Shown here: positions 1 to 64,000 of the stretch, in pieces
Layout of the letters: each line of letters starts with the position of its first letter
How positions within the stretch are numbered: the first letter of the stretch is position 1
Source of the DNA: a virus
Virus record (IMG/VR): IMGVR_UViG_3300044644_001860
Span: 82,440 to 146,439 of that record
Strand: one strand, 5' to 3'
DNA: 64,000 nucleotides
Program-made: the position numbers and the translations under genes
The notes under the pieces: model-generated
What the model saw: the letters and a program-made list of their open reading frames with translations, nothing else
Database searches by the model: none
What the model was told of the DNA's origin: nothing

Positions 1-1
1 A

Positions 2-565
2 GCTGGTAGCGCTCTTGGTGTCGCTGGCCGTGGTGCGCTTGGTGCGGCAAAGGGTGTAGCCGGTGCTGCGGCAAAGGGCGTCGCTGGTCAAGCTGCGCGA
101 TCTGCCGCCCGGCAAGCTACCAGTAGCGGAGCACGCGCCGTCACGAATACACTGGCCTCCGCCGGTCGCCGAATGGGTTCCAGCTCGCTCGACAATGCAG
201 CGCTGGCAGCTAACAACTACGCGCGTTCTGGCGCCCAAGCTGTTGGTAACGCGCAGCGCTCATTTGTTCAAGGCGCTGAACAAATACTTCCCGGCGGTTT
301 CCAGTACAAATCGTGGCAACACGGACTCCAGAATCCGCTGTCTAATGGCGCAGGTGGTTGGGGTATGCGGTCGCCTGTAGCTGGCGGCCGCTATTTGCCG
401 TCAATAAGCAAGTCAGTGCGCTCCGGCATTGACACTGTCGCGCAGAATCCGCTGAGCTCGGCTACGTTCTTCCATGATTACGGCGCTGGCGGCGCATTCG
501 ACCCAACGAATACGCAAGCGTACGACGACGCGCACAGACAATGGCTTAACGAACAATTCAAGTAA
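2..565 (+). CDS. Gly/Ala-rich hypothetical protein, 5' end outside the window
   Basis: The frame is open from the first base of the window, so the true start lies upstream and only the C-terminal part (about 187 residues) is seen. The first 50 residues are almost only Gly, Ala, Val, Ser and Lys/Arg, with glycine-zipper spacing that resembles membrane-inserting or internal virion proteins. The last 100 residues are Asn/Gln/Ser-rich with no recognisable motif, and the protein ends in LNEQFK. It lies 11 bases before the next gene in an apparent operon of similar low-complexity proteins. The methionine at 173 is an internal codon in the same frame. Function unknown. Confidence 0.7.
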   Translation, partial: AGSALGVAGRGALGAAKGVAGAAAKGVAGQAARSAARQATSSGARAVTNTLASAGRRMGSSSLDNAALAANNYARSGAQAVGNAQRSFVQGAEQILPGGFQYKSWQHGLQNPLSNGAGGWGMRSPVAGGRYLPSISKSVRSGIDTVAQNPLSSATFFHDYGAGGAFDPTNTQAYDDAHRQWLNEQFK

Positions 566-576
566 GAGTACACACT

Positions 577-1203
577 ATGACACCATTTGAATTTGGCTGC
601 CAATGCAGCCAGTTTGAAAAGCAATCGTTAAATCCAATTCTGGGCGGCTTGCTTCACGGCGGCAAAAAGATTGTCAAAGGTCTTGGCGGCATTGATAACG
701 CTGCCGGCGGTCTGATGCGCAGTGTTGGTTCTTTGTCGGGCGGCATCGGCAAACTGTTTGGTTCTGCCGGGCAAATGGCCAAACCGGTTGGACAAGCCAT
801 TACCCGTGGCGGCGAAGCAATGGCCAACACGAATATCAAAAATGAAACCGCCCGCGACCTTATTCGCATGCTCGGCTATGCCACGAAAACAACCGGTAAG
901 GGCATAACGGCATCTGGTGGCGGCGCAAATATTGTCGGCGGCGGTTTTAACCTGCTCGACAAAGGTTTAAAACGCGTTGGTAATTTTGGTTACGGCGTGC
1001 CGACGCTTGGCACGTTAGGTTTGGGCGGCGCTGGATTCCAAGCTGGTGTGTTGCAAAACCCTGTGCGGATTGCGCCCAGCAATGACCACATTGACGTTCG
1101 GTCGCCCGTGACGCTGCCTGTTGCCGTACGCAACATGTTCGACGAGCCGGCTCCGCGGCGTCCTCGTCCCAAATACACTGCTTCCGGCAAACGCATTCGT
1201 TAA
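577..1203 (+). CDS. Gly-rich hypothetical protein (208 aa)
   Basis: This is an unrecognised protein. It begins MTPFEFG, followed by a Cys-x-Cys and a lysine-rich turn. Residues 20-75 and 105-155 are glycine-rich segments of alternating small and hydrophobic residues, which could be glycine-zipper membrane-associated helices. The C-terminus is basic (RRPRPKYTASGKRIR). The MTPFEFG start resembles a segment inside the next gene (MLTPYDFG), suggesting the proteins share an N-terminal module. It sits between two similar low-complexity genes with short spacers, and an internal or minor virion role is inferred from that company only. Confidence 0.7.
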   Translation: MTPFEFGCQCSQFEKQSLNPILGGLLHGGKKIVKGLGGIDNAAGGLMRSVGSLSGGIGKLFGSAGQMAKPVGQAITRGGEAMANTNIKNETARDLIRMLGYATKTTGKGITASGGGANIVGGGFNLLDKGLKRVGNFGYGVPTLGTLGLGGAGFQAGVLQNPVRIAPSNDHIDVRSPVTLPVAVRNMFDEPAPRRPRPKYTASGKRIR

Positions 1204-1213
1204 GGAGAACCAC

Positions 1214-3400
1214 ATGTCGCATTATCACTATGATTTCGAAAAAGAAGCCGTTAAAGGTAAATTCCTCAAAGCGCTGCTTGGTGGCGCGAAAGACCTCGCT
1301 GTTCGCGGCGGCTCGACTGCGCTGGACTTTGGAAAAAAGATGGTCAGCCCCGGAACGAGCGCGTATCAGGCTGCAAAAGCGACTGGCAAATCCACTGCCC
1401 GCGCTCTTGGCGAAGCAACAAAAGATCAGGCTGTTGCGGCCGGCAAAGTCATGGGCGACGCCGGCACTGCGGTATACAACAATCCAACAGCGCAATCAGT
1501 AGGTAAAAAAGTAACTGAAACGCTATCTCCTGTAACATCTCGCGTCGGCCGCGTTGGTCAGTTTACGACAGACGTAAGCCGTAACGCGTTAAACATGGGC
1601 GATGATGCTGTGGCTCGGATGCGCGGACAAAACCGGCCCGCTGGCGCAGGTTGGGGACTCGGCGACGCAATAATTTCGCCGACGGCTAAAAATCCTTCGT
1701 CGTTACGAAATGTCGGTGTCGGCAGCGGCGTACTATACGGCGGTGCTCGCGCAACTGGCCTTACGGGCGGCAGCAACGATCCGCAAGACGACGTTTATAC
1801 GCCTGTGGCTCCCGGCGCTCAAATGCCGCGGCCTATTCAAAACTATTCGGGCGGCGGATTTTTAGGCGGTATTCCGAAAGAGATGCAATACGCCGCAGCC
1901 GCTGGCGTACCGCTCGCGCTCCTTGGCGCTTACATGGGCGGCGGCAAAGGTCTCGCGACGGGCGCTCTTGGTTTGGGCGCGCTTGGTCTTGGCGCCGCGG
2001 GCTCTGGCTACTTTGGTGACGGCGCTCGGCGAATGGTCGGCCAAGGCGCCAACAGCCTTATGGGGTTATTTGGTGGCAACCAGAATGGCGACATGATGTC
2101 CCAGATTGAACAGCTCAGCAATCTAAGCCCCGAGTTTGGCGTTACTATGTTAATGGGTAAGAATCCCGGGCTGTCACGCGAAGACGCTGAGCAGATGTAT
2201 CACTTTTTGACGCAAAACAAGGGCGTGATTTCCAAGATGGCTCCGATGATTACTGGAGCTAAGACGCCAATGGCCAAGGCCGGTGCTTTGCGGGCAATCT
2301 CGTCGGAGCTGGAAAAGGCCGCCCGATGCTGGAAGGGTTACGAGCCTGTTCCGGGTAAAGCGCCATATAGCAACAATTCGTGCCGGCCTGCTGGCAGCGG
2401 CAAGAAAAAGAAAAAACAGGAAAAAACTTCGGCTTACACCTCTAACCATGAAAGTGACAACATGCTTACTCCGTACGACTTTGGGCGGGCTCTTGTGAAG
2501 AGCGCCGCGTTTCCGTTTGACGCAAACAATGTGTTAACGTCTGGCGCTGGCGGCTCTATGTCCGGCGGCAGTTCGCCGACAATGTCGTTAGCTAATCCCG
2601 CCGTACATAACGTTTCTATGCAGGCCAAGCCGGTCGCGAAGCCAATGGTCAATCGCCCAGCAGCTCCGGCACCCGCGGCCGCTAAAAGCCTTACGGGCGG
2701 TTTCTCGGCTAATCAGGCGCCCATGACTGGCACGAGCCCTACCGGTCGTCGCTGGGATATGAAAGACAATCCCATGCAGGCGAACGCCGTAGGCAGCATG
2801 CCTGTTCCTACGCTTTCGTTAGCGCGACCTGACGGTATGCGGCCGCAACACACGCTTACTACTAGCGGCACGCGTCCCGGGCAGGTAACGCCCGTTGCTC
2901 CGGCAAACACGCCGGTTGTTCGACCCTCTGCTGCGCCAAAGATGGCCCCGACACAGGCCGCTACTCCCGCAGCCAAACCGGCAATGACCGCCGAAGATTA
3001 TTCGTCGCAAGCCAAGAGGATGCTGGCTGAGCTTAACGCGCGTGTGCGCGCTAATGGCGGTGTAACATCTGACTACAAGCAGGTCAGTGATCAAGCGAAT
3101 GCGCTGCTCGATCGCGCGAACAAGATGCGCAATGCTCCGGGATATAAGCCGGGAGCTAACGAGCAGAACATCGCGCAAGTGCAGCAACTAAACGCTGACC
3201 GTGCCCGTGCCGGCGGCGAAGTGGCTAATATTGGACAGCGCATGCAGGCGATCAACAACGCTAGCCGCGACTACGACACAGCGTCGTGGAACCGCGCTAC
3301 GCAGGGCATTCCGCAGCGCATGCCTGTTGGCAATCCCTCGCGTGTTCCCATGAACGGCCCGCCGGTTCAAGGCGGTCCTGTTCAGGTCGCCAAGCGCTAG
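1214..3400 (+). CDS. Large Gly/Pro-rich protein, apparently a fusion of two modules (728 aa)
   Basis: The ATG at 1214 is chosen because AAGGAG lies 5 bases upstream; an upstream GTG/ATG extension would overlap the previous gene. Residues 1-400 are Gly/Ala-rich with hydrophobic glycine-zipper stretches near 230-290. A lysine run (KKKKK) near residue 407 is followed by the internal sequence MLTPYDFGRALVKSA at about residue 417, which looks like the N-terminus of a separate protein and matches the MTPFEFG start of the preceding gene. Residues 430-728 are Pro/Ala/Met/Gln-rich and probably disordered with coiled-coil patches. No enzyme motif is visible. Probably a virion-associated protein; function unknown. 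Confidence 0.7.
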   Translation: MSHYHYDFEKEAVKGKFLKALLGGAKDLAVRGGSTALDFGKKMVSPGTSAYQAAKATGKSTARALGEATKDQAVAAGKVMGDAGTAVYNNPTAQSVGKKVTETLSPVTSRVGRVGQFTTDVSRNALNMGDDAVARMRGQNRPAGAGWGLGDAIISPTAKNPSSLRNVGVGSGVLYGGARATGLTGGSNDPQDDVYTPVAPGAQMPRPIQNYSGGGFLGGIPKEMQYAAAAGVPLALLGAYMGGGKGLATGALGLGALGLGAAGSGYFGDGARRMVGQGANSLMGLFGGNQNGDMMSQIEQLSNLSPEFGVTMLMGKNPGLSREDAEQMYHFLTQNKGVISKMAPMITGAKTPMAKAGALRAISSELEKAARCWKGYEPVPGKAPYSNNSCRPAGSGKKKKKQEKTSAYTSNHESDNMLTPYDFGRALVKSAAFPFDANNVLTSGAGGSMSGGSSPTMSLANPAVHNVSMQAKPVAKPMVNRPAAPAPAAAKSLTGGFSANQAPMTGTSPTGRRWDMKDNPMQANAVGSMPVPTLSLARPDGMRPQHTLTTSGTRPGQVTPVAPANTPVVRPSAAPKMAPTQAATPAAKPAMTAEDYSSQAKRMLAELNARVRANGGVTSDYKQVSDQANALLDRANKMRNAPGYKPGANEQNIAQVQQLNADRARAGGEVANIGQRMQAINNASRDYDTASWNRATQGIPQRMPVGNPSRVPMNGPPVQGGPVQVAKR

Positions 3401-3403
3401 TAA

Positions 3404-4072
3404 TTAAAAACACGGCATAAGACTCGCCATGTTGATTAAACCGTTTCCGTGAAACAGCAGCGGCGTCGTGTCGAACTGTTTGTTACGAATGGTCGTGCCG
3501 TCGATCACGAAGTCTGGCATATTAACGCCAGCGCCGACGCTACCGTTGTACAACGACTGAAACACCCGACACTCGTAGTCTAGCGCGAGTAAACCCGGCT
3601 GCGATAAGAACAGCAACGACAGCGCGTGCTGGTCGTCGCCGACCCGTACGATGTCTTCGAGCATCTCGTCGTACATGCGTTTGACCGCGCTGACTTTACC
3701 GGCATAAAGCCCAGCATTGAGATAACGCCACTTACCGGGCGCTTTGGGATACTTTTGGGCAAGCTCTGCGGCCGGAAAACAGTTTGTCTCGGCATTGAAC
3801 GTGACTTTGTCTAAATCAAAGTGCGTCTCTACGGCGTCGCGCAGTGTTTCTGCCGTGCACCCATTGAATGGCAAAACGTCGTAGCCATCTAACAACACAA
3901 TGATGTCGTCGTCCGGCAGTGATTTGACAAACTCGTGGACGCCGAAGGCTTTGGCGTAAAAGCTCCCGGTCCACGCAATAAGATTAGGCACAAACTCAAT
4001 CGGGAGTTTCTGCCGTAACTGCCGTAAGTTTGAATGATCAGCATTTGTGACGTAAGTCAAGATTTTCAACAT
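3404..4072 (-). CDS. PLOD/procollagen-type glycosyltransferase (222 aa)
   Basis: This is the only clear minus-strand gene. Residues 1-70 form a Rossmann-like start ending in a DGYD motif (residues 62-65), the DxD-type metal and nucleotide-sugar binding site. It is followed by FNAETNCFP near residue 93, a YPKAPGKWRYLNAGLY block, a DDQ motif and a terminal HGNG. This order is typical of the glycosyltransferase domain of lysyl hydroxylases and related phage or giant-virus enzymes. It converges with the gene on its left (3 bases apart) and diverges from the PhoH-like gene. It may decorate virion or host glycans together with the two sugar-related genes at 5528-7056. The sugar donor is unknown. 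Confidence 0.8.
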   Translation of the reverse strand: MLKILTYVTNADHSNLRQLRQKLPIEFVPNLIAWTGSFYAKAFGVHEFVKSLPDDDIIVLLDGYDVLPFNGCTAETLRDAVETHFDLDKVTFNAETNCFPAAELAQKYPKAPGKWRYLNAGLYAGKVSAVKRMYDEMLEDIVRVGDDQHALSLLFLSQPGLLALDYECRVFQSLYNGSVGAGVNMPDFVIDGTTIRNKQFDTTPLLFHGNGLINMASLMPCF

Positions 4073-4120
4073 GAATTTTTCTTTCGTGTGGAATAGTATC
4101 GTTTAGTCGTTAAGCGCGTT

Positions 4121-4129
4121 TGTTAAAAT
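4121..4129 (+). promoter_or_regulatory. Candidate extended -10 promoter element upstream of the PhoH-like gene
   Basis: The sequence TGTTAAAATA reads as TG-n-TAAAAT, an extended -10 box, in the 105-base divergent spacer between the minus-strand glycosyltransferase and the PhoH-like gene. The same ten bases recur at 11328. No good -35 hexamer is visible at 16-18 bases upstream. Assignment is by pattern only. Confidence 0.35.
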
Positions 4130-4177
4130 AGCGGTGGGTTAGTCAATGTCTCTAACCACTCTTATGAGGACCATCGC

Positions 4178-4876
4178 ATGGCGCGCAACTCTCGCAAGGC
4201 GGCACGGGTGCAACGAAAAGAACAAAAACAGGAGAAACAGGCACAGAATATTTATACACCACTTAACATTGAATTACGTACAGAAACACAGAATCTTGCG
4301 TGGAAGACAATGGAAGATAAGCTGGTGACGTTTTTGCTCGGGGCAGCGGGCTCCGGTAAGACATTCTTGGCCATGGCGTATGCAATCAACGCCGTGCTAA
4401 CTCGCCAATGCGAGAAAATCGTTCTTACTCGCCCCATTGTCGAATCGGGCGAGAAGCTGGGATTTCTCCCCGGCTCATTTGGTGAAAAAGTCAACCCGTA
4501 CATGCAGCCCCTGTATGACGCCCTCGAAGTCATGGTTGGACGAGGCGGCGGTCAGCGGGAAGTCATCAACAAAGCTATTGTGCTGGCGCCGCTGTGCTAT
4601 ATGCGCGGTAGAACGTTCGATAACTCTATTTGCGTTTTTGACGAAGCCCAGAACGCGAGCTACATGCAACTAAAGCTCTTTCTGAGCCGGTTTGGGCAGA
4701 ATACGCAATTTATTATCACTGGTGACCCAGAGCAGAGTGACCTGTATTCGCGCGACGTGCCTTTAATGGATGTCGTGAAGAAGCTGCAGTCCGTGGGCGA
4801 AATCGGCACAATCCGTTTCGATAACGCCGACATTGTGCGCCATCCATTGATATCAAAAATACTCAAGAAACTCTGA
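4178..4876 (+). CDS. phoH: PhoH-like P-loop ATPase (232 aa)
   Basis: This PhoH-family ATPase is a common phage auxiliary gene. A basic, Gln/Lys-rich N-terminus of about 25 residues precedes the P-loop domain. Walker A is GAAGSGKT (residues 55-62). The family's TRP motif follows (LTRPIVESGEKLGFLPG), then a Walker B with the sequence CVFDEAQNA, and a sensor-like FIITGDPEQSDL. Length and motif order match the PhoH core without extra domains. It is the first gene after a divergent promoter region. The cellular role of phage PhoH proteins (RNA metabolism or phosphate response) is not established. Confidence 0.93.
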   Translation: MARNSRKAARVQRKEQKQEKQAQNIYTPLNIELRTETQNLAWKTMEDKLVTFLLGAAGSGKTFLAMAYAINAVLTRQCEKIVLTRPIVESGEKLGFLPGSFGEKVNPYMQPLYDALEVMVGRGGGQREVINKAIVLAPLCYMRGRTFDNSICVFDEAQNASYMQLKLFLSRFGQNTQFIITGDPEQSDLYSRDVPLMDVVKKLQSVGEIGTIRFDNADIVRHPLISKILKKL

Positions 4877-4939
4877 AAACGCTGTTGCCGGCTTATTTAG
4901 ACCGCGATACATTTATGTGCGTTGAATGGAGTCAACCAC

Positions 4940-5515
4940 ATGATGTTAACACTGTTTCCCGCGGCAAAGCAGATCAAGCTCGCAGAAAAACGTGAGCGGA
5001 CAATGCGCGCTGAAATTCAAGCGCAAACTGGCCGAACACATCTTCGCAACTCAATTACTGCTGGCGCTGGAACGCTGGCAAGCTTGGTGTGCGAAGTCTG
5101 CCTGCGCGAGTTTTACGACCTCGAATTCTCGCCTGACGACGAGAAGCACGACTATGACCTCGTGCATCCGTTGCGTTTCGGCAAGATTGACAACAAGACT
5201 AAGATTCGTACAGTAGCGCCCAAGCCGGAATACCTCGGCACTGTGGCGTCGTACAACACGCGGCAGCAGTGTGACTTCTACTGCTTTACGAGCATTCTCA
5301 AAGATTTCAGCCAGATGTGGATCGCTGGCTTTATGCCCAAAGCCGCGTTTGGCGAGCAAGCAGTATTTCACAAAAAAGGCGATATTGACCCAAGCTCAGA
5401 CCGTGGTTGGCGTTTCAAAGCCGACTGCTGGAATATGCCATACGGCGACATGTGGACCCCGCCGGCACCCGACAAAATTGACGAGCGCTATTTAGTTTCG
5501 ACAAACGTGACGTAA
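4940..5515 (+). CDS. Hypothetical protein, possible restriction-endonuclease-like fold (191 aa)
   Basis: The start at the first ATG of the ATGATG pair is supported by TGGAG about 9 bases upstream. The middle of the protein carries DYDLVHPLRFGKIDNKTKIR, an arrangement of an Asp followed by a beta strand and a K-x-K that resembles the PD-(D/E)XK nuclease core. The expected acidic residue before the lysine is Asn here, so catalysis is doubtful. The remainder (YNTRQQCDFYCF, MWTPPAP) resembles conserved phage proteins I cannot name. It lies between the PhoH-like gene and a glycosyltransferase. Function unassigned. Confidence 0.7.
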   Translation: MMLTLFPAAKQIKLAEKRERTMRAEIQAQTGRTHLRNSITAGAGTLASLVCEVCLREFYDLEFSPDDEKHDYDLVHPLRFGKIDNKTKIRTVAPKPEYLGTVASYNTRQQCDFYCFTSILKDFSQMWIAGFMPKAAFGEQAVFHKKGDIDPSSDRGWRFKADCWNMPYGDMWTPPAPDKIDERYLVSTNVT

Positions 5516-5527
5516 CAGGAGCTTCGC

Positions 5528-6472
5528 GTGCGCCGGATTCTGTTTTTTGTTGATTCGGAATGGGCATTTGGCAATATCCACAACTCGCTGCGTAAATGCC
5601 TGTACCCCGAATATGACTGCGACCTCATGTGCTGGTCGAAGGTCTACACAGCTGAGACGTTCAAGTACCTGATCGACAAGTACGACTTGTTCTGGTCTAC
5701 GCCAGCGGGTGCTTTTGCGCTGCACAGCTCGTACGGCGTGCCCAACGAAAAACTGGTCGGGCTCGCCCACCACGACTTCGACATATCCAGCCCGATTGAG
5801 AAGGCACGCGCTGACCAACTCAACGGCTACGTCGGATCGCCAAAGCATTTTGCAGACCTGCGCGGTTTTGCTGTCGTGGGCAAGAAGCTGCTGACGACCT
5901 CGATTGCGTATGGCGTATCACGGCTGCCGACAATTCTGCCAATGGGCTTGCACACGCGCGAATATGTCAGGCCGATGTCGACTGAAGTAAAACGTTTAGG
6001 TTATTTTGGCCGTCTAGAGCGGTTTGATCACCGCGACTTTGACAGCAAACGTGGCCGGCTTGCGATCGCCGCGGCTGAAAAGACCGGCATGACGTTATAC
6101 GCGCCGCAGTTCCAGAAAGACATTCATTATTTGGCCACCAGCCAGATGTATCGAGACATCGACCTGCTGATGTTTTGTTCGCTGCAGGAGGGCCAACCGT
6201 GCACGGCGTTTGAGGCGTTAGCGTCCGGCGTGCCGGTCTTAGGCACCGCAGCGGGCGTGTTTGACGAGCTGGCTGAGTTTGGCGGCGGCGGTGTGCTGCC
6301 GTACGACGAAAACGCGTTCTTAGAGCAAGCGGTAGAAGTTATTCAGGCCCTTCAGGCCGACCACACGCTGTATGCTAAGATGCACTTTGCGGCCGTAGAA
6401 ACCAGCAGAAACTTCGATTGGGCCGTATTAAAACCGACATGGCTGGAATACCTTGACGGGTTGTTCGCATGA
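5528..6472 (+). CDS. Glycosyltransferase, GT4/GT1-like (314 aa)
   Basis: A GTG start is used: AGGAG lies about 6 bases upstream and no ATG fits. The N-terminal half is a Rossmann-like domain beginning RRILFFVDSEW. The C-terminal half has the retaining glycosyltransferase signature EGQPCTAFEALASGVP (from residue 221), in which the Glu and following loop bind the nucleotide sugar, then GVFDEL. This arrangement is characteristic of GT-B fold family 4 enzymes. Its stop overlaps the start of the next gene (ATGA), so both are probably translated together. Substrate unknown; glycosylation of virion, host surface or DNA are all possible. Confidence 0.82.
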   Translation: MRRILFFVDSEWAFGNIHNSLRKCLYPEYDCDLMCWSKVYTAETFKYLIDKYDLFWSTPAGAFALHSSYGVPNEKLVGLAHHDFDISSPIEKARADQLNGYVGSPKHFADLRGFAVVGKKLLTTSIAYGVSRLPTILPMGLHTREYVRPMSTEVKRLGYFGRLERFDHRDFDSKRGRLAIAAAEKTGMTLYAPQFQKDIHYLATSQMYRDIDLLMFCSLQEGQPCTAFEALASGVPVLGTAAGVFDELAEFGGGGVLPYDENAFLEQAVEVIQALQADHTLYAKMHFAAVETSRNFDWAVLKPTWLEYLDGLFA

Positions 6473-7056
6473 TTGTCGATGTTGTGGTGGCGCGGTATTC
6501 AGAGCCGCTAGACTGGCTGGCCACAATCCCAGACGAGTGGCGCATCTTTGTATATGACAAAGGCGGCACGCCAGCATTACAGAATGGCCCGCTAAAGCGC
6601 GCTATTATCACAATTCCGCGCCCCAACATCGGCCGCGATCTGGAAACGTTTTTGTGGCATAACTTGACGACCACGCACGCTGACTACACCATTTATTTAC
6701 AGGGCCGTCCGTTTGACCACTGCGCTGACCCTATTCCGCGTGCCCAATCGGTTATTGCAAAAAAAGAGAAGCTCGGCTGGCTCGGCCCGACATGGGACGC
6801 CACATGGAACGCGCTCCCGCACCGACTGTGTGATTTAGGCACTGCGGAAGTCTGGCCGCAAATATTTCCCAACGAACCAGTACCGGAAAACTTTCTGTTT
6901 CCAGCTGGCGCTCAGATGATCGTCCACCGCGATCGTTTGGTTGCGAGAACAAAAGAGTGGTGGTATAACGCGCATCGGGTTTCGTTTACAAATGACTGGC
7001 GCATGCCGCACTGTATCGAGCGGTTTTGCCCGGCTATCTACGGCAGCACGCTTTAA
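6469..7056 (+). CDS. DUF3431-like glycan-related protein (195 aa)
   Basis: The protein starts with VVVARYSEPLDWLATIP and continues with IFVYDKGG, PNIGRDLETFLWH, IYLQGRPFDH and FPAGAQMIVHRDRL. This order of motifs is that of the DUF3431 family, found in eukaryotic, bacterial and viral sugar-modification loci and distantly glycosyltransferase-like. The start overlaps the end of the GT4 gene by four bases, which supports a shared role in one glycan pathway. Biochemical activity is not established for the family. The assignment rests on motif memory. Confidence 0.7.
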   Translation: MIVDVVVARYSEPLDWLATIPDEWRIFVYDKGGTPALQNGPLKRAIITIPRPNIGRDLETFLWHNLTTTHADYTIYLQGRPFDHCADPIPRAQSVIAKKEKLGWLGPTWDATWNALPHRLCDLGTAEVWPQIFPNEPVPENFLFPAGAQMIVHRDRLVARTKEWWYNAHRVSFTNDWRMPHCIERFCPAIYGSTL

Positions 7057-7065
7057 GGACATATC

Positions 7066-7551
7066 ATGACGCTCAGCGACTTTTTGCAATTAATGAACGC
7101 GGACCTACAGAACGAGTGGACGCATCTGCAGTTCTATCTTTATCACGCGTCGTCTGTAATCGGCATCCACGCCGCCGAATATCGAGAGTTTTTCTCGGAA
7201 TCTGCTAAGGGAGAAATGCAGCATGTCCAGCAGTTTCTAGATCGGCTGTTTGGGCTGCACTTTAATCTGCCAAATTCCAGCGGCAAACAGTTTCCGCTGT
7301 GTCGGAATACTGAAACGGCACTAGGCGAAGCTTTAAAGCTAGAAGAAGAAGTTATCAAGAACTACGCCACGCGGCTCGCACAACTTGACGCCCTGATGAT
7401 CAACAATCCCGTTGAAGCGACGTACCTTCGTATTTTTTACGAAGATCAGCTGCAAGATAGCTACGAAGACTGTGAACGTATTCGGCAGATTTTAGGCGAT
7501 ACTCTGGCACACGCTTTCCGGGCGCTCAACACGTCGACCGCCAAGGAATAA
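7066..7551 (+). CDS. bfr: Bacterioferritin-like diiron protein (161 aa)
   Basis: A four-helix ferritin-like protein. Candidate diiron ligands fall at Glu17, Glu50, His53, Glu93 or Glu94 and Glu126. These match bacterioferritin spacing (E. coli Glu18, Glu51, His54, Glu94, Glu127) with an offset of one. Met51, next to Glu50, occupies the place of the haem-ligand methionine. The last ferroxidase ligand (His130 in E. coli) appears to be Gln129. Length is close to the family's 158 residues. The gene stands alone between the glycan genes and a tRNA. It may store iron or protect against oxidative damage during infection; this is inference. Confidence 0.82.
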   Translation: MTLSDFLQLMNADLQNEWTHLQFYLYHASSVIGIHAAEYREFFSESAKGEMQHVQQFLDRLFGLHFNLPNSSGKQFPLCRNTETALGEALKLEEEVIKNYATRLAQLDALMINNPVEATYLRIFYEDQLQDSYEDCERIRQILGDTLAHAFRALNTSTAKE

Positions 7552-7556
7552 AACAA

Positions 7557-7628
7557 TGCCCGATAGCACAACGGTAGTGCGGCAAACTGTTAATTTGTAG
7601 GTTGTAGGTTCGAATCCTACTCGGGCAG
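7557..7628 (+). tRNA. tRNA-Asn (anticodon GTT)
   Basis: A complete cloverleaf can be drawn. The acceptor stem TGCCCGA pairs with TCGGGCA, with G as discriminator. The D arm is GCAC/GTGC around AACGGTA. The anticodon stem GCAAA/TTTGT holds loop CTGTTAA with anticodon GTT. The T arm is GTAGG/CCTAC with loop TTCGAAT. The 3' CCA is not encoded. It begins 5 bases after the ferritin-like stop codon and is the only tRNA recognised in the window. Confidence 0.95.
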
Positions 7629-7666
7629 CTATGGACCTTCACGACAAATTCTTTGGGGCTACAAAC

Positions 7667-7780
7667 ATGACTGTCCCCGTGGCCATTGCAACCGCGATTG
7701 CATTGTGCTGTGGGCTTGTGGTTGTCGTAATTACGGTATTGTGTCTCGACCTGTGGCGAGTTGGGCGCAGGAGACGTTAA
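7667..7780 (+). CDS. Small single-span membrane protein (37 aa; alternative start at 7631)
   Basis: This short open frame follows the tRNA directly. It encodes one strongly hydrophobic helix (VAIATAIALCCGLVVVV) followed by a basic tail, WRVGRRRR, the pattern of a small inner-membrane protein with a cytoplasmic C-terminus. A longer version of 49 residues would start at the in-frame ATG at 7631, immediately after the tRNA. TTGGGG before 7667 is the better, though weak, ribosome binding site. The ribosome binding site of the next gene is embedded in its 3' end, suggesting coupled translation. Function unknown. Confidence 0.5.
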   Translation: MTVPVAIATAIALCCGLVVVVITVLCLDLWRVGRRRR

Positions 7781-7782
7781 AC

Positions 7783-8133
7783 ATGTCGCCTGAAAATCGT
7801 TGGACTGCCGGAACACGCCTGTCAGCCCTTAGCTGGTCTACTGACCCGAGAGTACGCGCGATCGCTGTTGAAGAAGAAAACGTGACAGAAAAACTTGATT
7901 CTCGACGCGCGCGTATTTCTGCGCTGTTGCTCACGTGGTGGTTTTTGAGTTGCGTACTTTGGTTTGGGCTGTCATATTTGTGGACGTTCGACAGTTGGCA
8001 GCAGCTTTTGCAGGTTTTTAAATATGCGGGAATGGTCGTAGGCGTTGTCGCAGCTATTTTCGGCTGCATGACCACGTTCGCTTTTGTTCTCACCCGCGGC
8101 CGGCTGTTTGAAGGTAATTACCGTGACTTTTAA
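7783..8133 (+). CDS. Hypothetical two-span membrane protein (116 aa)
   Basis: The start at 7783 is set by CAGGAG about 10 bases upstream, inside the previous small gene. Residues 1-45 are polar and charged. Two transmembrane helices follow: about residues 46-68 (LLLTWWFLSCVLWFGLSYLW) and 80-107. The C-terminus is short and charged. No enzymatic motif is visible. Neighbouring genes are also small membrane or soluble unknowns, a typical phage early or accessory cluster. Confidence 0.72.
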   Translation: MSPENRWTAGTRLSALSWSTDPRVRAIAVEEENVTEKLDSRRARISALLLTWWFLSCVLWFGLSYLWTFDSWQQLLQVFKYAGMVVGVVAAIFGCMTTFAFVLTRGRLFEGNYRDF

Positions 8134-8149
8134 CAACAAGGACAAAGCC

Positions 8150-8392
8150 ATGCCAGACCGTTTTGACTTAGAAAACGAAATCACGAACCTGACGGCTGTG
8201 TCAGACGACCTTGTATTGCTAGCAGGCGCGGTGCTCGAAAGAGAAGAGTTTTCAGCAGACGAGCTTTCTAACGCGCTGCTTGGTCTGAGCGTTATGGTGA
8301 CGCTGCGCTCTGAAAAGCTGTTTGACATCTTTAAGGCGGTCTTCCAGCTCGACGAATACTCGCCCGAGATGCAGAAGTACACCCGCGAGTGA
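8150..8392 (+). CDS. Small acidic hypothetical protein (80 aa)
   Basis: The ATG at 8150 is preceded by AAGGA. The product is acidic and predicted mostly helical (FDLENEITNLTAVSDDLVLLAGAVLEREE begins it in two overlapping helices). It has no Cys or His clusters and no transmembrane segment. It lies 3 bases before the next gene. Its acidity and size would suit a host-protein inhibitor or regulator, but nothing in the sequence identifies a target. Unrecognised. Confidence 0.68.
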   Translation: MPDRFDLENEITNLTAVSDDLVLLAGAVLEREEFSADELSNALLGLSVMVTLRSEKLFDIFKAVFQLDEYSPEMQKYTRE

Positions 8393-8395
8393 CGC

Positions 8396-8647
8396 ATGGA
8401 AGACTTTAGCTGGCTCCGCGCGATTACCGTATTCTTTGTGTACGTGCTGTTTGACATCTTGTACGCCTTATACGTAATTTGCGTCAGCAAGCAGCGGCCG
8501 CTTGCAGCCAGTGGAATCAGCGCCGTTATGTACAGCGTTGGTGCGTATGGCGTCATGAGCTATCTACACAACCCGATCTACCTTATTCCGCTCGCGTGCG
8601 GAGCGTTTATCGGCACGTACGTCGCCGTAAAATACATGAGCAAGTAA
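8396..8647 (+). CDS. Three-span membrane protein (83 aa)
   Basis: Three hydrophobic segments can be seen, at about residues 8-30, 40-57 and 61-78, separated by short polar turns such as SKQRPLAAS. The sequence [14 protein letters not shown] and the C-terminal [15 protein letters not shown] resemble small membrane proteins seen in many phage and bacterial genomes whose function is unknown to me. The start follows the previous stop by 3 bases with GAG-rich sequence upstream. Could be a superinfection-exclusion or inner-membrane protein; no direct evidence. Confidence 0.68.
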
Positions 8648-8652
8648 CGGGC

Positions 8653-9063
8653 ATGACGCCGTTTCGGCATACGACGATTGCCATAGACTTCGACCGCACG
8701 TTTACCAGTGACGTCGAATTCTGGCGATTTTTTATCCGGCACGCTGTTCGACGCGGGCACAAAGTTCTTTGCGTGACCGGCCGGACGGAGAGCGCCTTTA
8801 CCCGGCGCGAGCTGTTCTCTGTCTTTGGCGAGAAGACGTACAGCCTGCTGCACGACGTGATTTTCTGCAATCATTCTCCCAAACGCGACCGCACGCTGGC
8901 GCTGGGCTACAAAATAGATATCTGGATCGACGACATGCCCGAGGGTATTGGCGCGGCAGACAAGGCCGTCTTTGAGCGGCTTGAAGATATGTTTCCGGTA
9001 TGCGAGACTCTTCCTGTGTTCACTAAAGGTAACGTAGACCCTAGTAAGGTTTGGACACCATGA
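8653..9063 (+). CDS. HAD-superfamily phosphatase-like protein (136 aa)
   Basis: HAD motif I is [10 protein letters not shown], with the nucleophile Asp12 and general acid Asp14. Motif II is VTGRTES near residue 44. A late acidic motif, WIDDMPE, supplies the metal-binding aspartates. The short length implies a minimal cap-less HAD fold, as in 5'-nucleotidase-like or polynucleotide-kinase-phosphatase-type phage enzymes. The start at 8653 follows the previous stop closely. Its end overlaps the next gene by four bases. Substrate (nucleotide or sugar phosphate) cannot be read from the sequence. Confidence 0.8.
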
Positions 9064-9317
9064 CACTGCCCTATGAGCGCACCCGGTCGGTCGTTAACGT
9101 GCATGACTTTCTTGTGCGCTTAATCAGTCCGTACAATAAAGACGGCTTCAAGAGAATTCCCAAGGTTGTTCGGCAAGAGGCGTTAGCGCTACTTCGGCAC
9201 TATCCGCAGCCGTACGATATTCACGCCGCAGCCAAATGCGCGCCAGATGTGTTCGACGCGCAGGAAATACTTCGCTATAACGAAGAGCGCAACCCCGAGC
9301 CCCTTACCGATATTTAA
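9060..9317 (+). CDS. BPSL0761-family-like small protein (85 aa)
   Basis: The protein begins [21 protein letters not shown] and contains [23 protein letters not shown]. This combination of an N-terminal ERTRSV and a central ALLRHYP recalls the BPSL0761 family, small proteins common in Burkholderia, Pseudomonas and their phages. The function of the family is not known to me. The ATG overlaps the stop of the HAD gene, so the two are probably co-translated. Confidence 0.72.
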
Positions 9318-9330
9318 GCTGTGGTATACT

Positions 9331-9681
9331 ATGATTGGCGTCAATTTATTAACTGTAGTTGTCGCCGCGTGGTTTGCAGGCGTACTTATCGGATACACGA
9401 TTGCGCGCCTCGACGGTATTGGTCGGCATCTGTATAACTCGTCTGCAAACAACCTTCAGCCGGAAATGCGGCAGCCGGGATTTTTTACGAAAAATCGGGC
9501 CGCTGCGCCGGCTGAAGTTATTAAAACAGCCAAGATTGATATCGATACCAGCAAGGTCGTCACAGAAATAAGCACCAAAGGACTTGAACGCGTCTCGCCG
9601 GCTGAGCTGGGCACAACCACGACGACCGAAGACACGATCAATAAATCGGTATCTCGGCTCTCGCAACTAAAGGGTAAATGA
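9331..9681 (+). CDS. Membrane-anchored hypothetical protein (116 aa)
   Basis: The start at ATG 9331 gives an N-terminal hydrophobic helix (residues 4-24, LLTVVVAAWFAGVLIGYTIA) followed by a polar, Thr/Ser-rich domain with no recognised motif. This suits an inner-membrane protein with one anchor. There is no clear ribosome binding site. An extended -10-like TGGTATACT lies directly before the ATG, so a leaderless transcript cannot be excluded. It ends 1 base before the actin-like gene, with which it may work as a membrane anchor (inference). Confidence 0.65.
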   Translation: MIGVNLLTVVVAAWFAGVLIGYTIARLDGIGRHLYNSSANNLQPEMRQPGFFTKNRAAAPAEVIKTAKIDIDTSKVVTEISTKGLERVSPAELGTTTTTEDTINKSVSRLSQLKGK

Positions 9682-9682
9682 C

Positions 9683-10717
9683 ATGGCCAAAGGACTCGAC
9701 GTCGGTACCTCGTTTATTGTTCTTGCCGCGAACTCTTCTGCCCCCGCGAGTTTCACGGGTGACGAGACGTTTGACTACGTTCAGTACAAAGAGTTCCGGG
9801 ACGCGTTCTACGTCATTAAGCCTACGACCCCTGTAGCCACGAAAATGATCGAAAAGGGCCTGCAGGGCAAAGTCTTTGTCAAAGACGCCGACGGCACGTT
9901 TATCATTCTGGGCCAAGACGCTATTGAGAAAGCTGTCGAGCGCAACGACTCCGCCAAGCGTCCGATGTACCGCGGCGTCGTGTCGAGCAAAGAAAAAGAA
10001 GCGAAGCGCGTACTCGCCTACATTCTGAAACAAGTTTGTGGCAAGGCCGACGAGCCAAATGAGAAGCTCGTGTTCTGCATTCCAGCGCAGCCTGTAGACC
10101 AAGACGACGACGACTTTGACGTCGGCTACCACGAAGACGTGGTCCGGACTATTTTGGCTGAATGCGGCTACAGCGCGCGAGCCATCAATGAGGCCGAAGC
10201 GCTGTGCTACTCGGAGCTAGAGAGCGACGATTACACCGGCGTAGCGCTTTCCTGTGGCGCCGGCATGGTGAACTGCTGCGTTATGCTCAACGGCGAGCCT
10301 ACGGTGATGTTCAGCACCACAAAGTCCGGCGACTGGATTGATCGCATGACCGCTGTAGCCGTTGGCGAACCAGATAGCGTGGTGCAGGCTGAAAAAGAGA
10401 ACGGCGAGTTTGTGATTGGCGAACAGAATGACAATCCAATTTTGGCGGCTGTGTCGAGCTACTACGAGCGCCTGATCGATTACACAACAAAGAATCTTGC
10501 CGCTGCTATGACGGGCCACAAGCTGTTGCCGAAGTTCAAGAATCCGCTGCCGGTTGTCATTGCCGGCGGAACATCACAGGCGGCGGGTTTTGTTGCGCTG
10601 TTTCAGAAGAAACTTGCTGACAATGAGTTTCCGCTCCCAGTCAGCGAAGTGCGTCACGCCAAAGACCCGCTGCACGCTGTTGCTCGCGGCTGTCTAATCG
10701 CCGCAAAAGTTCTTTGA
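9683..10717 (+). CDS. Actin/Hsp70-fold ATPase, ParM/MreB-like (344 aa)
   Basis: The actin-fold nucleotide-binding motifs are in order: phosphate 1 GLDVGTSFIVLA at residues 4-15, phosphate 2 SCGAGMVNCCVML from residue 190, and the adenosine motif VVIAGGTS near residue 291. The ending, AVARGCLIAAKVL, is also typical of MreB/Hsp70-like proteins (A-x-G-x-A). Phosphate 2 has Cys-Gly-Ala-Gly rather than the usual D-x-G-x-G. The length fits bacterial actin homologues such as ParM. It may form filaments for DNA or virion positioning, or act as a chaperone-like ATPase. It follows a small membrane-anchored protein. Filament formation is inferred, not shown. Confidence 0.82.
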   Translation: MAKGLDVGTSFIVLAANSSAPASFTGDETFDYVQYKEFRDAFYVIKPTTPVATKMIEKGLQGKVFVKDADGTFIILGQDAIEKAVERNDSAKRPMYRGVVSSKEKEAKRVLAYILKQVCGKADEPNEKLVFCIPAQPVDQDDDDFDVGYHEDVVRTILAECGYSARAINEAEALCYSELESDDYTGVALSCGAGMVNCCVMLNGEPTVMFSTTKSGDWIDRMTAVAVGEPDSVVQAEKENGEFVIGEQNDNPILAAVSSYYERLIDYTTKNLAAAMTGHKLLPKFKNPLPVVIAGGTSQAAGFVALFQKKLADNEFPLPVSEVRHAKDPLHAVARGCLIAAKVL

Positions 10718-10783
10718 CGCGCTAGACGCGATTCTGACCGCGGTGTACCATGGCACCTTTGCACGAACGCAGAAGGTGAACAT

Positions 10784-11251
10784 ATGCGGCGACGGGCTAA
10801 GTTTGAAGGAATTATCATTGCGCGATACGGAAACATTAACGGACCCGACGAGCTGCAGAATTCACCAAAATTTGTCGAACAAACTTTAAAAGCGGGCTGG
10901 CACGTATGCGTCGAAGTGGTTTTCCACAACGGCGCATTTTTATTGCCCCACGCAGAGATTAACGGGCACTCTTTTACGCCTGTCCCGCCGTCCTTTTTTT
11001 CTCGGCAGCGTGTGTGGGCGTGCGCAACAAATCCTGAAACGTTAGACGCGCTGTGCAATATTAATGCGCACTGCTTTATGTTTTCTGGAGAGCAGCCTAC
11101 GCTGACGAGCGCGCATTTTATCTGGACGCCGACGCCACACGCGCTGACAGACCGCGGAATTGCCTATTTGCCTGAAACCGCCCCGCCGGACTGGCTTGAG
11201 AATTGTGAGCCAGCCGGCCTATGCAGTGACCAACCCGCGCAGTATATCTAA
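10784..11251 (+). CDS. Diverged glycerophosphodiesterase-like (PI-PLC superfamily) protein (155 aa)
   Basis: The opening IIARYGNINGPDELQNSP, then an amphipathic helix, a strand CVEVVFHNGAFLLPH, a VWACATNPETLDAL block and a terminal HFIWTPTPHALTD follow the plan of small viral TIM-barrel proteins of the glycerophosphodiesterase superfamily. In those as I recall them, the blocks read S-H-R-G-N, E-V-D and G-H-D. The catalytic His/Glu/Asp positions are changed here (ARYGN, CVEVVF, LPHA), so it may be inactive. A 66-base spacer precedes it. The family assignment is from memory of related sequences and is moderate. Confidence 0.55.
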   Translation: MRRRAKFEGIIIARYGNINGPDELQNSPKFVEQTLKAGWHVCVEVVFHNGAFLLPHAEINGHSFTPVPPSFFSRQRVWACATNPETLDALCNINAHCFMFSGEQPTLTSAHFIWTPTPHALTDRGIAYLPETAPPDWLENCEPAGLCSDQPAQYI

Positions 11252-11306
11252 GCGTAGTGGTCTGCGTTCGTTGACAACTTGGCCGGCAAAAGCGGTTTTA
11301 TTCGGG

Positions 11307-11325
11307 TTTATCGCTGCGCGATAAA
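11307..11325 (+). promoter_or_regulatory. Palindrome overlapping the -35 region, candidate operator
   Basis: The arms TTTATCGC and GCGATAAA are a perfect inverted repeat separated by TGC. It lies 5 bases upstream of the -10-like box TGTTAAAAT, where a repressor or activator could act. It is not followed by a T run, so it does not look like a terminator. Confidence 0.4.
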
Positions 11326-11327
11326 AC

Positions 11328-11336
11328 TGTTAAAAT
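11328..11336 (+). promoter_or_regulatory. Candidate extended -10 promoter element
   Basis: TGTTAAAAT reads as TG-n-TAAAAT and, with the next base, is identical to the element at 4121 upstream of the PhoH-like gene. It is placed to transcribe the structured non-coding region and the holin-like gene. Confidence 0.4.
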
Positions 11337-11576
11337 ACGTGTGCGTCGAGAATTAGTTGTGGCGGTCAACTGGTTAGGGCTGTAGAACGACAGGGATGTC
11401 TATTTTGCAGCTGGTGTCGTGGTCAGGTACTAGCCGAGAACACGATTGGAGGCACGGCGAATGCCGCACGAGACAATTTTTTGTCTTCGAAAGTCGCCGT
11501 AAAGTCTCGATTTTTAATCGAGATACGGACTCGCGGAAGGGGATCGCGAGAATTCTCGACGCACACAAATCTTTAC

Positions 11577-11633
11577 CCGCCAACGGTTTAAACGATGTTA
11601 AATGAAATAACAGAGCCGTTGGCGGTCTTTTTT
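11577..11633 (+). terminator. Intrinsic terminator/attenuator enclosing a start codon
   Basis: A 10-bp perfect stem, CCGCCAACGG (11577-11586) with CCGTTGGCGG (11616-11625), is followed by TCTTTTTT. The 29-base loop contains the ATG of the holin-like gene at 11595. The downstream arm is codons 8-11 of that gene. Folding would both hide the start region and stop transcription. Confidence 0.7.
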
Positions 11634-11951
11634 AGCGCCTTTGGTGTTTCGGCTTTTGCCGGGCTGGCAACGCTTTTGCGCTTTGCCCGGAAACTGTCTA
11701 AACTATCTATCATCAGCGCGATGCTAAACGCCGGTTTTATGGGTTTAGCGATTTCGCTGCTTTGGTATCAAAACTACAGAAAAGCAGAAAACATTTCGGG
11801 CCTGATTGGCATCTGTGTTGTAGCCGGGATGGGTGGCGGAACACTAACAGACATTTTAATCTCGTTACTGTCCGGCGCCGGCATTCGTGTTACCATTACC
11901 CACGAAAGGGAGCAGCATGAAAGCGATCGCGATACCCCAACATTACCGTAA
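11595..11951 (+). CDS. Holin-like membrane protein (118 aa)
   Basis: Three hydrophobic segments (about residues 8-28, 40-57 and 68-92) and a short charged C-terminus (EREQHESDRDTPTLP) fit a class I holin or related small phage membrane protein. The segment GICVVAGMGGGTLTDILISLL resembles LydA-type holins. There is no ribosome binding site, and the start codon lies in the loop of a terminator hairpin, implying tight control of expression, as expected for a lysis-timing gene. The 3' end overlaps the next secreted-protein gene. Holin function is inferred from topology and neighbourhood. Confidence 0.55.
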   Translation: MLNEITEPLAVFFSAFGVSAFAGLATLLRFARKLSKLSIISAMLNAGFMGLAISLLWYQNYRKAENISGLIGICVVAGMGGGTLTDILISLLSGAGIRVTITHEREQHESDRDTPTLP

Positions 11952-12090
11952 TCAACTAAGTCTTTTGTCTTGGGTCTTCGCGGCAATTTGCGCGGGGCTC
12001 CTTTTTTTGGCGGCGGCTGCTTCGGCCAATTCCAGTCACGCCGATACACGCGCCACGAACACGGTAGTTGTATCCGCTCAGACAAAGTAG
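11917..12090 (+). CDS. Small exported protein ending VSAQTK (57 aa)
   Basis: AAAGGGAG lies 7 bases before this ATG, inside the end of the holin-like gene. The N-terminus is a signal peptide or membrane anchor (LLSWVFAAICAGLLFLAAAASA) with a plausible cleavage after ASA. The short mature part ends VVVSAQTK, nearly identical to the end of the secreted protein at 16711-17160 (VIVSAQTK). An outer spanin-type or periplasmic lysis role would suit the position after a holin-like gene. No lipobox cysteine is present. Confidence 0.6.
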   Translation: MKAIAIPQHYRNQLSLLSWVFAAICAGLLFLAAAASANSSHADTRATNTVVVSAQTK

Positions 12091-12100
12091 TGGTGCCGCC

Positions 12101-13486
12101 ATGGACGGCCTCTCCGTACTTGACCCGTCGGGCTGGGAGCCGACCAGCCTAAAGAAATGCGCCGCGTATGCGCAGGGTAATGCGCTAGGCTGGCTGAGCC
12201 GTTCTGATAAGCAAGCGAGCGTCAATCACCCGCTCGCCGGCCGCCTGTATTTAGCCAAAAGCGGGTGGCTGCTTCTTTCTGTCCCGAACGCCTTTGTGCG
12301 TGGCGTGTACGACGCCCTTGTTGCGCCGGGCGCTGAACTTCCGCTTGCCGGCACCATGAACGTGCCCAATGTCGACGCGGGCGTCCTGAACGCCCATATT
12401 TCCGTAATGACTGCCGACGAGGTGCAGTCAATCGGCGCCGACAAGATTAACGAGCGCGGGCACATGTTTTACTACGGCCTCGGCCCAGTGAAAGAGATTC
12501 CCGTTACCAGCATCGAAGGCGTCAGCAAAGTCTGGGTTGTGCAGGTAGCCAGCCCGACCCTCGCGGCTTTGCGCAAAAGCTACGGCCTGACCCCGCTACC
12601 GAAAGGAAACCACCCGTTCCACATCACTATTGCCGCTCGGCGCAAGCACGTGATGGGCAACAACACTGTCAGCAAATTTGACACAGCCCAAGGCCGCGGC
12701 GAGCTAAAAGCCGCAGAACTTTCCCGTTCGGGACAAAAAGTTGCCCGCTCGGGACAAAACGACCTTTTACCGGGCGGAAAAGCCGACAATTTACCCGATC
12801 GGGATTTTTCTTCGTCTGCCTTAGCTGAAGGAGCTAAACATGAACACGAACACGTCACAAATGACCAAATCGCCAAAGAAATTGCCAAAGATCATTTGCT
12901 CGAAGACCCCACCTACTACGAAAAAGTAAAGAAGATCGAAAAAGCGGCCAGCCCCGTGTTGAAAATGCTGCGCGAGGCCAAAGAGCACTCTGATAACAAG
13001 CGCTACGAGCACAAGGCGCGCATTTTGCGGCAATTGATGTCACAGTCTCCGCAAGACTGGGTGATCGACGACAATAAGCCCAAGTTCAAGGGTGTGACAC
13101 ATAAACCTACGAACTTCCGCCTGCACGCCGACCCGCGCAGCATTGATCCGAGAGTAAAAGCCGCTTACTTCAACACCAACTCGCCTTATCGCAGCGTGTA
13201 CGTTCAGGAGATGCTCAATCAGTTTAACCGGCGCATTCCGATTACGTACGATCACAACTTGCCGCTGTTTAAAAACATCCAGAATCAGTTGCTAGAGGTC
13301 AAGAACCGCGGAGACTTTATTCTGCGCACGAGGCAGAACGCCGAGATGTACCGGGCGCATCTTGATCCGATGTATCGCCAGCAGCGGGCGCTTGATGCGT
13401 TCCACAACCGCGACCAGCAGATGCCCATGCTCGACCGCGTGATTTCGCGACACGGTAACGACATTCTTGGCGCTGGAGGTGCGTGA
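12101..13486 (+). CDS. 2H phosphoesterase-like domain fused to a long virion-type extension (461 aa)
   Basis: The N-terminal 185 residues carry the two signature motifs of the 2H phosphoesterase (2'-5' RNA ligase-like) superfamily: HIS at residues 99-101 and HIT at 174-176, each in a beta-strand context. Family members hydrolyse cyclic or 2'-5' phosphodiesters, including phage anti-CBASS proteins. A Lys/Gly/Asp linker (about 200-250) contains repeated SGQ and PGG units. The remaining 210 residues are basic and helical with no known domain. The ATG at 12101 is preferred over an upstream TTG, which overlaps the previous gene. It overlaps the next gene's ribosome binding site. Catalysis is inferred. 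Confidence 0.7.
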   Translation: MDGLSVLDPSGWEPTSLKKCAAYAQGNALGWLSRSDKQASVNHPLAGRLYLAKSGWLLLSVPNAFVRGVYDALVAPGAELPLAGTMNVPNVDAGVLNAHISVMTADEVQSIGADKINERGHMFYYGLGPVKEIPVTSIEGVSKVWVVQVASPTLAALRKSYGLTPLPKGNHPFHITIAARRKHVMGNNTVSKFDTAQGRGELKAAELSRSGQKVARSGQNDLLPGGKADNLPDRDFSSSALAEGAKHEHEHVTNDQIAKEIAKDHLLEDPTYYEKVKKIEKAASPVLKMLREAKEHSDNKRYEHKARILRQLMSQSPQDWVIDDNKPKFKGVTHKPTNFRLHADPRSIDPRVKAAYFNTNSPYRSVYVQEMLNQFNRRIPITYDHNLPLFKNIQNQLLEVKNRGDFILRTRQNAEMYRAHLDPMYRQQRALDAFHNRDQQMPMLDRVISRHGNDILGAGGA

Positions 13487-13755
13487 TGTTAGGCAGCAAT
13501 CTCAAAAAGTTATGGACCGACCTCACTAAAAAGACGCCAACCGATATTCCGGCGCTTCCTGAAATACCGAACAAGCCGCCGAACGCGTTGCATTTGATGT
13601 GGCTGCTCTGGCGGCAGAAAATCGACAAAACAAAGTGGTATTCGATGCTCGTAACAGTACCGATGATTGTTTTTTTATCTATCAGTGGGATTGTGGCGTG
13701 GGTGGCTGTACTCGGCGGATTTTTTTGGCGTTTGTTTAAGGCTATCGCTACATGA
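13486..13755 (+). CDS. Single-span membrane protein (89 aa)
   Basis: GGAGGT lies 5 bases before the ATG at 13486. The first 55 residues are Pro/Lys-rich and soluble. One hydrophobic segment follows at about residues 56-80 (MLVTVPMIVFLSISGIVAWV), with a short aromatic C-terminus. The start overlaps the previous stop and the end overlaps the next start, so it is part of a translationally coupled run. No family recognised. Confidence 0.7.
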   Translation: MLGSNLKKLWTDLTKKTPTDIPALPEIPNKPPNALHLMWLLWRQKIDKTKWYSMLVTVPMIVFLSISGIVAWVAVLGGFFWRLFKAIAT

Positions 13756-14735
13756 CGCTCATTTCGTGGAAAAACGTACCGGATATTGTGACGCAAACGC
13801 TCCCGCACGCGCTTGCGGCGAAGAACGCTTATCTAGAGCAAGCGAAAGAGCGTTTCCAGTTTCCGGGTGAGATCGTGACATGGCAACCCGGCAGCGACCG
13901 CATTCGTATTTACAGCATAGAAACAAACACGCCGCTGAAGTTCGACAAGTACGCGTTTGAGTTTGTGCCAATGTCTCGGCAGCCTGACTTGACCGCGGAG
14001 ATATTAATTAAACGCGCAGCGCTTCCGGTTGTCGGGCCCGTGTTTGATTTTGCGCACAAAGCTCTAGGTGGCCCTCGGCCCCTGTCAAACGCTATCGTCG
14101 CTGGTTTACTAGCCGGCGGACTTGGCTATGGCGCAGGCACACTGATGGAGCAGCTGTTTCCAGAACGCTATTTACGCCGCGGTAAGATTCGGCGCACTCT
14201 TGGTTTAACTGGCGTCGGCGCTGGCGCATTGCTCGGCTTGAACAACGCTTACGCAAACGCTGAGCACACAGGGCAAAGTTTTGTTGACGGTCTACTGACC
14301 CGTAACGACTCGATGCCGGATTACCCCGAACCGCCCGACGTAATCAAAAAAGCGTTCATGACAAATAGCGGGTTGGATAACGCTATGTATCAGCCTTCTA
14401 TTTCTGTGCCACAATTTAACAATGCCGCGTGGCGCGACGTAAACATGGGTTTTCAGCGGGGCACGCCATTTTCCACCCCACCGGCCTACGCGGCCGCGAC
14501 AACCGGGTTAATGTCGGGGCTAAGCACCGGCATGAATTCACCGATTATTCGGCCTGTCGACGTTGTGCGCGGTATTGCATCCGCTGGTGTTGGTTTAGCC
14601 ACGGCCACGGTAGCAGGCAAAGCTTTATCGGCGCTGGCGGGGTTAACTCCCGCCGGACAGCAAAAACTGCAAGACATGGGCATGTGGGGCGGAATGATGC
14701 GCGCCATCGTTCCATCTATGTTCGGCATGCGTTAA
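13752..14735 (+). CDS. Gly-rich membrane-associated hypothetical protein (327 aa)
   Basis: The N-terminal 85 residues look like a folded domain (PGEIVTWQPGSDRIRIYSIE). Glycine-zipper helices follow at about residues 112-128 and 150-165. An unusual AFMTNSGLDNAM turn and a C-terminal small-residue segment (GIASAGVGLATATVAGKALSAL) complete the protein. Such architectures are common among phage internal proteins that insert in membranes during DNA ejection. The start overlaps the upstream gene (ATGA). No catalytic motif. Role inferred only from composition. Confidence 0.68.
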   Translation: MTLISWKNVPDIVTQTLPHALAAKNAYLEQAKERFQFPGEIVTWQPGSDRIRIYSIETNTPLKFDKYAFEFVPMSRQPDLTAEILIKRAALPVVGPVFDFAHKALGGPRPLSNAIVAGLLAGGLGYGAGTLMEQLFPERYLRRGKIRRTLGLTGVGAGALLGLNNAYANAEHTGQSFVDGLLTRNDSMPDYPEPPDVIKKAFMTNSGLDNAMYQPSISVPQFNNAAWRDVNMGFQRGTPFSTPPAYAAATTGLMSGLSTGMNSPIIRPVDVVRGIASAGVGLATATVAGKALSALAGLTPAGQQKLQDMGMWGGMMRAIVPSMFGMR

Positions 14736-14759
14736 AATAAACAACACAGGAAATTTATC

Positions 14760-15128
14760 ATGGAATCAAAAGAACTGCCAGTCGTCGCTGAATTTCGTGA
14801 AATGAACGCCGCGATGGGCGTAGACGAGAAGTACCTTGTCGAGAAGTGGTTAACACCCGAATTCTGGACTATGGCTGTTGCCGTAGTGACGAACGTACTG
14901 ACCGTCGGCGTATTGCTCGGTTTTGTAAACGCGTCTGACGTGCAAGAACTCAGCAAGTCTTTGACTGGCATCATTACCGCCACCGAAGTTGTGGTTGTGA
15001 ACGCACTGCTTGTGTGGAAGTATCTTTCTGGTCGGCAGCAGCTGCGGTCTCAAATGCTGGCATCTCGTTACCGGATGATTGAAGCGGTCACAGTAGAGCG
15101 CATGCGTTTAGCGAGCACACAAAAATGA
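14760..15128 (+). CDS. Two-span membrane protein (122 aa)
   Basis: ACAGGA lies a short distance before the ATG. After a charged N-terminus of 33 residues, hydrophobic helices occur at about residues 37-55 (MAVAVVTNVLTVGVLLGF) and 68-88 (GIITATEVVVVNALLVW), followed by a basic helical tail. The topology matches phage holin-like or membrane-scaffold proteins. It overlaps the next gene by four bases. It is a second holin candidate, with no direct evidence. Confidence 0.68.
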   Translation: MESKELPVVAEFREMNAAMGVDEKYLVEKWLTPEFWTMAVAVVTNVLTVGVLLGFVNASDVQELSKSLTGIITATEVVVVNALLVWKYLSGRQQLRSQMLASRYRMIEAVTVERMRLASTQK

Positions 15129-15547
15129 AATCAATTGACATGGACAAACTGGAGCAGGCAATTAACAGCTCTCCGGCTTTGTCCGCTGTCGTAAACGAAT
15201 TAGAAAAATCGATTGCCGATGAAATGGGTGAAAACAACATCGGCATTGATCCGTTTTTAATTCTGATGTTGATTTCGGTAATTATTCAAGTCGTCCGATT
15301 CTGCCAAGAGCGCAACAAGCAGACGGACGACGTTATTGTGGCGGCGTTAACCGGGCTCGACAAATTGCCGCTGCGCCGGACGATTGTATTACGCCGCCGG
15401 GTGGATAAGGCGTGGGTTGAATACTGCCGCAATCGAAATATCTCTGCAACGGCGCCTAATCCTTTACTCGGCGCGTTGCGAACAATATCTAACAAAATGA
15501 CCGCAGAAACAGCGCAAGAGTTTGTTGCGGTCGCCAAAACCGTATAG
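15125..15547 (+). CDS. Hypothetical membrane-associated protein (140 aa)
   Basis: The first 40 residues form an acidic helix. A single hydrophobic stretch (DPFLILMLISVIIQVVRF) lies at about residues 42-59. The rest is basic and helical, with an RRTIVLRRRVDKAW segment that could contact nucleic acid or phospholipid. ATGA overlaps the previous gene. It directly precedes the matrixin protease gene. No family recognised. Confidence 0.68.
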   Translation: MKSIDMDKLEQAINSSPALSAVVNELEKSIADEMGENNIGIDPFLILMLISVIIQVVRFCQERNKQTDDVIVAALTGLDKLPLRRTIVLRRRVDKAWVEYCRNRNISATAPNPLLGALRTISNKMTAETAQEFVAVAKTV

Positions 15548-15554
15548 GTGCCAC

Positions 15555-16373
15555 ATGGCGAAAAAAACAACAGGCCGTACGAAAGACGTACTGCCGACAA
15601 ATGAAGTATTGAAATTTTTGTACGACTACGGCTATTTCGGCGGCAAGACGTGGGCGCAAGTGAAAAGCATCCGCGGCAAAGCTTTAAAAGACGCCGTGTG
15701 CGCGTACCAGAAATTTAACGGCATTAATGAGTGCGGTTGCGTGAATGAGGTTACGGCGCACCGCATCAAGAAACGCCGCTGCGGCCTTCCAGACTTTAAT
15801 CTGACGGACCCGAGCAGCGTGTGCAAATGGCCGATGAAGAAAATCACGTACCATCACGACATCGCGCTTCCGGGTTTATCCAACGAGCAGATTGCGCAGG
15901 CGTATGACATCGCTTTTTCTCAGTGGGCTGCCGTATGCGACCTTGAGCCTACCCGCGTAGACGCCCCCAACAAAGCTAACATTTATGCGCGTTCAGGCAG
16001 CGGTAAGAAACACCAACTAGACGGTTCTGGCGGCACATTAGCGTGGAGTGAACTGCCGTGCGGTGTGCACGAGACCATTCAGCTCGACCAAATGTTCGAC
16101 GAAGCAGAAGATTGGTCGTTTAACATGGCAATCGCGGTTATTTGTCATGAACTCGGTCACGCGCTTGGTTTACCGCATTTAAGTTGGGGCAACCTCATGG
16201 CGCCGTATTACGACCCGAACGTCACCGCGCCGCAAGCCGGAGACGTCGAAGAAATTGTTAAATTATATGGTTCGCGGAAGGCGCCCTATAGCGCGATAAA
16301 AGACGCTGTTATAGAAGTGAACGGCACTATTACAATTAATGGCCGCCCTTATCTGTTGATACCCCAAACGTGA
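15555..16373 (+). CDS. Matrixin-type zinc metalloprotease with peptidoglycan-binding-like prodomain and cysteine switch (272 aa)
   Basis: Residues 14-75 resemble the PG-binding/MMP prodomain and end in RRCGLPDF, with Cys76 as a cysteine switch that keeps the zinc site latent in matrix metalloproteases. The catalytic domain has HELGHALGLPH (residues 198-208, zinc ligands His198, His202 and His208, with catalytic Glu199) and a Met-turn LMAP at 214-217. A short beta-rich C-terminus follows. The start at 15555 has GGTGCC upstream. No signal peptide is visible, so export by a holin or virion delivery would be needed. Likely a lytic, virion or host-directed protease. Confidence 0.88.
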   Translation: MAKKTTGRTKDVLPTNEVLKFLYDYGYFGGKTWAQVKSIRGKALKDAVCAYQKFNGINECGCVNEVTAHRIKKRRCGLPDFNLTDPSSVCKWPMKKITYHHDIALPGLSNEQIAQAYDIAFSQWAAVCDLEPTRVDAPNKANIYARSGSGKKHQLDGSGGTLAWSELPCGVHETIQLDQMFDEAEDWSFNMAIAVICHELGHALGLPHLSWGNLMAPYYDPNVTAPQAGDVEEIVKLYGSRKAPYSAIKDAVIEVNGTITINGRPYLLIPQT

Positions 16374-16376
16374 ACA

Positions 16377-16385
16377 TGGTATATT
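16377..16385 (+). promoter_or_regulatory. Candidate extended -10 promoter element
   Basis: TGGTATATT (TG-n-TATATT) lies directly after the protease stop codon and 30 bases upstream of the next ATG. No clear -35 box. A similar TGGTATACT lies at 9322. Confidence 0.3.
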
Positions 16386-16414
16386 GACCTATTGCCTATT
16401 TAAGGGAGCTACAC

Positions 16415-16690
16415 ATGACAAATTTTCAACTAATCTCGCTCGGTGTCGCGCTCGTTGCAGTTGCCGCCGCGTACCGAAATGAATTACTTGTGCTGGTAAA
16501 GAAACTGGTCGGTCGGGCCGGCATGGGCGTGAAGCCGTCGATTGCCGTGACGATTGTGAGCGAGCTTATCTCGGTCACCGAGCTGCGTGACAAGCTCGCC
16601 GCCGAAGGTTGTCCAGAAGGCGTCGAAGCGTGCACGAATCTTCTGCGTGTCATTGTTGAACAATCGCAGCCGGCAAAAACGGCTGGTTGA
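16415..16690 (+). CDS. Small membrane-anchored protein (91 aa)
   Basis: AAGGGAG precedes the ATG. Residues 4-20 (FQLISLGVALVAVAAAY) form a signal-anchor helix. The rest is a small helical, mildly basic domain with two cysteines (ECPEGVEACT-like spacing near 68-76). No family recognised. It lies between the metalloprotease and a second secreted protein, in a cluster enriched in exported products. Confidence 0.65.
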   Translation: MTNFQLISLGVALVAVAAAYRNELLVLVKKLVGRAGMGVKPSIAVTIVSELISVTELRDKLAAEGCPEGVEACTNLLRVIVEQSQPAKTAG

Positions 16691-16710
16691 GCCTTTTCGG
16701 AATTACAGCC

Positions 16711-17160
16711 ATGAAAAAACTAGTAGCGTTACTCGCGGTCAGCTTAGTCCTGTTTTCATTCGCATTTCCGAATGGGGTCTCACTCCCGACACGGCCAGCC
16801 GTTGTGCAGCCTGAAGACGTCATCACTGCGTTTCCGGACGACGTAATTGTTTCGCTGCTGCGCAAAGCACCGGCGACAGACCGTGCGCGGATTGTCGGCG
16901 TATACAGCGGCCTTCGCACCGTGCTGATGCGAGACAAAGGCGTGCGCGTATCGAACACCGAAAAGCTGGCCGAACTGCATGCTAACACGTTGCAGCTGGC
17001 TATTAGCGAAGTCGGCAAGTATCCCGGACTAGACGTGGCAATCGACAACGTATTCAAAAAGGTTGTTGGCACTGACGATGTCGTCGCCGCCACACCGCAA
17101 ATCGTGTCCAATCTTGTAAAAGCCTGCGAAACCGTAATAGTATCCGCGCAAACAAAATGA
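16711..17160 (+). CDS. Secreted hypothetical protein ending VSAQTK (149 aa)
   Basis: The ATG at 16711 gives a textbook signal peptide (MKKLVALLAVSLVLFSFAFP) followed by a helical mature domain of about 125 residues without cysteine pairs. The C-terminus VIVSAQTK repeats that of the small exported protein at 11917-12090. The ribosome binding site is weak; an in-frame TTG at 16687 is the alternative. The end overlaps the next gene by four bases. Function unknown; periplasmic location inferred. Confidence 0.68.
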   Translation: MKKLVALLAVSLVLFSFAFPNGVSLPTRPAVVQPEDVITAFPDDVIVSLLRKAPATDRARIVGVYSGLRTVLMRDKGVRVSNTEKLAELHANTLQLAISEVGKYPGLDVAIDNVFKKVVGTDDVVAATPQIVSNLVKACETVIVSAQTK

Positions 17161-17690
17161 CTTTTATAGAACTAGTAGCGATTAGTTTGTTAGGCGCGCT
17201 CTGGTTGTTAGTCGTAATCAAATCGGTTGCGGCGCTGGCGCGTGCGAAGAGTGTGGTGATTTCGTCACCACAGGGTTTATCTGTTCGACAGATAGAAAGG
17301 GATGATGAAGCTATGGCTGATACCATGACCTATGAAATCACCGTCGCTGCTCCGGCCGCGAATGACGTCGTAAGCCGCGAAATGACTGTGGTTGTTGATG
17401 GCGTGTATCGTGATCCTGTAGTTTTTCCGGCGTATGAAGTGAATCTCGGCCAAGTAAGCGCGCCGCAAGATTCGAATGTTGTTGTATCGCTCGTCGACGT
17501 TGACGACAGCGGTAATCGGTCTGAACCGGCTACCGTTAGCTTTCAAGCGCTAGACGTTGTTCCCCCTGCAGTTCCGGGCGGACTCAGCGTCACGGTTGTT
17601 GGCGAAACGTTCGTCACCCCCGACGCGCCCGAAGTTGTTGAGCCGGAAGTAACGCCGGAAGTAACGCCTGACAGCGAAGAGAACAGCTGA
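17157..17690 (+). CDS. Membrane-anchored fibronectin/Ig-like domain protein (177 aa)
   Basis: Residues 3-24 form an N-terminal anchor (IELVAISLLGALWLLVVI). After a short linker, a beta-rich domain of about 100 residues (YEITVAAPA... VVVSLVDVDDSGNRSEPATVSF) has the strand pattern of a fibronectin type III or Ig-like fold. The tail is a Pro/Glu/Val repeat (EPEVTPEVTP). An internal ATG at 17313 with AAAGGG upstream could start a soluble version beginning MADTMTYEIT, so two products are possible. Probably a surface- or periplasm-exposed adhesion-type domain. Confidence 0.65.
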   Translation: MTFIELVAISLLGALWLLVVIKSVAALARAKSVVISSPQGLSVRQIERDDEAMADTMTYEITVAAPAANDVVSREMTVVVDGVYRDPVVFPAYEVNLGQVSAPQDSNVVVSLVDVDDSGNRSEPATVSFQALDVVPPAVPGGLSVTVVGETFVTPDAPEVVEPEVTPEVTPDSEENS

Positions 17691-17711
17691 TAATTTTCTC
17701 ATAGGTGTTTT

Positions 17712-18746
17712 ATGGCTGCAAATGACCGCGAAGTAATGTTTTCCAGCGTCTTTGACGTTGTAAAAGCCTATGAGACTGGTTTTGTCGGCGCCTACGCTGA
17801 CCCAGAAGCGGGTACCGCCCTGCGCGACTACATTAAGTCGTCGGGCGGTACCCCAAATGGGGCCGACGCTTGCACGCAGTACGGTTTGCAAGAATCTGGC
17901 GCGGGCAAATTAAGTTTGCCCGTGCTGGAGATTCTTGAACTCTATCCAGACTCTCTTCCCGGCGGTGCTCAAGGCCGTGGTGACTGCGTAAGTTGGTCGA
18001 CGCGCAATGCGGGCCTCGGCACCATGTGCTGCGAGATCAACAGCGGCATTCCTGACGACGTAACCGGAAAGCTTGAAGGCGCGCCTGAAGTAAGCGAAGC
18101 TGCGCGCGTAAATGGCGTGCTCAGCACAGAAGCCATTTACAATTGGCGCCGCCATGGGGGCGACGGCTGGAGCTGTCAGGCCGCGGCTAATGTCGTGTTA
18201 AAAGAAAGCGGCTTGTGGCTGCGTAAGAAATACGACGAGATCGACGTCGACTTCACCACATACAGTTCGCGCAATGCCGGCTTGTACGGGTCAAGAACAC
18301 CGCCTGAAGCGTGGCTTAAAATTGGGCGGGAGCACCTTATCCGCACCGCGACCGAAGCCAGTAGCTTTGAGGAAGTGCGCGACCTATTAACAAACGGTTA
18401 CTGCATTTCGTCATGCGGCGGCGAGTCGTTCTCGGAAGAGCGCGATGAAAACGGCGTATCAAAGAGAACACCGCGTGGTTGGGCGCACGCGCTCGCCTAT
18501 CTCGGCGTCGACGACCGTGACGACACCAAGAAAATTTACGGCGGGCCGCTCGTATTAGTTCAAAACAGCTGGGGTGATTGGAATAACGGCCCGCGGAAGA
18601 TTCGCGGCACGCGGTTCAGTATTCCTGTGGGCTCGTTCTGGGCGAGGTGGTCGGACATTAGCAACCGGACAGCCATTGCGTTTTCTGGCGTTAACGGTTT
18701 CCCGCCGAAGAAACTGAAGCATTTTGGCGCGCTCGGCAATATCTAG
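17712..18746 (+). CDS. Papain-like (C1) cysteine protease (344 aa)
   Basis: The papain triad elements appear in order. The oxyanion Gln87 and nucleophile Cys92 are in AQGRGDCVSWS. His259 lies in GWAHALAYLGV. Asn285 lies in the VQNSWGDWNNGP motif, the classical NSWG. Residues 1-80 are an N-terminal extension that could act as a propeptide, although no signal sequence is seen. The size fits a C1 peptidase. It lies one gene cluster after the matrixin protease, so this region holds two different proteases. Candidate substrates are host surface or phage structural proteins. Confidence 0.82.
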   Translation: MAANDREVMFSSVFDVVKAYETGFVGAYADPEAGTALRDYIKSSGGTPNGADACTQYGLQESGAGKLSLPVLEILELYPDSLPGGAQGRGDCVSWSTRNAGLGTMCCEINSGIPDDVTGKLEGAPEVSEAARVNGVLSTEAIYNWRRHGGDGWSCQAAANVVLKESGLWLRKKYDEIDVDFTTYSSRNAGLYGSRTPPEAWLKIGREHLIRTATEASSFEEVRDLLTNGYCISSCGGESFSEERDENGVSKRTPRGWAHALAYLGVDDRDDTKKIYGGPLVLVQNSWGDWNNGPRKIRGTRFSIPVGSFWARWSDISNRTAIAFSGVNGFPPKKLKHFGALGNI

Positions 18747-18758
18747 TGAGGAAATACC

Positions 18759-19079
18759 ATGGACTGGCTTTTCGCTTTGCTTTTCGGCGCCCCTGTCGCC
18801 CCACCTGATTACGTCGGGCAGGTTTCGGCTGAGGCGGCCTATTCGGCCATGCTCCAGACAGACGTACCCGAAGAAGACGACACCCGCCCTGTAAATCCAG
18901 ATTGCAAGACATGCAACGGCACCGGTCGCGTCCGTTCGGGCGACGGGCAAGGGTGGTCGAAATGCCCCAGTTGCTTTCCTCTGGCCGCGGCTATGGAAAA
19001 TCCGGCCGCCCCACTCCCGACAGGAAAGTTTCAGACTGGCGCGCCGGTAAAAAATACCTATCCGAATAGTCAAAAATGA
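18759..19079 (+). CDS. Small zinc-ribbon protein (106 aa)
   Basis: The core is CKTCNGTGRVRSG followed 9 residues later by CPSC, giving CxxCxGxG...CxxC like half of a DnaJ-type zinc finger. This probably binds one zinc ion. The N-terminus is hydrophobic (MDWLFALLFGAPVAPP) and could anchor it to the membrane or to a partner. The C-terminal 30 residues are Pro-rich. GAGGAAA lies before the start. A co-chaperone or assembly role would fit the finger type. Specific function unknown. Confidence 0.7.
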   Translation: MDWLFALLFGAPVAPPDYVGQVSAEAAYSAMLQTDVPEEDDTRPVNPDCKTCNGTGRVRSGDGQGWSKCPSCFPLAAAMENPAAPLPTGKFQTGAPVKNTYPNSQK

Positions 19080-19130
19080 CTTCGGGGGTTATATTGCCGG
19101 CAGTCGACTCGGCTTTAATAGGAGCGCGCT

Positions 19131-19622
19131 ATGACTGCGGCAAAAACCGGAAAGTGTTACACATTTCGCGGGCTTAAGTTCTACGCCCAAAACGGCTTTG
19201 TTTGTTTACACGATGAACAAAGCGGCGAGTTCTTCGTGCTGACTCGAAAAGAGTTTCTACAGCGCGCGCAGGCTCTTAGCGAAGAAGCACGGCGGCTTCG
19301 CACAATCGCGGCGGAAAACCCGGCAAAAGCGGCATGGATGTCGGCTGACCGCGCTGATTTAATTCGGGCCGTTGAAGAAATGATTGCCTGCACCGGCGAG
19401 GCTAAAGAGCAGGGCGACAGAATGGACCCCACCGTAGACGCGTGGTTTATGAAGCACCGCCCGCATCGCCGAAGTAAAATATCCATGGCGTCCGCCGCCG
19501 ACTTTACGACCTCTTTGCCCGGTAATTTGCCGCGCGGATTAGACACTGGTAAACACGTGTCGCCAGATTTTACAATAGGGGCACCAGCGACGAAACGAAA
19601 ACTCATACTCCCCGGTGAATGA
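19131..19622 (+). CDS. Hypothetical protein (163 aa)
   Basis: ATAGGAG lies about 7 bases before the ATG, and a -10-like TATATT is present in the 51-base spacer at 19090. The N-terminal 45 residues look like a small beta domain (GLKFYAQNGFVCLHDEQSGEFFVLTRKEF). A long helix follows (RAQALSEEARRLRTIAAENP), then a Ser/Lys-rich tail. No family recognised. The next gene starts directly after its stop. Confidence 0.68.
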   Translation: MTAAKTGKCYTFRGLKFYAQNGFVCLHDEQSGEFFVLTRKEFLQRAQALSEEARRLRTIAAENPAKAAWMSADRADLIRAVEEMIACTGEAKEQGDRMDPTVDAWFMKHRPHRRSKISMASAADFTTSLPGNLPRGLDTGKHVSPDFTIGAPATKRKLILPGE

Positions 19623-19623
19623 C

Positions 19624-20073
19624 ATGCCAGACGCAGACAAAGACTTGTTTAAATTAGGCTTTTTAACTCGGTGCGCGGAAGAGGGCCTAGCGCCCGAAGA
19701 AGTCTCCGTACGTATTGAAAAAGCCAGCACCAAAAGCGCGTCGTCGTTGTTTTGGCGCGCAGCCCTTCCCGCGGCCGGTGTCGGTCTTTTGTCGCACATA
19801 CTCAGCAGTGGCCAAAACGCTGCAAATGCCGTTAACACGGCCGCGAGCGGATTCGATCTTGCTGGCCGCGGCGCGTTAGCGCTTGGCAGTGCCGCCGCAG
19901 GTGCCGGTCTTTTAGGTGGTGGCGCCCTTGGTTATGGCGCCGCAAAGATTACAGAGCCGACTATCACCGATGAAGATATCAAAAAGCAAGAGTTAGCCGA
20001 GACTTATCGCATTTACGCAGAACGTGCCCGCGCCAAACGTAAGGTAAGGAAATACCGCCCACAATCGTCATGA
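19624..20073 (+). CDS. Gly/Ala-rich membrane-associated protein (149 aa)
   Basis: ATG 19624 is preferred; an in-frame GTG at 19615 is possible. The N-terminus (DLFKLGFLTRCAEEGLAPEEV) is an amphipathic helix like those starting other low-complexity proteins in this genome. Glycine-zipper hydrophobic segments lie at about residues 42-60 and 75-105. The C-terminus is basic (RARAKRKVRKYRPQSS). The pattern resembles phage internal or ejection proteins. It overlaps the next gene by four bases. Confidence 0.66.
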   Translation: MPDADKDLFKLGFLTRCAEEGLAPEEVSVRIEKASTKSASSLFWRAALPAAGVGLLSHILSSGQNAANAVNTAASGFDLAGRGALALGSAAAGAGLLGGGALGYGAAKITEPTITDEDIKKQELAETYRIYAERARAKRKVRKYRPQSS

Positions 20074-20423
20074 GCATCAACAAATATCACGGTCTCGACC
20101 GCGGCGGCCCCCGACACGACAATCAAAACCTTTTTTGGCCGGGCACGGCAGACGGTTTTCCGGCAATTGGTCCGCCCGGCGCCGCCGCGCACCTCAAAAA
20201 AGAGGAATTTGAAAATCTCGACATTCGGCTGGACTTTAAATCACAGATGTTTCAGCTGTGGGAACCGGCGCAAAAAGCGGAATTTGACGACATAAACGAT
20301 AGAATAGTAAACGGCTGGTATTACCTACAAAAACGTAGCGACCATTGGGACGAAGAAAACAAACATTACCGCGTGTGGCTAGAGTGGTGCCAAGTTTACG
20401 GAATGGTGCCCGCCCCCAAGTGA
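20070..20423 (+). CDS. Hypothetical protein (117 aa)
   Basis: This soluble protein is rich in aromatic residues (WPGTADGFPAIGP, VNGWYYLQKRSDHWDEENKHY, VWLEWCQVYG). No transmembrane segment and no known motif. The start overlaps the preceding gene (ATGA) and its stop is 10 bases before the next ATG, which has GAGAGG upstream. It is probably co-expressed with its flanking Gly-rich membrane proteins. Confidence 0.66.
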   Translation: MSINKYHGLDRGGPRHDNQNLFWPGTADGFPAIGPPGAAAHLKKEEFENLDIRLDFKSQMFQLWEPAQKAEFDDINDRIVNGWYYLQKRSDHWDEENKHYRVWLEWCQVYGMVPAPK

Positions 20424-20433
20424 GAGGTTAATT

Positions 20434-21267
20434 ATGCCGACATACGATCCTACGCCGTTTGGAAAAGAAATCGTACAGAGCGGGCTTACCGGCGCAGGAG
20501 TCGGGACCTCGGCTATGGCGCTTTACTACCTTCTCAACAGACTTCGCCCCGCCGAGCTGCCCAAAACACTTTTACAGGATCAGTCAGCCGAGAAGCTCCC
20601 GACGGCGTTAACACCGACGGAAAAAAAGAAAAAGCAGGTTAAAGACGAAGCGCTTGCTAAAACGGCAATGGGCGTAAACGACATTTACGCTAGCATCGGC
20701 AGCGCCATCCCGACGACGTTTAATCCGTTCGCCGGCAATCCCGGTTCTGGCGGCCCGGGCCTCGAAAGCCCGACAATAGCGCACGCTGGTTGGCGTACCG
20801 CGGCCAACGTCGCTGCGCTGCTCGGCGGCCTTTATGGCGGCCGGAAGCTTGTAAACACCATGGAGTCGCACAAGAAAAAGAAGCAGCTGGCGCAAGAGGT
20901 CGAAGATGCGCGCCGACAATATTTTACGGCGCTGACAGAAAAAGAGTCGCAAGTTCTTGATGCGGTTTACGAGCAGCTTGCGGAAAAAAAGGCTGATCCT
21001 GCCGGCATCGTACAACAGCAGGTTATCGGCCCCGCGTCAGACTTCACAAAGAATTACGTCGGTATTCCGCTGTGGCGCGCGCTGCTTATGACTGGTTTAG
21101 GTACCGGCGCTCTTGGCGCGCACTACATGTATAACCGCACAAAAGACACGTCGCAGTCGCGCAACCTGCAACGCGCGCAAAAAGCTCGCGCGAGGTTAAA
21201 GTCGCTGCAGGAAACTCCGTGGGTTGACCCGGCAGAACTGGAAGCCCTATCCACCGCCGCGAAGTAA
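20434..21267 (+). CDS. Multi-span membrane-associated protein (277 aa)
   Basis: The protein begins MPTYDPTPFGKE, related in style to the MTPFEFG and MLTPYDFG starts seen elsewhere. Small-residue hydrophobic helices lie at about residues 16-33, 112-128 and 212-232. A KEKKK-type linker and a long charged coiled-coil (residues 133-185) separate them. The last 40 residues are basic and helical. It immediately precedes the RNA polymerase gene by 15 bases. It could be an ejection or internal head protein; this is inferred from composition. Confidence 0.66.
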   Translation: MPTYDPTPFGKEIVQSGLTGAGVGTSAMALYYLLNRLRPAELPKTLLQDQSAEKLPTALTPTEKKKKQVKDEALAKTAMGVNDIYASIGSAIPTTFNPFAGNPGSGGPGLESPTIAHAGWRTAANVAALLGGLYGGRKLVNTMESHKKKKQLAQEVEDARRQYFTALTEKESQVLDAVYEQLAEKKADPAGIVQQQVIGPASDFTKNYVGIPLWRALLMTGLGTGALGAHYMYNRTKDTSQSRNLQRAQKARARLKSLQETPWVDPAELEALSTAAK

Positions 21268-21282
21268 GCCACGGGTGCACCT

Positions 21283-24200
21283 ATGCCGAGCATTTTGCCG
21301 TCATCCGGTTTACAGCCGCCGGCACCACAACCTGCGCAGTACCGGGCATTCGGCGACGTACCGGCACTTCGAGACAATATTTTTAACAACGCTTTGCAGA
21401 GCGCTCAAAGTATCGAGCCGATGCAAAACGATCTTTATACGCTGCGACTATCCGACGTCACTTACGACGGGCCTGAGCGGTTTACTAAAGCCGACCAGAA
21501 GAACGCTATTTTGACGCACGGCTCGCTGCACAGAAAAATGAGGGGCACATGGACTCTGCTGGACAACAAGACACAGAAGCCTGTTGCGACGAGGGCCGCT
21601 ACGATTGCCAACGTGCCGTACCTAACGGACGCCGGTACGTTCGTCAATCGGGGGGTGGAGTACACGCTGGCGCACCAACTGAGGCTGCGTCCCGGTATCT
21701 TCACACGCGAGAAAGAAAACGGGGAGCTGGAAGCCCACGTGAATGCGTTACCGGGCAAAGGCCGGTCGCACCGCTATTATCTGGACCCAAAGACGGGGGT
21801 GTTCAAGATACAGATCGGCCAAGCGCAGATTCCGGTCATGCCGTTGTTAAAAGCGATGGGGATGCGGGACAACGACATCCGGTCAGCGTGGGGGAACGAG
21901 ATCACAGCCGCGAACATGGAGAAGGGGGACGCGGGGACGATCGACAAGTTGTACCAGCGCCTAGTGTACAAGCCGAAACCGGGGATCGACGAGCTGGGAA
22001 AGATCAAGGAGATAGCGCAGGAGTTCGCGAAGACGGAGTTCGACGAGGAAGTGACAAAAAGAACGCTCGGAAAGCCGTACAAGCAGCTGACTCCGGAAAC
22101 GATCATGGACATAACGAAAAAGCTGATCGCGGTGAATCGGAAGGAGGCTGATTCCGACGACCGCGACAGCATGGCGTTCCAGCAGGTTTATGGCCCCGAA
22201 GATTTAATCGCTGAGCGTTTCGTAAAAGACAAAACTGGATTACGGCAGTTACTCTGGAAAGCAACCGCGAAAAAGTCGCTGGATCACATTCCGTCGGGCG
22301 TGTTCAACAAAGGCATTAACGCCGCCCTGATTGGCTCGGGTCTTGGTTCGTCGCTGGAAGAAATCAATCCGGCAGAAATCTTTGATCACCAGACTCGTGT
22401 AACGCGCCTAGGCGAAGGCGGCATCGGTTCGATCGACGCCATTCCCGCCGAGTCCCGCAGCGTGCAACCGAGTCATTTCGGTTTTATCGACTATTTGCGT
22501 ACGCCAGAGTCCGGCAAAGTTGGCGTCGATATGCGGTTTGCCGCCGGTGCCCGAAAAAGCCCGACAAATATTCATACGTTCGTGGTGCCGGTAAAAAACG
22601 TTCACACCGGCGACACGGTCTACAAGACGCCGCAAGAACTAGCCGACACGCCGCTGGTATTTCCGGGCGAAGAGCGCAGCGACCTGCCCATGGTAGCCGC
22701 TTTGCAGAACGGCAAAATTAAATACGTGCCTAAGAAAGACGCGCAGTTCATGTTGCCGAGCATGGACAACTCACTCTCCATGCTTTCAAACATGGTGCCG
22801 ATGAAGTCGATGTCTAAGGGCCAGCGCGTCATCATGGGTAGCCGCATGTTTACGCAGGCACTGCCCCTAGTAAACGCTGAATCGCCGTTTGTGCAGTCAG
22901 CAACGAGCGACGACCCGAATATTTCTTATGAAGACAAGATGGGCGAGCATCTTGGTGCCGTAAAAGCCTCCGCGCCCGGAATTGTCGAGAAAGTGACCCC
23001 CGACGAGATCATCATTAAAGGCGCAGACGGCAAACGACAGTCTATCGAGCTTTACAACGACATGCCGTTTAATCGCAAGACGTTGTGGACGCAAAGGCCG
23101 ACTGTGCAGCCCGGAGATCAGATTACGCCCGGGCAATTACTCGCCACGTCGAACTTTACCGATAAAAACGGCACGACGGCGCTGGGTTTAAATCTTCGCG
23201 TCGGGTATGTCCCTTTCCGCGGCCGTAACTATGAAGACGGCGTGGTTATCAGCGAATCAGCCGCCAAGCGCCTGACCAGCGAGCACATGTATCAGAACGA
23301 AGTCGAGTTTGACGACAACACGCATGTCGGCAAGCGGGCGTTTGTGAGTTTGTTCCCGGGCGTTTACGACAAAAAGATGCTGGAGCGCTTTGACGACAAC
23401 GGCGCAGTGAAAAAAGGCCAAGTCGTCAATTTCGGCGACCCGCTGGTGTTAATGGCCAAGAAGCGCGAAGCGGTGTACGGCAAAGTACACCGAGGCCGCG
23501 CTGGCAGCTTCGCTAACGAGACGATTACGTGGGACCATCATTCTCCCGGCGTAGTCACGGACGTTGGCGTAACAAAAAACGGTGTGAACGTAGTAGTAAA
23601 AGCGCAATCGCCGATGGAAGTCGGCGACAAGCTTTCTGGGCGATTTGGCGATAAAGGCGTTGTGGCTGAGATAGTCCCGGATCATCAGATGCCCCAAGAC
23701 GCCGACGGGCGTGCGATGGAGGTGCTGGTTAGCCCGCTGGGTTTAATCAGCCGCGTAAATCCGTCTCAGGTTATCGAGGCTGCGCTGGGTAAGATTTCAG
23801 CCAAGACGGGTAAAGCATATAAGGTCAAAGATTTCGATCAGGACACAGACCTCGTTGACTTTGCGCAGGGAGAGTTAGCCAAGCACGGGCTGTCAGACAC
23901 AGAAGACTTGACAGACCCGGAGACTGGTAGAAAGATTCGGGGCGTGCTGACGGGCTCCCGGTTCTACATGAAGCTCCACCATACGGCTGAATCAAAGGGT
24001 CAGGGGCGGTCTACGGGCAGTTACACAGCTGAAGGCACGCCGGCCAAGGGCGGTTCCGAAGGCGCCAAGCGCGTCGGCATGCTCGATCTTGGCGCGCTGT
24101 TAAGCCACGGTGCCGGAAAAGTTATCCGCGACGCCAAGATGGTGCGCGGCCAAGCTAATCCGGAGTATTGGGCGCAGTTCATGGCTGGCTATGACCCGCC

Positions 24201-25686
24201 GCTGCCCAAGGTCCCGCACGTCTACGAGAAGTTTGTCAGTCAACTGCGTGGCGCTGGCGTTAACACGGTAAAGTCCGGCTCCAAGGTTAATATCATGGCC
24301 CTCACCGATAAAGACATCGATGAGCTGGCCGGCGACCGAGAAATCCAGAACACTGAGACCGTGGACTGGAAAGGTAACTTAAAGCCGAAGCAGGGCGGCC
24401 TGTTTGACGAAAAGCTCACCGGCGGCCACAACGGCACGCGATGGTCAAAAGTCACGCTCCACGAGCCGATGCCCAATCCTGTGATGGAAGAGCCCATTCG
24501 CCGCGTGCTGGGCCTTACAGAAAAGGAATTCCGCGGCGTGCTGGCCGGCGAAGAAAAGCTTTACGACAAGACAGGCCCGGCGGCTATTCGTACGGCGCTC
24601 GAAAACATCAACGTACCGAAAGCTATTGAGCAGGCTCGGCAGGATATCCAGTCTGGGCGCAAAACACTGCGTGACGCCGCTGTCCGCCGGCTCGGGTTCT
24701 TGAAGGGCTCTGAAACCACGGGTGTTCATCCAAAAGACTGGATGCTGACCAAAATGCCGGTCCTGCCGCCAATGTTCCGGCCGGTGTCGCAAATCGGCTC
24801 CAAAAAGATGCAGCTGATCGACGACGCCAATTATCTCTACAAAGAACTGCTTGAATCTAACTCAGTGCTTAAAGAAGCTACCGGCGTGCTCGGTAACGTA
24901 GGCAACGAGCGCTTGGCCCTGTACGACGCCATGAAAGGCGTTACGGGCCTCGGCGACCCTGTAAACCCCAAACACGTCGAAAAGAACGTCCGGGGTTATT
25001 TACGCAAGATATTCGGCGACAGCCCCAAGTTCGGCACCATGCAGCGCAAACTGCTGTCAAGCACGGTAGACCTTGTCGGCCGGGCGGTGATTACCCCCAA
25101 CTCCGACCTAGACATGGACGAGGTTGCCCTGCCGGAAGAAAAGGCGTGGGATATTTACAAACCGTTTATTGTCCGCGGCCTTGTGCGTCGCGGTATGCCC
25201 CGGATGACCGCGCTCCAGTCCGTTGAAGACAAAAACAAGATCGCGTTCGACGAGATGCATAAACAAATGAATTCGCGGCCGATTGTTATTAATCGTGCCC
25301 CGGTTTTACACCGATATGGTATGATGGCCTTCTACCCCCGGCTTACGAAAAACAAGGTTATGGAGGTCAATCCGGTCATCACCAAGGGCTTTAACGCCGA
25401 CTTCGACGGTGACGCGATGCAGTATCACGTCCCCAGTACCGAAGAGGCGGCCAAAGAGGCAATTGAGAAAATGCTGCCCAGCAAAAATCTGTTTGCGGCG
25501 GCTTCTTTCAAGGCGCACTACATGCCGACGATGGATTACCACACAGGCATCTATCTCGCGTCGAGTCGCATTAACTCTAAAGCTAAGCCCCGTGTTTACC
25601 GAAATAAGAAAGACGCCGTCCGCGCGTATCGTGCCGGCGAAATTGATGTGGACACGCCGGTACACATCGTGGAAGATAAAGACTGA
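21283..25686 (+). CDS. rpoB-rpoC (fusion, partial rpoC): RNA polymerase beta subunit fused to N-terminal half of beta-prime (1467 aa)
   Basis: Residues 1 to about 1000 follow bacterial beta. They include a lobe/fork region (GTFVNRGVEYTLAHQL), GRNYEDGVVISE (647-658), GDKLSGRFGDKG (781-792), the SPLGLISRVNP block and RSTGSY (909-914). Without a stop, beta-prime follows. It contains GGLFDEKLTGG (about 1038), VLPPMFRPV, GRAVITP, NRAPVLHRYG (1337-1346) and the catalytic NADFDGD (1371-1377, three metal-binding aspartates intact). The four-cysteine zinc domain that normally follows GGLF is missing. The chain ends after YRAGEIDVDTPVHI, where the E. coli beta-prime would continue; the rest is in the gene at 26649. 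Product: phage-encoded transcription enzyme. Confidence 0.96.
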   Translation: MPSILPSSGLQPPAPQPAQYRAFGDVPALRDNIFNNALQSAQSIEPMQNDLYTLRLSDVTYDGPERFTKADQKNAILTHGSLHRKMRGTWTLLDNKTQKPVATRAATIANVPYLTDAGTFVNRGVEYTLAHQLRLRPGIFTREKENGELEAHVNALPGKGRSHRYYLDPKTGVFKIQIGQAQIPVMPLLKAMGMRDNDIRSAWGNEITAANMEKGDAGTIDKLYQRLVYKPKPGIDELGKIKEIAQEFAKTEFDEEVTKRTLGKPYKQLTPETIMDITKKLIAVNRKEADSDDRDSMAFQQVYGPEDLIAERFVKDKTGLRQLLWKATAKKSLDHIPSGVFNKGINAALIGSGLGSSLEEINPAEIFDHQTRVTRLGEGGIGSIDAIPAESRSVQPSHFGFIDYLRTPESGKVGVDMRFAAGARKSPTNIHTFVVPVKNVHTGDTVYKTPQELADTPLVFPGEERSDLPMVAALQNGKIKYVPKKDAQFMLPSMDNSLSMLSNMVPMKSMSKGQRVIMGSRMFTQALPLVNAESPFVQSATSDDPNISYEDKMGEHLGAVKASAPGIVEKVTPDEIIIKGADGKRQSIELYNDMPFNRKTLWTQRPTVQPGDQITPGQLLATSNFTDKNGTTALGLNLRVGYVPFRGRNYEDGVVISESAAKRLTSEHMYQNEVEFDDNTHVGKRAFVSLFPGVYDKKMLERFDDNGAVKKGQVVNFGDPLVLMAKKREAVYGKVHRGRAGSFANETITWDHHSPGVVTDVGVTKNGVNVVVKAQSPMEVGDKLSGRFGDKGVVAEIVPDHQMPQDADGRAMEVLVSPLGLISRVNPSQVIEAALGKISAKTGKAYKVKDFDQDTDLVDFAQGELAKHGLSDTEDLTDPETGRKIRGVLTGSRFYMKLHHTAESKGQGRSTGSYTAEGTPAKGGSEGAKRVGMLDLGALLSHGAGKVIRDAKMVRGQANPEYWAQFMAGYDPPLPKVPHVYEKFVSQLRGAGVNTVKSGSKVNIMALTDKDIDELAGDREIQNTETVDWKGNLKPKQGGLFDEKLTGGHNGTRWSKVTLHEPMPNPVMEEPIRRVLGLTEKEFRGVLAGEEKLYDKTGPAAIRTALENINVPKAIEQARQDIQSGRKTLRDAAVRRLGFLKGSETTGVHPKDWMLTKMPVLPPMFRPVSQIGSKKMQLIDDANYLYKELLESNSVLKEATGVLGNVGNERLALYDAMKGVTGLGDPVNPKHVEKNVRGYLRKIFGDSPKFGTMQRKLLSSTVDLVGRAVITPNSDLDMDEVALPEEKAWDIYKPFIVRGLVRRGMPRMTALQSVEDKNKIAFDEMHKQMNSRPIVINRAPVLHRYGMMAFYPRLTKNKVMEVNPVITKGFNADFDGDAMQYHVPSTEEAAKEAIEKMLPSKNLFAAASFKAHYMPTMDYHTGIYLASSRINSKAKPRVYRNKKDAVRAYRAGEIDVDTPVHIVEDKD

Positions 25687-25701
25687 TTTCGGAGGCAAAA
25701 A

Positions 25702-26433
25702 ATGTACACAGTAAATCCTGAACTCTTTCGACTCGCGCAACAAAAGCTATTTGAAAAGTCCGCGGTAGTTCCCGGACAAATGGCGATGCCGCCACAAGAC
25801 CCGGCGGCTATGGGCGCAGTGCCTCCAGCGGGCCCAATGGACCCGTCACAGCAGATGGGCGCAGCTCCTCCCGCAGGTGGAGACCCGTCGGCGGCTATGG
25901 CCAGCATGGCCCCGCCGATGGACCCGACAGCTTCTATGCAGCAACCTCCGGCAGCGCCAGCCCCGACAGCGCAGCCGCAGCAGAAGCTAAAACCAGAACA
26001 GATGATGCAGATGCTCGATTATCGGCTGTATAACATGCAGCAGCAGCTCACGGCAATTATGAATGCCATGGGTGTCGAAGTCGCGCCTGAATCTCTCGTT
26101 TTGCCGCCGGGCACAACAGGTGCTCCCCCTGCTGAAGCTGCGTTACCGGGTGGTCCCATGGCGCCCCCGCCTCCCGCGCAAGATCAAGCAGGCGGTCCGA
26201 TGCCCCCCGGCGGCCCTGTACCTCCCGGCGGCCCTATGCCGCCGAATGCGCCACCAGCCGATGACGGCGCGCCCAAAACAGCGCAATGGTGGCAGACGGA
26301 GCACACCGCACAGAGAATTGGCCGCCCCACCGCACAAGGCGACAATCTTGACGTTAACAGCCCGACACCGATGCAAACAAAAGCAGGTGCGATCGCCGCC
26401 CTTTGCCGGAATTTGCTGAATAATGATCATTGA
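25702..26433 (+). CDS. Pro/Ala/Met-rich low-complexity protein between the RNA polymerase genes (243 aa)
   Basis: TTCGGAGG precedes the ATG. A short N-terminal helix (MYTVNPELFRLAQQKLFEKS) is followed by long Pro/Ala/Gly/Met-rich stretches (residues 22-95 and 130-190). One helical patch (KPEQMMQMLDYRLYNMQQQL) lies near residue 100. The last 40 residues are polar. It is largely disordered and resembles internal structural or tether proteins more than an enzyme. Its place between the two halves of the polymerase suggests it could be an accessory subunit or simply a cotranscribed virion protein. Function unknown. Confidence 0.72.
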   Translation: MYTVNPELFRLAQQKLFEKSAVVPGQMAMPPQDPAAMGAVPPAGPMDPSQQMGAAPPAGGDPSAAMASMAPPMDPTASMQQPPAAPAPTAQPQQKLKPEQMMQMLDYRLYNMQQQLTAIMNAMGVEVAPESLVLPPGTTGAPPAEAALPGGPMAPPPPAQDQAGGPMPPGGPVPPGGPMPPNAPPADDGAPKTAQWWQTEHTAQRIGRPTAQGDNLDVNSPTPMQTKAGAIAALCRNLLNNDH

Positions 26434-26641
26434 GTCCCAACACGCGCTTATCCCTAACAAGATAGCCGCGCACAATGTTGTAATACGCGACGATGCCGGT
26501 AACGCCATATTCGCAGCTATTCACTTTGCAGACAGCATCGTGTATTCGGCGATCGGCAATAAAGATTTTGCATCCGTGCTCAGACTCATCGTGGACGAAG
26601 CACCGCCAAAAGTAACAGAATTTCCGCCCGTTAAAAAATAG
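26423..26641 (+). CDS. Small hypothetical protein (72 aa)
   Basis: It overlaps the end of the Pro-rich gene by 11 bases and ends 7 bases before the beta-prime C-terminal gene. The sequence is a compact alpha/beta protein (HNVVIRDDAGNAIFAAIHF) with a Pro-rich tail. No motif recognised. Strict co-location with the polymerase genes makes a regulatory or subunit role worth testing, for instance an omega-like factor, but no omega similarity is visible. Confidence 0.62.
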   Translation: MIIESQHALIPNKIAAHNVVIRDDAGNAIFAAIHFADSIVYSAIGNKDFASVLRLIVDEAPPKVTEFPPVKK

Positions 26642-26648
26642 GTGCCGT

Positions 26649-28559
26649 ATGCTGAAAACGACACTCGGGCAAATCATGATCAACGACGCGCTACCGCAGG
26701 AGATGCGGGACTACAATCGCGTCATGGATAAGAAGACGCTGAGCTCGTTATCGACCGAGCTCGCCAAGAATTATCCCGAACAGTACCGCGAAGTTACCAA
26801 GAAGCTGTTCGATGTTGGGCGAGACGCCTCCTACTCAACAGGCGGTTTGACGTTCTCCCTGCGAGACATCAAACAAACGCTCGCCGGTCAGCGGGCTAAG
26901 CTGGAAGTGCGAAAGCAGCTTCGCGGCATTATGGCCACGCCGGGCTTGTCTGAAAAAGACCGCAACTTAAAAATCCTCCAGCTGGCGGCGAACACGCAAA
27001 ACAAGCTGCTTGAAGAAGTTTTTAACGAGGCGCAAGATCAAGACAACCCGCTCGCGACCCAAGTCAAATCGGCTATTCGCGGCAATAAGTACAGTCTTAG
27101 CTCACTTATTGGCGCCGACATGCTTTACGTCGACCACAAGGACGAGCCGATTCCGATCCCCGTTCTTAACAACTATGGTAGGGTTCTAACCCCCGCATAT
27201 TTTTGCGCGGGCGCCTGGGGCCCCCGCAAGGGTCTAATTGACACGAAGACAGCCACGGCTGACGCCGGGTTCTACGGCAAGCAATTGACGCAAATGGCGC
27301 ACCGATTACTGGTGACGGCTGACGACGAAGACGACGACGCGCACAAGGACGCTTTAGAAGTCAGAGGGTTCCCAACCGATGTCGATGACGCCGACAATGA
27401 GGGCGCGCTTCTTGCCCGCGGTGCGGGCCCCTATAAACGAAATACAGTGCTGACGCCAAAAATCCTAAAAGACCTGAAACAGATGGGCGTAAAGGACATC
27501 CTTGTTCGTAGTCCATTGGTCGGCGGCCCCGGCGATGGCGGCGTGTTCGGTAAGGACGTCGGCTACCGCGAAAAGGGCCGCATTCCTCCAATTGGCGACT
27601 ATGTCGGTATTGCCGCCGCCCAAGCGTTAAGCGAGCCGGTGTCGCAGTCGCAATTGTCGTCAAAGCACTCCGGCGGTGTTGGTGGCGCGCGGGCCATTGG
27701 CGGCTTCAAAGCTATTAACGCGCTGGTGCAGGTTCCCAAAACTTATCCTGACGGCGCGACACACGCGCAGCGCGACGGAGCGGTTCAAGAAGTACGCCCC
27801 GCGGCTCAGGGCGGCTTTTACGTGCGCGTTGACGGAGAAGATCATTACATCCGCGCCGATCAAAACGTGTCTGTCAAAAAGGGCGACCCGATCGAAGCCG
27901 GCGACGTGCTTTCGGACGGCATGCCCAACCCGTCTGAGGTCGTACGGCATAAAGGCGTCGGCGAGGGGCGTCGGTACTTCGTGGGCGCCATGCGTGACGT
28001 GTTAAAAAATAGCGGCATTACACCGCACCGACGAAACATCGAACTGGTGGCCCGCGGGCTGATCAATCATGTGCGGTTAACTGACGAATACGGCAGTTAC
28101 GCCCCAGATGACGTCGTGCCGTATTCGACGTTAGAGCGCGACTGGCAGCCGAGAGAAGGCGCTGTCTCTGGCGCGCCCTCTTCGTTAAAGGGGCATTACT
28201 TGGAAAAACCGGTGCTGCACTACTCGGTCGGCACAAAGATTGGTAAGGGCGTAATTGACAATATGAGCCGCTACGGAATTAACAACGTGCAGGCCCACAG
28301 AAACCCGCCGCCGTTCCAGCCAGAAATGGTCCGCGGCATGGCGAACATTTCCAACGACCCGGACTGGATGACGCGCATGCTTGGCTCCTACCAAGAACGC
28401 GGATTCTTAAACAGCGTGCACCGGGGACTAAAAAGCGACACAAGCGGCAGTAGTTATGTGCCGGCCCTTGCCCGCGGCGAACAATTCGGGCTTTCTGGCC
28501 CCACAAGCGGCTGGAATCCGGCAACAACTAGGATAGACAGCCAAAACACTGTAAATTAG
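26649..28559 (+). CDS. rpoC (C-terminal part): RNA polymerase beta-prime subunit, C-terminal half (636 aa)
   Basis: The first residues (TTLGQIMINDALPQEM) correspond to the segment beginning TTVGRA in bacterial beta-prime, directly after where the fusion gene ends. Bridge-helix-like residues (RKGLIDTKTATADAG) start at 193. The trigger-loop/helix region (GIAAAQALSEP, 320-330, then SSKHSGG with His340 matching the catalytic trigger-loop histidine) follows. Between these is an acidic insertion (DDEDDDAHKD). The rest covers jaw-like and C-terminal regions. The start has GTGCC upstream and an ATG. Together with 21283-25686 it rebuilds a complete beta and beta-prime core. Confidence 0.94.
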   Translation: MLKTTLGQIMINDALPQEMRDYNRVMDKKTLSSLSTELAKNYPEQYREVTKKLFDVGRDASYSTGGLTFSLRDIKQTLAGQRAKLEVRKQLRGIMATPGLSEKDRNLKILQLAANTQNKLLEEVFNEAQDQDNPLATQVKSAIRGNKYSLSSLIGADMLYVDHKDEPIPIPVLNNYGRVLTPAYFCAGAWGPRKGLIDTKTATADAGFYGKQLTQMAHRLLVTADDEDDDAHKDALEVRGFPTDVDDADNEGALLARGAGPYKRNTVLTPKILKDLKQMGVKDILVRSPLVGGPGDGGVFGKDVGYREKGRIPPIGDYVGIAAAQALSEPVSQSQLSSKHSGGVGGARAIGGFKAINALVQVPKTYPDGATHAQRDGAVQEVRPAAQGGFYVRVDGEDHYIRADQNVSVKKGDPIEAGDVLSDGMPNPSEVVRHKGVGEGRRYFVGAMRDVLKNSGITPHRRNIELVARGLINHVRLTDEYGSYAPDDVVPYSTLERDWQPREGAVSGAPSSLKGHYLEKPVLHYSVGTKIGKGVIDNMSRYGINNVQAHRNPPPFQPEMVRGMANISNDPDWMTRMLGSYQERGFLNSVHRGLKSDTSGSSYVPALARGEQFGLSGPTSGWNPATTRIDSQNTVN

Positions 28560-28597
28560 AGTACCGAGTTTCGACCAATTGCCGCATGGAGGTGGCT

Positions 28598-30967
28598 GTG
28601 TACAACAAACGAGAAAAAAAGGCGTCAGTGCCCCAACTGCTGAAAATTGTGCGTAGTTTTGACCGCACAAACACGAAAACAGCGGCGATCGGCGGTCACG
28701 GCGACGACACATCGTTCGAGCAGGCTTTTTCGAATCTGGCGCATGCTTATTTGCGCGATTCTGCGCCGAAACTCCTTGACCACGAGGTTGGTTTCCAGCT
28801 TCTTGACCGAAACCGCGAAAATACCAAAGCAGTCGGCGTTTTTGCGTTTAAAGTCGGCTCAAATTGGATGTACGCCCCGGTTTTCTTTTTAAATGGCGAT
28901 CTTAAGGGTCACGAGCTGCTGTATCTGAAAAATCAGGACATGTTCGTGCCGCTCAAAGAAAACTGGATTAATTATTTACTCAACCGCAAGCCGAGCATTC
29001 TGGGCAGCGGTATTCAACGAAATTTAACGTCTCTCGGCCAACGGCAGCCTGACTTTACACAGCTTTCCCGTTCGCCCGCAAAGTTTGGTTCCGCGCAACC
29101 GACGCTCAAGGAAATGATGGCGTCCGTTATGCCGACGTTTGCCCGCACGGCGACGATGAACACCAAAGAGGCATTTGAACAGCTTGGGAAGTCTCTCCAT
29201 CTGGGCACGTTTTTAAAGCAAGCGCGACTCGAAACGGTCGAAATGCTTGTGAAGCTCTGTCAGCATGCTCCGCAAGTCGCGGAGGCTCTCGACGAGTTTC
29301 ACGGGCTAAATATCGTTAAAGAAGCGATTGCCGAAATCAAGGAACGTGACCGGCTGAGCAAAATTAGCAGCGTGCTGACGAAAAAGGCCGAGAAGCCGGA
29401 AGCGCAGGGCACGTTGCAGGTCATCACGTACGACCTCACGGTGCAAAAGGCTTTACCGCCAGAATACACCGAAGAAGATCAAGAAAAACTGCTTCGGGAC
29501 GGCGTGCTGATTAAAGACCAGCGGGACCGCGACGCTGTGTCCATTCCGTACAACATTCAAGTCTCGCAGAAGTTCTTCAACCCGACCGAAAGCGGTCTCT
29601 ACGAAGTGTTAGTCAAGCCCGGTGAGATTGAGCGGTGCTACATCGCCGTCCACCCAATGGGTCCCAGCAAGCGCGCTGACTTTGCCACTGTAGTGCGCAT
29701 TGACGGTAAACCGGACTGGCTGAATACGCGACCTGATCATATTTTTTGTTTAGCGCACGTCGAAGGCGACGAGTTCGATTCTTGGTACAACGCGCTCCCT
29801 GACGCCAACAGCGTTGGTAAGGATGCGCGGTACATGGTGCTTAACAAAAACGGAGATACGTCCGTACCGTTCCGCGTGCTCAAAGAGCACGGCGAAAATT
29901 CGTACGGGACGACGACCTATGAGGTCCACATGGAAGATCATTCAAAATTTCCTCCGCGTGGAAGCATTGGCCCGTGCTGCTACTCAGACCCGTTGAATTA
30001 CGACAAGTACCGCGACGGGGTCCGCGTCCATCTGAACGGTAAGAAGGGCGCTGGCTTGCGTTCCAGCATGGGCGACATTTTCGTTCCAGAGAGTTTCAAG
30101 CTGTTAAAAGTCAGCAAGGGCGAAGATGACGACGAATTAGACGGGCAAGATACCTGCGGCTGCGGCGAAAGCGACCCGCCAGCCCTGCAGCCCGGCAACC
30201 TGCTTGATGTGCAGTCTGTGCTTATGAACAAGCTCGGCAGCCTTGAAGTCCGGCATAACGGCTCTGACGTCTGGATTAACAACGAGCAATTTACAACAAA
30301 GAGCGCGCTGATCTCACTGGTAAAACAGCACGGCCTGCGCGAGGCAGCCGCCCGCGAGATTCTTAGCAAAGCAGCCGCACAGCGTAAATTCGCGTGCCAC
30401 GTCAAATATGCCGACCCGTACGGCGGCCCGATGATGATTCACGGCGCCCCGACTGCTCCGGCTGATCCGGGACCGGTTATGGGCGGCGAAAGCATTATGG
30501 GGACGAACATTCCAACGCAGCTTGGCATTGACGTTGGCGTTCCGGTGCCGGGCATGAGCGCGACCCAAACAGACCGCAGCGTTTACAACCCCAACACCCA
30601 GTTCGACCAAAAGGCCGTGCAGCAGGTACTCGACGCCGCCCAGTCTGGTCAGCGTGAAGTGTTTGATACGGCCATGATCGGCACCATGTTGCGCGCCGTC
30701 CGAGACGACGGCCTTGTCGACCGGTACATGGGCGACCTGACAAAGGGTCTGGATAAGATCGGCCGTATTTTGTTTATGTTTTACTGGCACGGTGACCGCT
30801 TTGCCGATCGTTACGGTAAGTCGGACATGCCCGAACTAGAAGACTCGTTGCGCAATGCTTTTGAAATGCTCGGCGACGTTATTCTGTTCTTGAAGCAAAA
30901 AACAATCGAGCCGTACCCCGAAGAGTCATCGCAGGACGTCGACTTGAACGCGCCTGCTAACGTATAG
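28598..30967 (+). CDS. Large hypothetical virion-type protein (789 aa)
   Basis: A GTG start at 28598 is chosen because ATGGAGGTGG places GGAGG about 7 bases upstream; the ATG at 28586 would itself contain that site. The N-terminal 150 residues include a folded domain (VGVFAFKVGSNWMYAPVFFLNGDLKG). A central alpha/beta region and a CGCG pair near residue 520 follow, then a Gly/Pro/Met stretch and a C-terminal helical domain (FMFYWHGDRFADRYG). The length and place between RNA polymerase and head genes suggest a minor virion protein. No homologue recognised by eye. Confidence 0.7.
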   Translation: MYNKREKKASVPQLLKIVRSFDRTNTKTAAIGGHGDDTSFEQAFSNLAHAYLRDSAPKLLDHEVGFQLLDRNRENTKAVGVFAFKVGSNWMYAPVFFLNGDLKGHELLYLKNQDMFVPLKENWINYLLNRKPSILGSGIQRNLTSLGQRQPDFTQLSRSPAKFGSAQPTLKEMMASVMPTFARTATMNTKEAFEQLGKSLHLGTFLKQARLETVEMLVKLCQHAPQVAEALDEFHGLNIVKEAIAEIKERDRLSKISSVLTKKAEKPEAQGTLQVITYDLTVQKALPPEYTEEDQEKLLRDGVLIKDQRDRDAVSIPYNIQVSQKFFNPTESGLYEVLVKPGEIERCYIAVHPMGPSKRADFATVVRIDGKPDWLNTRPDHIFCLAHVEGDEFDSWYNALPDANSVGKDARYMVLNKNGDTSVPFRVLKEHGENSYGTTTYEVHMEDHSKFPPRGSIGPCCYSDPLNYDKYRDGVRVHLNGKKGAGLRSSMGDIFVPESFKLLKVSKGEDDDELDGQDTCGCGESDPPALQPGNLLDVQSVLMNKLGSLEVRHNGSDVWINNEQFTTKSALISLVKQHGLREAAAREILSKAAAQRKFACHVKYADPYGGPMMIHGAPTAPADPGPVMGGESIMGTNIPTQLGIDVGVPVPGMSATQTDRSVYNPNTQFDQKAVQQVLDAAQSGQREVFDTAMIGTMLRAVRDDGLVDRYMGDLTKGLDKIGRILFMFYWHGDRFADRYGKSDMPELEDSLRNAFEMLGDVILFLKQKTIEPYPEESSQDVDLNAPANV

Positions 30968-30976
30968 AGGTAAACT

Positions 30977-31375
30977 ATGCCCGCTACCGTATGGTCCAAC
31001 GCGCAAAGCTTCTCCGTTAACTCCGGCGCCGCCACCGTCGTGCCGATTCGCGTGCCGTATCGCGGCGTCTTGCGCGGTTACAGCTTAATTCAAACCAGCG
31101 GCACAAATGCCGGGGCGACAGCCAAACTATTGTCGAGCAACCGGGAAAAAGCGCCGAATAGCACATATCCCGAGGATTCGTTTATTGTCACGACAATGAC
31201 CGTCGCGGCCAGCAGCGCTTCAACATCGCAAGAAAGTTTGAACATCGCCTATCAAAACCGCGACGGCGATCCCAGCAACGGAAAGCGGTTCCTGTATCTA
31301 AAAATTACGCCGGCTGGTTCTGGCAGCAAAGATTTTACGCTCACGGTCACAATTGAAACACCGCGGCTAAACTAA
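30977..31375 (+). CDS. Beta-rich hypothetical structural protein (132 aa)
   Basis: AGAGGTAA precedes the start. The protein is almost entirely Ser/Thr/Ala/Gly beta strand (GATAKLLSSNRE, IVTTMTVAASSASTSQESLN, FTLTVTIETPRLN), like a jelly-roll or immunoglobulin-like decoration domain. No Cys. Its stop and the next start overlap in TAATG. A capsid decoration or connector accessory role is plausible by size and fold type. Confidence 0.66.
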   Translation: MPATVWSNAQSFSVNSGAATVVPIRVPYRGVLRGYSLIQTSGTNAGATAKLLSSNREKAPNSTYPEDSFIVTTMTVAASSASTSQESLNIAYQNRDGDPSNGKRFLYLKITPAGSGSKDFTLTVTIETPRLN

Positions 31376-32319
31376 TGACTCAGGCGCTGTGCGACAATCT
31401 AAAGCGCGCGCCAAGCTGGCGGTGGTTGCGCGCCATGGAAATTGACGGCGGTGGCTTCAAGGCCACGAAGGCGCTCGACGGGTCTGACGGCTTTCGGTGG
31501 ATTCGACGCTCGTTGCGGTTTAAGCGACGTTTTGACGCGGCGGGCAATCAAACCCCCGCTATTTACGCCGTGGTGTTGGCGGACAGGCCACTATTCTGGG
31601 CGCACTCTATCTGGGCTGACGAGAAAAGCCCCGTTCGTTGGGCGATCGAAGCCCGCATCCTTGCCGGCGAGTCTGACGAAGCAATCGCCGAGAAGCTGGG
31701 GACAAAAGCCGACGTTATCGATGTTTACGCTAATACGTTCTTTGACGTTCGGAGCAAGTTGCAGAACATGGATTACGTGCTGACGGTCGTATTAGCCGAC
31801 GCTGTCACACGCGGATTACAAGAACGGCACTACGACCTATTGTGGAAAATGCTGGGATATTGCGGCGGCGCTCACGTGCTGGACGCTACGATCAGCCGGT
31901 TCACAAAAATGGTTAAACCGGATAGCCCCGAACAAGTTTCCACGTTTTTCCAAGAATTTGCCGTTAATACCATGAAATACAAGGCCGCGCTGTCTGCCAT
32001 GACGGTTCCGGTCAACACGCACACACAATTGCCTTTAATCGACTCTTTTGTAAAATATGTAGAGATCGAGCGTACAACCGAAAATGCAGTAAAGGCACAA
32101 TCGTCTATCGTCGAAAACATTGGGGAAATGCTAAAATCGCTTACGTTCACAGTCGGCACCAAACTAGAAGCAAATCCGATCAAAGTGTTGCCGTATGACG
32201 ATCAGGCTGCGGAATTAAGAAGTGACGAGCTGCTATCTGCGGCAGTCGGCGGTGTGGTTTTAAATGGCGCCGACATTCAAAAATTAAACTTCCCGGAGAA
32301 GGACAATGCAGGCACTTAA
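31375..32319 (+). CDS. Helix-turn-helix protein, possible packaging or morphogenesis factor (314 aa)
   Basis: Residues 98-130 carry a helix-turn-helix-like segment (ARILAGESDEAIAEKLGTK), with a conserved-looking FFDVRSKLQNMDYV after it. The first 70 residues are basic and aromatic (GFRWIRRSLRFKRRF). The C-terminal third is helical. Similar HTH-plus-extension proteins in large phages sit next to head genes and may bind DNA at packaging, in the manner of small terminases. That role is inference. The start overlaps the previous stop. Confidence 0.65.
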   Translation: MTQALCDNLKRAPSWRWLRAMEIDGGGFKATKALDGSDGFRWIRRSLRFKRRFDAAGNQTPAIYAVVLADRPLFWAHSIWADEKSPVRWAIEARILAGESDEAIAEKLGTKADVIDVYANTFFDVRSKLQNMDYVLTVVLADAVTRGLQERHYDLLWKMLGYCGGAHVLDATISRFTKMVKPDSPEQVSTFFQEFAVNTMKYKAALSAMTVPVNTHTQLPLIDSFVKYVEIERTTENAVKAQSSIVENIGEMLKSLTFTVGTKLEANPIKVLPYDDQAAELRSDELLSAAVGGVVLNGADIQKLNFPEKDNAGT

Positions 32320-33865
32320 CAAACAAGCGGAGGCGAAGCTCATCAGCGCGATTGAACGCGCGGCTACATTCGCCAACGAGGGCATGAGTCCTAACGACGC
32401 GATCATCAAAAGTGCCGGCGAGGCCAACGTGCCTGCCGGGCATATTAACTTGATGGTGCACGCGTACAACACGGGTCGTACGACAAAACAACGAGAAGCT
32501 GGCGAAGACACGCTGCAGAAGGCGGCCGACTTTCAATTAGCAGACGCCGACGTTGTATTAAAAGCGCTTTACCCTGAAACGGTAAAGACTTCCGCGGAAA
32601 TATCGCAAAACTCGATAGTGTCGGCAGAGTATGCTGTGTCCCCCGTCGGCATGCTCCAGCGCCGGCAGGCCGAGATGCGCAAAGCCGCGGCTGCCAAGGT
32701 AGCGCTTCCTGAAAAGACATACGTACCGCCTCCCCGCGACGAGCACGCGGCTGCCATGCGTTCGCAGAGCGAAAAGGTAGCCGCGCAGCGTGCTGCCGAC
32801 GAAAAACGCCGCTTAGCTTTTATTGCGTATAACGAAGCCGCGGCTGACATGGCGAAGCTTGCCGAGTATTTCCGTCGGCCGGGCAACATGCCGTTTCAAG
32901 ACGCCCTGCGCGAGGTCGGGCTGCGCTTCGGTGACAGCGGCGTGGCTGTGTTGAACAAGGTCGCCGAGGTGTACCCGCACTTCGCGAAACAAGCCAGCGC
33001 AAAAGCCAACTACTTCGGTAACGACGATGTTTACGGCCTTGTTACAAAGGTCGTAAACGGCATTGAGCGGTACAACGATTTAAAAAGCGCTGTGCCGGAA
33101 CTGAACACAAAGGTAGCGCAAAAAAAAAATCTTGAGCCCGCCCAAATTGTGACCGGGTCGGTGCTCAACGCGCTGCAGCAAAAGCCGTTGCAGCTTAAAA
33201 CCGCGTACAACCCGCGTGGTGCCGGGGCGTGGAACAACGCTGGACCGCAAGACCCAGATGAAGCCGCCGCTGTAATGGGCGCTTTAGGAATTGGCGGTGA
33301 CGAGCCGCCACCTCCGCCTCCTAACGATATGCCGCGGTACGTGCCGGACTGGAATAACACAGTCAGGCGAGAAAGAGACTACGGCGACTTCCGCCTTAAC
33401 AACGTTTATTCTCGCGGCGACGACTCAGTGCTGAGCTCTATCGGCGGCATGCTCGCCGGCCCGCAGCAAGCCGCGATGGGCGCTATCGGCAAAGAGCTTT
33501 TTGATCCGGCAAAAAAAGAAAAAATGAAGCGGCAAGAGTACGAGAAGCTGACTTCACCCGACCACGAAACGGCGCTGAAAAATATCAAGGCTCAGGCCAC
33601 GCTTCACGACTTGTTGTTAAATGACGACGTCGTTTCCGGGCATGATCCGAAAGAGGTCGCCGTGGCGTTTAATGAAATTGCTAACGCCGCTCCCGGCGTC
33701 GTTGACTCGCCCGCTGTGCTGCAGGCCCTCCTGCGGAAGCGATTAGAGTCTGGCCAGCTGGCTGACTTCGACGTCAAGCAACTGCTGGAAATGGACAAGC
33801 TCAAGGCCGAGCGCGACAAGCTGCGAACCGAAACCATGGAAAAGGAGCGCAACCTCGTTGCGTAA
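32306..33865 (+). CDS. Hypothetical head-region protein (519 aa)
   Basis: AAGGA sits before the ATG, inside the upstream gene. The protein is largely helical and Ala-rich, with a coiled-coil at about 120-190 (RRQAEMRKAAAAKV ... RAADEKRRLAF), a Pro run (PPPPPP) near 340 and a terminal charged helix (LLEMDKLKAERDKLRTETM). Repeated K-x-A/E-K-A patches resemble the style of phage structural proteins processed by head proteases. It precedes the putative head protease gene. No specific function assigned. Confidence 0.66.
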   Translation: MQALNKQAEAKLISAIERAATFANEGMSPNDAIIKSAGEANVPAGHINLMVHAYNTGRTTKQREAGEDTLQKAADFQLADADVVLKALYPETVKTSAEISQNSIVSAEYAVSPVGMLQRRQAEMRKAAAAKVALPEKTYVPPPRDEHAAAMRSQSEKVAAQRAADEKRRLAFIAYNEAAADMAKLAEYFRRPGNMPFQDALREVGLRFGDSGVAVLNKVAEVYPHFAKQASAKANYFGNDDVYGLVTKVVNGIERYNDLKSAVPELNTKVAQKKNLEPAQIVTGSVLNALQQKPLQLKTAYNPRGAGAWNNAGPQDPDEAAAVMGALGIGGDEPPPPPPNDMPRYVPDWNNTVRRERDYGDFRLNNVYSRGDDSVLSSIGGMLAGPQQAAMGAIGKELFDPAKKEKMKRQEYEKLTSPDHETALKNIKAQATLHDLLLNDDVVSGHDPKEVAVAFNEIANAAPGVVDSPAVLQALLRKRLESGQLADFDVKQLLEMDKLKAERDKLRTETMEKERNLVA

Positions 33866-33877
33866 TGAAGTGCCGCT

Positions 33878-35356
33878 ATGAGCATGATTAAAGTAATTCA
33901 GCCGCACGCACAAAACTTTAGCGAGCCCGTAGCCGCGCTCATCAAAGTATCTAGCCGCGGAATAATCGGGTCTGATCGGTCAGCGCTGATTAAACGTGCC
34001 GGCGCTGAGTTCGTAGATCATTTGGCCAACATCAAGTTTGCCGCGGATGAGGTGCCTGTGCATCTTATCGCCATCGGCGCCACCGAGGATTACGGCCCGA
34101 ACCGCAACGGAGACGGTTTCACGCGTGACTGCTGCAAGAAGTATCACCACACGTTTGAAAAGTTTGCGCGGTTCTATCGGGATCACGCCAACAAGAATCC
34201 GGCAAAAAGCTACGGGCTTGTAAAGGCGTCGTTTTACAACGAACCAATGCGCCGAATCGAACTGGTATGCGCTTTAAATAGCACCAAAGAAGCAGCAGAG
34301 CGTAACGGCGGTTTAGTGGCCGACAAAGAACTAGAGAAGCTGTCGAACGACCAAGAGATTCCAGTTTCGATGGCGTGCAAAATTCCATTCGACAAGTGTT
34401 CGTCGTGCGGCAACATGGCCCGCACCCGCGCCGAGTACTGCGACTCGATTGAGAATGGCGGTCACTGCAAAGCTGGCGGTTTGAAACACAACATCGGTCG
34501 GGTAATGTCTGACGGTCACATCCTGCACGCCGACAACCCTGACCCTTCGTTCTTTGATATTTCGCATGTGTTTCGTCCGGCTGACCGCATCGCGTACGTT
34601 TCCGGACAACTGCAAAAAGCTGCCTCAAGTGCCGGCTGTATGTCTGGCGCAGAGTTAGCTGAGCAAATGGGTGTAACGCTCCCCGTATCGCTCTTAACCA
34701 ACGAATTTACTAGTAAGCGGGCGCAGGCGCAGTTACAGGCTTTACAGTTACTCGCTGACACGGAGCGCACCCTGAACCTGCGTGATCTTACGAAAGCGGC
34801 CGCGTACACCCCAACCGGTCTCTCCGCAGCCATTCAGCAGCCGATTGATTTTGAAAGCGCCCCGATTGTCGGCTCCGTTAAGCTTGCAGAGTTGCTGCGC
34901 GGCTTGGCTGACGCGGCGGTTGTCTTACCCGTGCGCGACTTCTTGATGTTAACAATTAAACAAGCTGATTTTGGGCTCGTGAACGCGGTATCATCTGCGA
35001 CAATTAGCATTTTTGACCGGCTGTTGAACGAGCCAAATATTGCATCTACACTTGAAAATAACGTATACTTTCCGGCAGACGCAGCTCCGCCGGCCGTGCG
35101 TTTATGGGCCGAAAAAGTGGCGTGCACTTACAGCGTACTAGAAGATCGTATGCAAAAACAGGCTTATACAGCGGCATTGCGCGGTGCAACGCCGCGTCAT
35201 CTTGTAGAGAAGACTGCATCGGCAACGCCAGCGATAAATGCTCTTGCAAAGCACTACGCTCTCTATAAGATTGCTGCATTAACGGCAGTCACTGAGAAAT
35301 ATGGAAATAACTTGTTGACAGTAGGCCACTGCATACTGCAAAATTACATTACTTGA
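33878..35356 (+). CDS. Putative capsid maturation protease with Cys-rich zinc-like module (492 aa)
   Basis: The first 130 residues (VPVHLIAIGATEDYGPNRNGDGF ..., FYRDHANKNPAKSYGLV) recall the strand-helix arrangement and His-bearing loop of herpesvirus-type capsid proteases seen upstream of scaffold genes in large myophages. A CSSCGNMARTRAEYCD cluster follows, with a further Cys in GGHCK: four or five cysteines able to bind zinc. Then comes FFDISHVFRPADRIAYV, a block conserved in related phage proteins as I remember them. The C-terminal 230 residues are helical and may be processed. Gene order (protease, acidic scaffold, capsid) supports the call. Confidence 0.55.
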   Translation: MSMIKVIQPHAQNFSEPVAALIKVSSRGIIGSDRSALIKRAGAEFVDHLANIKFAADEVPVHLIAIGATEDYGPNRNGDGFTRDCCKKYHHTFEKFARFYRDHANKNPAKSYGLVKASFYNEPMRRIELVCALNSTKEAAERNGGLVADKELEKLSNDQEIPVSMACKIPFDKCSSCGNMARTRAEYCDSIENGGHCKAGGLKHNIGRVMSDGHILHADNPDPSFFDISHVFRPADRIAYVSGQLQKAASSAGCMSGAELAEQMGVTLPVSLLTNEFTSKRAQAQLQALQLLADTERTLNLRDLTKAAAYTPTGLSAAIQQPIDFESAPIVGSVKLAELLRGLADAAVVLPVRDFLMLTIKQADFGLVNAVSSATISIFDRLLNEPNIASTLENNVYFPADAAPPAVRLWAEKVACTYSVLEDRMQKQAYTAALRGATPRHLVEKTASATPAINALAKHYALYKIAALTAVTEKYGNNLLTVGHCILQNYIT

Positions 35357-35365
35357 ACCGAAGCT

Positions 35366-35382
35366 GGTCACATGACGTGACC
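35366..35382 (+). promoter_or_regulatory. Perfect inverted repeat before the scaffold gene
   Basis: GGTCAC and GTGACC are separated by ATGAC, forming a 6-bp stem in the 46-base spacer between the protease-like and scaffold genes. It is followed by CAGTCTTTAAGGAG, where the T run is short and merges with the ribosome binding site. It could be a weak terminator or processing hairpin separating expression of protease and scaffold. Confidence 0.35.
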
Positions 35383-35402
35383 CAGTCTTTAAGGAGAAAA
35401 AC

Positions 35403-36788
35403 ATGGCACGGATGCAACGTTCTCTTTTTGCTCAGTTAAACGCGTTAGCGGAAGAAATTTCGCAGGGCGCCGTCAAGGCCGCGTCGGAAAAGTCGGCTGG
35501 CCCCGTTCCTTCCGATCCGGGTGGGTATCAGGGCGCTTCGAGCCACCCCACAACGAGCATTGATAACAACGTACGAGACGCTGCGACCGGTGCGCGAGCT
35601 TCTGAGTATGAGGCTGACATCAAGAAGCAGCAGGGCCCCCTTTCAGTCGACAACGCTCCTGAGATGTCTCAAGAAGGTCGGCAGGACGAGGTTCAACTTA
35701 ACATCAATACAAAGGCCACGGCTGTCGGTGAAGACCCGTCGGTTGAAAAGGATTACAAGGGCGACAAGGACGACCCGGGCACAGCTCACCCCGCCAAGAC
35801 AAACGACGGCGAGAAGTACAGCTCGGTAACTTTCAAGACTGCGCGCGAAGCTTGCGGCAATCTTGGAAACGATATCCTCGCTAACCTGATCAATTTCGGC
35901 ACTGCCCGTCTTAACGCCGAGAAGGCCGCTGAAATGCCGGCCTTCATTCAGGCGAAAATGGACGAAAAAAAAGAGTCGCCCGCTAAAGAAAAAGCCGAGC
36001 ACGGCAAACTGAAGGGCGACCAGCACAAGCTCGACGTCGACAACGACGGCAAGATTGAGGGTTCGGACCTCGCTTCGCTGCGCGGAGACAAAGAAGCCGC
36101 TTATAGCGCCGGTTATGAGCTGGCAGCACATCTTGGCGTAGAAAAAGAGGCTGCTGAAGCCGCCGTTCGCGAGGTGTGTGCAAACACGCTGCGCGAAGCC
36201 GACGAGATGGCCGACCTGCTCATTGGATTTTTAACAACCAAGCGTGCGAATGACGACGCGCTTGGTGATGCGTCTGAAGGCGAAGATCACGACACCGCTG
36301 GTGACGAAGACTCCGGCGCTGGCGATGCCCCTATGATGGGCGGCGCTGACGAATCCGCTGCGCTTGCCGGAGCCGAAGGTGACCCTGCCGCCGGTGGCGA
36401 CATGGGCGGCATGATGGACGGCGGCATGGGCGGAGAACCGTCTGAAGACGAAGCTGTTCAAGAACTGGCGATGGCTTTAGAAGAACTCGGCATTCCGCCG
36501 GAAGCACTTCTTGAAGCTGTTCAATCTGGCGCTCTCGGCGGAGACGCCGGCGGTGCTGGTGGAATGCCCCCAGCCGGCGGCGAAATTCCTGCTGAAGCTG
36601 CTGCGCCCGGTATGGACGCTGCGCCGAAGATGGCTGCCGACCGCGCGCAAGCCCTAACTGAAGTTGGCTCTGCTGTAATCAACTTCAAGCGCTCTGGCAA
36701 GTTTCAAATCAAAGAAGCTCGTACAAAGCGTTCCCGCCAGTTGCGTGATATAATGAAGCAGCATGTAATCGAACTGGTAAACCGATAA
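35403..36788 (+). CDS. Acidic scaffold/prohead core-like protein with a dockerin-type calcium loop (461 aa)
   Basis: AAGGAG precedes the ATG. The protein is very acidic and mostly disordered or helical, with a Gly/Met/Asp-rich central part (GGDMGGMMDGGMGGEPSEDEA). The basic C-terminal helix (RTKRSRQLRDIMKQHVIEL) is like the capsid-binding tail of scaffolds. Residues 211-222 (DVDNDGKIEGSD) form a canonical EF-hand/dockerin calcium loop with acidic residues at positions 1, 3, 5, 9 and 12. Position between a protease-like gene and the capsid gene supports a scaffold role. The calcium loop in a scaffold is unusual. Confidence 0.68.
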   Translation: MARMQRSLFAQLNALAEEISQGAVKAASEKSAGPVPSDPGGYQGASSHPTTSIDNNVRDAATGARASEYEADIKKQQGPLSVDNAPEMSQEGRQDEVQLNINTKATAVGEDPSVEKDYKGDKDDPGTAHPAKTNDGEKYSSVTFKTAREACGNLGNDILANLINFGTARLNAEKAAEMPAFIQAKMDEKKESPAKEKAEHGKLKGDQHKLDVDNDGKIEGSDLASLRGDKEAAYSAGYELAAHLGVEKEAAEAAVREVCANTLREADEMADLLIGFLTTKRANDDALGDASEGEDHDTAGDEDSGAGDAPMMGGADESAALAGAEGDPAAGGDMGGMMDGGMGGEPSEDEAVQELAMALEELGIPPEALLEAVQSGALGGDAGGAGGMPPAGGEIPAEAAAPGMDAAPKMAADRAQALTEVGSAVINFKRSGKFQIKEARTKRSRQLRDIMKQHVIELVNR

Positions 36789-36802
36789 TTACGGAGGTTT
36801 TA

Positions 36803-37234
36803 ATGTCCGCTAACAACACAAATACACTTGTGCAAAAAATCATCGATTACATTGGTTATTCCGATGCCGCGATGACAAAGGCTGCCGCATCGCTGCAGGT
36901 CCAAGAAACACAGGCGACAAAGATTGCCTCGCTGATTCCGACCGCCGTGAAGGCGTGCGTTGAAAATGAACGGATCGAACCGCATCAAAAAGAAGCGCTT
37001 GAACAAGCCCTTCGCGACCCAGTAGCGACCATGGAGCTTGTTGTAAAACTTGCTTCGCATCGCAACTCCGCCGAACTCGGCCGCCTCGGCCAGCCGGTTG
37101 GTCAGCAAAAGTCTGCGTCGTACGATCCGAACACAAGTCTGACGAACGGGTACGTGGGTGCCCGTGACGGCCGCGTAAAGGCGTCCGACGTGAAGTTGTT
37201 CACGGGTCTCGGTCTGAATCCGCCCACCACCTGA
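36803..37234 (+). CDS. Hypothetical head-region protein (143 aa)
   Basis: ACGGAGGT gives a strong ribosome binding site. The N-terminal 90 residues are helical (IIDYIGYSDAAMTKAAASLQVQE ...). The C-terminal 50 are Gly/Ser/Asn-rich (YDPNTSLTNGYVGARDG). No motif recognised. It lies between scaffold and decoration-like genes. High expression is suggested by the strong site, like the capsid gene. Confidence 0.68.
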   Translation: MSANNTNTLVQKIIDYIGYSDAAMTKAAASLQVQETQATKIASLIPTAVKACVENERIEPHQKEALEQALRDPVATMELVVKLASHRNSAELGRLGQPVGQQKSASYDPNTSLTNGYVGARDGRVKASDVKLFTGLGLNPPTT

Positions 37235-37268
37235 TCCTTAAAAACTACTTAGACATGGAGGTCTAACA

Positions 37269-37862
37269 ATGGCTGTTCCTGAGCAAATGTTTGCGCACGG
37301 TTTAGACGTCAAAAAGGGCTGGTTCGACATGGCCTCGCTCGATTATTCGGCGAAGCTTGCGACTACCGTCACGTTTGACGTAAAGCGCGGTCGCGTTGTC
37401 CACGTTAACACTAACGGTGAGTTCGTGCCGGGTGCGCACAAGACGTGCCCCGCGGTCTTCCTGCTTAACGGTTCGGACGACGCCGACGTAAGTAACCCCG
37501 GTTACAACTCGCCGATGACATCGGCGAATTTCATGCACATCGCAGTTGCGCCGACCGGCAAGATGTCCGGCCTCGTAGCGACTGGCGGTTACGAAATCTC
37601 CTCGACGGAGTTCGTGACTGCTAACACCTACACGCCCGGCGATCTGCTTTCGGTAACTACGAAAACTGGCGCTGGCAGCACCGTAGCTGCTACCGACGGT
37701 CTTCTGACGAACTACAGCGTTACGCAGTATGCGCAGCCGGTAGTCGGCGTTGTATCCAGCGGTGCTGGCAAGAATCACAACGGGATTCAAGCCCTTTCGT
37801 TCTGGTGCGTCTATCTCCCGGGCGCGGCCAACTGGAACGGCGTACAGGCGGCTAGCGCCTAA
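37269..37862 (+). CDS. Putative capsid decoration or structural protein (197 aa)
   Basis: ATGGAGG lies about 9 bases before the start. The protein is rich in beta strands and in Gly/Thr/Ser (LATTVTFDVKRGRVVHVNTNGEFVPG, GGYEISSTEFVTANTYTPGDLLS), with small aromatic patches. This fits a decoration, head fibre or cement protein. It directly precedes the capsid gene with the same type of strong ribosome binding site, so both are probably abundant late proteins. Family not recognised. Confidence 0.65.
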   Translation: MAVPEQMFAHGLDVKKGWFDMASLDYSAKLATTVTFDVKRGRVVHVNTNGEFVPGAHKTCPAVFLLNGSDDADVSNPGYNSPMTSANFMHIAVAPTGKMSGLVATGGYEISSTEFVTANTYTPGDLLSVTTKTGAGSTVAATDGLLTNYSVTQYAQPVVGVVSSGAGKNHNGIQALSFWCVYLPGAANWNGVQAASA

Positions 37863-37893
37863 CTCTAACTAATAGAACATGGAGGTTCTTAAG

Positions 37894-38820
37894 ATGCCCA
37901 CTCAGCAAGAAATCCAACTGCTCAACGAGACTCTTTTTGAGCAGCTTGATACACCCGGCATGCAGAAGCAGGCCATTGATGCGGTTAACGACTTCACGCG
38001 CACCAAGATGCGTGAAGACGGCTTCTACCGTCGTATTATCCCGCCGCTAACCATCACCAACGACGAACTCGATCGTCAGGTTGATACGGACAAGCCGGTG
38101 AAGGTAGTCGACAAGGAGCCCGATTCCCCGGCAGCCGTGTCGATTCCGTTCGCCACGCTCCCGAGCAACTTTTACATCCGTGGCCCGCGCTACCGCGTCA
38201 TGTTTGACCGGATCGTGTCGCCCCGCGCTGTAAAGGACGTTGACGAGCTGCGTACGTACGTCATCGACATCCGTCAGGTCCTCAGCGACAACATGATCAA
38301 GGACATGCTCGCTGAAGAAGACTCGAAGTTCATCACGGCGTTTAACCTCGCCGTAGGCACAAAGGACGCCGTTAACACGCTGTCCGATACCGTGCAGTAC
38401 GAATCGATCAGCGGCGGGATCACCCGCGAAACGCTGGTTGACGCGCTCAAGGTAATGCCGAAGACCCCGAGTCACTTTGAGGTTGAAACCTGCCTCGTGA
38501 ATAACATCACGATCAAGGAACTCCTCAAGTTTGGCCGCGACGAGATGGGTGGTGATTTCTCGCAAGACATCATCAAGAACGGTTGGGCGGAGACGAACTT
38601 CCTCAACTGCCGCTGGATCGTCACGATCAAGCGGAACCTCGTTCAGGACAACGAAATGTACATGTTCGCCAGCCCCAAGTTCATCGGAAAGAACTACGAG
38701 CTTGAGCCCACCACGATGTATATCCGTCGTGAAGCTTACATGCTTGAGTACTTCTCGTACAACACGCAGGGTGGCTCGTTCGGTCACACGAACGGTCTGG
38801 CGAAGGTTGAATTTGTCTGA
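37894..38820 (+). CDS. Major capsid protein (HK97-fold-like) (308 aa)
   Basis: The ATG at 37894 is chosen since the upstream in-frame ATG at 37879 overlaps the GGAGG ribosome binding site. An N-terminal helical arm (residues 1-60, ETLFEQLDTPGMQKQ) leads to an E-loop-like region and a spine-helix-like segment (YVIDIRQVLSDNMIKDMLAEED). P-domain strands (CLVNNITIKELLKFGRDEMGG) and a final beta segment (TTMYIRREAYMLEYFSY) follow. The order of neighbours (protease, scaffold, decoration, then this) and the size fit a major capsid protein. Fold assignment by eye, no search. Confidence 0.75.
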   Translation: MPTQQEIQLLNETLFEQLDTPGMQKQAIDAVNDFTRTKMREDGFYRRIIPPLTITNDELDRQVDTDKPVKVVDKEPDSPAAVSIPFATLPSNFYIRGPRYRVMFDRIVSPRAVKDVDELRTYVIDIRQVLSDNMIKDMLAEEDSKFITAFNLAVGTKDAVNTLSDTVQYESISGGITRETLVDALKVMPKTPSHFEVETCLVNNITIKELLKFGRDEMGGDFSQDIIKNGWAETNFLNCRWIVTIKRNLVQDNEMYMFASPKFIGKNYELEPTTMYIRREAYMLEYFSYNTQGGSFGHTNGLAKVEFV

Positions 38821-38848
38821 GTCGTGTAAATAACCAAGGAGCACAATC

Positions 38849-39244
38849 ATGAGTCAGGTTAAAGAGGCTGCCGAACAGGCGTACGCCACCGTCGTTAGTC
38901 AGTTAGCAGCCCCCTATTTCTTTGAGAAGCTTTCGGCTCACGGCATCGCGCCGCGGACCGAGGGAGAGGCCGCCGAAATGTGGGCGGCGGCGCATAAGCT
39001 TCACGTGCTCTACACGGCTGAGCAGGAAAAAACAGCCGCGGCGCAGGCCGGCGAACTACAAGCTGTCAATCAGCAGTTAGACGTCGCCCTCGCCGCGGCT
39101 GGTTTCGGTTCTGGTTCTAAGACCAATAGCAACGTTGATATTTTCAAGGAAGCAGCGGTCGTCGCTGCTGAACAGCCTGAAATCGCCGATGCTGTGTTAA
39201 CGCTTCAAGCGGCAGCCGCTGCTGCGCTACAGAGCGCCGAGTAA
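38849..39244 (+). CDS. Ala-rich helical hypothetical protein (131 aa)
   Basis: AAGGAG precedes the ATG. The sequence is nearly all helix, Ala/Glu/Gln-rich (EAAEMWAAAHKLHVLYTAEQEKTAAAQAGELQ). It lies directly after the capsid gene. Such small helical proteins may be head fibres, internal core proteins or connectors. No function can be read from it. Confidence 0.68.
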   Translation: MSQVKEAAEQAYATVVSQLAAPYFFEKLSAHGIAPRTEGEAAEMWAAAHKLHVLYTAEQEKTAAAQAGELQAVNQQLDVALAAAGFGSGSKTNSNVDIFKEAAVVAAEQPEIADAVLTLQAAAAAALQSAE

Positions 39245-39255
39245 CGGAGTAAAAA

Positions 39256-39669
39256 ATGCCAAATACGACAACTGATCTCTACACCATTGTTAAAAATACG
39301 TCCGGCGGGGAGCGCTTCTTTGGCTTCCTAGGCGTTCGTGGCACGCGTCTTGCAAACAACGCCACGTACACCGTACCCGGCGACCTTGTGGCGCAGCTGG
39401 GTGGCCAGCGCAGCCAACGAAAGTTTCAAGCGTTTGAAGAAGCGCTGAACACCAACAAACTCGAAATCGTGAAGTCTCCTTCGGTTTACCTGCTCAGCGA
39501 AACTGGCGGCGTGACCAAGGAACTGGCCCTGAATTCGGGTGGCTCGCTCGGCACCACAACCCCGTCGTGGGACGGTGGCAGCGCCTTCGCTGCTACGGCT
39601 GGCGCAACCGGCCCGACCGGCGCTACCGGTGCTACAGGCCCTCGCGGCGCTACAGGCCCCGCTGCCTGA
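39256..39669 (+). CDS. Small structural protein with collagen-like C-terminus (137 aa)
   Basis: CGGAGT precedes the ATG. The N-terminal 115 residues are a small folded domain (FFGFLGVRGTRLANNATYTVPGD). The last 22 residues are seven Gly-X-Y triplets (GATGPTGATGATGPRG and on), a collagen-like trimerising segment often found in phage tail or head fibres. The gene ends before a strong terminator (39695-39730), closing the head operon. It may be a head fibre or whisker protein. Inference from the repeat type. Confidence 0.7.
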   Translation: MPNTTTDLYTIVKNTSGGERFFGFLGVRGTRLANNATYTVPGDLVAQLGGQRSQRKFQAFEEALNTNKLEIVKSPSVYLLSETGGVTKELALNSGGSLGTTTPSWDGGSAFAATAGATGPTGATGATGPRGATGPAA

Positions 39670-39694
39670 TAGTCGTCTCTTATCTGGTTTACGC

Positions 39695-39730
39695 AAGGGC
39701 TGGCCGTTTAACGGTCAGCCCTTGTTGTTT
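39695..39730 (+). terminator. Intrinsic terminator after the capsid operon
   Basis: AAGGGCTG and CAGCCCTT form the outer stem, CCG and CGG the inner one. The hairpin at 39695-39723 has a TTTAA loop and is followed by GTTGTTTG. It stands between the collagen-like gene and the next operon; a -10-like TATACT begins at 39732. Confidence 0.75.
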
Positions 39731-39756
39731 GTATACTTATAGCACGGAGCACACTT

Positions 39757-40743
39757 ATGGCTGTTATCGCTACGCCGGTCGCCCACCCCATTGTCCAGTG
39801 CTGCGATAACGCTGCGCAGCCTGTTTTGACGCCAGTCACTTGCGCGGGACAAAACGTGCTCAGCGCCGTTGTTTCAACTGTGAACGGCCAGCCGGTCACA
39901 GGACGCATGCAGTCAATCTCAATTACACAAGGCCAGTGCGCTACGATTGAGTGGCAGATGCGCGATCAGTCTGGCGTGCCGGTTAACTTATCTGCATGTT
40001 CCGCGACGCCGTTCGCCATCGTGTTACGGTTAAAAGAGCAACTGTCGTGGGGAAACGTCAATTCGCCGCTTGAGGTTGCCGGCACTATTGCCGCTGCCGC
40101 AACCGGAAAAGTAACCGCGCAGCTTACGGCTGGAATGGTAGCTACGCCGGGTATTTACTACGCCGAATTTGCGTTAATTAATGTGCCGGCGCAAGCGCAA
40201 AACCAGCCGTGCGTTGTGTTTTCGAACACCTTTCATTTAATCATTAACCGCAGCAATTTTAACGGCGGCGCGGAAATGGGCGGGCCCCCAAGTATCGCTG
40301 AAGTTCGTTTACACCTGCGCGACTCCAATCCCGGCGAAAGTTTTCTGCTCGACCGACTGATGTTTGACGACGCCGAAATCGCCCTCGCTATTACGCGTCC
40401 GGTGCAGTATTGGAACGAGATTCCGCCGCCGTTGGACCGCATTTACAACACACAAAATTTCCCGTTCCGCTATCACTGGTTAGAAGGCATCTGCGCTAAT
40501 CTGTTTTTGATGGTGGCTGAGCAGTTTCGCCGTAACCAGTTTAATTACTCTGCCGGCGGTCTTTCCGTAGACGATCAAAACAAAGAAGGCGCTTACGAGC
40601 GTGCCGGCCAAACACGGTGGCAGGCTTATCGGGAGTGGGTGCGGGCGACAAAAGCCAGCATTAACCTTGAAAGCTGCTACGGCGAAGTTACGTCAAACTA
40701 TAAGTACAGCGCCTACACCGACGCGATCCGAATTCGCTATTAG
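39757..40743 (+). CDS. Putative neck/connector or baseplate-upper-like protein (328 aa)
   Basis: GGAGCAC lies before the ATG. The N-terminal 175 residues have a beta-sandwich pattern (ITQGQCATIEWQMRDQSGVP, TGKVTAQLTAGMVATPGIYY), which resembles the N-terminal domain of BppU-type baseplate-upper proteins. The C-terminal 150 residues form a helical domain (FLLDRLMFDDAEIALAITRPV, FLMVAEQFRRNQFNY) such as is found in neck or head-tail-joining proteins. A two-domain neck protein displaying an Ig-like head is the working guess. It is the last structural gene before the accessory cassette. Confidence 0.6.
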   Translation: MAVIATPVAHPIVQCCDNAAQPVLTPVTCAGQNVLSAVVSTVNGQPVTGRMQSISITQGQCATIEWQMRDQSGVPVNLSACSATPFAIVLRLKEQLSWGNVNSPLEVAGTIAAAATGKVTAQLTAGMVATPGIYYAEFALINVPAQAQNQPCVVFSNTFHLIINRSNFNGGAEMGGPPSIAEVRLHLRDSNPGESFLLDRLMFDDAEIALAITRPVQYWNEIPPPLDRIYNTQNFPFRYHWLEGICANLFLMVAEQFRRNQFNYSAGGLSVDDQNKEGAYERAGQTRWQAYREWVRATKASINLESCYGEVTSNYKYSAYTDAIRIRY

Positions 40744-40941
40744 CGCATTCTAGAATCTGGAAAATGCGTCGTAAGTGCTTTGTTCCCTAGCACTTTCGCA
40801 ATTCGCGAATTTGGAATATGGCGCTTGTCCGCAGTTCGCGAACCGTGGACAGCTGCGCGGACACTGGCTAAATATGTTGCAAATTTGTGGCATATTTAAC
40901 GTGGTTCCGATTACCTATGCCCACTAAAAAAGGGAGTTTCT
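40744..40941 (+). promoter_or_regulatory. Regulatory region with multiple palindromes upstream of the AAA+/vWA cassette
   Basis: This 198-base gap holds several features. There are hairpins CGCATT/AATGCG and AAGTGC/GCACTT. Two related palindromes centred on TTCGCGAA, AATTCGCGAATT (40800-40811) and GTTCGCGAAC (40834-40843), have centres 33 bp apart. An inverted repeat TGTCCGCAG/CTGCGCGGACA spans the second of these. TAAATATG/CATATTTA lies at 40869-40898. Equal-face spacing of the twin palindromes suggests cooperative binding of a regulator. A promoter for the downstream genes must lie here but no single -10 is convincing. Confidence 0.6.
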
Positions 40942-41574
40942 GTGCTGGCTGTAAATCCACCAACCCAGATGTTGCTGCAGTACTTGGAGCATTGTCGCGA
41001 CAATAGCGACGGCGTGTTCACTGATCCCGCGCTGCATCCGTACTTTATGTCGCTCGCCGTCGCGAAAGCCGTCGGCATGGACCACACCACTGAAGAGTAT
41101 AAAGAGCGTGCGTTGTCGACGCTCGCGAATTGGTCGCGGATGCTGTGCGGACAGCTGACCAGCGTATCTATGCGGGAAATCGCTGACTGCGGCAAGTTCG
41201 CGCAGGACAGCGGTGACCGCAAAGGCGAGAAAATGGCCAAAGACCTGCTCGACTCGATGCCGCTGATTCAGGCTGTTTTCAAGTCGTGGGACGCTGCGGT
41301 TGACCACGAGCACATCGCGGAGTGGATTTATGAAGACGGCGTACGTCGGGAGAAGGAAGGGACTGCGCCCCATATTTCGAATGAGTTTGTTGCAAAAGAG
41401 AAGAAGAAGCTCGACGACCTCTTCGAATTAATTCAAAAGAAGCTCGGAGAGCTCGATGGCTCTGGCCCGCAGCCCGAGGAGGTCAAATCTCCCGAGCCGG
41501 CGCGTCCACCAGTGACGCCGGCCGACATCATGAAGATGCTGTTCGATAACGCCAAGAAGCCGTCTGCGAACTAA
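40942..41574 (+). CDS. Hypothetical first gene of the AAA+/vWA cassette (210 aa)
   Basis: GTG start with AGGGAG about 7 bases upstream. The protein is mostly helical, with an acidic and aromatic N-terminal half (LLQYLEHCRDNSDGVF, YFMSLAVAKAVGM). A long charged helix at about 145-175 is followed by a Pro-rich linker (PEEVKSPEPARPPVTP) and a short terminal helix (ADIMKMLFDNAKK), an arrangement typical of an adaptor with a short binding peptide. It is separated from the next genes by a strong terminator. Possible third component of a MoxR-vWA set. No family recognised. Confidence 0.65.
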   Translation: MLAVNPPTQMLLQYLEHCRDNSDGVFTDPALHPYFMSLAVAKAVGMDHTTEEYKERALSTLANWSRMLCGQLTSVSMREIADCGKFAQDSGDRKGEKMAKDLLDSMPLIQAVFKSWDAAVDHEHIAEWIYEDGVRREKEGTAPHISNEFVAKEKKKLDDLFELIQKKLGELDGSGPQPEEVKSPEPARPPVTPADIMKMLFDNAKKPSAN

Positions 41575-41594
41575 GTTCAACGCGGCGAGAAGGA

Positions 41595-41626
41595 GCGGGC
41601 ACCAAAACCGGTGCTCGCTTTTTCTT
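41595..41626 (+). terminator. Intrinsic terminator after the 210-aa gene
   Basis: GCGGGCACC (41595-41603) pairs with GGTGCTCGC (41610-41618), including one G-T pair, over an AAAACC loop, followed by TTTTTCTT. It would limit read-through into the AAA+ gene, implying that the latter has its own promoter or needs antitermination. Confidence 0.85.
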
Positions 41627-41704
41627 AGCTATCGGTGACCTAAATTAGGCGCGATTTTGCGTCATATTATTTGTGTCCCCGTTTCCGCTATGAAGGAGCT
41701 TGCG

Positions 41705-42544
41705 ATGAGTATTGCAGACGGAGTGTGCGATCTTCTGCCCGGCTATTTCGCTCGACGAGGCGAGGCCCTGCTGGCCAGATGGATGCACGAGGCCCGCGGG
41801 AAGGAACCGCGCGGTGGTTTACTGGTCGGCCCGCCCGGCACCGGCAAGACGTTCTTTGCCGACGCGTTCGCCCGCGGCCGCAAGGCCGAGCAGGTGTTTA
41901 TTCCGTGCCACCCGTGGCTCACGAATGAGGAGCTACATCAGGGTGTGGACATCGGCCGCGTGGCGGTCGGGGTCGAGCACGCCGACGAGGCGTACATCGA
42001 CGGCCAGCTGCTGCGCGCTGTGCGCATGTCGCACGACTGCGACGTGGTTATCACGTTGGACGAGGTCGAAAAGGCTGGGTCGCGGTTTTACCCGCTTATC
42101 CTCGACTTCTTGCAGAATGGTCGGGTGCCTGATGCCCGCCACAAGCTGCACAGCGGCAACACGGCCCGGATGTTTATCGTCCTGACCGCGAACGAAGAGG
42201 TTGACCTGCCCGAGGCCATTAAACGGCGCTGCTTTCGGGTAAACATGGGCTTTCTGCCCGAGCATGTCGAAACCGATGTGCTGCGCAAGCAGACAGGCGC
42301 ACCGGGAGGGGCCTGTCGCATCATTGTGCGCATGGCGAACGCAATCCGGCAGAACGGCGACTCCAAGCCGTCCCTGCAGGAGCTTCGTCACTTGCTTATG
42401 GCGCGAGACCTGTGCGTAAGCACGGACGACGTAGCCACTTTGATCGAAGCGTTTCTTGTAAAAGAAACCAAGGACACGGAGGCCCTTAAACAGGCATTCA
42501 GCAAACCCGAAGCTGTACTGTTCGGGGAGTTCAAAAGGAAGTAA
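41705..42544 (+). CDS. MoxR-type AAA+ ATPase (279 aa)
   Basis: AAGGAG lies 6 bases before the ATG at 41705. Walker A is GPPGTGKT (42-49). Walker B is VVITLDEVEKAG with Asp119 and Glu120. A sensor-like TANEEVDLPEAIKRRCFRV (about 165) contains the arginines expected of an arginine finger. The C-terminal lid is helical. The closest architecture is the MoxR/RavA or CbbQ group, ATPases that act on partner proteins with vWA domains. The next gene encodes exactly such a domain, 2 bases downstream. Role in the phage unknown. Confidence 0.87.
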   Translation: MSIADGVCDLLPGYFARRGEALLARWMHEARGKEPRGGLLVGPPGTGKTFFADAFARGRKAEQVFIPCHPWLTNEELHQGVDIGRVAVGVEHADEAYIDGQLLRAVRMSHDCDVVITLDEVEKAGSRFYPLILDFLQNGRVPDARHKLHSGNTARMFIVLTANEEVDLPEAIKRRCFRVNMGFLPEHVETDVLRKQTGAPGGACRIIVRMANAIRQNGDSKPSLQELRHLLMARDLCVSTDDVATLIEAFLVKETKDTEALKQAFSKPEAVLFGEFKRK

Positions 42545-42546
42545 CC

Positions 42547-43956
42547 ATGAGCCTGACACTGCGGAAGTTGCAGCGAATGCTGTCGAAGTCCGTGAAAACT
42601 ACCCGCGATGTTAGGTTTACGGACCCGCGAGAGCGGGCAGAGTTCGCGGAGTTTATCAAGGGCGTATACGCCGAAGAATTTACGAGCCCGCTTCTTCGAC
42701 AAGGGCACGTTCGCGAGAACTGCCCGTGCGGTAATTGCGGCCCCAAAACCGTGAACAACATCACGGCGCTTATTGACCGGTTGACAAAGCGGCACGGCCA
42801 TCGTGCCACACTCAGCCAGTTGCTGGAGCCCAGAAATAAGTCTGGGCGGGCTCAAGGCGGTAGCGGTAAATCAAACGGAGCACCGCAGGAGGAGCCCCAG
42901 CAGGCACCTTCTGGCGGGTTTGATCCTCCGCCCGCCAAAGATACGGCCGCGGAACCACCGCAGCCCGAGAACTGGGAACCAACTCCCGCCGCCCAAGAAA
43001 CTCCAAAACCAAAAACTGAGCGTGAAAGGCTTTCCGACGAGGAAAAAGATTTACGTGCGCGGTTAAAGGAATTGGAGAAGCAGAAAGCCGCCGCGAAAGC
43101 ACGCGGCAGTCTGCAAGCTTCGGCGATAGATGTTGTGATAAAGAAAGCCAGAAAGCAGCTGAAGGACGCCCGGAAACAGGCATCTAAAATCAGCGGCGTT
43201 GCTGGTATTGAGAGTGCTCCGTCGTTGGAGGCTCGACGACGCGCAGCCGGCACACATGGCCGCCTGCGGGTCGTTCCGCCTCAACTGCGGAACAAAACAG
43301 CGGAACTCATTAATAAGTTAGTGCATGAAAGCGGCGCAGCTGGTGACCGCCTCACGCCTATCCCAATTTTGAGTGCGCGAAAAGTTGTCAAGAGGATGCT
43401 TGTCCGGCGTCCACTTGGTAACGCGTTTAAGGAGGACAGCAACGCCGGTCGTCCCGTCACGCTGTTCTTGCCCGACGTCTCGCCGTCTTGCGCCCGACAG
43501 GCTCAAGCGGCGTGTGACGTCGCTAATGCGGCAGGGTACGCTGGAGTCTCTGGCTCTGACGTACTGGTTTTCCCACACTCTAACGGAGAGGTGGAGGAAG
43601 ATTACGTGCCGTGGTTTAACGGTCGACCCAACTTGGCAAACTTGACGAAAACAGAAGCGCTGTTTTCCGAGATAACAAGCGGTCGGTCGCGGTATAACAT
43701 CCGGATAGTAGTCGCCATTGGCGACCACGACGCCGCGGAGTTGTATCGAGAAATCGCGGCGCTAAAAAAAGTGGTGCGATTAGTGTGGTTGCACAATATT
43801 CCAGTGAGTCGTCGTCGACCCACGGTTGTGCCGTCTGACGCCAATAACTTGTACGGCGAGAATTGGACAGCTGAAACACGCAACAAGGTCACAATGATCT
43901 ACGGTTGCGTTGATCAGGCGTCTATTCTCGGCGGGCTAGAACTGGCTCTTTCTTAA
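42547..43956 (+). CDS. vWA (MIDAS) domain protein, partner of the AAA+ ATPase (469 aa)
   Basis: Residues 1-90 are a basic helical domain with a CPCGNCG cluster near 60. Residues 95-160 are a Pro/Gln-rich linker. A charged coiled-coil (RERLSDEEKDLRARLKELEK) spans about 155-220. From about 300 the vWA fold starts: LFLPDVSPSC gives the MIDAS D-x-S-x-S (Asp310, Ser312, Ser314). The strand IRIVVAIGDHD then supplies a later acidic residue, and VVRLVWLHN the final strand. The AAA+ gene ends 2 bases before it. MoxR-vWA pairs remodel protein complexes; the target here is not visible. Confidence 0.8.
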   Translation: MSLTLRKLQRMLSKSVKTTRDVRFTDPRERAEFAEFIKGVYAEEFTSPLLRQGHVRENCPCGNCGPKTVNNITALIDRLTKRHGHRATLSQLLEPRNKSGRAQGGSGKSNGAPQEEPQQAPSGGFDPPPAKDTAAEPPQPENWEPTPAAQETPKPKTERERLSDEEKDLRARLKELEKQKAAAKARGSLQASAIDVVIKKARKQLKDARKQASKISGVAGIESAPSLEARRRAAGTHGRLRVVPPQLRNKTAELINKLVHESGAAGDRLTPIPILSARKVVKRMLVRRPLGNAFKEDSNAGRPVTLFLPDVSPSCARQAQAACDVANAAGYAGVSGSDVLVFPHSNGEVEEDYVPWFNGRPNLANLTKTEALFSEITSGRSRYNIRIVVAIGDHDAAELYREIAALKKVVRLVWLHNIPVSRRRPTVVPSDANNLYGENWTAETRNKVTMIYGCVDQASILGGLELALS

Positions 43957-44006
43957 GCGCGCACCATTAACAGCGGCACTCCGTTTTACGCCGCAGGAGG
44001 TAATTT

Positions 44007-44024
44007 ATGCACTGGCCTAGATAA
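44007..44024 (+). CDS. Possible five-codon leader peptide (M-H-W-P-R) in the ncRNA 5' part
   Basis: A perfect AGGAGG (43995-44000) lies 6 bases before ATG, followed by CAC TGG CCT AGA and TAA. A GCGGC/GCCGC hairpin ends directly before the ribosome binding site. Such a strong site on a five-codon frame suggests either ribosome loading on the RNA, a leader peptide or chance. Translation is not established. Confidence 0.35.
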   Translation: MHWPR

Positions 44025-44566
44025 AGCGATGCCCGGGGTAATCAGCCCGGAGCCTTCGTCTGCAGGGATTAATTGTTTTCCATGTAGCCGAAATAAAGGG
44101 ACGACAAACAAACACGGGTTCTTGAAGGCTCGTGAGGACAAAAGTCGTAAACATAGCGGAGCTGTGTCCGACGCTTTGAGGGGACAATGGCAGGTTAGTC
44201 CCACAGGGGAGACACGAGACTTTATTGCGGAACGTCGCCTAATAGCGAAACGCCGCGACATCGTTTCGGTCAAACCAGACCGGCCCCGGATTTTGTAACG
44301 CGGTTTGCTGCCTAGAAGCGGCCGCGCATATCCCCTGTCGAAAGCGCGCTCGATGGGGGGTCGCTCAATCTGGGACTTTTCGTCTGTGCGAAGGTCACGC
44401 GGGCCGTCGTGCCCGCGGAATATCACAGAACTATACTAACACGCGCTATTCGTCTAGTCCGGGTAGCGTAGGCTTTCTCGGTGCGCCTGCTTTAAGCGGT
44501 TGCCGCCACGTTCGGCGAGCACTGAGCCACTTCCGCTGAGCAATTGGCGGAGGGGGGAATCGAAAT

Positions 44567-44589
44567 GGCCCCTTTGGGGCCGTTTCTTT
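44567..44589 (+). terminator. Intrinsic terminator of the structured RNA
   Basis: GGCCCC, TTT, GGGGCC form a perfect stem with a three-base loop, followed by GTTTCTTT. It lies 30 bases upstream of the next gene and fits the 3' end of a discrete RNA transcript. TTCTT(T)AGCTATC follows, a sequence also seen after the terminator at 41626. Confidence 0.8.
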
Positions 44590-44618
44590 AGCTATCAGCG
44601 CTCCAGTAGAATAATGGT

Positions 44619-45848
44619 ATGACGTACCAAAAAACTTTTCCGTTCCGCCGTGTTTCCGTGGATCACATGGTCCGCGGAACAACCCGGGTTTGGTGGCAAC
44701 TTGAGCCGCTATTCCGCGATCCCGGGCCGCATGTCTACCAGCTGCAAGTCAGCAAATCTGGTTTAACAAACTCTTCAGACTGGGCCGATGTCGGGCCGCC
44801 GTTAACAAACGCTTATGTGGCGTATGACTCGGCGTGGCGACTATCCGGATATTCCCTGCTTACGCATTATCGCGTTAAATTAACAACGCCAACAACTGTC
44901 TATGTCTCGCAATCTGCAGGTTGCTTTGGCGAGTTAAACGAGCGCGACTGGGTGTTGTCGCAAGAAATTATCCGTAAAGAACAGCTACGGCATCAATTTG
45001 TGTCGACGCCCGGGTATCTTATTAAGGCTATGCGTTTCGGAAAGCCGTGCCCGCGCTGCCGAGAAAAGCTGACGCAGGAAGTACTCGACTCGTATTGCCC
45101 GGTCTGTAGCGGCACTGGTTTTGAGGTCGGCTATTTTCCGCCGCAGCCGTTGCAATGCTGGGATTTATCTTTACAGACAATTCAAGAAGAAGGCGATGCG
45201 CAGGCCCGCGGGCCCACACGCGACAACGCCGTTGTCCAAGCACGCGTAATTGGTTTTCCGGCTTTAAATAAATATGACGTGTGGGTAAACGCCGCCAGCG
45301 ACGAACGCTGGATAATTGACACAATTCAAGTTGTCGCGGCTATGAGGAATGTGCCGCTGGTGTATCAGGTGCAGTTAAACCTCGCGCCGTTTACAGACGG
45401 TATTTACACATTTGAAGTCGGCGGAGAGTCGCCCACGCGCGACCCGTCGACAGAAGGCCCTACTGTTGGGTGCGGCGATGTCATCTTAAACCATAACTAC
45501 AACGGCAACGATCGGTACGCCTACCTGTCTCCGACGGGGTGCCCAATCAGCGGCGCTACGGTATACGTGTTTAACAGAAACGTATATGACGTAAACGGCC
45601 CGCAAATTGCCCGGACTATGGCGCTCGCAAAAACGAGCACAACCGCAAACGGCCGCTGGGTGCAGGGCGTTAATGTAAATCCCGGCAACTACGCTATTCT
45701 TTATGAAAAGACTGGCGAGTTCGGCCCAGACGTAGATTTTGTAACTGTGGTTGCGCCACCGCCTACCGCATCTGTTAAAACAGCGACACCCGCAAAGAGC
45801 GCCCCGACATGGCCGACGAAAAAAGAAAACGACTTCTGGACCATATAA
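44619..45848 (+). CDS. Zinc-ribbon virion protein with beta-rich C-terminus (409 aa)
   Basis: The protein has three visible parts. The N-terminal beta-sandwich domain (about 1-110) includes VWWQLEPLFRDPGPHVY. A zinc ribbon follows with CPRCREKLTQEVLDSYCPVC (about 144-163). A C-terminal half contains a carboxypeptidase-regulatory-like segment (GCPISGATVYVFNR, NPGNYAILYE). Similar proteins sit between the head and tail-sheath genes of large myophages as neck or tail-terminator components. There is no strong ribosome binding site; AGTAGAATAAT precedes the ATG. Exact role not proven. Confidence 0.65.
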   Translation: MTYQKTFPFRRVSVDHMVRGTTRVWWQLEPLFRDPGPHVYQLQVSKSGLTNSSDWADVGPPLTNAYVAYDSAWRLSGYSLLTHYRVKLTTPTTVYVSQSAGCFGELNERDWVLSQEIIRKEQLRHQFVSTPGYLIKAMRFGKPCPRCREKLTQEVLDSYCPVCSGTGFEVGYFPPQPLQCWDLSLQTIQEEGDAQARGPTRDNAVVQARVIGFPALNKYDVWVNAASDERWIIDTIQVVAAMRNVPLVYQVQLNLAPFTDGIYTFEVGGESPTRDPSTEGPTVGCGDVILNHNYNGNDRYAYLSPTGCPISGATVYVFNRNVYDVNGPQIARTMALAKTSTTANGRWVQGVNVNPGNYAILYEKTGEFGPDVDFVTVVAPPPTASVKTATPAKSAPTWPTKKENDFWTI

Positions 45849-45946
45849 AGCTAAGTCCGGGGAAAAAGCGGCTGCAGCCCGGCAGAATAAAAATAGCCCT
45901 GCCGAAAATCTCAATAAACAAATCGCGCCCAAAGGATACGCCATGA
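45809..45946 (+). CDS. Small basic protein overlapping two structural genes (45 aa)
   Basis: This short frame starts inside the last 40 bases of the preceding gene and ends with ATGA overlap at the start of the next, the usual phage arrangement for a true gene. It encodes a basic peptide (KRKRLLDHIKLSPGKKRLQP, then KIALPKISINKSRP). Without it a 94-base untranslated gap would separate two closely packed genes. No ribosome binding site is obvious, since GCCCCGAC precedes the ATG. Function unknown. Confidence 0.5.
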   Translation: MADEKRKRLLDHIKLSPGKKRLQPGRIKIALPKISINKSRPKDTP

Positions 45947-46662
45947 GCGACTGCCCAACGCCGCCGAACCCGCCAGAGGTCGAGGCGCAGTTTCCGGAAG
46001 GTAGCCAGCCGGAAAACCGCGTAGACAAAGTTAGTGCGCTGTGCTCTTACGGCATGCGCCCCCACGTCATGACCGGCCTTTTACGTCAATTACTCATCGG
46101 GCACTTTACCGATCCGCAACATATTGAAGAGCCAAGAGTTAGGCGACAAATAGAGCTGCTTAACCAATGGCAGCCAGAACCAGACATTGGAGTGCCGCCG
46201 CAAAAGGGCATTCTTATTGAGAGCATTACTCGCTGGACACCCAATTCGGCCGACAAGCGACCGGCGGTACTAATTAAACGAAACTCGTGGACATGGTTGA
46301 AACAGACCATTGGTGACCGGTTGGAAACTAATCTTTACACCGGCAAAGAATCTTATTTTGGTTTTTGGCAAGGAAGTCATACAATTTACTGTATGTCCGG
46401 AACAGGCGCCGAGACTGAGTTCTTGGCCGCCGAAGTTTGCAAATTTTTGATACTTTTCTCGCCGTTAATACGGTCGCAACTGGAATTGCATAAATTCTTT
46501 GTCAGCGAAGTTGGCGGTGTTGGGGAAGTGCAAGAAGTGGTTCAGGGATACGCCGTCCCTGTCACTGTGACGTATGTAGCAGAGGAGAATTGGTCGATTC
46601 AACCATACGTCCCGCGCCTCAAGCGGATTGTCTTCAAGGCTTCAGATTTGTTGTCGTATTAA
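45943..46662 (+). CDS. Putative tail completion/terminator protein (239 aa)
   Basis: AAGGA lies about 8 bases before the ATG at 45943, which overlaps the stop of the small basic frame. Residues 1-50 are Pro-rich and the rest is alpha/beta (TWLKQTIGDRLETNLYTGKESYFGFWQGSHTIYC, VPVTVTYVAEENWSIQP). Its place right before the tail sheath gene is where tail terminator or neck proteins lie in myophages. Fold similarity cannot be tested here. Moderate confidence that the gene is real, low for function. Confidence 0.6.
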   Translation: MSDCPTPPNPPEVEAQFPEGSQPENRVDKVSALCSYGMRPHVMTGLLRQLLIGHFTDPQHIEEPRVRRQIELLNQWQPEPDIGVPPQKGILIESITRWTPNSADKRPAVLIKRNSWTWLKQTIGDRLETNLYTGKESYFGFWQGSHTIYCMSGTGAETEFLAAEVCKFLILFSPLIRSQLELHKFFVSEVGGVGEVQEVVQGYAVPVTVTYVAEENWSIQPYVPRLKRIVFKASDLLSY

Positions 46663-46698
46663 AACGCGGTAGTTGTTTTGTTTAGAATAGTGGTTGTG

Positions 46699-46704
46699 TA
46701 TACT
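46699..46704 (+). promoter_or_regulatory. Candidate -10 box upstream of the tail sheath gene
   Basis: TATACT lies in the 95-base spacer before the sheath gene, preceded by GTTGTG and by TTGTTTAGAATAG. A late structural promoter is expected here because the sheath and tube must be made in large amounts. No exact -35 consensus is seen. Confidence 0.35.
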
Positions 46705-46757
46705 ACTGAGTACGCGATTACCGCACCGCACACAATTTAGGGCATGGAGGCCTTCGT

Positions 46758-49700
46758 ATGTCGAGCTACGTAAAACCGCAAGTTCTTGTATTCCAAGAAT
46801 TCTCAATCGTCCCCACCGAAATCACTGAGCCGCTGCGCGCGCACATCACCGGCCCGAACGGCGTGCTGCACCGGTATAGCGACTCTGATGAAAAACAAAC
46901 CATCCGCCTCGGCGCATATAACCAAACTGACGACGTTTGCTACCCGTGGCCGCAGCGTAAGCCCGGCTCGCTTGTCGACCTTGATTACGTCAAGCTGTAC
47001 ATCGACAACGCGCTGCTCAAGTATTACGAGCACAACCTGAGCGACGTCGAAACCACAATCACCGCTGTAGAAACAAACCAGCGAGTGCTTCCGAACTGGA
47101 TCACGTCGGACGACCTCTCCTTTAAGTCGAACACCGCGGCGTACCCGCGATCGACAGAGTTTAATGACCGCGACGTTCAACTTGGTGACGTTGTTTATCT
47201 GCGCACGGTAAGCGCCGATAACAACTGCGAAGAGACCACACTGTGGACATCTGTCGCGGGCTTTGCTTCGGACAACGTCCCGTCGCGCATTAAGCCGGCT
47301 GTGGTCGACGACAACAACTGCGCGGGCCATAGCGCTACAACTAGCTCAGCGCAAGTTCACGCTGACGGCGGGGCGCTCGACAACTCGGTTGTAATCAACG
47401 CCGTCGATGGTTCGCTCTACAACGGCCTGCCCAGCGGCGACGTAGAAGAGACTTATACCATTACAGTCGTAAAGAGCTCGATTAGCGGATGCAACGCTGC
47501 GCGACTTCGCGTTCGATCGGCTTCTCGCCGCGACGACGTCGCCGAAGTAACAGCGGCGGCTTTCGGCTCGCCGACAACTATCGGTACGCGCGGCCTCAAA
47601 GTCACGTTTGCCGTGACTGCCGGCAGCGGCGACACTTTCCTCGTCGGCCAGCAGTGGACTGTAAGCGTAACTCAAAGCGTCACCGCCACGACTATCGCGT
47701 CGGCCGCCGACGGTAACTTCACTATGGACGGCGATGACATCCTCGGCGCCTATACCGGCGACAAGAACGACATTTACGTCGTCGAAGTCACCAAGGGCGG
47801 TTACTGGGCTGCTCTCCCGGCGATCACTGTTCGCACGGTAAAAGGTCTTGATTTCTCCGGCCCAACCGAAGTAACTGCCTCTGGTGTAGAGGTCGGTATC
47901 GGCACCAGCGGCGTAAAAATTGTGTTGACGTCGACACAGGGTCTCCGTAAGGGTGACAAGTTCTACGTCACTGTTGTTTCGGCCAAGGCCGGCGAAGTGC
48001 GCAAGCTCATTCTCCGTGACGACCTCCCGGTTGCTATGCGAGAAAAGTCGATGCTCGCCAAAAAGCTCCACACGGCCAAGCTCGCTTCGACAGCCAACGT
48101 CGTCAGCCTGAGCGGCACGCCAACTATTGACGGCGTCGCGCTCCAGTCGGGCGACAAGGTTCTCTTAAAGAATCAAACCAACGCTGCGCAGAACGGTCTG
48201 TATGTCGTTCCGGCCGCGTCGGGCGACCCGGCTACCGTGGGCAATTGGACACGGACCACTGGCAATGACGTACTCATCGCCGGCTCGTTTGTCCGCGTTA
48301 CGCACGGCTCGACACAGGCTACCAAGGGTTACCTGTTAACTAACACCGGGACGTTGAATTTAGGTACCACGACGTTGACGTTTGTAAACGACGACGACGC
48401 TGATGTGCTGAAGTTCCCGTCGCTCGACCTGAAGCTGTTCATCAAGGACAACATTCAGGTTTCGAAGAATCGTATCGGTTACGCCCCGATGACCAACTAC
48501 TGGTTTGAAGATACGCAGATTTGCGTACAAGAAGGCATTGTGGCGTATCACCCAGAGTGGACAGATGCCGGCGCAGAGCAGCCGCTGCCCGTTGAGGGCG
48601 GCACGCTGTACGCCGAATACCGCGAGTGGGTGTTCGACCTGAGCGACGAAGTTAACGCCATGAGCGACGTGGCCGATCTTGATAACATTCCCGGCCAGCT
48701 TCACCCGGACAACCCGCTGAAGTGGGGCGTTTACAAGGCGCTTGCTAATTCGAACGGTACCGCTGTGAAGTACACAGCCGTGCACGATCCGAAAGAGCTG
48801 GACAGCTGGGTGCAGGTCCTTGAGCGTCTCAAGGGTCGCGACGACTTCTATAACCTTGTCCCGATGACGTTTGACCGTATGGTGCAGAACCTGTGGGCCG
48901 CCCACATCGGCGCCGAGTCGAACGAGTACGCTAACAACTGGAAAGCTGGTTACTTTGCGCTCCGCGCCGAGACTCATCAGCTGGTTGTCGGCGAAGGCGC
49001 CCGAATTCGGGGCGTTCTTGCCGAGGTTATGCCCGAAGCCGTTCTGGCCACGCTTGCCGATGACCCGAACGCGACGAACACGCAGTACACGCTGCTGCAA
49101 GTTCCGACCGGCAACAACAACGCCAGCGGTTACTTTATTACAAATGACGTACGCCCCGGCGACATCGTTCGGTACAACTACACCACCGACGGTTTCGGCG
49201 ACGTGCAGTACGAAGAGTACGTTGTAGACAAGGTTCTGTCGGAAAACTCGCTGCTCCTGTACACCGGCGGTGACGTCGCTGTAACAACGCCGCAGCAGTT
49301 TGAAATCTGGCACAACCGGAACCGCAACGAAGTTGCCGACCACATTGCCGAACAGGCTGGTTCGCTGTCGAACCGTCGGGTTTGCGCCGTGTGGCCGGAT
49401 CAGGTCGGCGAGGCCGGCACAACACAGCCCGGCTATTACTTAGCCGCTGCGCTGGCCGGTCTGACGTCGGGCGTGGTCCCGCACCAGCCGCTTACCAACG
49501 TAGAGGTAGCCGGTTTCGACGACTTCACGCGGTCCTACAAGTACTTCAATGAAACGCAACTTAACCGTATGGCTGAAGCTGGCGTCTGGATTGTGACGGA
49601 AGACCGTGACGGCACGCCGCACACGCGGCACGCGCTGACGACGGACAACCTCGACCTGAATCGTCGGGAAGAGATGATCCGCCGCAACGTCGACTCGATG

Positions 49701-49967
49701 TCGTACCTGTTCTACCGTCGTCTGCGTCCGTACATCGGCCGCACGAACGCGCAGCCCGGAATGGTTAAGGTGCTAGAGTTCGAAGTAACGCGCGTCATCG
49801 ATTTCTTGAAGTCTAACGGCAACACTGCAGAACTCGGCTCGCAGTTAATCAACGGCTCGATCCGCAAGCTGCAGATTCATCCGCTGCTGAAGGATCGGAT
49901 CGAGATTGTTCTTGATCTGGTTGTTCCGGCTCCGCTCAACAACATCGAACTGCACTTAGTGGTCTAA
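46758..49967 (+). CDS. Tail sheath protein with inserted domains (1069 aa)
   Basis: GGAGG is about 10 bases before the ATG. The C-terminal 250 residues (VPHQPLTNVEVAGF, FNETQLNRMAEAGVWIVTED, GRTNAQPGMVKVLEFEVTRV) carry the conserved core of contractile sheath proteins. The N-terminal 130 residues (VPTEITEPLRAHITGP) are also sheath-like. Between them are two tandem homologous beta domains (about 226-315 and 330-415). A further domain (about 436-552) contains TIDGVALQSGDKVLLKNQT, typical of tail-fibre repeats. Most sheaths are 400-700 residues, so the extra domains probably decorate the outer tail surface. Confidence 0.9.
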   Translation: MSSYVKPQVLVFQEFSIVPTEITEPLRAHITGPNGVLHRYSDSDEKQTIRLGAYNQTDDVCYPWPQRKPGSLVDLDYVKLYIDNALLKYYEHNLSDVETTITAVETNQRVLPNWITSDDLSFKSNTAAYPRSTEFNDRDVQLGDVVYLRTVSADNNCEETTLWTSVAGFASDNVPSRIKPAVVDDNNCAGHSATTSSAQVHADGGALDNSVVINAVDGSLYNGLPSGDVEETYTITVVKSSISGCNAARLRVRSASRRDDVAEVTAAAFGSPTTIGTRGLKVTFAVTAGSGDTFLVGQQWTVSVTQSVTATTIASAADGNFTMDGDDILGAYTGDKNDIYVVEVTKGGYWAALPAITVRTVKGLDFSGPTEVTASGVEVGIGTSGVKIVLTSTQGLRKGDKFYVTVVSAKAGEVRKLILRDDLPVAMREKSMLAKKLHTAKLASTANVVSLSGTPTIDGVALQSGDKVLLKNQTNAAQNGLYVVPAASGDPATVGNWTRTTGNDVLIAGSFVRVTHGSTQATKGYLLTNTGTLNLGTTTLTFVNDDDADVLKFPSLDLKLFIKDNIQVSKNRIGYAPMTNYWFEDTQICVQEGIVAYHPEWTDAGAEQPLPVEGGTLYAEYREWVFDLSDEVNAMSDVADLDNIPGQLHPDNPLKWGVYKALANSNGTAVKYTAVHDPKELDSWVQVLERLKGRDDFYNLVPMTFDRMVQNLWAAHIGAESNEYANNWKAGYFALRAETHQLVVGEGARIRGVLAEVMPEAVLATLADDPNATNTQYTLLQVPTGNNNASGYFITNDVRPGDIVRYNYTTDGFGDVQYEEYVVDKVLSENSLLLYTGGDVAVTTPQQFEIWHNRNRNEVADHIAEQAGSLSNRRVCAVWPDQVGEAGTTQPGYYLAAALAGLTSGVVPHQPLTNVEVAGFDDFTRSYKYFNETQLNRMAEAGVWIVTEDRDGTPHTRHALTTDNLDLNRREEMIRRNVDSMSYLFYRRLRPYIGRTNAQPGMVKVLEFEVTRVIDFLKSNGNTAELGSQLINGSIRKLQIHPLLKDRIEIVLDLVVPAPLNNIELHLVV

Positions 49968-49988
49968 CTTACTGCAACGAGGTAAAAA

Positions 49989-50417
49989 ATGGCTATCCCT
50001 TTCGGCGTCGAACAGACGCACAATGGCGGCGTAAAAGTCGAGAATATTACGTTAAAGATTGCGGGGCAGGACGCTGCCGTGGCGCAACAGTTTCAATTTA
50101 CGTTAACTCGTAACGTGAATCTGTTGTATGAAATCGGTACAAACAAGACCTATTACGTCGGTAATCGGCGCCAAGGGCAGGGTACGCTGCAACGCGTCGT
50201 TGCCGGTGCCGCAGGTTTTACTGGTATCGTAAAAGCGCTTGGCGACCTATGCTTGCCGCAAGATTGCCAACTACAGGGCTTTGGTTGCACCGGCGGTGCG
50301 GTCACTTACACCCTTAAGAAGGCGCTTGCGACGGCCCTCGGCGCTACCGTAACAGCTCAGGACGTTGTCATCACGGAGTCGATCAATCTGATCTTTATCG
50401 ACATCGACTACGGTTGA
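49989..50417 (+). CDS. Tail tube protein (142 aa)
   Basis: GAGGTAAAAA precedes the ATG. The small beta-barrel protein (FGVEQTHNGGVKVENITLKIAG, FQFTLTRNVNLLYEIG, VVITESINLIFIDIDYG) lies immediately downstream of the sheath gene, which is where the tube gene sits in myophages. Length and strand pattern fit the gp19/VI_tube family. It is followed by a strong hairpin at 50446-50480, which may reduce transcription of downstream genes relative to this abundant protein. Confidence 0.82.
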   Translation: MAIPFGVEQTHNGGVKVENITLKIAGQDAAVAQQFQFTLTRNVNLLYEIGTNKTYYVGNRRQGQGTLQRVVAGAAGFTGIVKALGDLCLPQDCQLQGFGCTGGAVTYTLKKALATALGATVTAQDVVITESINLIFIDIDYG

Positions 50418-50445
50418 TTCAAACGGTTGATTAAACTTAAACGAG

Positions 50446-50480
50446 TAAACCCCGGTTGCGCAAAACGCAGCCGGGGTTTA
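50446..50480 (+). terminator. Long perfect hairpin, probable terminator after the tail tube gene
   Basis: TAAACCCCGG pairs with CCGGGGTTTA and the stem continues inward for five more pairs, closing on a CAAAA loop, 15 bp in all with one G-T pair. The T run is inside the stem's descending arm (GGTTTATGG), so termination may be partial or bidirectional. It separates the sheath/tube genes from the baseplate genes. Confidence 0.7.
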
Positions 50481-50521
50481 TGGTATTGGGCGTAACTGCC
50501 CGGGGCTTCGGCCCGTAACCT

Positions 50522-50538
50522 CACCGCAAGGTGGTAAA
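50522..50538 (+). promoter_or_regulatory. Ribosome binding site inside a GNRA-type hairpin
   Basis: CACC, GCAA and GGTG form a four-base stem with a GCAA tetraloop. The ribosome binding site AAGGTGG of the spike gene is half in this stem, so initiation could be modulated by folding. Another small hairpin (GCCCGGGGCTTCGGCCC) lies just upstream. Confidence 0.4.
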
Positions 50539-53448
50539 ATGAGCGAAGGTAACCGGCCGGGGCCGTCAGCGTCCCCGTACAGCTCGGGGTCTCAATATTA
50601 TCAAGACCCCACTATCGGAACACGCCGCCTGCAAAATGACACGCAGTACGGTAGCCGAAACTCGACGAGCGCTTACGGCGCGCAGTTATCTCCCGCTGCT
50701 GACCCCAACAGTACAGCTCCGGCTTTTCATAACAGCTCGATCGACACGCCACGATTACACGTAGGCACGATCGCCGACGGCACCGCGATCGCAAACTGCT
50801 ATCGCGTTAATTTGGGCGGTGAAGCTGACTGTCCGATTATTGCTTCGGCAGCTAGTCACAACAGCCAGTCGCCTTTTGGCGCTACGTCTATCAGTACGTA
50901 TTCTCCGGGTACGCACGTAGTGGTCATGGTGCACAACCGAGACCAGAAAGGCGTTATTCTCGGTGCCGTGCCGCCGTACATTGACGTCGGCCGTGTGGCC
51001 TATCACGACTACATCTCAGCGGCATCGAGAACGCGCGTAGACGACTGCCACAAGCGTTACCTTAAAATGGAACACGCCGGCTACATGTCTGACTACAGCA
51101 ATTGGCGCCCTGTGGATGCCACGTTGGCCAGCGAGTGGGGCGCGATAACAACCACGGGCGCTGGAATCACATTAGATGATTTCATGGTGCGCGTGGGAAT
51201 TAACGAGTTCTGCGGTCTATACGCATTTTATCACGATCAGCTATTGCGCCTGTCTGGCTACAACTTGCAACTGTGGACTGCCGGCTCAGAGCGCGACGCC
51301 TACATGGATCAGGCGGAGTGCAACGACACGCAAGGTTACACGCCGTATCCGTGGGAGGGTGTAGGCAATCTTGAACCCGGCATCCCGGTAATTCAAGAAT
51401 ACGAACCGAAAACCTATAACTGCTTTAGCGGTAAGCCGTATTACTCGCGGTGGGAAAACATTCACGAGTTTGCGCAGCCGTATCACCGCACGCAAACATT
51501 TTACGGTTATTTGGGTCAGGGTGGCCGATACGTTACTCATGCCCCGCCGCCCGGTTTACAGCGCTGGACATACAAAGGCGAGCCGGGTTCTCCGGGGGAC
51601 ACGCCCTACGATTCGCAAATAGAGGCTAAGAACGTCCCGCCAATTAATTGCTCGTCCGGGCCTGATAAGCAAAAAGACCATCAAGAAAAACCGGTATACG
51701 GCCTGCAAGAACACAACAGCGGCCTTGATGGGCGACTGTTTATTACGTCTGCAAAGGGCGTAGTTATCTCAAAACGCATTCTGTTGCCGATCCCGCAGCG
51801 CATCAAACGGCCCGAAGACGTCGAGCAGGGTGATGAGGCCAGCAAGAATTACAAAGCTGCCAGTAAGTTCGGCAGCGGCCCAGACCACAAAATTACGGGT
51901 GACTTTGAAACAACGGACCAGCAGTACCCGAACATGCAGCGGGCCGCCGCGGTGCTCGACCTGCACGGGTATTTGTTTAACTATGCCGGTCTGCACCCAT
52001 TTTATTGGCACGCGAAAGATTACAAGACGTGGGAAGAGCAAGACCTGCGCAGCGAGGGGTACGCGAACTACAACCAAAAAATACCGGACTTCGGCCAGCT
52101 TGCCGGCGCGAAGATGTACCTAAAAGAAGAGTCGCCGAAGAACTGGAAGATTGACCACAGGTACAACACACAAAAATTTTGGGAAACAGAGTCGTTTATT
52201 TCGCTGCTGGAAGAAGGCACGGTCGTTATCGGCGACGGGTATGGCGCCGAAATTCGCATGTCCGGTGGTTGCGTGTTTATCTCTGCTCCCGGTGACGTGT
52301 GGTGCAAGAGCGGAAGAGACGTGCAACTGTGGGGCGGCAACGACGTTATTACGCGCGCCAATAAAAGCGTGGACATCTCGTCGACCGAAAAGAATGTCCG
52401 CATTAAAGCCGAAGAGCACGTGCTGGTTTTTGCTGGTAATGAACAGTCTCAGCACGAAGGCGGGATTCTACTTGAGAGCCGCGGCAAGACTGTCGAATAC
52501 GACTTTGAACAATGCGGCGACGAAATTCGCTTTGCCGGTATTGTGATGCGCGCGCCAGAATCTAATGTTGTCAGTCTGGCGCATCAGATTTACATGCGCA
52601 CAGGTGGCGGCGAGATCAAGCCGGGGCAAATCGTATTAGATGCCGCAAAGGGCGACAGCGACATTGTGACCAAGTCGAAAAACATGTACAGCTATGTAAA
52701 TGAGACAGGCGCTGTATATCAGTTTTTTGGGTCTCAAAACGGGTTCGTTGGCCGCGCTAATCTTTTTAGGGAAGACATTACGCTCCTGTGCGGCCCGGTC
52801 GGTACTACGGGGAGCATCTTCGCAAACGGCGACGTGATGTGTAATGGTAGCGCGGGTTTCTTAGCTGCTGCCGGCCACATTATCACAAAGAAAGCGGCCA
52901 CATCTGGCGCGATATTCGTAGCCCCCTGCGACGCCGAAAGTGGTTGCGAAAGAATCGTCAACGAGGCGATCGAAACGTTCGCGACGCTTAGTACCGAAGA
53001 CGTGCCGGACATCGGCATGCAGATTGACGAGCAGGTGCTAGAGGCTCTGTGGTATGGCGAAAAGCGCGCCGGCAACGACGACACGATTAACAAGATTGAG
53101 TTCTCGTTCCGGCGCGACGAAGACTACAAGATACCCGACTTCGTGCTGTATGAAGATCGTTGGCAGCAGATGGCGCGGCTCGGAGGCCAAGAACCCGCTA
53201 AGTGGACAGAGCGGCCTGTTAAAAACAAGGCGTGTGACGAAACGTGGCCGTTCCCCGGTAAGAAGTGGCTGAAGGACGAGCCGGCGTATGTCGAACAAGA
53301 CTTCTCTATTGTGCAAATAGAGGGCGGGTACATCGACAAAGAACGCGGCGAATCACCCGGCCTCGCGGGCGAGTACCAGCAACCCAAATTCAAAAACAAC
53401 AACAAAAAAACACTTGACGGCAATTATCCCATTACACCAAGGACGTAA
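50539..53448 (+). CDS. Baseplate spike/tail lysin-like protein with OB-fold and beta-helix regions (969 aa)
   Basis: Residues 70-150 show the OB-fold of gp5/VgrG-type spikes (GTIADGTAIANCYRVNLGGE ... VVVMVHNRDQKGVILGAVP). A long central region with Tyr/Trp/Pro-rich loops follows. Residues about 560-760 form repeated short strands (TVVIGDGYGAEIRMSGGCVF, ISAPGDVWCKSGRDVQLWGG, VRIKAEEHVLVFAGNEQ), characteristic of a beta-helical spike shaft. No lysozyme motif was recognised. The gene starts the baseplate set after a terminator-like hairpin. It ends 1 base before the chaperone gene. Confidence 0.78.
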   Translation: MSEGNRPGPSASPYSSGSQYYQDPTIGTRRLQNDTQYGSRNSTSAYGAQLSPAADPNSTAPAFHNSSIDTPRLHVGTIADGTAIANCYRVNLGGEADCPIIASAASHNSQSPFGATSISTYSPGTHVVVMVHNRDQKGVILGAVPPYIDVGRVAYHDYISAASRTRVDDCHKRYLKMEHAGYMSDYSNWRPVDATLASEWGAITTTGAGITLDDFMVRVGINEFCGLYAFYHDQLLRLSGYNLQLWTAGSERDAYMDQAECNDTQGYTPYPWEGVGNLEPGIPVIQEYEPKTYNCFSGKPYYSRWENIHEFAQPYHRTQTFYGYLGQGGRYVTHAPPPGLQRWTYKGEPGSPGDTPYDSQIEAKNVPPINCSSGPDKQKDHQEKPVYGLQEHNSGLDGRLFITSAKGVVISKRILLPIPQRIKRPEDVEQGDEASKNYKAASKFGSGPDHKITGDFETTDQQYPNMQRAAAVLDLHGYLFNYAGLHPFYWHAKDYKTWEEQDLRSEGYANYNQKIPDFGQLAGAKMYLKEESPKNWKIDHRYNTQKFWETESFISLLEEGTVVIGDGYGAEIRMSGGCVFISAPGDVWCKSGRDVQLWGGNDVITRANKSVDISSTEKNVRIKAEEHVLVFAGNEQSQHEGGILLESRGKTVEYDFEQCGDEIRFAGIVMRAPESNVVSLAHQIYMRTGGGEIKPGQIVLDAAKGDSDIVTKSKNMYSYVNETGAVYQFFGSQNGFVGRANLFREDITLLCGPVGTTGSIFANGDVMCNGSAGFLAAAGHIITKKAATSGAIFVAPCDAESGCERIVNEAIETFATLSTEDVPDIGMQIDEQVLEALWYGEKRAGNDDTINKIEFSFRRDEDYKIPDFVLYEDRWQQMARLGGQEPAKWTERPVKNKACDETWPFPGKKWLKDEPAYVEQDFSIVQIEGGYIDKERGESPGLAGEYQQPKFKNNNKKTLDGNYPITPRT

Positions 53449-53449
53449 A

Positions 53450-54457
53450 ATGGAATTAGCAGACAACAGCGCGTTATCTGATTTTACAAAAAAGACGCTA
53501 GAACAGTTTGGCTGGAAAGACAAAGAACCGATTCCGGCTGATCTGGGCTCGCTACTTATGTCTTTTCGCGAGACGTTGCCGCCGTCGAAAAATTTCAACG
53601 TGCTCGTAGACGCTACCATGTTGAACGAAGAGCAGACTAAACAAATTAAGGACATGCTCGCCGAAGCCAAGGTCGCGAAAAAAGAGTTAGACCAAAAAGA
53701 ACAGAAAGACCAACAACAGGCAAAACTGTTCGATAAAATGCCGCCGTCTTTAGCCGAATCGTTTAAAAAAGTGCTTGCGGATAATCCGCAAATTATCGAC
53801 GACCGCGACACGACTGAAGCCGCAACAGAGAAAACCGAAACAACGGCTACGGCTGCAGCGCCAGTAGAAGAAAAGGTTGCTGTGGCGCCAGCCCCGCCCG
53901 CCCCTAGCCCTACGCCAGTAAACGGGCCGCCTTTCTGCCCCCGGTGTGGCTGGGACATGAAGCAAAAGTTTGAAATCACGCCAACCGATGCCGACAAAGA
54001 AGAGTTTTTGATTGCGCTTCTTGGCGGCCAGCGATTTAGGCGCACCTACGAGTTATTTGGCGGAAAGGTCCGTGTAACATTTCGCAGCATGCTCGCCGAA
54101 GAGAACAAAGCGATTTATCGGCAGCTCGTCATTGATCAGCAGGCTAAAAAGATCGCGACCGAGGCTGAGTGGTTTGTGCAGATGATGGATTATCGGCTGG
54201 CGTGCTCGCTCGACGAGATGACTACGCTTGACGGTAAACTTGTGGCCAGTGTCCCAGAAGTAGCGTTAGTCAGCCCGCTGCCGGAAAGCGACGAGAACAA
54301 TCCGTTGGTGCAGCAGCTGAGCAAAATCAACAAGGATGTGCTGGCCCAAGAAGTTACTAGACGGCTCGTTGGGGCGCATTTAAGGCGATTTCAACGGTTG
54401 CTGGAGACGCTAGAAGCGCAGGCACTAGACCCAAGTTTTTGGAACGGGATCGCGTAG
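53450..54457 (+). CDS. Putative tail assembly chaperone with zinc finger-like Cys pair (335 aa)
   Basis: AAGGA lies before the ATG at 53450. Residues 1-100 are helical with a KDQKEQKDQQQ coiled-coil. Residues 125-165 are an Ala/Pro/Thr linker. A CPRCGWDMK motif then begins the C-terminal domain (FLIALLGGQRFRRTYELFGGKVRV). This is followed by long helices (SMLAEENKAIYRQLV, MMDYRLACSLDEMTTL) similar to phage tail assembly chaperones. It lies immediately before a small overlapping gene and the tape measure gene, the classic chaperone position. A frameshift may join it to the next gene. Confidence 0.65.
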   Translation: MELADNSALSDFTKKTLEQFGWKDKEPIPADLGSLLMSFRETLPPSKNFNVLVDATMLNEEQTKQIKDMLAEAKVAKKELDQKEQKDQQQAKLFDKMPPSLAESFKKVLADNPQIIDDRDTTEAATEKTETTATAAAPVEEKVAVAPAPPAPSPTPVNGPPFCPRCGWDMKQKFEITPTDADKEEFLIALLGGQRFRRTYELFGGKVRVTFRSMLAEENKAIYRQLVIDQQAKKIATEAEWFVQMMDYRLACSLDEMTTLDGKLVASVPEVALVSPLPESDENNPLVQQLSKINKDVLAQEVTRRLVGAHLRRFQRLLETLEAQALDPSFWNGIA

Positions 54458-54465
54458 CGGCTTAT

Positions 54466-54828
54466 ATGGTGCGGGCCGCTACGACGGGAGCAATTGATTA
54501 CTCCCGGGCCAATCCCTCTGAAAAATTCTGGCGCATCAAGCACCGGCTCGTTTTACACGAGCTAGAGCGGGCAGACGACCAAAAACTGGTTGAATACACC
54601 CACCAACACTGGTGCGCGTATCTCAGCCACGGGTCGCTGAAAGAGGGCGGTTTCGAAATCGCGAAAAAGGCGGCTATTACGTCGCTTCGTGGTTTAGAGC
54701 AGATTATTTTCCCGTGGCTGCCAGACCCGGAAACGGAAACAAAAAATAGTACAATGGATAGCGCTACAGACAATCTTGTTAAATATTATCGCCAACACGT
54801 GGCGCCAAAAAATGAACAACCCAGCTGA
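54466..54828 (+). CDS. Second tail assembly chaperone ORF, possibly made by -1 frameshift (120 aa)
   Basis: The frame is -1 relative to the preceding chaperone gene and is already open upstream of that gene's stop at 54457, with the junction near AAGTTTTTGG at 54433. ATG 54466 has no ribosome binding site; an in-frame TTG lies at 54439. The protein is helical with aromatic residues (FWRIKHRLVLHELERADDQ). Such overlapping pairs before tape measure genes usually express a fused product by frameshifting. The slip site here is not a perfect heptamer. The end overlaps the tape measure start. Confidence 0.6.
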   Translation: MVRAATTGAIDYSRANPSEKFWRIKHRLVLHELERADDQKLVEYTHQHWCAYLSHGSLKEGGFEIAKKAAITSLRGLEQIIFPWLPDPETETKNSTMDSATDNLVKYYRQHVAPKNEQPS

Positions 54829-57800
54829 CCAATTTAACAATGCGCTCCAAATGGCTGGCACGGGTCAGGGGCAGTACCCATTTCTGTACCCGACGCCGTA
54901 TGCCCCGGCGCAATTCGGGCTTGGAAATTCAGATATGGGCTCACTGGTGGCTATGTTCGCCGGCCCGCTTTTGGAGGCCGCCGCTGGCCCGGAAAACTTT
55001 ATCCCGCAATTAATGCCAACGCAGAATCTCATGGACAGTCACGCCATGAGAAACTATCAGCGCGAAATGTTAACGTCTTCTTTGTCGGTGGCCGGCGGTG
55101 CTCGTGGCCCGGTTGCGCAAGGTCTGCTGGGTATGCGGAGCGCTTTCACCGACGACCCGATTACGCAGTTAAACCGCGAGCAAGCCGACACGGCCGCGGG
55201 CGTTTTAACGCACCCGATTGTCAAAGCCATTGCCAGCTCTGTCATGGGCCCAGAGACGCTTGAAGCGGCGATGTACGGGAGCAAAGGCGACATCACGTCA
55301 CTGAATTCGGCAATCGCCAAGACTGGGTTTTTCCGGTCTGACCCCATGGGTGGTCAGCGGATGACAGCCGACTCATTGACATCTTTTACAGAGGGCGTGT
55401 ACTCGCACTTATACGAGCAAGAAGGGAACCTCGACAGCATTGAGGCCGATGCGCGAAAAAAGCGTGGCATTAACCCAATGCGCAACAACCGAATCGACGA
55501 GGCGCGGCAAAAGCTTAAAGACGCTGCCGGCAAACCAGAGGCAGACATTATTAATGACGAAGAAGTCGTCACCCGCATGGTCGACATGGACAACGCGGAC
55601 GCCGAAGTCTCGCGCATGTATAAAAAATACGTCAAAAACGGCACGGCAGTCACAACCGAAGAGCGCGCTAAAGAACTGTCCAAATTTGACCGGGCTGTTG
55701 ACGAAGCCGGCGTACTTGACAGGGGTGAAGCAACAATCGGGCAGCTGCGCAAAGCGGCTGAACAAGCGCCGGTCAATCGCATGCACGGTTTTATGGCTGG
55801 GCAGGTCGGGCAGATGCAGCAGGAGCTGTTCGAACGCGGCCTAATGCCTGAAGCGGTTGGGCACATGTCGGCTGACGACCGGATGCGCACAGTTGGAGAA
55901 ACGCAACGCGATGACGAGACCGTTGAGCGACTAGCGCGAAAAATGGTCCGCGCCGACTTTGAAAAAACAGACCCGGCGTTCAAGAGCTTGTCCTCAGAGC
56001 AGCAAGATCGCCTGATAGATACAAAAACACCAGAAGCCGTTAAAGAACTGCGGAAGACGGAAAAAGAAGCGACTAAATACGCGCGCGGTGACGCAGACGC
56101 GATGTCGATCGAAGACCTTGAAAAACAAGGCGGTATGGATTTACTTACGGTTGACGCTGACGCTAGCCGCGCTGCGGGAACGCTGGAGAAGTATTCAGGA
56201 GCGCTTGGCGCCATCCGAGACCTGTTCGGCGACAACGGTAATCCAAATGCGCCTGTACCAGCGTTGCTCAAAATGCTAGACGCGTTAACCAACGGCACGG
56301 CTGGGCAGTTCGAGCCCGGCCGCGTAGAGGCGGAATTACGCAAAATGCAGTCGCTCGCCAAAGAAACTGGCGTAGGTATGAATCAGTTGGCGCAGCTGTC
56401 TACAAACGTAACGATGCAGGGGCGCATGTTTGGCCTTAATGACGCTAGCGCAGTGCAGGGTACAAACGCCACGCTGGCGGCAATTAAAGTCATGCAGGAG
56501 AGCGGCGCGTTCTCCACCGGCCGATTTGGCGCAATGAATAAAGAACAGGCCATGGAGTCTGTCGGTCGTTCGGTGCAGGCGGGCGCCGCGTCGAATAACG
56601 CCAAGGCCGCGGCAACGCTTGCGCGACTTTATGACGCCGACCCGCAAAAATACGCGGGCACAGAATTAGAAGCTGCTGTCGAAGCGTATCGCGACCCAAA
56701 TAGCGAAGGCGTGTATACCGACCCAAATACGGGCGAGCAAAAGAACTTAGTCGAGATGATTGGTCGCTATGGTCCCGGGGCGGCGCGAGAAATTTTTGTA
56801 AACTCAAACAACGGTAAGGGCGGCGGATTTGATAGTGCTTTTTACGATCCGCTTACCGAAGAAAAAACGCTGGATAACAAACTCTTTGGTTATCAAACGC
56901 AAGCCGTTGAGGGCCGGCAGTACGCCTACAATGCGACGCGGTCGGTTACCGCTGCCGAGCTAGAAAGCGACGACAAACTATTTTCGGGCGCTGATCCGCA
57001 AGAGCGCAGCAGACGATTTGATCTTGCGTCAGCGGTCGTTAATCAGATGGTGCTTGACACCGGAGACAAGTCGCCGGCAGAGCGTAAAAAATACTTTGAT
57101 ACACAACTGGAAGTCGAGGTTGCGCAAAAGCTTAAAGATTCTGGCGTGGCAGACGCAGAAGCTGAAGCGCAAGCTAAAGAGTTTGCGGGGCGATTTAAAA
57201 ACGACCCCGCGCTCATCGACCAATACGCCTCCACGGCTGGCATGGCGCTCGCGGCAATCCCGGGCGCTGATCTGAATCTCGTGACATACACGCAGAAGTA
57301 TGGCCGAGGCGCGGCACACGAGTTTGCGCAAGAAAGTGCCCGCGCCGGCGCGAGAGCTGAGCAGAAAAAAAATGCCGCCATGGGGCATGAGTCCGGCCCG
57401 CTGCAACGACTGTCAGACTACTTCCGCGAGATCGGCGAAAGCGGCGAAAAATTTACTCTCAGCGGTTTTATGGATGCCGCAGCGCCACAGATCAAAAACA
57501 GCGAAGTGGCGCAGAAGTATATGTCGAAAATGGAACCGGGATTTGAGGCCCTTGGCGACCGTATGAAAGACGTGTTCGTCACGGACTCGTATATCGACAC
57601 GCTCGCCGAAAACAAGAATTACGATGAGCTGATGAAGCTTGCCGATCCGACCGGCAACCTTAAAAAAGCGAAGACTAGAGTAATTTCTGGAAAAGAGCTC
57701 GACACCGCGCGAAACAAAACGATTACGAAGCGATACGACAAAGAAGGCGCGATCGACGAGGACGCCGTAGCTCGCGATTATAAGCAGCTCGTAGGTGGCG

Positions 57801-59626
57801 CCGGCGAGGGTATGAGTACAGAAGAGAAACTGCAAGAACTTCGTCTAAACGACGAATTTATGGAATCCGTTGACCGAGAAGTTCGCCACGACCAGAACGC
57901 CATCTCGGAGGCGCAGCTCATTAAAGAGGCCCGCGGGGCAAAGGGTCAGGCGCGAGAAGGACAAGAAGCGCGAGCCGAACGGCTGCAGCGTATCGAAGCG
58001 TCTTATTTTTACGGCAAAGACGCGGAGAAAACAAAAGAAGGCGTCAGTTCTGCGCTGCGCGAGTTCGACGTAAAAATGACCGACGAAGAAATTCGTGAGT
58101 ATCAAGACCTCGTGCTCGACAGCTCTGAAGAAGGTAAACGTAAGTTAAACGAAAAAATCGACGAAGATATTTCTGGCTGGCAATTAAACAAAGAAGACAC
58201 GGAAGACTTGCGTTCAGTTTTAAATGCACAGCAAGAAGCGCGTAACATCGATCCTGCGTCTCTCGGCCTGACAGACAAGCAGTCGGGGATGATGAAGCAA
58301 ACAGACGAAGGCGTTGTAGACCAGACGAGCATCGACGCTCAAACTGTTGTGCTCCACGGCGTGCGCTTCGTCGACGACAACGGCAAAGAAATTTCTTTAG
58401 GCGGTTCTCGCGAAGAGGCGGCAGTGGCGTCAATGGCTATTCGTGACCGCGCCAACGCCATGGTCAACGAGCATTATTCGCGCGTGGACTCTACCGGTAA
58501 CAGCTCCGCGTTTTCTGACGCTGAGGTGAAAGATGCCGCTATGCGTTTATCCGACGAACTCGGCATCAGCCGCGAAAGCGCTACCGAAATGATGCAGGGT
58601 ATTCAAGAAGAACGCGCAAAAAACTCTAGCGGTCTCGGACTAGGTTACTTTGTTGGCGATAACTTGGAGTACTCCAAAGACAAGCAGCAAAAACACAGTC
58701 AGCAGGCAAAAGAGATTGTTGGCGCAGCTGTAGGCGACAAAAAATCGATGTCGTCTGCCGAAGTAAATGACGCCGTAAAGAAAATGTCGGCGGCGTCGAA
58801 AATCTCTGAAGAAGAAGCGCGTGCTTTCATAACGGGCGAAATAAGCGCGCGAAAAATTGACACGCCAGACAGCAAATCTAGCAAAGCCAGCAAGCCGACA
58901 GACACGTCTTCTGCGGACAAACCGAAACCAGACCAAATAGCAGAAAAGCCAAAACCGGCAGGGGTGGACGCGACGAGAACGGCCGCTGCAGCAGTAAAAG
59001 CTGTTTATGAAAAAGAAGGCGTGAAGGCTGCGACCGGCGTCGCGTACGAACAACCCAGTAAAGAAGACGCAACTCGATTTGCGGAGGGCGTTTCACACTC
59101 ACGCGCCGCAAGCATAAGTGCCGGCCGCGACGGGGCCGATCCGACAATTGCATATACACGTCCGGCGGTGAGCGACGGGGTCGACCCGGCCGCCCGAGCG
59201 GCGGGCCGCGCCAATGTCGCTTCGACAACTGAATATACACGTCCAATGCTCGATGGTCCCAGTGTGGCACTTGCGGAAGAAATACGGTCCTCGTCAAGAA
59301 TAGGCTCCGGGCGAGAATCAACACCAACCAGCGGACGCGCCACAGAAGATGTCGCCCGGATTGGTGGTGGTTTGCAGGGCAGCCCGGCGGGCTTAGGCGG
59401 CATTGAACAAATAGTCCGCCAGCTGACCGTACAACCGGCTGCAACCGGCGGCGCTGCTGGCGGCAATCAAGAAGTGCGGCTAACCGGTACGCTGTCGTTA
59501 AACGGGCTGCAAGAAGCAATGCTGGCCGCAACAAGCAGCCGCAGCGTGCATATAGACGGCGGCGCGCCTATTGTGAAAGACCCCGCGCCGATGATGTCTG
59601 CTCCGGGCGGCTCCAAAAACGCATAG
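54812..59626 (+). CDS. Tape measure protein (1604 aa)
   Basis: The ATG at 54812 starts MNNPADQFNNALQMAG. The very long protein is overwhelmingly helical, charged and Ala/Glu/Lys-rich (for example VVTRMVDMDNADAEVSRMYK). It has Gly-rich segments near the N-terminus and a low-complexity Ala/Pro/Ser/Lys C-terminus ending APGGSKNA. It is the longest gene of the tail module and follows the chaperone pair, which identifies it as the tape measure. At about 0.15 nm per residue, the tail would be roughly 240 nm (estimate). No membrane helices or lysozyme domains were recognised. Confidence 0.85.
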   Translation: MNNPADQFNNALQMAGTGQGQYPFLYPTPYAPAQFGLGNSDMGSLVAMFAGPLLEAAAGPENFIPQLMPTQNLMDSHAMRNYQREMLTSSLSVAGGARGPVAQGLLGMRSAFTDDPITQLNREQADTAAGVLTHPIVKAIASSVMGPETLEAAMYGSKGDITSLNSAIAKTGFFRSDPMGGQRMTADSLTSFTEGVYSHLYEQEGNLDSIEADARKKRGINPMRNNRIDEARQKLKDAAGKPEADIINDEEVVTRMVDMDNADAEVSRMYKKYVKNGTAVTTEERAKELSKFDRAVDEAGVLDRGEATIGQLRKAAEQAPVNRMHGFMAGQVGQMQQELFERGLMPEAVGHMSADDRMRTVGETQRDDETVERLARKMVRADFEKTDPAFKSLSSEQQDRLIDTKTPEAVKELRKTEKEATKYARGDADAMSIEDLEKQGGMDLLTVDADASRAAGTLEKYSGALGAIRDLFGDNGNPNAPVPALLKMLDALTNGTAGQFEPGRVEAELRKMQSLAKETGVGMNQLAQLSTNVTMQGRMFGLNDASAVQGTNATLAAIKVMQESGAFSTGRFGAMNKEQAMESVGRSVQAGAASNNAKAAATLARLYDADPQKYAGTELEAAVEAYRDPNSEGVYTDPNTGEQKNLVEMIGRYGPGAAREIFVNSNNGKGGGFDSAFYDPLTEEKTLDNKLFGYQTQAVEGRQYAYNATRSVTAAELESDDKLFSGADPQERSRRFDLASAVVNQMVLDTGDKSPAERKKYFDTQLEVEVAQKLKDSGVADAEAEAQAKEFAGRFKNDPALIDQYASTAGMALAAIPGADLNLVTYTQKYGRGAAHEFAQESARAGARAEQKKNAAMGHESGPLQRLSDYFREIGESGEKFTLSGFMDAAAPQIKNSEVAQKYMSKMEPGFEALGDRMKDVFVTDSYIDTLAENKNYDELMKLADPTGNLKKAKTRVISGKELDTARNKTITKRYDKEGAIDEDAVARDYKQLVGGAGEGMSTEEKLQELRLNDEFMESVDREVRHDQNAISEAQLIKEARGAKGQAREGQEARAERLQRIEASYFYGKDAEKTKEGVSSALREFDVKMTDEEIREYQDLVLDSSEEGKRKLNEKIDEDISGWQLNKEDTEDLRSVLNAQQEARNIDPASLGLTDKQSGMMKQTDEGVVDQTSIDAQTVVLHGVRFVDDNGKEISLGGSREEAAVASMAIRDRANAMVNEHYSRVDSTGNSSAFSDAEVKDAAMRLSDELGISRESATEMMQGIQEERAKNSSGLGLGYFVGDNLEYSKDKQQKHSQQAKEIVGAAVGDKKSMSSAEVNDAVKKMSAASKISEEEARAFITGEISARKIDTPDSKSSKASKPTDTSSADKPKPDQIAEKPKPAGVDATRTAAAAVKAVYEKEGVKAATGVAYEQPSKEDATRFAEGVSHSRAASISAGRDGADPTIAYTRPAVSDGVDPAARAAGRANVASTTEYTRPMLDGPSVALAEEIRSSSRIGSGRESTPTSGRATEDVARIGGGLQGSPAGLGGIEQIVRQLTVQPAATGGAAGGNQEVRLTGTLSLNGLQEAMLAATSSRSVHIDGGAPIVKDPAPMMSAPGGSKNA

Positions 59627-59633
59627 GTGAATT

Positions 59634-60110
59634 ATGGCCTCAGTATTTACTCCCTGCTCCGGTGTTGTCGGCGTGGTCCGCGAGGGCTGCAGCGAGACAG
59701 ACAATTTTTTCATCTCTGTATCCGGGGGAAGCGGGGACTTAGTCGACAGCGCTATTGTGACAAACATGTCGCTAGAGCTGAGCGGCAACTATCAGTTTCT
59801 GCATACGCTTAATGATTTTATTTACGCCTACTCGTTCGGCGACCGAATCGGCACGTTGCAAATAGGCGGCGTTGGTTTCGCCAAACCGTGCTCTGGCGGC
59901 AAAGGCGGGTTGGTAAAAGCCTATGAGTGGTACAAATCGAACCGAATTAGCCGGGCAACAAGCATTTTGACAATAGTGTTGCGCGACAGCGAGTCTACCG
60001 GAACGTTTTTAGGGTTTTTGACAGGCATGAAGTTAGACGTCACGAACGAGAGCGAAACCGGCGCTATGGGTCACTGGTCGATGCGCTTTGAAATACTCCC
60101 GGAGAACTGA
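59634..60110 (+). CDS. Baseplate/tail tube-like protein (158 aa)
   Basis: ATAGGTGAATT precedes the ATG. The sequence is beta-rich (NFFISVSGGSGDLVDSAIVT, GDRIGTLQIGGVGFAKPC, WSMRFEILPEN) and resembles tail-tube-fold baseplate proteins that initiate tube assembly, the gp48/gp54 analogues. It lies immediately after the tape measure gene, which supports this. The next gene starts 1 base after its stop. Confidence 0.68.
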   Translation: MASVFTPCSGVVGVVREGCSETDNFFISVSGGSGDLVDSAIVTNMSLELSGNYQFLHTLNDFIYAYSFGDRIGTLQIGGVGFAKPCSGGKGGLVKAYEWYKSNRISRATSILTIVLRDSESTGTFLGFLTGMKLDVTNESETGAMGHWSMRFEILPEN

Positions 60111-60111
60111 G

Positions 60112-61050
60112 ATGATTAATCACGCGAGAACATTGCTGCTTAATCAGCATCCAGATTCTGTGGGTGTAGATGACGTAGGCTACGAATACATACCGCCGGG
60201 GTTTAAGCCGCAAAAACTTCCAACCGCGCTAGACACTGTCCACAAGATTTTGTTCGGCAGCAGACCTGACAATTACTTTTTGAATTTTCGCGCGTATGAG
60301 CTGCTAAGTTACATCCACCAGACCGAGCTCGATACGTTCTTACGCGCGCTCGATCCGCGAATTACGTATTGGCGAAAAACAGCTACTGATTTCTACGGTC
60401 CGGCTAAAAAAGTATTTGTCGAGCAAATCGTCGGCGCCCCCGCCCGGCTGAGCATTGCCGGTACTGCGTTTGCCAGCGACGCGATTGGCAGGAGCGAGTA
60501 CACATACACAGCAGTATTCGGGAAAAAAGCTGTCGGGTCGCCGAATGAAAAAACAATACTCGTCGCAAAGCCGGATACGAGCGAGCTATCGTCGAAGGAC
60601 GTGTCTGGTATTACGCCGGTTTTAACGCTTCCGAACACGCAGCTAAACGCCCGCGTAGACTCGGCGACCGTGTACGAGCGGCTAATTACCGAGATCGGCG
60701 ATATTTTTGTAGTAGAGAATTACTCGGCAGCCACCAACGGCGAACTTCTTTTAGAGCGTCCCGCCGGCATGAACATCTTGTCCATGCTCTCGGCTGATGA
60801 CTTAATAGATACGGTTACCGCAGCGTGGCGTGTCAATGTTTTAACGAATCCGACTTCAGCGCTTATAACCACACTCCCCAACTTAGAGTTTTTGGGCGAG
60901 CCGCTTTACTTGGAGTTATTTGGCGTCAAACCAGCAGAACCGTACGCGACGTTTTTGAATCTGTGGGAGACACATCCACTGCCGGCCTATAAACTAAGCG
61001 GAATCGTTTTAGCGCTGATTTATCGCTTAAATGAACTGTCGAGGAAATAA
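60112..61050 (+). CDS. Putative baseplate protein (312 aa)
   Basis: The ATG follows the preceding stop at once with CCGGAGAA before it. The protein contains helical N-terminal parts (LLSYIHQTELDTFLRALDPRI) and a beta-rich centre (ARLSIAGTAFASDAIGRSEYTYTA). Its own stop overlaps the next ATG. The position between tube-like and hub genes suggests a baseplate wedge or hub component. No motif identified. Confidence 0.66.
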   Translation: MINHARTLLLNQHPDSVGVDDVGYEYIPPGFKPQKLPTALDTVHKILFGSRPDNYFLNFRAYELLSYIHQTELDTFLRALDPRITYWRKTATDFYGPAKKVFVEQIVGAPARLSIAGTAFASDAIGRSEYTYTAVFGKKAVGSPNEKTILVAKPDTSELSSKDVSGITPVLTLPNTQLNARVDSATVYERLITEIGDIFVVENYSAATNGELLLERPAGMNILSMLSADDLIDTVTAAWRVNVLTNPTSALITTLPNLEFLGEPLYLELFGVKPAEPYATFLNLWETHPLPAYKLSGIVLALIYRLNELSRK

Positions 61051-62720
61051 TGTCAGCCGACAACTTCGTATACTCCAAGTTTAAAGTTAAAGTAGATATT
61101 GAAGGCACCGTCTTTGAAGACGAGGTTGTCGCGGTTTCGGCTACCTATGGATTAAACGACATTCCAACGGCTACGGCTGTAATTGCTTGCGGCATAAATA
61201 TGCGCACGATGCAGCCCTCAAAAATCCACGGCGCGCTCAACACGTTACTGCCGCGCATGAAGGCGACCATCGACGTCACAATCGAGACACCGTTTGGAAG
61301 AACTTGGAAATCACCCTCGGGCACGCACCGAGTTTTTGAAGGTTACTATGTCGGTATAGGAATTCAACGTTCAGACACAAACGCAAATTACATTCTGCAT
61401 TTCGTGCACTGGCTTGATGACTTGAACTGCGGCTCTATCCTAAACGGCAACTGGTATCCGGGCACACCGGCTGATATGGCGCAAACAGCACTGTATGGCT
61501 CGCTCGCGAGTATGCCCGGTTCAAACTTGGGGGCGCCTGTTCCTTTTGCGGACCCGTATCTGAATTTGATAACCAAACCAAACATGGAGAACGACTTATG
61601 GGGCAGCGTTTTAAAACCAGTGCTGCTGGGCCTCTCCAACCGAAAGAACCCCATAACGCAAGGAACGTGCCTCGGTAGTGATAACAACAATAAAATTGTG
61701 GAGGACGGTTTAAATAAAATACCAGACGGCGCGCCGACAGCGCTTCCGCTTTCAATGGACCTGCCCAACGTCGACGGGCCGCTGCTCAGTGTAAATGCGC
61801 AAACTGGCATCTCAAAAATGCTGACAAATGGGTTAGCGTATAACACTATTTGGAGCAAACTGGTCGGCGAACTGGCGGCGAGCTTCTTGTTTGCGATATC
61901 ACCCGGAACAACATTTGCAACAGTCATACCGTTTTTTGGCGGATTGCGCATTTCAGCTGACGGCACAGCTTGGCGCACGATCAGACTAAACGATTACAAT
62001 TACGCAAATTTTAATTCAAGTCAGCGGCAGCTACTTGAGTCAATCAGCGTGTTTTATCCATTTGTCAGTAACTCCAATCTCGGCGGCGGGCGAGAAGCCG
62101 CGGCGCCGTCGATATCCCAGTGCCCGCCAGTAGCAAAATATCCCACAATCCCGACTAGCCGTAAGGGCGTGATAATGGTTCGTGAGCTGCCGACATGGCT
62201 ACACAATTGCACGTCGGTTGGCGGTTATGCGCACGAAGCCTTGTACCCAGAAGTTGATACACATTCGCCCGGTCAGGGGTCGTCAACGCCAACCGGCAGT
62301 GTGACAATCCGTCCGCCGCTTACAATTGAACGTGAAAAAGGCGTCGCTTCACGTTATTGCGAGCATTGGTATAAAACAGAAATTCTAAACCAGCGATACG
62401 GCGAATTGTCGGGCAAGTTACGATTTGATATCGCGCCCGGCAGCATGGTTGCCATAGAGGTGCCCCCGCCGCCACCGCCAGTAAATCCTTTGTCAAACGG
62501 CGGCGAGCCGAATCACATGTACGCAAGCGTCACAAAGGTGTCTTTTGTAATAAACGCGGAACAACATTCTGCCGGAACTTCGCTCGTGCTAACCAACTTA
62601 CGCAGCGAGGCAGAGAACAATGACGCGCAGCTAACTAACGAAAAACCGCCGCTGTACCAAACACCGTGGTATGGCGGCCCACTAACAAAAGAAGCGACCG
62701 GAGATAATATCTTGCGATGA
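61050..62720 (+). CDS. Baseplate hub-like protein (gp27/VgrG N-domain type) (556 aa)
   Basis: The start overlaps the preceding stop. The beginning (YSKFKVKVDIEGTVFEDEVVAVSATYGL) and the middle (GVIMVRELPTWLHNCTSVGGY ..., GSMVAIEVPPPPPPVNP) resemble beta-barrel hub proteins at the base of phage and secretion-system tubes. A Pro run near residue 475 separates two parts. Gene order after the tape measure and tube-like genes agrees. The stop overlaps the sigma-like gene by four bases. Confidence 0.68.
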   Translation: MSADNFVYSKFKVKVDIEGTVFEDEVVAVSATYGLNDIPTATAVIACGINMRTMQPSKIHGALNTLLPRMKATIDVTIETPFGRTWKSPSGTHRVFEGYYVGIGIQRSDTNANYILHFVHWLDDLNCGSILNGNWYPGTPADMAQTALYGSLASMPGSNLGAPVPFADPYLNLITKPNMENDLWGSVLKPVLLGLSNRKNPITQGTCLGSDNNNKIVEDGLNKIPDGAPTALPLSMDLPNVDGPLLSVNAQTGISKMLTNGLAYNTIWSKLVGELAASFLFAISPGTTFATVIPFFGGLRISADGTAWRTIRLNDYNYANFNSSQRQLLESISVFYPFVSNSNLGGGREAAAPSISQCPPVAKYPTIPTSRKGVIMVRELPTWLHNCTSVGGYAHEALYPEVDTHSPGQGSSTPTGSVTIRPPLTIEREKGVASRYCEHWYKTEILNQRYGELSGKLRFDIAPGSMVAIEVPPPPPPVNPLSNGGEPNHMYASVTKVSFVINAEQHSAGTSLVLTNLRSEAENNDAQLTNEKPPLYQTPWYGGPLTKEATGDNILR

Positions 62721-63520
62721 GCGCAAACCAAAACTACAAACCGTCTGGGTCTATACTTGGCGATGTTGCGCCGCCTTTTTCAAAAAACGAAGCGGCTGAA
62801 AACGATTTCAACACGCAGTTTAGTTCGTGGTTGGCTAATCCTACGCCAGAAAGCAATGATCAAATACTTACCTCCGTGCAACCTACAATCGACACTGCGT
62901 TGTCGAGTTATGTCGGGCGCACAACGAGCCCAACCATGCGCTCGAAGGCGCGCCTGATGGCGCTGAACGCGCTAAAAACCTACGATCCGCAACGCGGCAA
63001 CGTACGCACACACTTGCTGTCGCAAATGCAGGGTCTTCGTCGGCTAAACGCAAAAGAACAAAACATTATCAGTATCCCAGAGCAAGTTGGACTTGATTTC
63101 CAAAAGCTTGATTCTGCGGAAAACGAGTTACGCGACAAGTTTAATCGGGACCCGTCTGACGACGAGGTCGCAGATTACACGGGCTTGTCTGTTAAACGCA
63201 TTCGTAAAATTAGGGGTTTCCATCAGCCGCTTTCAGAGGGCATGACAGCCGCAGTAGCCGATAGCGAGAATTCACCCGCAGAAGTAGCCAGCACCTTACC
63301 GGGCGCGACCTCGTCAGCAGATGCTTGGTTAGGTTTTGTGTACGACGACCTAAGCCCGACCGACAAGCTAATCATGGACATGACATTGGGTCGCAACGGC
63401 CGACGTCGGGCGTCTACGCAAGATATCGCTAAACGCTTGAACATTACTCCCGGGGCGGTCAGTCAGCGGGCGGCAAAAATTCAAGTGATGCTCGACAAAC
63501 GATACGATCACAACTTTTAA
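62717..63520 (+). CDS. Sigma-70-like transcription factor (267 aa)
   Basis: Residues 70-125 match a region 2-like segment (ALNALKTYDPQRGNVRTHL, ... NIISIPEQV). Residues 137-167 resemble region 3 (DKFNRDPSDDEVADYTGLSV). Residues 208-262 contain a region 4 helix-turn-helix (LSPTDKLIMDM, then STQDIAKRLNITPGAVSQRAAKI). The first 65 residues are an extension without similarity. Its ATG overlaps the end of the baseplate hub gene. It could guide the phage RNA polymerase encoded at 21283-28559 to phage promoters, or be virion-associated. Both are inferences from context. Confidence 0.86.
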   Translation: MSANQNYKPSGSILGDVAPPFSKNEAAENDFNTQFSSWLANPTPESNDQILTSVQPTIDTALSSYVGRTTSPTMRSKARLMALNALKTYDPQRGNVRTHLLSQMQGLRRLNAKEQNIISIPEQVGLDFQKLDSAENELRDKFNRDPSDDEVADYTGLSVKRIRKIRGFHQPLSEGMTAAVADSENSPAEVASTLPGATSSADAWLGFVYDDLSPTDKLIMDMTLGRNGRRRASTQDIAKRLNITPGAVSQRAAKIQVMLDKRYDHNF

Positions 63521-63529
63521 AGGTGCAGT

Positions 63530-63988
63530 ATGGGTCACGGGACAAAAAAGGGCGTGGTTGACGGGCAGTTTATAAAGCGCGTCAGCGACCTAGAAAAAAA
63601 AGCCGACAAAGCGAAAACACATTTTCGTGACCACGGCGGTTATCGCGAGTGGTGGACTCCCGACGGAGTTGTTGACCCGCTAGACGTGCCTTCGTTGCAC
63701 GAACCGAACTGGCAGCGCAACAACATCAATCAAATATACTCTGACAGCATACTAACTAACAGCGATCAAGCCGCGGGCACCACCGGCGACCTTTTCGCGA
63801 TGAAGTGGCAGGCCGACTTTATGGCCGTCGAGGAGCGGGCTTTCAGAACACGCCACGCCAGTTTTGTCCGCTGCGCGTCACTTGCGCACGGAAGATTAGA
63901 CGGGCACAGCATTCCGGTAAAAGGCGTTTTTGGCCATTTGAAATCGACTATCGACAAGGCGCTGGAAGAAGGCGCAAAAACAGGGTAA
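63530..63988 (+). CDS. Hypothetical protein (152 aa)
   Basis: AAAGGTGCAGT precedes the ATG. The protein is basic at the N-terminus (TKKGVVDGQFIKRVSDLEKKADKAK), then polar with aromatic patches (YREWWTPDGVVDP). No recognised motif. It follows the sigma-like gene closely and is followed 6 bases later by the start of the next gene. Confidence 0.66.
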   Translation: MGHGTKKGVVDGQFIKRVSDLEKKADKAKTHFRDHGGYREWWTPDGVVDPLDVPSLHEPNWQRNNINQIYSDSILTNSDQAAGTTGDLFAMKWQADFMAVEERAFRTRHASFVRCASLAHGRLDGHSIPVKGVFGHLKSTIDKALEEGAKTG

Positions 63989-63994
63989 TACGTT

Positions 63995-64000
63995 ATGGCA
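63995..64000 (+). CDS. Start of the next gene, cut by the window end
   Basis: Only ATG GCA is present before the window ends. It lies 6 bases after the stop of the preceding gene, consistent with the tight spacing of the operon. A ribosome binding site is weak (AATACGTT). Confidence 0.3.

Follow-up and report, generated by a model that had tools for sequence, protein, structure and literature searches.

The rpoBC fusions of bacteria (Helicobacter, Wolbachia) join the beta subunit of RNA polymerase to the beta-prime subunit in the same order as the locus that we describe here, and they are cellular enzymes that contain the whole of beta-prime, including the zinc ribbon; the virion RNA polymerase (vRNAP) of the crAss-like phages has both barrels in one polypeptide. 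In the cyanobacteria, beta-prime is divided after the barrel domain into RpoC1 and RpoC2, as it is at our locus, while beta, unlike at our locus, is separate; cuts that follow the DPBB domain have been described in both the cyanobacteria and the jumbo phages (PMC7598289). The preliminary description of our locus had contrasted it with the phiKZ-like enzymes, which split both subunits, and the contrast agrees with the published account (PMC7598289): as far as they are described in the parts of the literature available to us, the phiKZ-like virion and non-virion polymerases (vRNAP and nvRNAP, e.g. those of AR9) resemble our locus in having no alpha and in the cut of beta-prime after the catalytic barrel, but their beta is also cut and no fusion crosses the subunits, whereas our beta is uncut and fused to the N-terminal part of beta-prime; moreover, they occur as two polymerases with no sigma factor per genome, whereas the records of the group of our locus show one recognisable polymerase each and, in most of them, a sigma factor. 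The mReC phages, like ours, are tailed, and their beta and beta-prime are found by ordinary profiles; the mReC feature NADxDGD is present at our locus. The mReC paper (Weinheimer and Aylward 2020) refers to “beta and beta-prime” subunits and, in its accessible part, applies “fused” only to crAssphage, whose relatives have a vRNAP in which cellular beta/beta-prime profiles detect no similarity (PMC7481178), in contrast to the strong similarity at our locus. A viral RNA polymerase “beta and beta prime” gene has been placed at the base of the mReC group, in a virus that also carries a second, non-homologous RNA polymerase gene fragment; the accessible part of that paper makes no mention of a fusion (PMC10159854).

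The cultured Salmonella phage Arash (OQ632216; PMC10585845) has a fused chain of 1525 aa (gp206) and a separate beta-prime-C of 606 aa (gp216), as at our locus, with which it shares its clade, a homologous sigma factor (gp10) and syntenic structural genes. The two fused chains are ~32% identical, nine annotated genes lie between the Arash halves and, unlike our phage, Arash keeps zinc site 2 and has a second sigma gene (gp196). Its fused chain is annotated as RNA polymerase subunit beta, and the fusion is not remarked on in the accessible part of the paper (PMC10585845).

Our locus is located in a stretch of 64,000 nt (positions 82,440 to 146,439 of the IMG/VR record IMGVR_UViG_3300044644_001860), the whole of which we refer to as “the window”. 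The polymerase genes, the sites within them and the genes between them are the following:

21283..25686, + strand: fused RNA polymerase chain, 1467 aa, with the whole of beta (residues 1 to ~1000) and the N-terminal part of beta-prime (~1011 to 1467)
23623..23661, + strand: beta double-psi barrel motif GDKLSGRFGDKGV, with the two active-site lysines, E. coli beta K1065 and K1073 (alignment to E. coli)
25393..25413, + strand: beta-prime catalytic NADFDGD (alignment to E. coli)
25702..26433, + strand: P/A/Q-rich protein of 243 aa between the polymerase pieces, conserved in close relatives
26423..26641, + strand: conserved small protein of 72 aa between the polymerase pieces (homology)
26649..28559, + strand: beta-prime C-terminal part (C-piece), 636 aa (Pfam, phmmer, alignment, predicted model)
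27192..27299, + strand: probable bridge helix, a predicted helix of 36 residues (C-piece residues 182-217) in the model, identified through the alignment
27594..27683, + strand: trigger-loop region with the histidine equivalent to E. coli beta-prime H936 (alignment)

The reading of this locus as a beta/beta-prime-N fusion of 1467 aa with a separate beta-prime-C of 636 aa has been confirmed by profiles, alignments and models of the parts. Along the fused chain, the Pfam families occur in the order Rpb2_2 (residues 142-300), Rpb2_3 (358-420) and Rpb2_6 (562-915, E 7e-51), then Rpb1_1 (1118-1199, E 1.9e-8, with 34.5 bits under a cut-off of 39.7) and Rpb1_2 (1319-1395, E 1.9e-26), while the C-piece matches Rpb1_5 (E 1.5e-20). 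Among PDB chains, phmmer aligns the fused chain with bacterial beta (E 5e-72), its residues 1071-1462 with beta-prime 151-548 (E 3.3e-49), and the C-piece with beta-prime 664-1182 (E 8.4e-36). In the alignment to E. coli, beta is one unbroken stretch that ends near window residue 1000, and beta-prime starts near residue 1011, E. coli beta-prime 1-29 having no counterpart; the beta-prime zinc domain is missing, as had been noted, the cysteines at E. coli 70/72/85/88 being deleted. The window retains the equivalents of the metal-binding aspartate triad, both barrel lysines, E813, D814, R678, R1106, H1237, R425, N458, T790, Q929 and H936; four positions of the bridge helix and the trigger loop are unlike E. 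coli (K789 is Ala, L930 is Ser, M932 is Leu and R933 is Ser), and zinc site 2 is absent from the window's own subclade.

On E. coli beta-prime, the N-piece ends near residue 550 and the C-piece starts at 569, which leaves a loop of ~18 residues without a counterpart at the cut; the five residues that end the N-piece (VEDKD) do not align. Because this loop is the only unmatched part, the earlier claim that the halves are contiguous with nothing lost stands for the conserved blocks at the cut, but it fails for the genes, since those at 25702-26433 and 26423-26641 intervene. A split inside a duplicated region is ruled out, as the two pieces align to non-overlapping parts of E. coli beta-prime. 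Judged by chain starts, the cyanobacterial cut is located roughly 11-18 residues downstream of the window's, with the start of RpoC2 at about residue 12-19 of beta-prime-C, and AR9 gp154 has, in the alignment, extra residues upstream of its TTxGR-like block.

The AlphaFold models represent parts of the enzyme, not the complex. Residues 268-1467 of the fused chain are modelled with a mean pLDDT of 79.6, and model residues 1-747 superpose on a beta chain (Z 36.5, rmsd 4.3 over 688), a comparison that covers only the beta part, as the rows listed are beta chains. The model of the C-piece (pLDDT 81.9) matches Thermus beta-prime in Foldseek (E 2.5e-25); its structural alignment gives Z 31.2 and rmsd 16.9 over 470. 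Among viral predictions, the best rows for the fused model are giant-virus polymerases (Pithovirus, E 2.8e-30), and some phage rows follow further down; this search gave no information on gene layout.

With the low-complexity filter off, the 243-aa protein between the halves is matched by 38 loci at E<1e-20; neither Pfam nor PHROG has a match to it at E<=0.01. The 72-aa protein has matches in 96 loci, some of which are crops of one contig (positions are those of the first 60 of the 96), and no Pfam match at E<=10. Rfam contains no known RNA family, introns included, that matches 25500-26900 at E<=1 and, at gathering scores, only one tRNA in the whole window.

The viral databases have been searched for the same architecture, which occurs in cultured phages as well as in IMG/VR contigs. 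The split layout (fused beta/beta-prime-N and separate beta-prime-C), whose bearers we name Arash-type polymerases, is found in about 70 distinct sequences, mostly from IMG/VR, and the full fusion, i.e. beta and beta-prime as one chain, in about 75, mostly of 2,020-2,210 aa; the distinct counts (73/75) are by sequence of one stretch, and we say “about” because a few crops of one contig (L086/L150, L089/L162) remain in them. The parts of three full fusions that align to the two chains of the window are only 4 to 18 residues apart. The split layout is shared by Arash and Vibrio phage D69, and also by Vibrio phage D181, where an annotated homing endonuclease interrupts the beta part. The suggestion that the layout may be unusual, against which many known phages with the same layout were to count, is thus only partly upheld: Arash, D69, D181 and many IMG/VR contigs show that it is not unique, while no description of the fused-and-split layout was found in the open PMC papers that we searched.

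In phage loci with separate genes (e.g. L286, L290 and L353), the N-part of beta-prime and part of the C-part occur in one ORF; the label “mReC-like” that we use for these three and L362 is a guess, not matched to published names. Three unverified “phage” records from wastewater and faeces (L026-L028) have been rejected as separate-gene phage enzymes: L026 and L027 are taken as bacterial contigs because the zinc ribbon of bacteria is present in their beta-prime, which resembles ordinary bacterial rpoC, and L026 serves only as an outgroup. A scan with the L026-L028 alignment gave one locus, L270, itself a split-type phage. In the comparison with the bacterial rpoBC fusions, the relative L013 scores 329.5 bits against NF007172, whose cut-off is 5372.

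For the trees, 143 rows were collected and reduced to 113 by the removal of near-duplicates and to 73 by stronger thinning, where fused rows over 2260 aa (with long insertions) were left out, except L296; a 42-row tree and a last tree of 26 rows, without L296 and L358, followed. The split layout forms one clade (UFBoot 100/SH-aLRT 99 in the 26-row tree, 99 in two other trees), in which the window polymerase is placed; the full fusions are its sister group (91/92), and the separate-subunit enzymes lie outside both (100/100), the branches to the outgroup being long. In earlier trees, the full fusion L296 lay outside both clades, on a long branch. None of the 66 fused rows compared has the zinc-ribbon cysteines, which are found in E. 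coli, in the one bacterial contig and in four of the five separate-gene viral rows, the distant L358 lacking them; their absence from 66/66 fused rows fits a single origin of the fused enzymes. With a separate-subunit outgroup, the simplest history suggested by these sequences would be a fusion followed by a second cut within beta-prime; the tree does not show the ancestral state directly, because the split and full clades are sisters.

The RNA polymerase genes of the window are located upstream of structural genes that are syntenic with those of Arash, and a sigma gene is located near the end of the window:

28586..30967, + strand: weak homologue of Arash gp218, a particle protein (E 1e-5, 212 residues)
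33878..35356, + strand: homologue of the Arash gp222 structural protein (E 2e-35)
37879..38820, + strand: major capsid protein, homologue of Arash gp226 (E 2e-26; PHROG 2522 E 7.8e-4)
46758..49967, + strand: tail-sheath-like structural protein, homologous in its C-terminal part to Arash gp236
62717..63520, + strand: sigma-70-like factor, 267 aa, homologue of Arash gp10, regions 3 and 4 recognised

The capsid protein has no Pfam match at E<=1, the mReC capsid family PF07068 included, but it is divergent. The sigma factor matches Sigma70_r3 (E 3.5e-10) and r4 (2.3e-5), as well as, at E<1e-6, 12 of the 13 sigma loci compared, the exception being the second Arash sigma gene (L014); Sigma70_r3 is matched in 14 of 16 records (12 above the cut-off), two having no match. 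The beta-prime catalytic domain (PF00623) occurs at one locus per record in 16/16, including G000, possibly a fragment; no second polymerase is thus recognisable by PF00623 in these records, where a highly divergent enzyme would escape. The alpha subunit (PF01193, E<=0.1) is matched in none of six records and in 13 of 14 control genomes.

In Arash particles, gp206 has the most spectra (3516) and the most unique peptides (128) among the proteins listed, above the capsid protein; gp216 has 1210 spectra and sigma gp10 has 467. The preparation contained 116 proteins, including primase and ligase, and the authors name carry-over as an alternative (PMC10585845). Packaging has been seen only in Arash, a distant relative. 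Because the homologous chains and the sigma factor are prominent in those particles, we infer a virion-packaged, sigma-guided, alpha-less enzyme of early transcription.

Our preferred reading, which we consider probable with appreciable room for doubt, is that the locus encodes an active, alpha-less, sigma-dependent, virion-packaged RNA polymerase of a large tailed phage, born by fusion and then re-cut. It starts from what is shown here, i.e. the gene layout, the homology, the retention of most catalytic residues, the clade structure and the presence of sigma, and extends by inference to activity, assembly, packaging in the window phage and the order of events. The beta/beta-prime-N chain would build both double-psi barrels, and the beta-prime-C chain would supply the bridge helix, the trigger loop and the jaw; the two chains and the phage sigma may assemble and be packaged in the virion, and the packaged enzyme would carry out the early transcription of phage genes. 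Its history would have begun with the joining of beta and beta-prime into one chain of ~2,050 aa, in which the zinc ribbon was lost; in the branch of the window, beta-prime would then have been re-cut in the loop that connects the catalytic barrel to the TTxGR block.

The order of these two steps could be the reverse: in a split ancestor with an older beta-prime cut, the N-part would have joined beta, and the full fusions would have re-joined the C-part later. The sister relationship of the two clades leaves room for such a history, and the cut after the DPBB domain has precedents (PMC7598289), but it takes three events from separate subunits instead of two, the cut points differ in cyanobacterial RpoC2 and in AR9 gp154, and the separate-gene loci L286, L290 and L353 keep the beta-prime N-part with some of the C-part in one ORF; we regard it as unlikely. 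That the layout is an artefact of assembly, a frameshift or an intron, with the two pieces as exons or as fragments of one gene, is hardly credible: the endonuclease of D181, between two pieces of the beta part, speaks for it, but a separate beta-prime-C ORF was found in 67 of the 80 loci of one scan, none having an ORF with all four parts, cultured phages have the same layout, the aligned C-piece starts with Met in 6/6 rows, no intron family was found at 25500-26900, and two conserved genes intervene.

As regards function, a non-virion polymerase, made during infection to transcribe middle or late genes and merely carried over into the Arash particles, is an unlikely alternative: it has been named by the Arash authors, who found several replication enzymes in the same preparation (PMC10585845), but gp206 tops both spectra and unique peptides and exceeds the capsid protein, sigma gp10 is present, and the RNA polymerase genes adjoin the structural block. 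A degenerate polymerase, with a structural or host-takeover role without catalysis, could explain why the zinc ribbon and zinc site 2 are missing, together with several lineage inserts, and why four bridge-helix and trigger-loop positions are unlike E. coli; it is very improbable given the retained NADFDGD aspartates, both barrel lysines and the equivalents of R425, R678, R1106 and H936, and the long frames maintained over ~70 distinct sequences.

The many-piece polymerases of large phages are the subject of an ongoing argument, which sets ancient relics against cellular enzymes that were cut secondarily and in which the split polymerases of jumbo phages have been argued to be relics of an early multi-piece enzyme (PMC7824862). 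We give about even chances to the wider claim that a full fuse-and-recut cycle is preserved in living phage lineages and has yielded a virion-packaged, alpha-less, sigma-dependent polymerase with moved subunit boundaries; if it is true, split phage polymerases can be secondary products of gene fission, not relics. The direction is testable because the layouts (separate, single chain, re-cut) form an ordered series where trees still resolve. The group offers a polymerase of few parts, i.e. one sigma and a core of one or two chains with no recognisable alpha, that is near the bacterial enzyme; as a natural minimal holoenzyme, it may be a model for alpha-less assembly, for function without the zinc ribbon and for the virion delivery of a sigma-programmed polymerase, and the single-chain core of ~2,050 aa could serve as an in vitro transcription tool.

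The window, the closing 64,000 bases of an IMG/VR virus record with a length of 146,439 bases, encodes its RNA polymerase in two chains, listed here with the genes between them and a gene for a sigma factor:

21283-25686, + strand: fused beta/beta-prime-N chain, 1467 aa, with Pfam Rpb2 domains 2, 3 and 6, then Rpb1 domains 1 (match under the Pfam cut-off) and 2
from 25702: P/A/Q-rich protein, 243 aa, between the polymerase pieces, recurring in close relatives
26423-26641: small protein, 72 aa, overlapping the end of the 243-aa gene, recurring in close relatives
26649-28559, + strand: beta-prime-C chain, 636 aa, with Pfam Rpb1 domain 5
62717-63520: sigma-70-like gene

The order of the Pfam domains is reproduced by matches to PDB sequences (E-values of 5e-72 for beta, 3.3e-49 for beta-prime-N and 8.4e-36 for beta-prime-C), and the preliminary description of a beta/beta-prime-N fusion with a separate beta-prime-C is thus borne out. 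In the alignment with the E. coli enzyme, the beta part of the long chain ends near residue 1000 and its beta-prime part starts near residue 1011 of the long chain; the chain has no counterpart of beta-prime residues 1-29, of several lineage-specific inserts or of the zinc ribbon (E. coli 68-99), whose absence was already proposed. The long chain ends near E. coli beta-prime residue 550 and the short chain starts at residue 569, so the conserved blocks are contiguous, as had been claimed for the two halves.

The AlphaFold2 model of long-chain residues 268-1467 has a mean pLDDT of 79.6 and a pTM of 0.70; among the matches listed, only its beta part is compared, with beta chains of bacteria and plastids (the highest Z being 36.5, with an rmsd of 4.3 over 688 residues). 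The short chain, modelled alone (pLDDT 81.9), matches Thermus beta-prime in Foldseek (E-value of 2.5e-25), with a 36-residue helix predicted at the expected place of the bridge helix; its rmsd of 16.9 over 470 residues is taken to reflect domains that may be movable in the isolated chain.

Thirty positions of the window enzyme have been compared by alignment with the catalytic, zinc-ligand and rifampicin-pocket residues of E. coli. Retained among them are the aspartate triad, both barrel lysines, E813, D814, R678, R1106 and H1237, as well as R425, N458, T790, Q929, H936 and one rifampicin-pocket position; all eight zinc-ligand positions are lost, and substitutions are seen at K789, L930, M932, R933 and at two rifampicin-pocket positions. 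In the beta part (21283-25686), the equivalents of the rifampicin-pocket residues D516 and S531 are Glu and Thr, from which no prediction of rifampicin response follows.

The genes form a tight row, with the long-chain stop at 25686, the 243-aa gene from 25702, the 72-aa gene and the beta-prime-C start at 26649; no known RNA family was found by a search of the region between the polymerase pieces. Downstream, the genes follow the order of Salmonella phage Arash: gp218 (a weak match), gp222, gp226 (major capsid), gp233 and gp236. Elsewhere, the window encodes a protein in which a 2H phosphoesterase domain (2H-SAK, E-value of 4.9e-10) and DUF5661 are recognised (12068-13486), and has a sole tRNA gene, tRNA-Asn (7557-7629).

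Among 50,697 phage records, tblastn has matched 47, and in four of these 80% or more of the query lies at a single place, namely in Arash and in the Vibrio phages D69, D181 and D148. The layout is present in Arash and D69, and also in D181, where a homing endonuclease gene (13453-14377 of its locus L005) separates two beta pieces that are continuous in D69. Two records (OR844998 and OR846602, unverified and titled as Staphylococcus and Enterococcus phages) carry rpoB-rpoC of ordinary bacterial look and are likely bacterial contigs.

A scan of IMG/VR with the fused alignment has given matches to 116 relatives, 80 of them retained: 78 carry beta-C, beta-prime-N and at least part of beta-N in the same ORF, the exceptions (L061, L101) being cut; 67 have a separate beta-prime-C ORF downstream within the flank, and none of the 80 has all four parts in a single ORF. 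In the 13 loci lacking a beta-prime-C ORF, the downstream sequence is under 1 kb in six, 2-3.6 kb in three and 4.3-7 kb in four; in these last four (L102, L104, L105 and L106, fused chains of ~1,640 aa), the second gene therefore either lies at a greater distance or is missing. When beta-prime-C served as query, a second scan returned 12 four-part ORFs of 2,023-2,424 aa among its 80 loci, and a third, built on these ORFs, has matched at least 487 relatives; of the 80 kept, 72 unite the four parts in a single ORF, five are cut at stretch ends and three are broken by in-frame TGA. The scans rank by likeness to the query, so these fractions are not prevalences; distinct by sequence are ~73 split and ~75 full-fusion loci.

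In-frame TGA occurs once in the polymerase frames of the full-fusion loci L235, L268, L295 and L298 and three times in L256, as if these phages translated it as an amino acid. Eight viral contigs (L279, L286, L290, L331, L342, L353, L362, L383) carry separate, compact beta-prime (~900 aa) and beta genes (~1,000 aa where uncut), probably of the published mReC kind.

In L011-L013 (fused ORF of 1805 aa), ~330 aa are inserted in frame between RTPE and SGK of beta; in L013 the insertion begins with Cys, ends with Asn and is followed by Ser, which is intein-like by eye, and NCBIfam intein models give no match to L013 at E<=0.01, while they match the insertion in the relative L094. The insertions in the beta-prime-C ORFs of L040, L093 and L107 (~1,030 aa) match intein-containing models; L074 and L090 are also long, yet have no intein-model match. 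It seems that inteins often target the polymerase genes of these phages.

Each of 16 records has one recognisable polymerase locus; no alpha subunit was found in the six records examined, and sigma is present in 14 of 16 (over the cut-off in 12), the window sigma being homologous to 12 of the 13 sigma loci given, all except the second Arash sigma (L014). The phiKZ type has two polymerases and no sigma, according to the reviews PMC7598289 and PMC7824862; a single recognisable locus, no alpha and a conserved sigma thus mean that the system is not of this type. In the Arash paper (PMC10585845), the fused chain gp206 ranks first in detection among the particle proteins (3516 spectra, 128 peptides); the beta-prime-C chain gp216 gave 1210 spectra and the sigma gp10 gave 467. 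We infer that the holoenzyme would be packaged in the virion and act in early transcription; the particle detection may instead be carry-over, which its authors allow for, in a preparation of 116 proteins.

Although the layout is already deposited with the Arash paper (2023), its chains bear plain subunit annotations, and neither "fused" nor "split" occurs in the main text of the paper. In the main texts of the open-access papers searched, PMC7481178, PMC7598289, PMC7824862, PMC12153180, PMC10770324 and PMC10159854 among them, no description of the layout was found.

It seems that more than one cut has been made in the region that lies between the barrel and TTxGR: judged from chain starts, cyanobacterial RpoC2 begins at about residue 12-19 of the window beta-prime-C, while AR9 gp154 has residues upstream of its TTxGR-like block and its partner gp270 ends, by eye, before the window's cut point, which exactly matches neither cut.

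The order of events has been approached with three trees that share their main points: FastTree (73 rows, 1990 columns), a quick IQ-TREE with LG+C20 (42 rows, 1936 columns) and a careful IQ-TREE (26 rows, 1818 columns) without L296 and the distant L358. The first two each group the split rows in one clade (99 in both) and, L296 apart, the full fusions in another (99 and 97); the careful tree supports the split clade at 100/99, full fusion at 91/92 and the grouping of separate-subunit rows at 100/100. None of the 50 full-fusion rows and none of the 16 split rows has the zinc ribbon. It is found in E. coli, in the one bacterial contig and in four of five separate-gene viral rows, L358 also being without it; zinc site 2 is kept in six of the 16 split rows (Arash, D69 and four others) and lost in ten, including the window. 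Starting from separate subunits, fusion followed by fission needs two events and splitting first needs three; against the former count the only moderate support of the full-fusion clade, the long outgroup branches and the placing of L296 apart from both clades.

We regard the window enzyme as a multisubunit-type polymerase, encoded by a phage, in which the boundaries of the chains have shifted, and infer that beta and beta-prime were fused before fission occurred within beta-prime. The divergent L296 (5739-12725, minus strand), a full fusion of 2329 aa that scores closer to bacterial enzymes, falls, in two trees, on a long branch that belongs to neither fused clade; this position, if true, would strengthen the order in which fusion came first.
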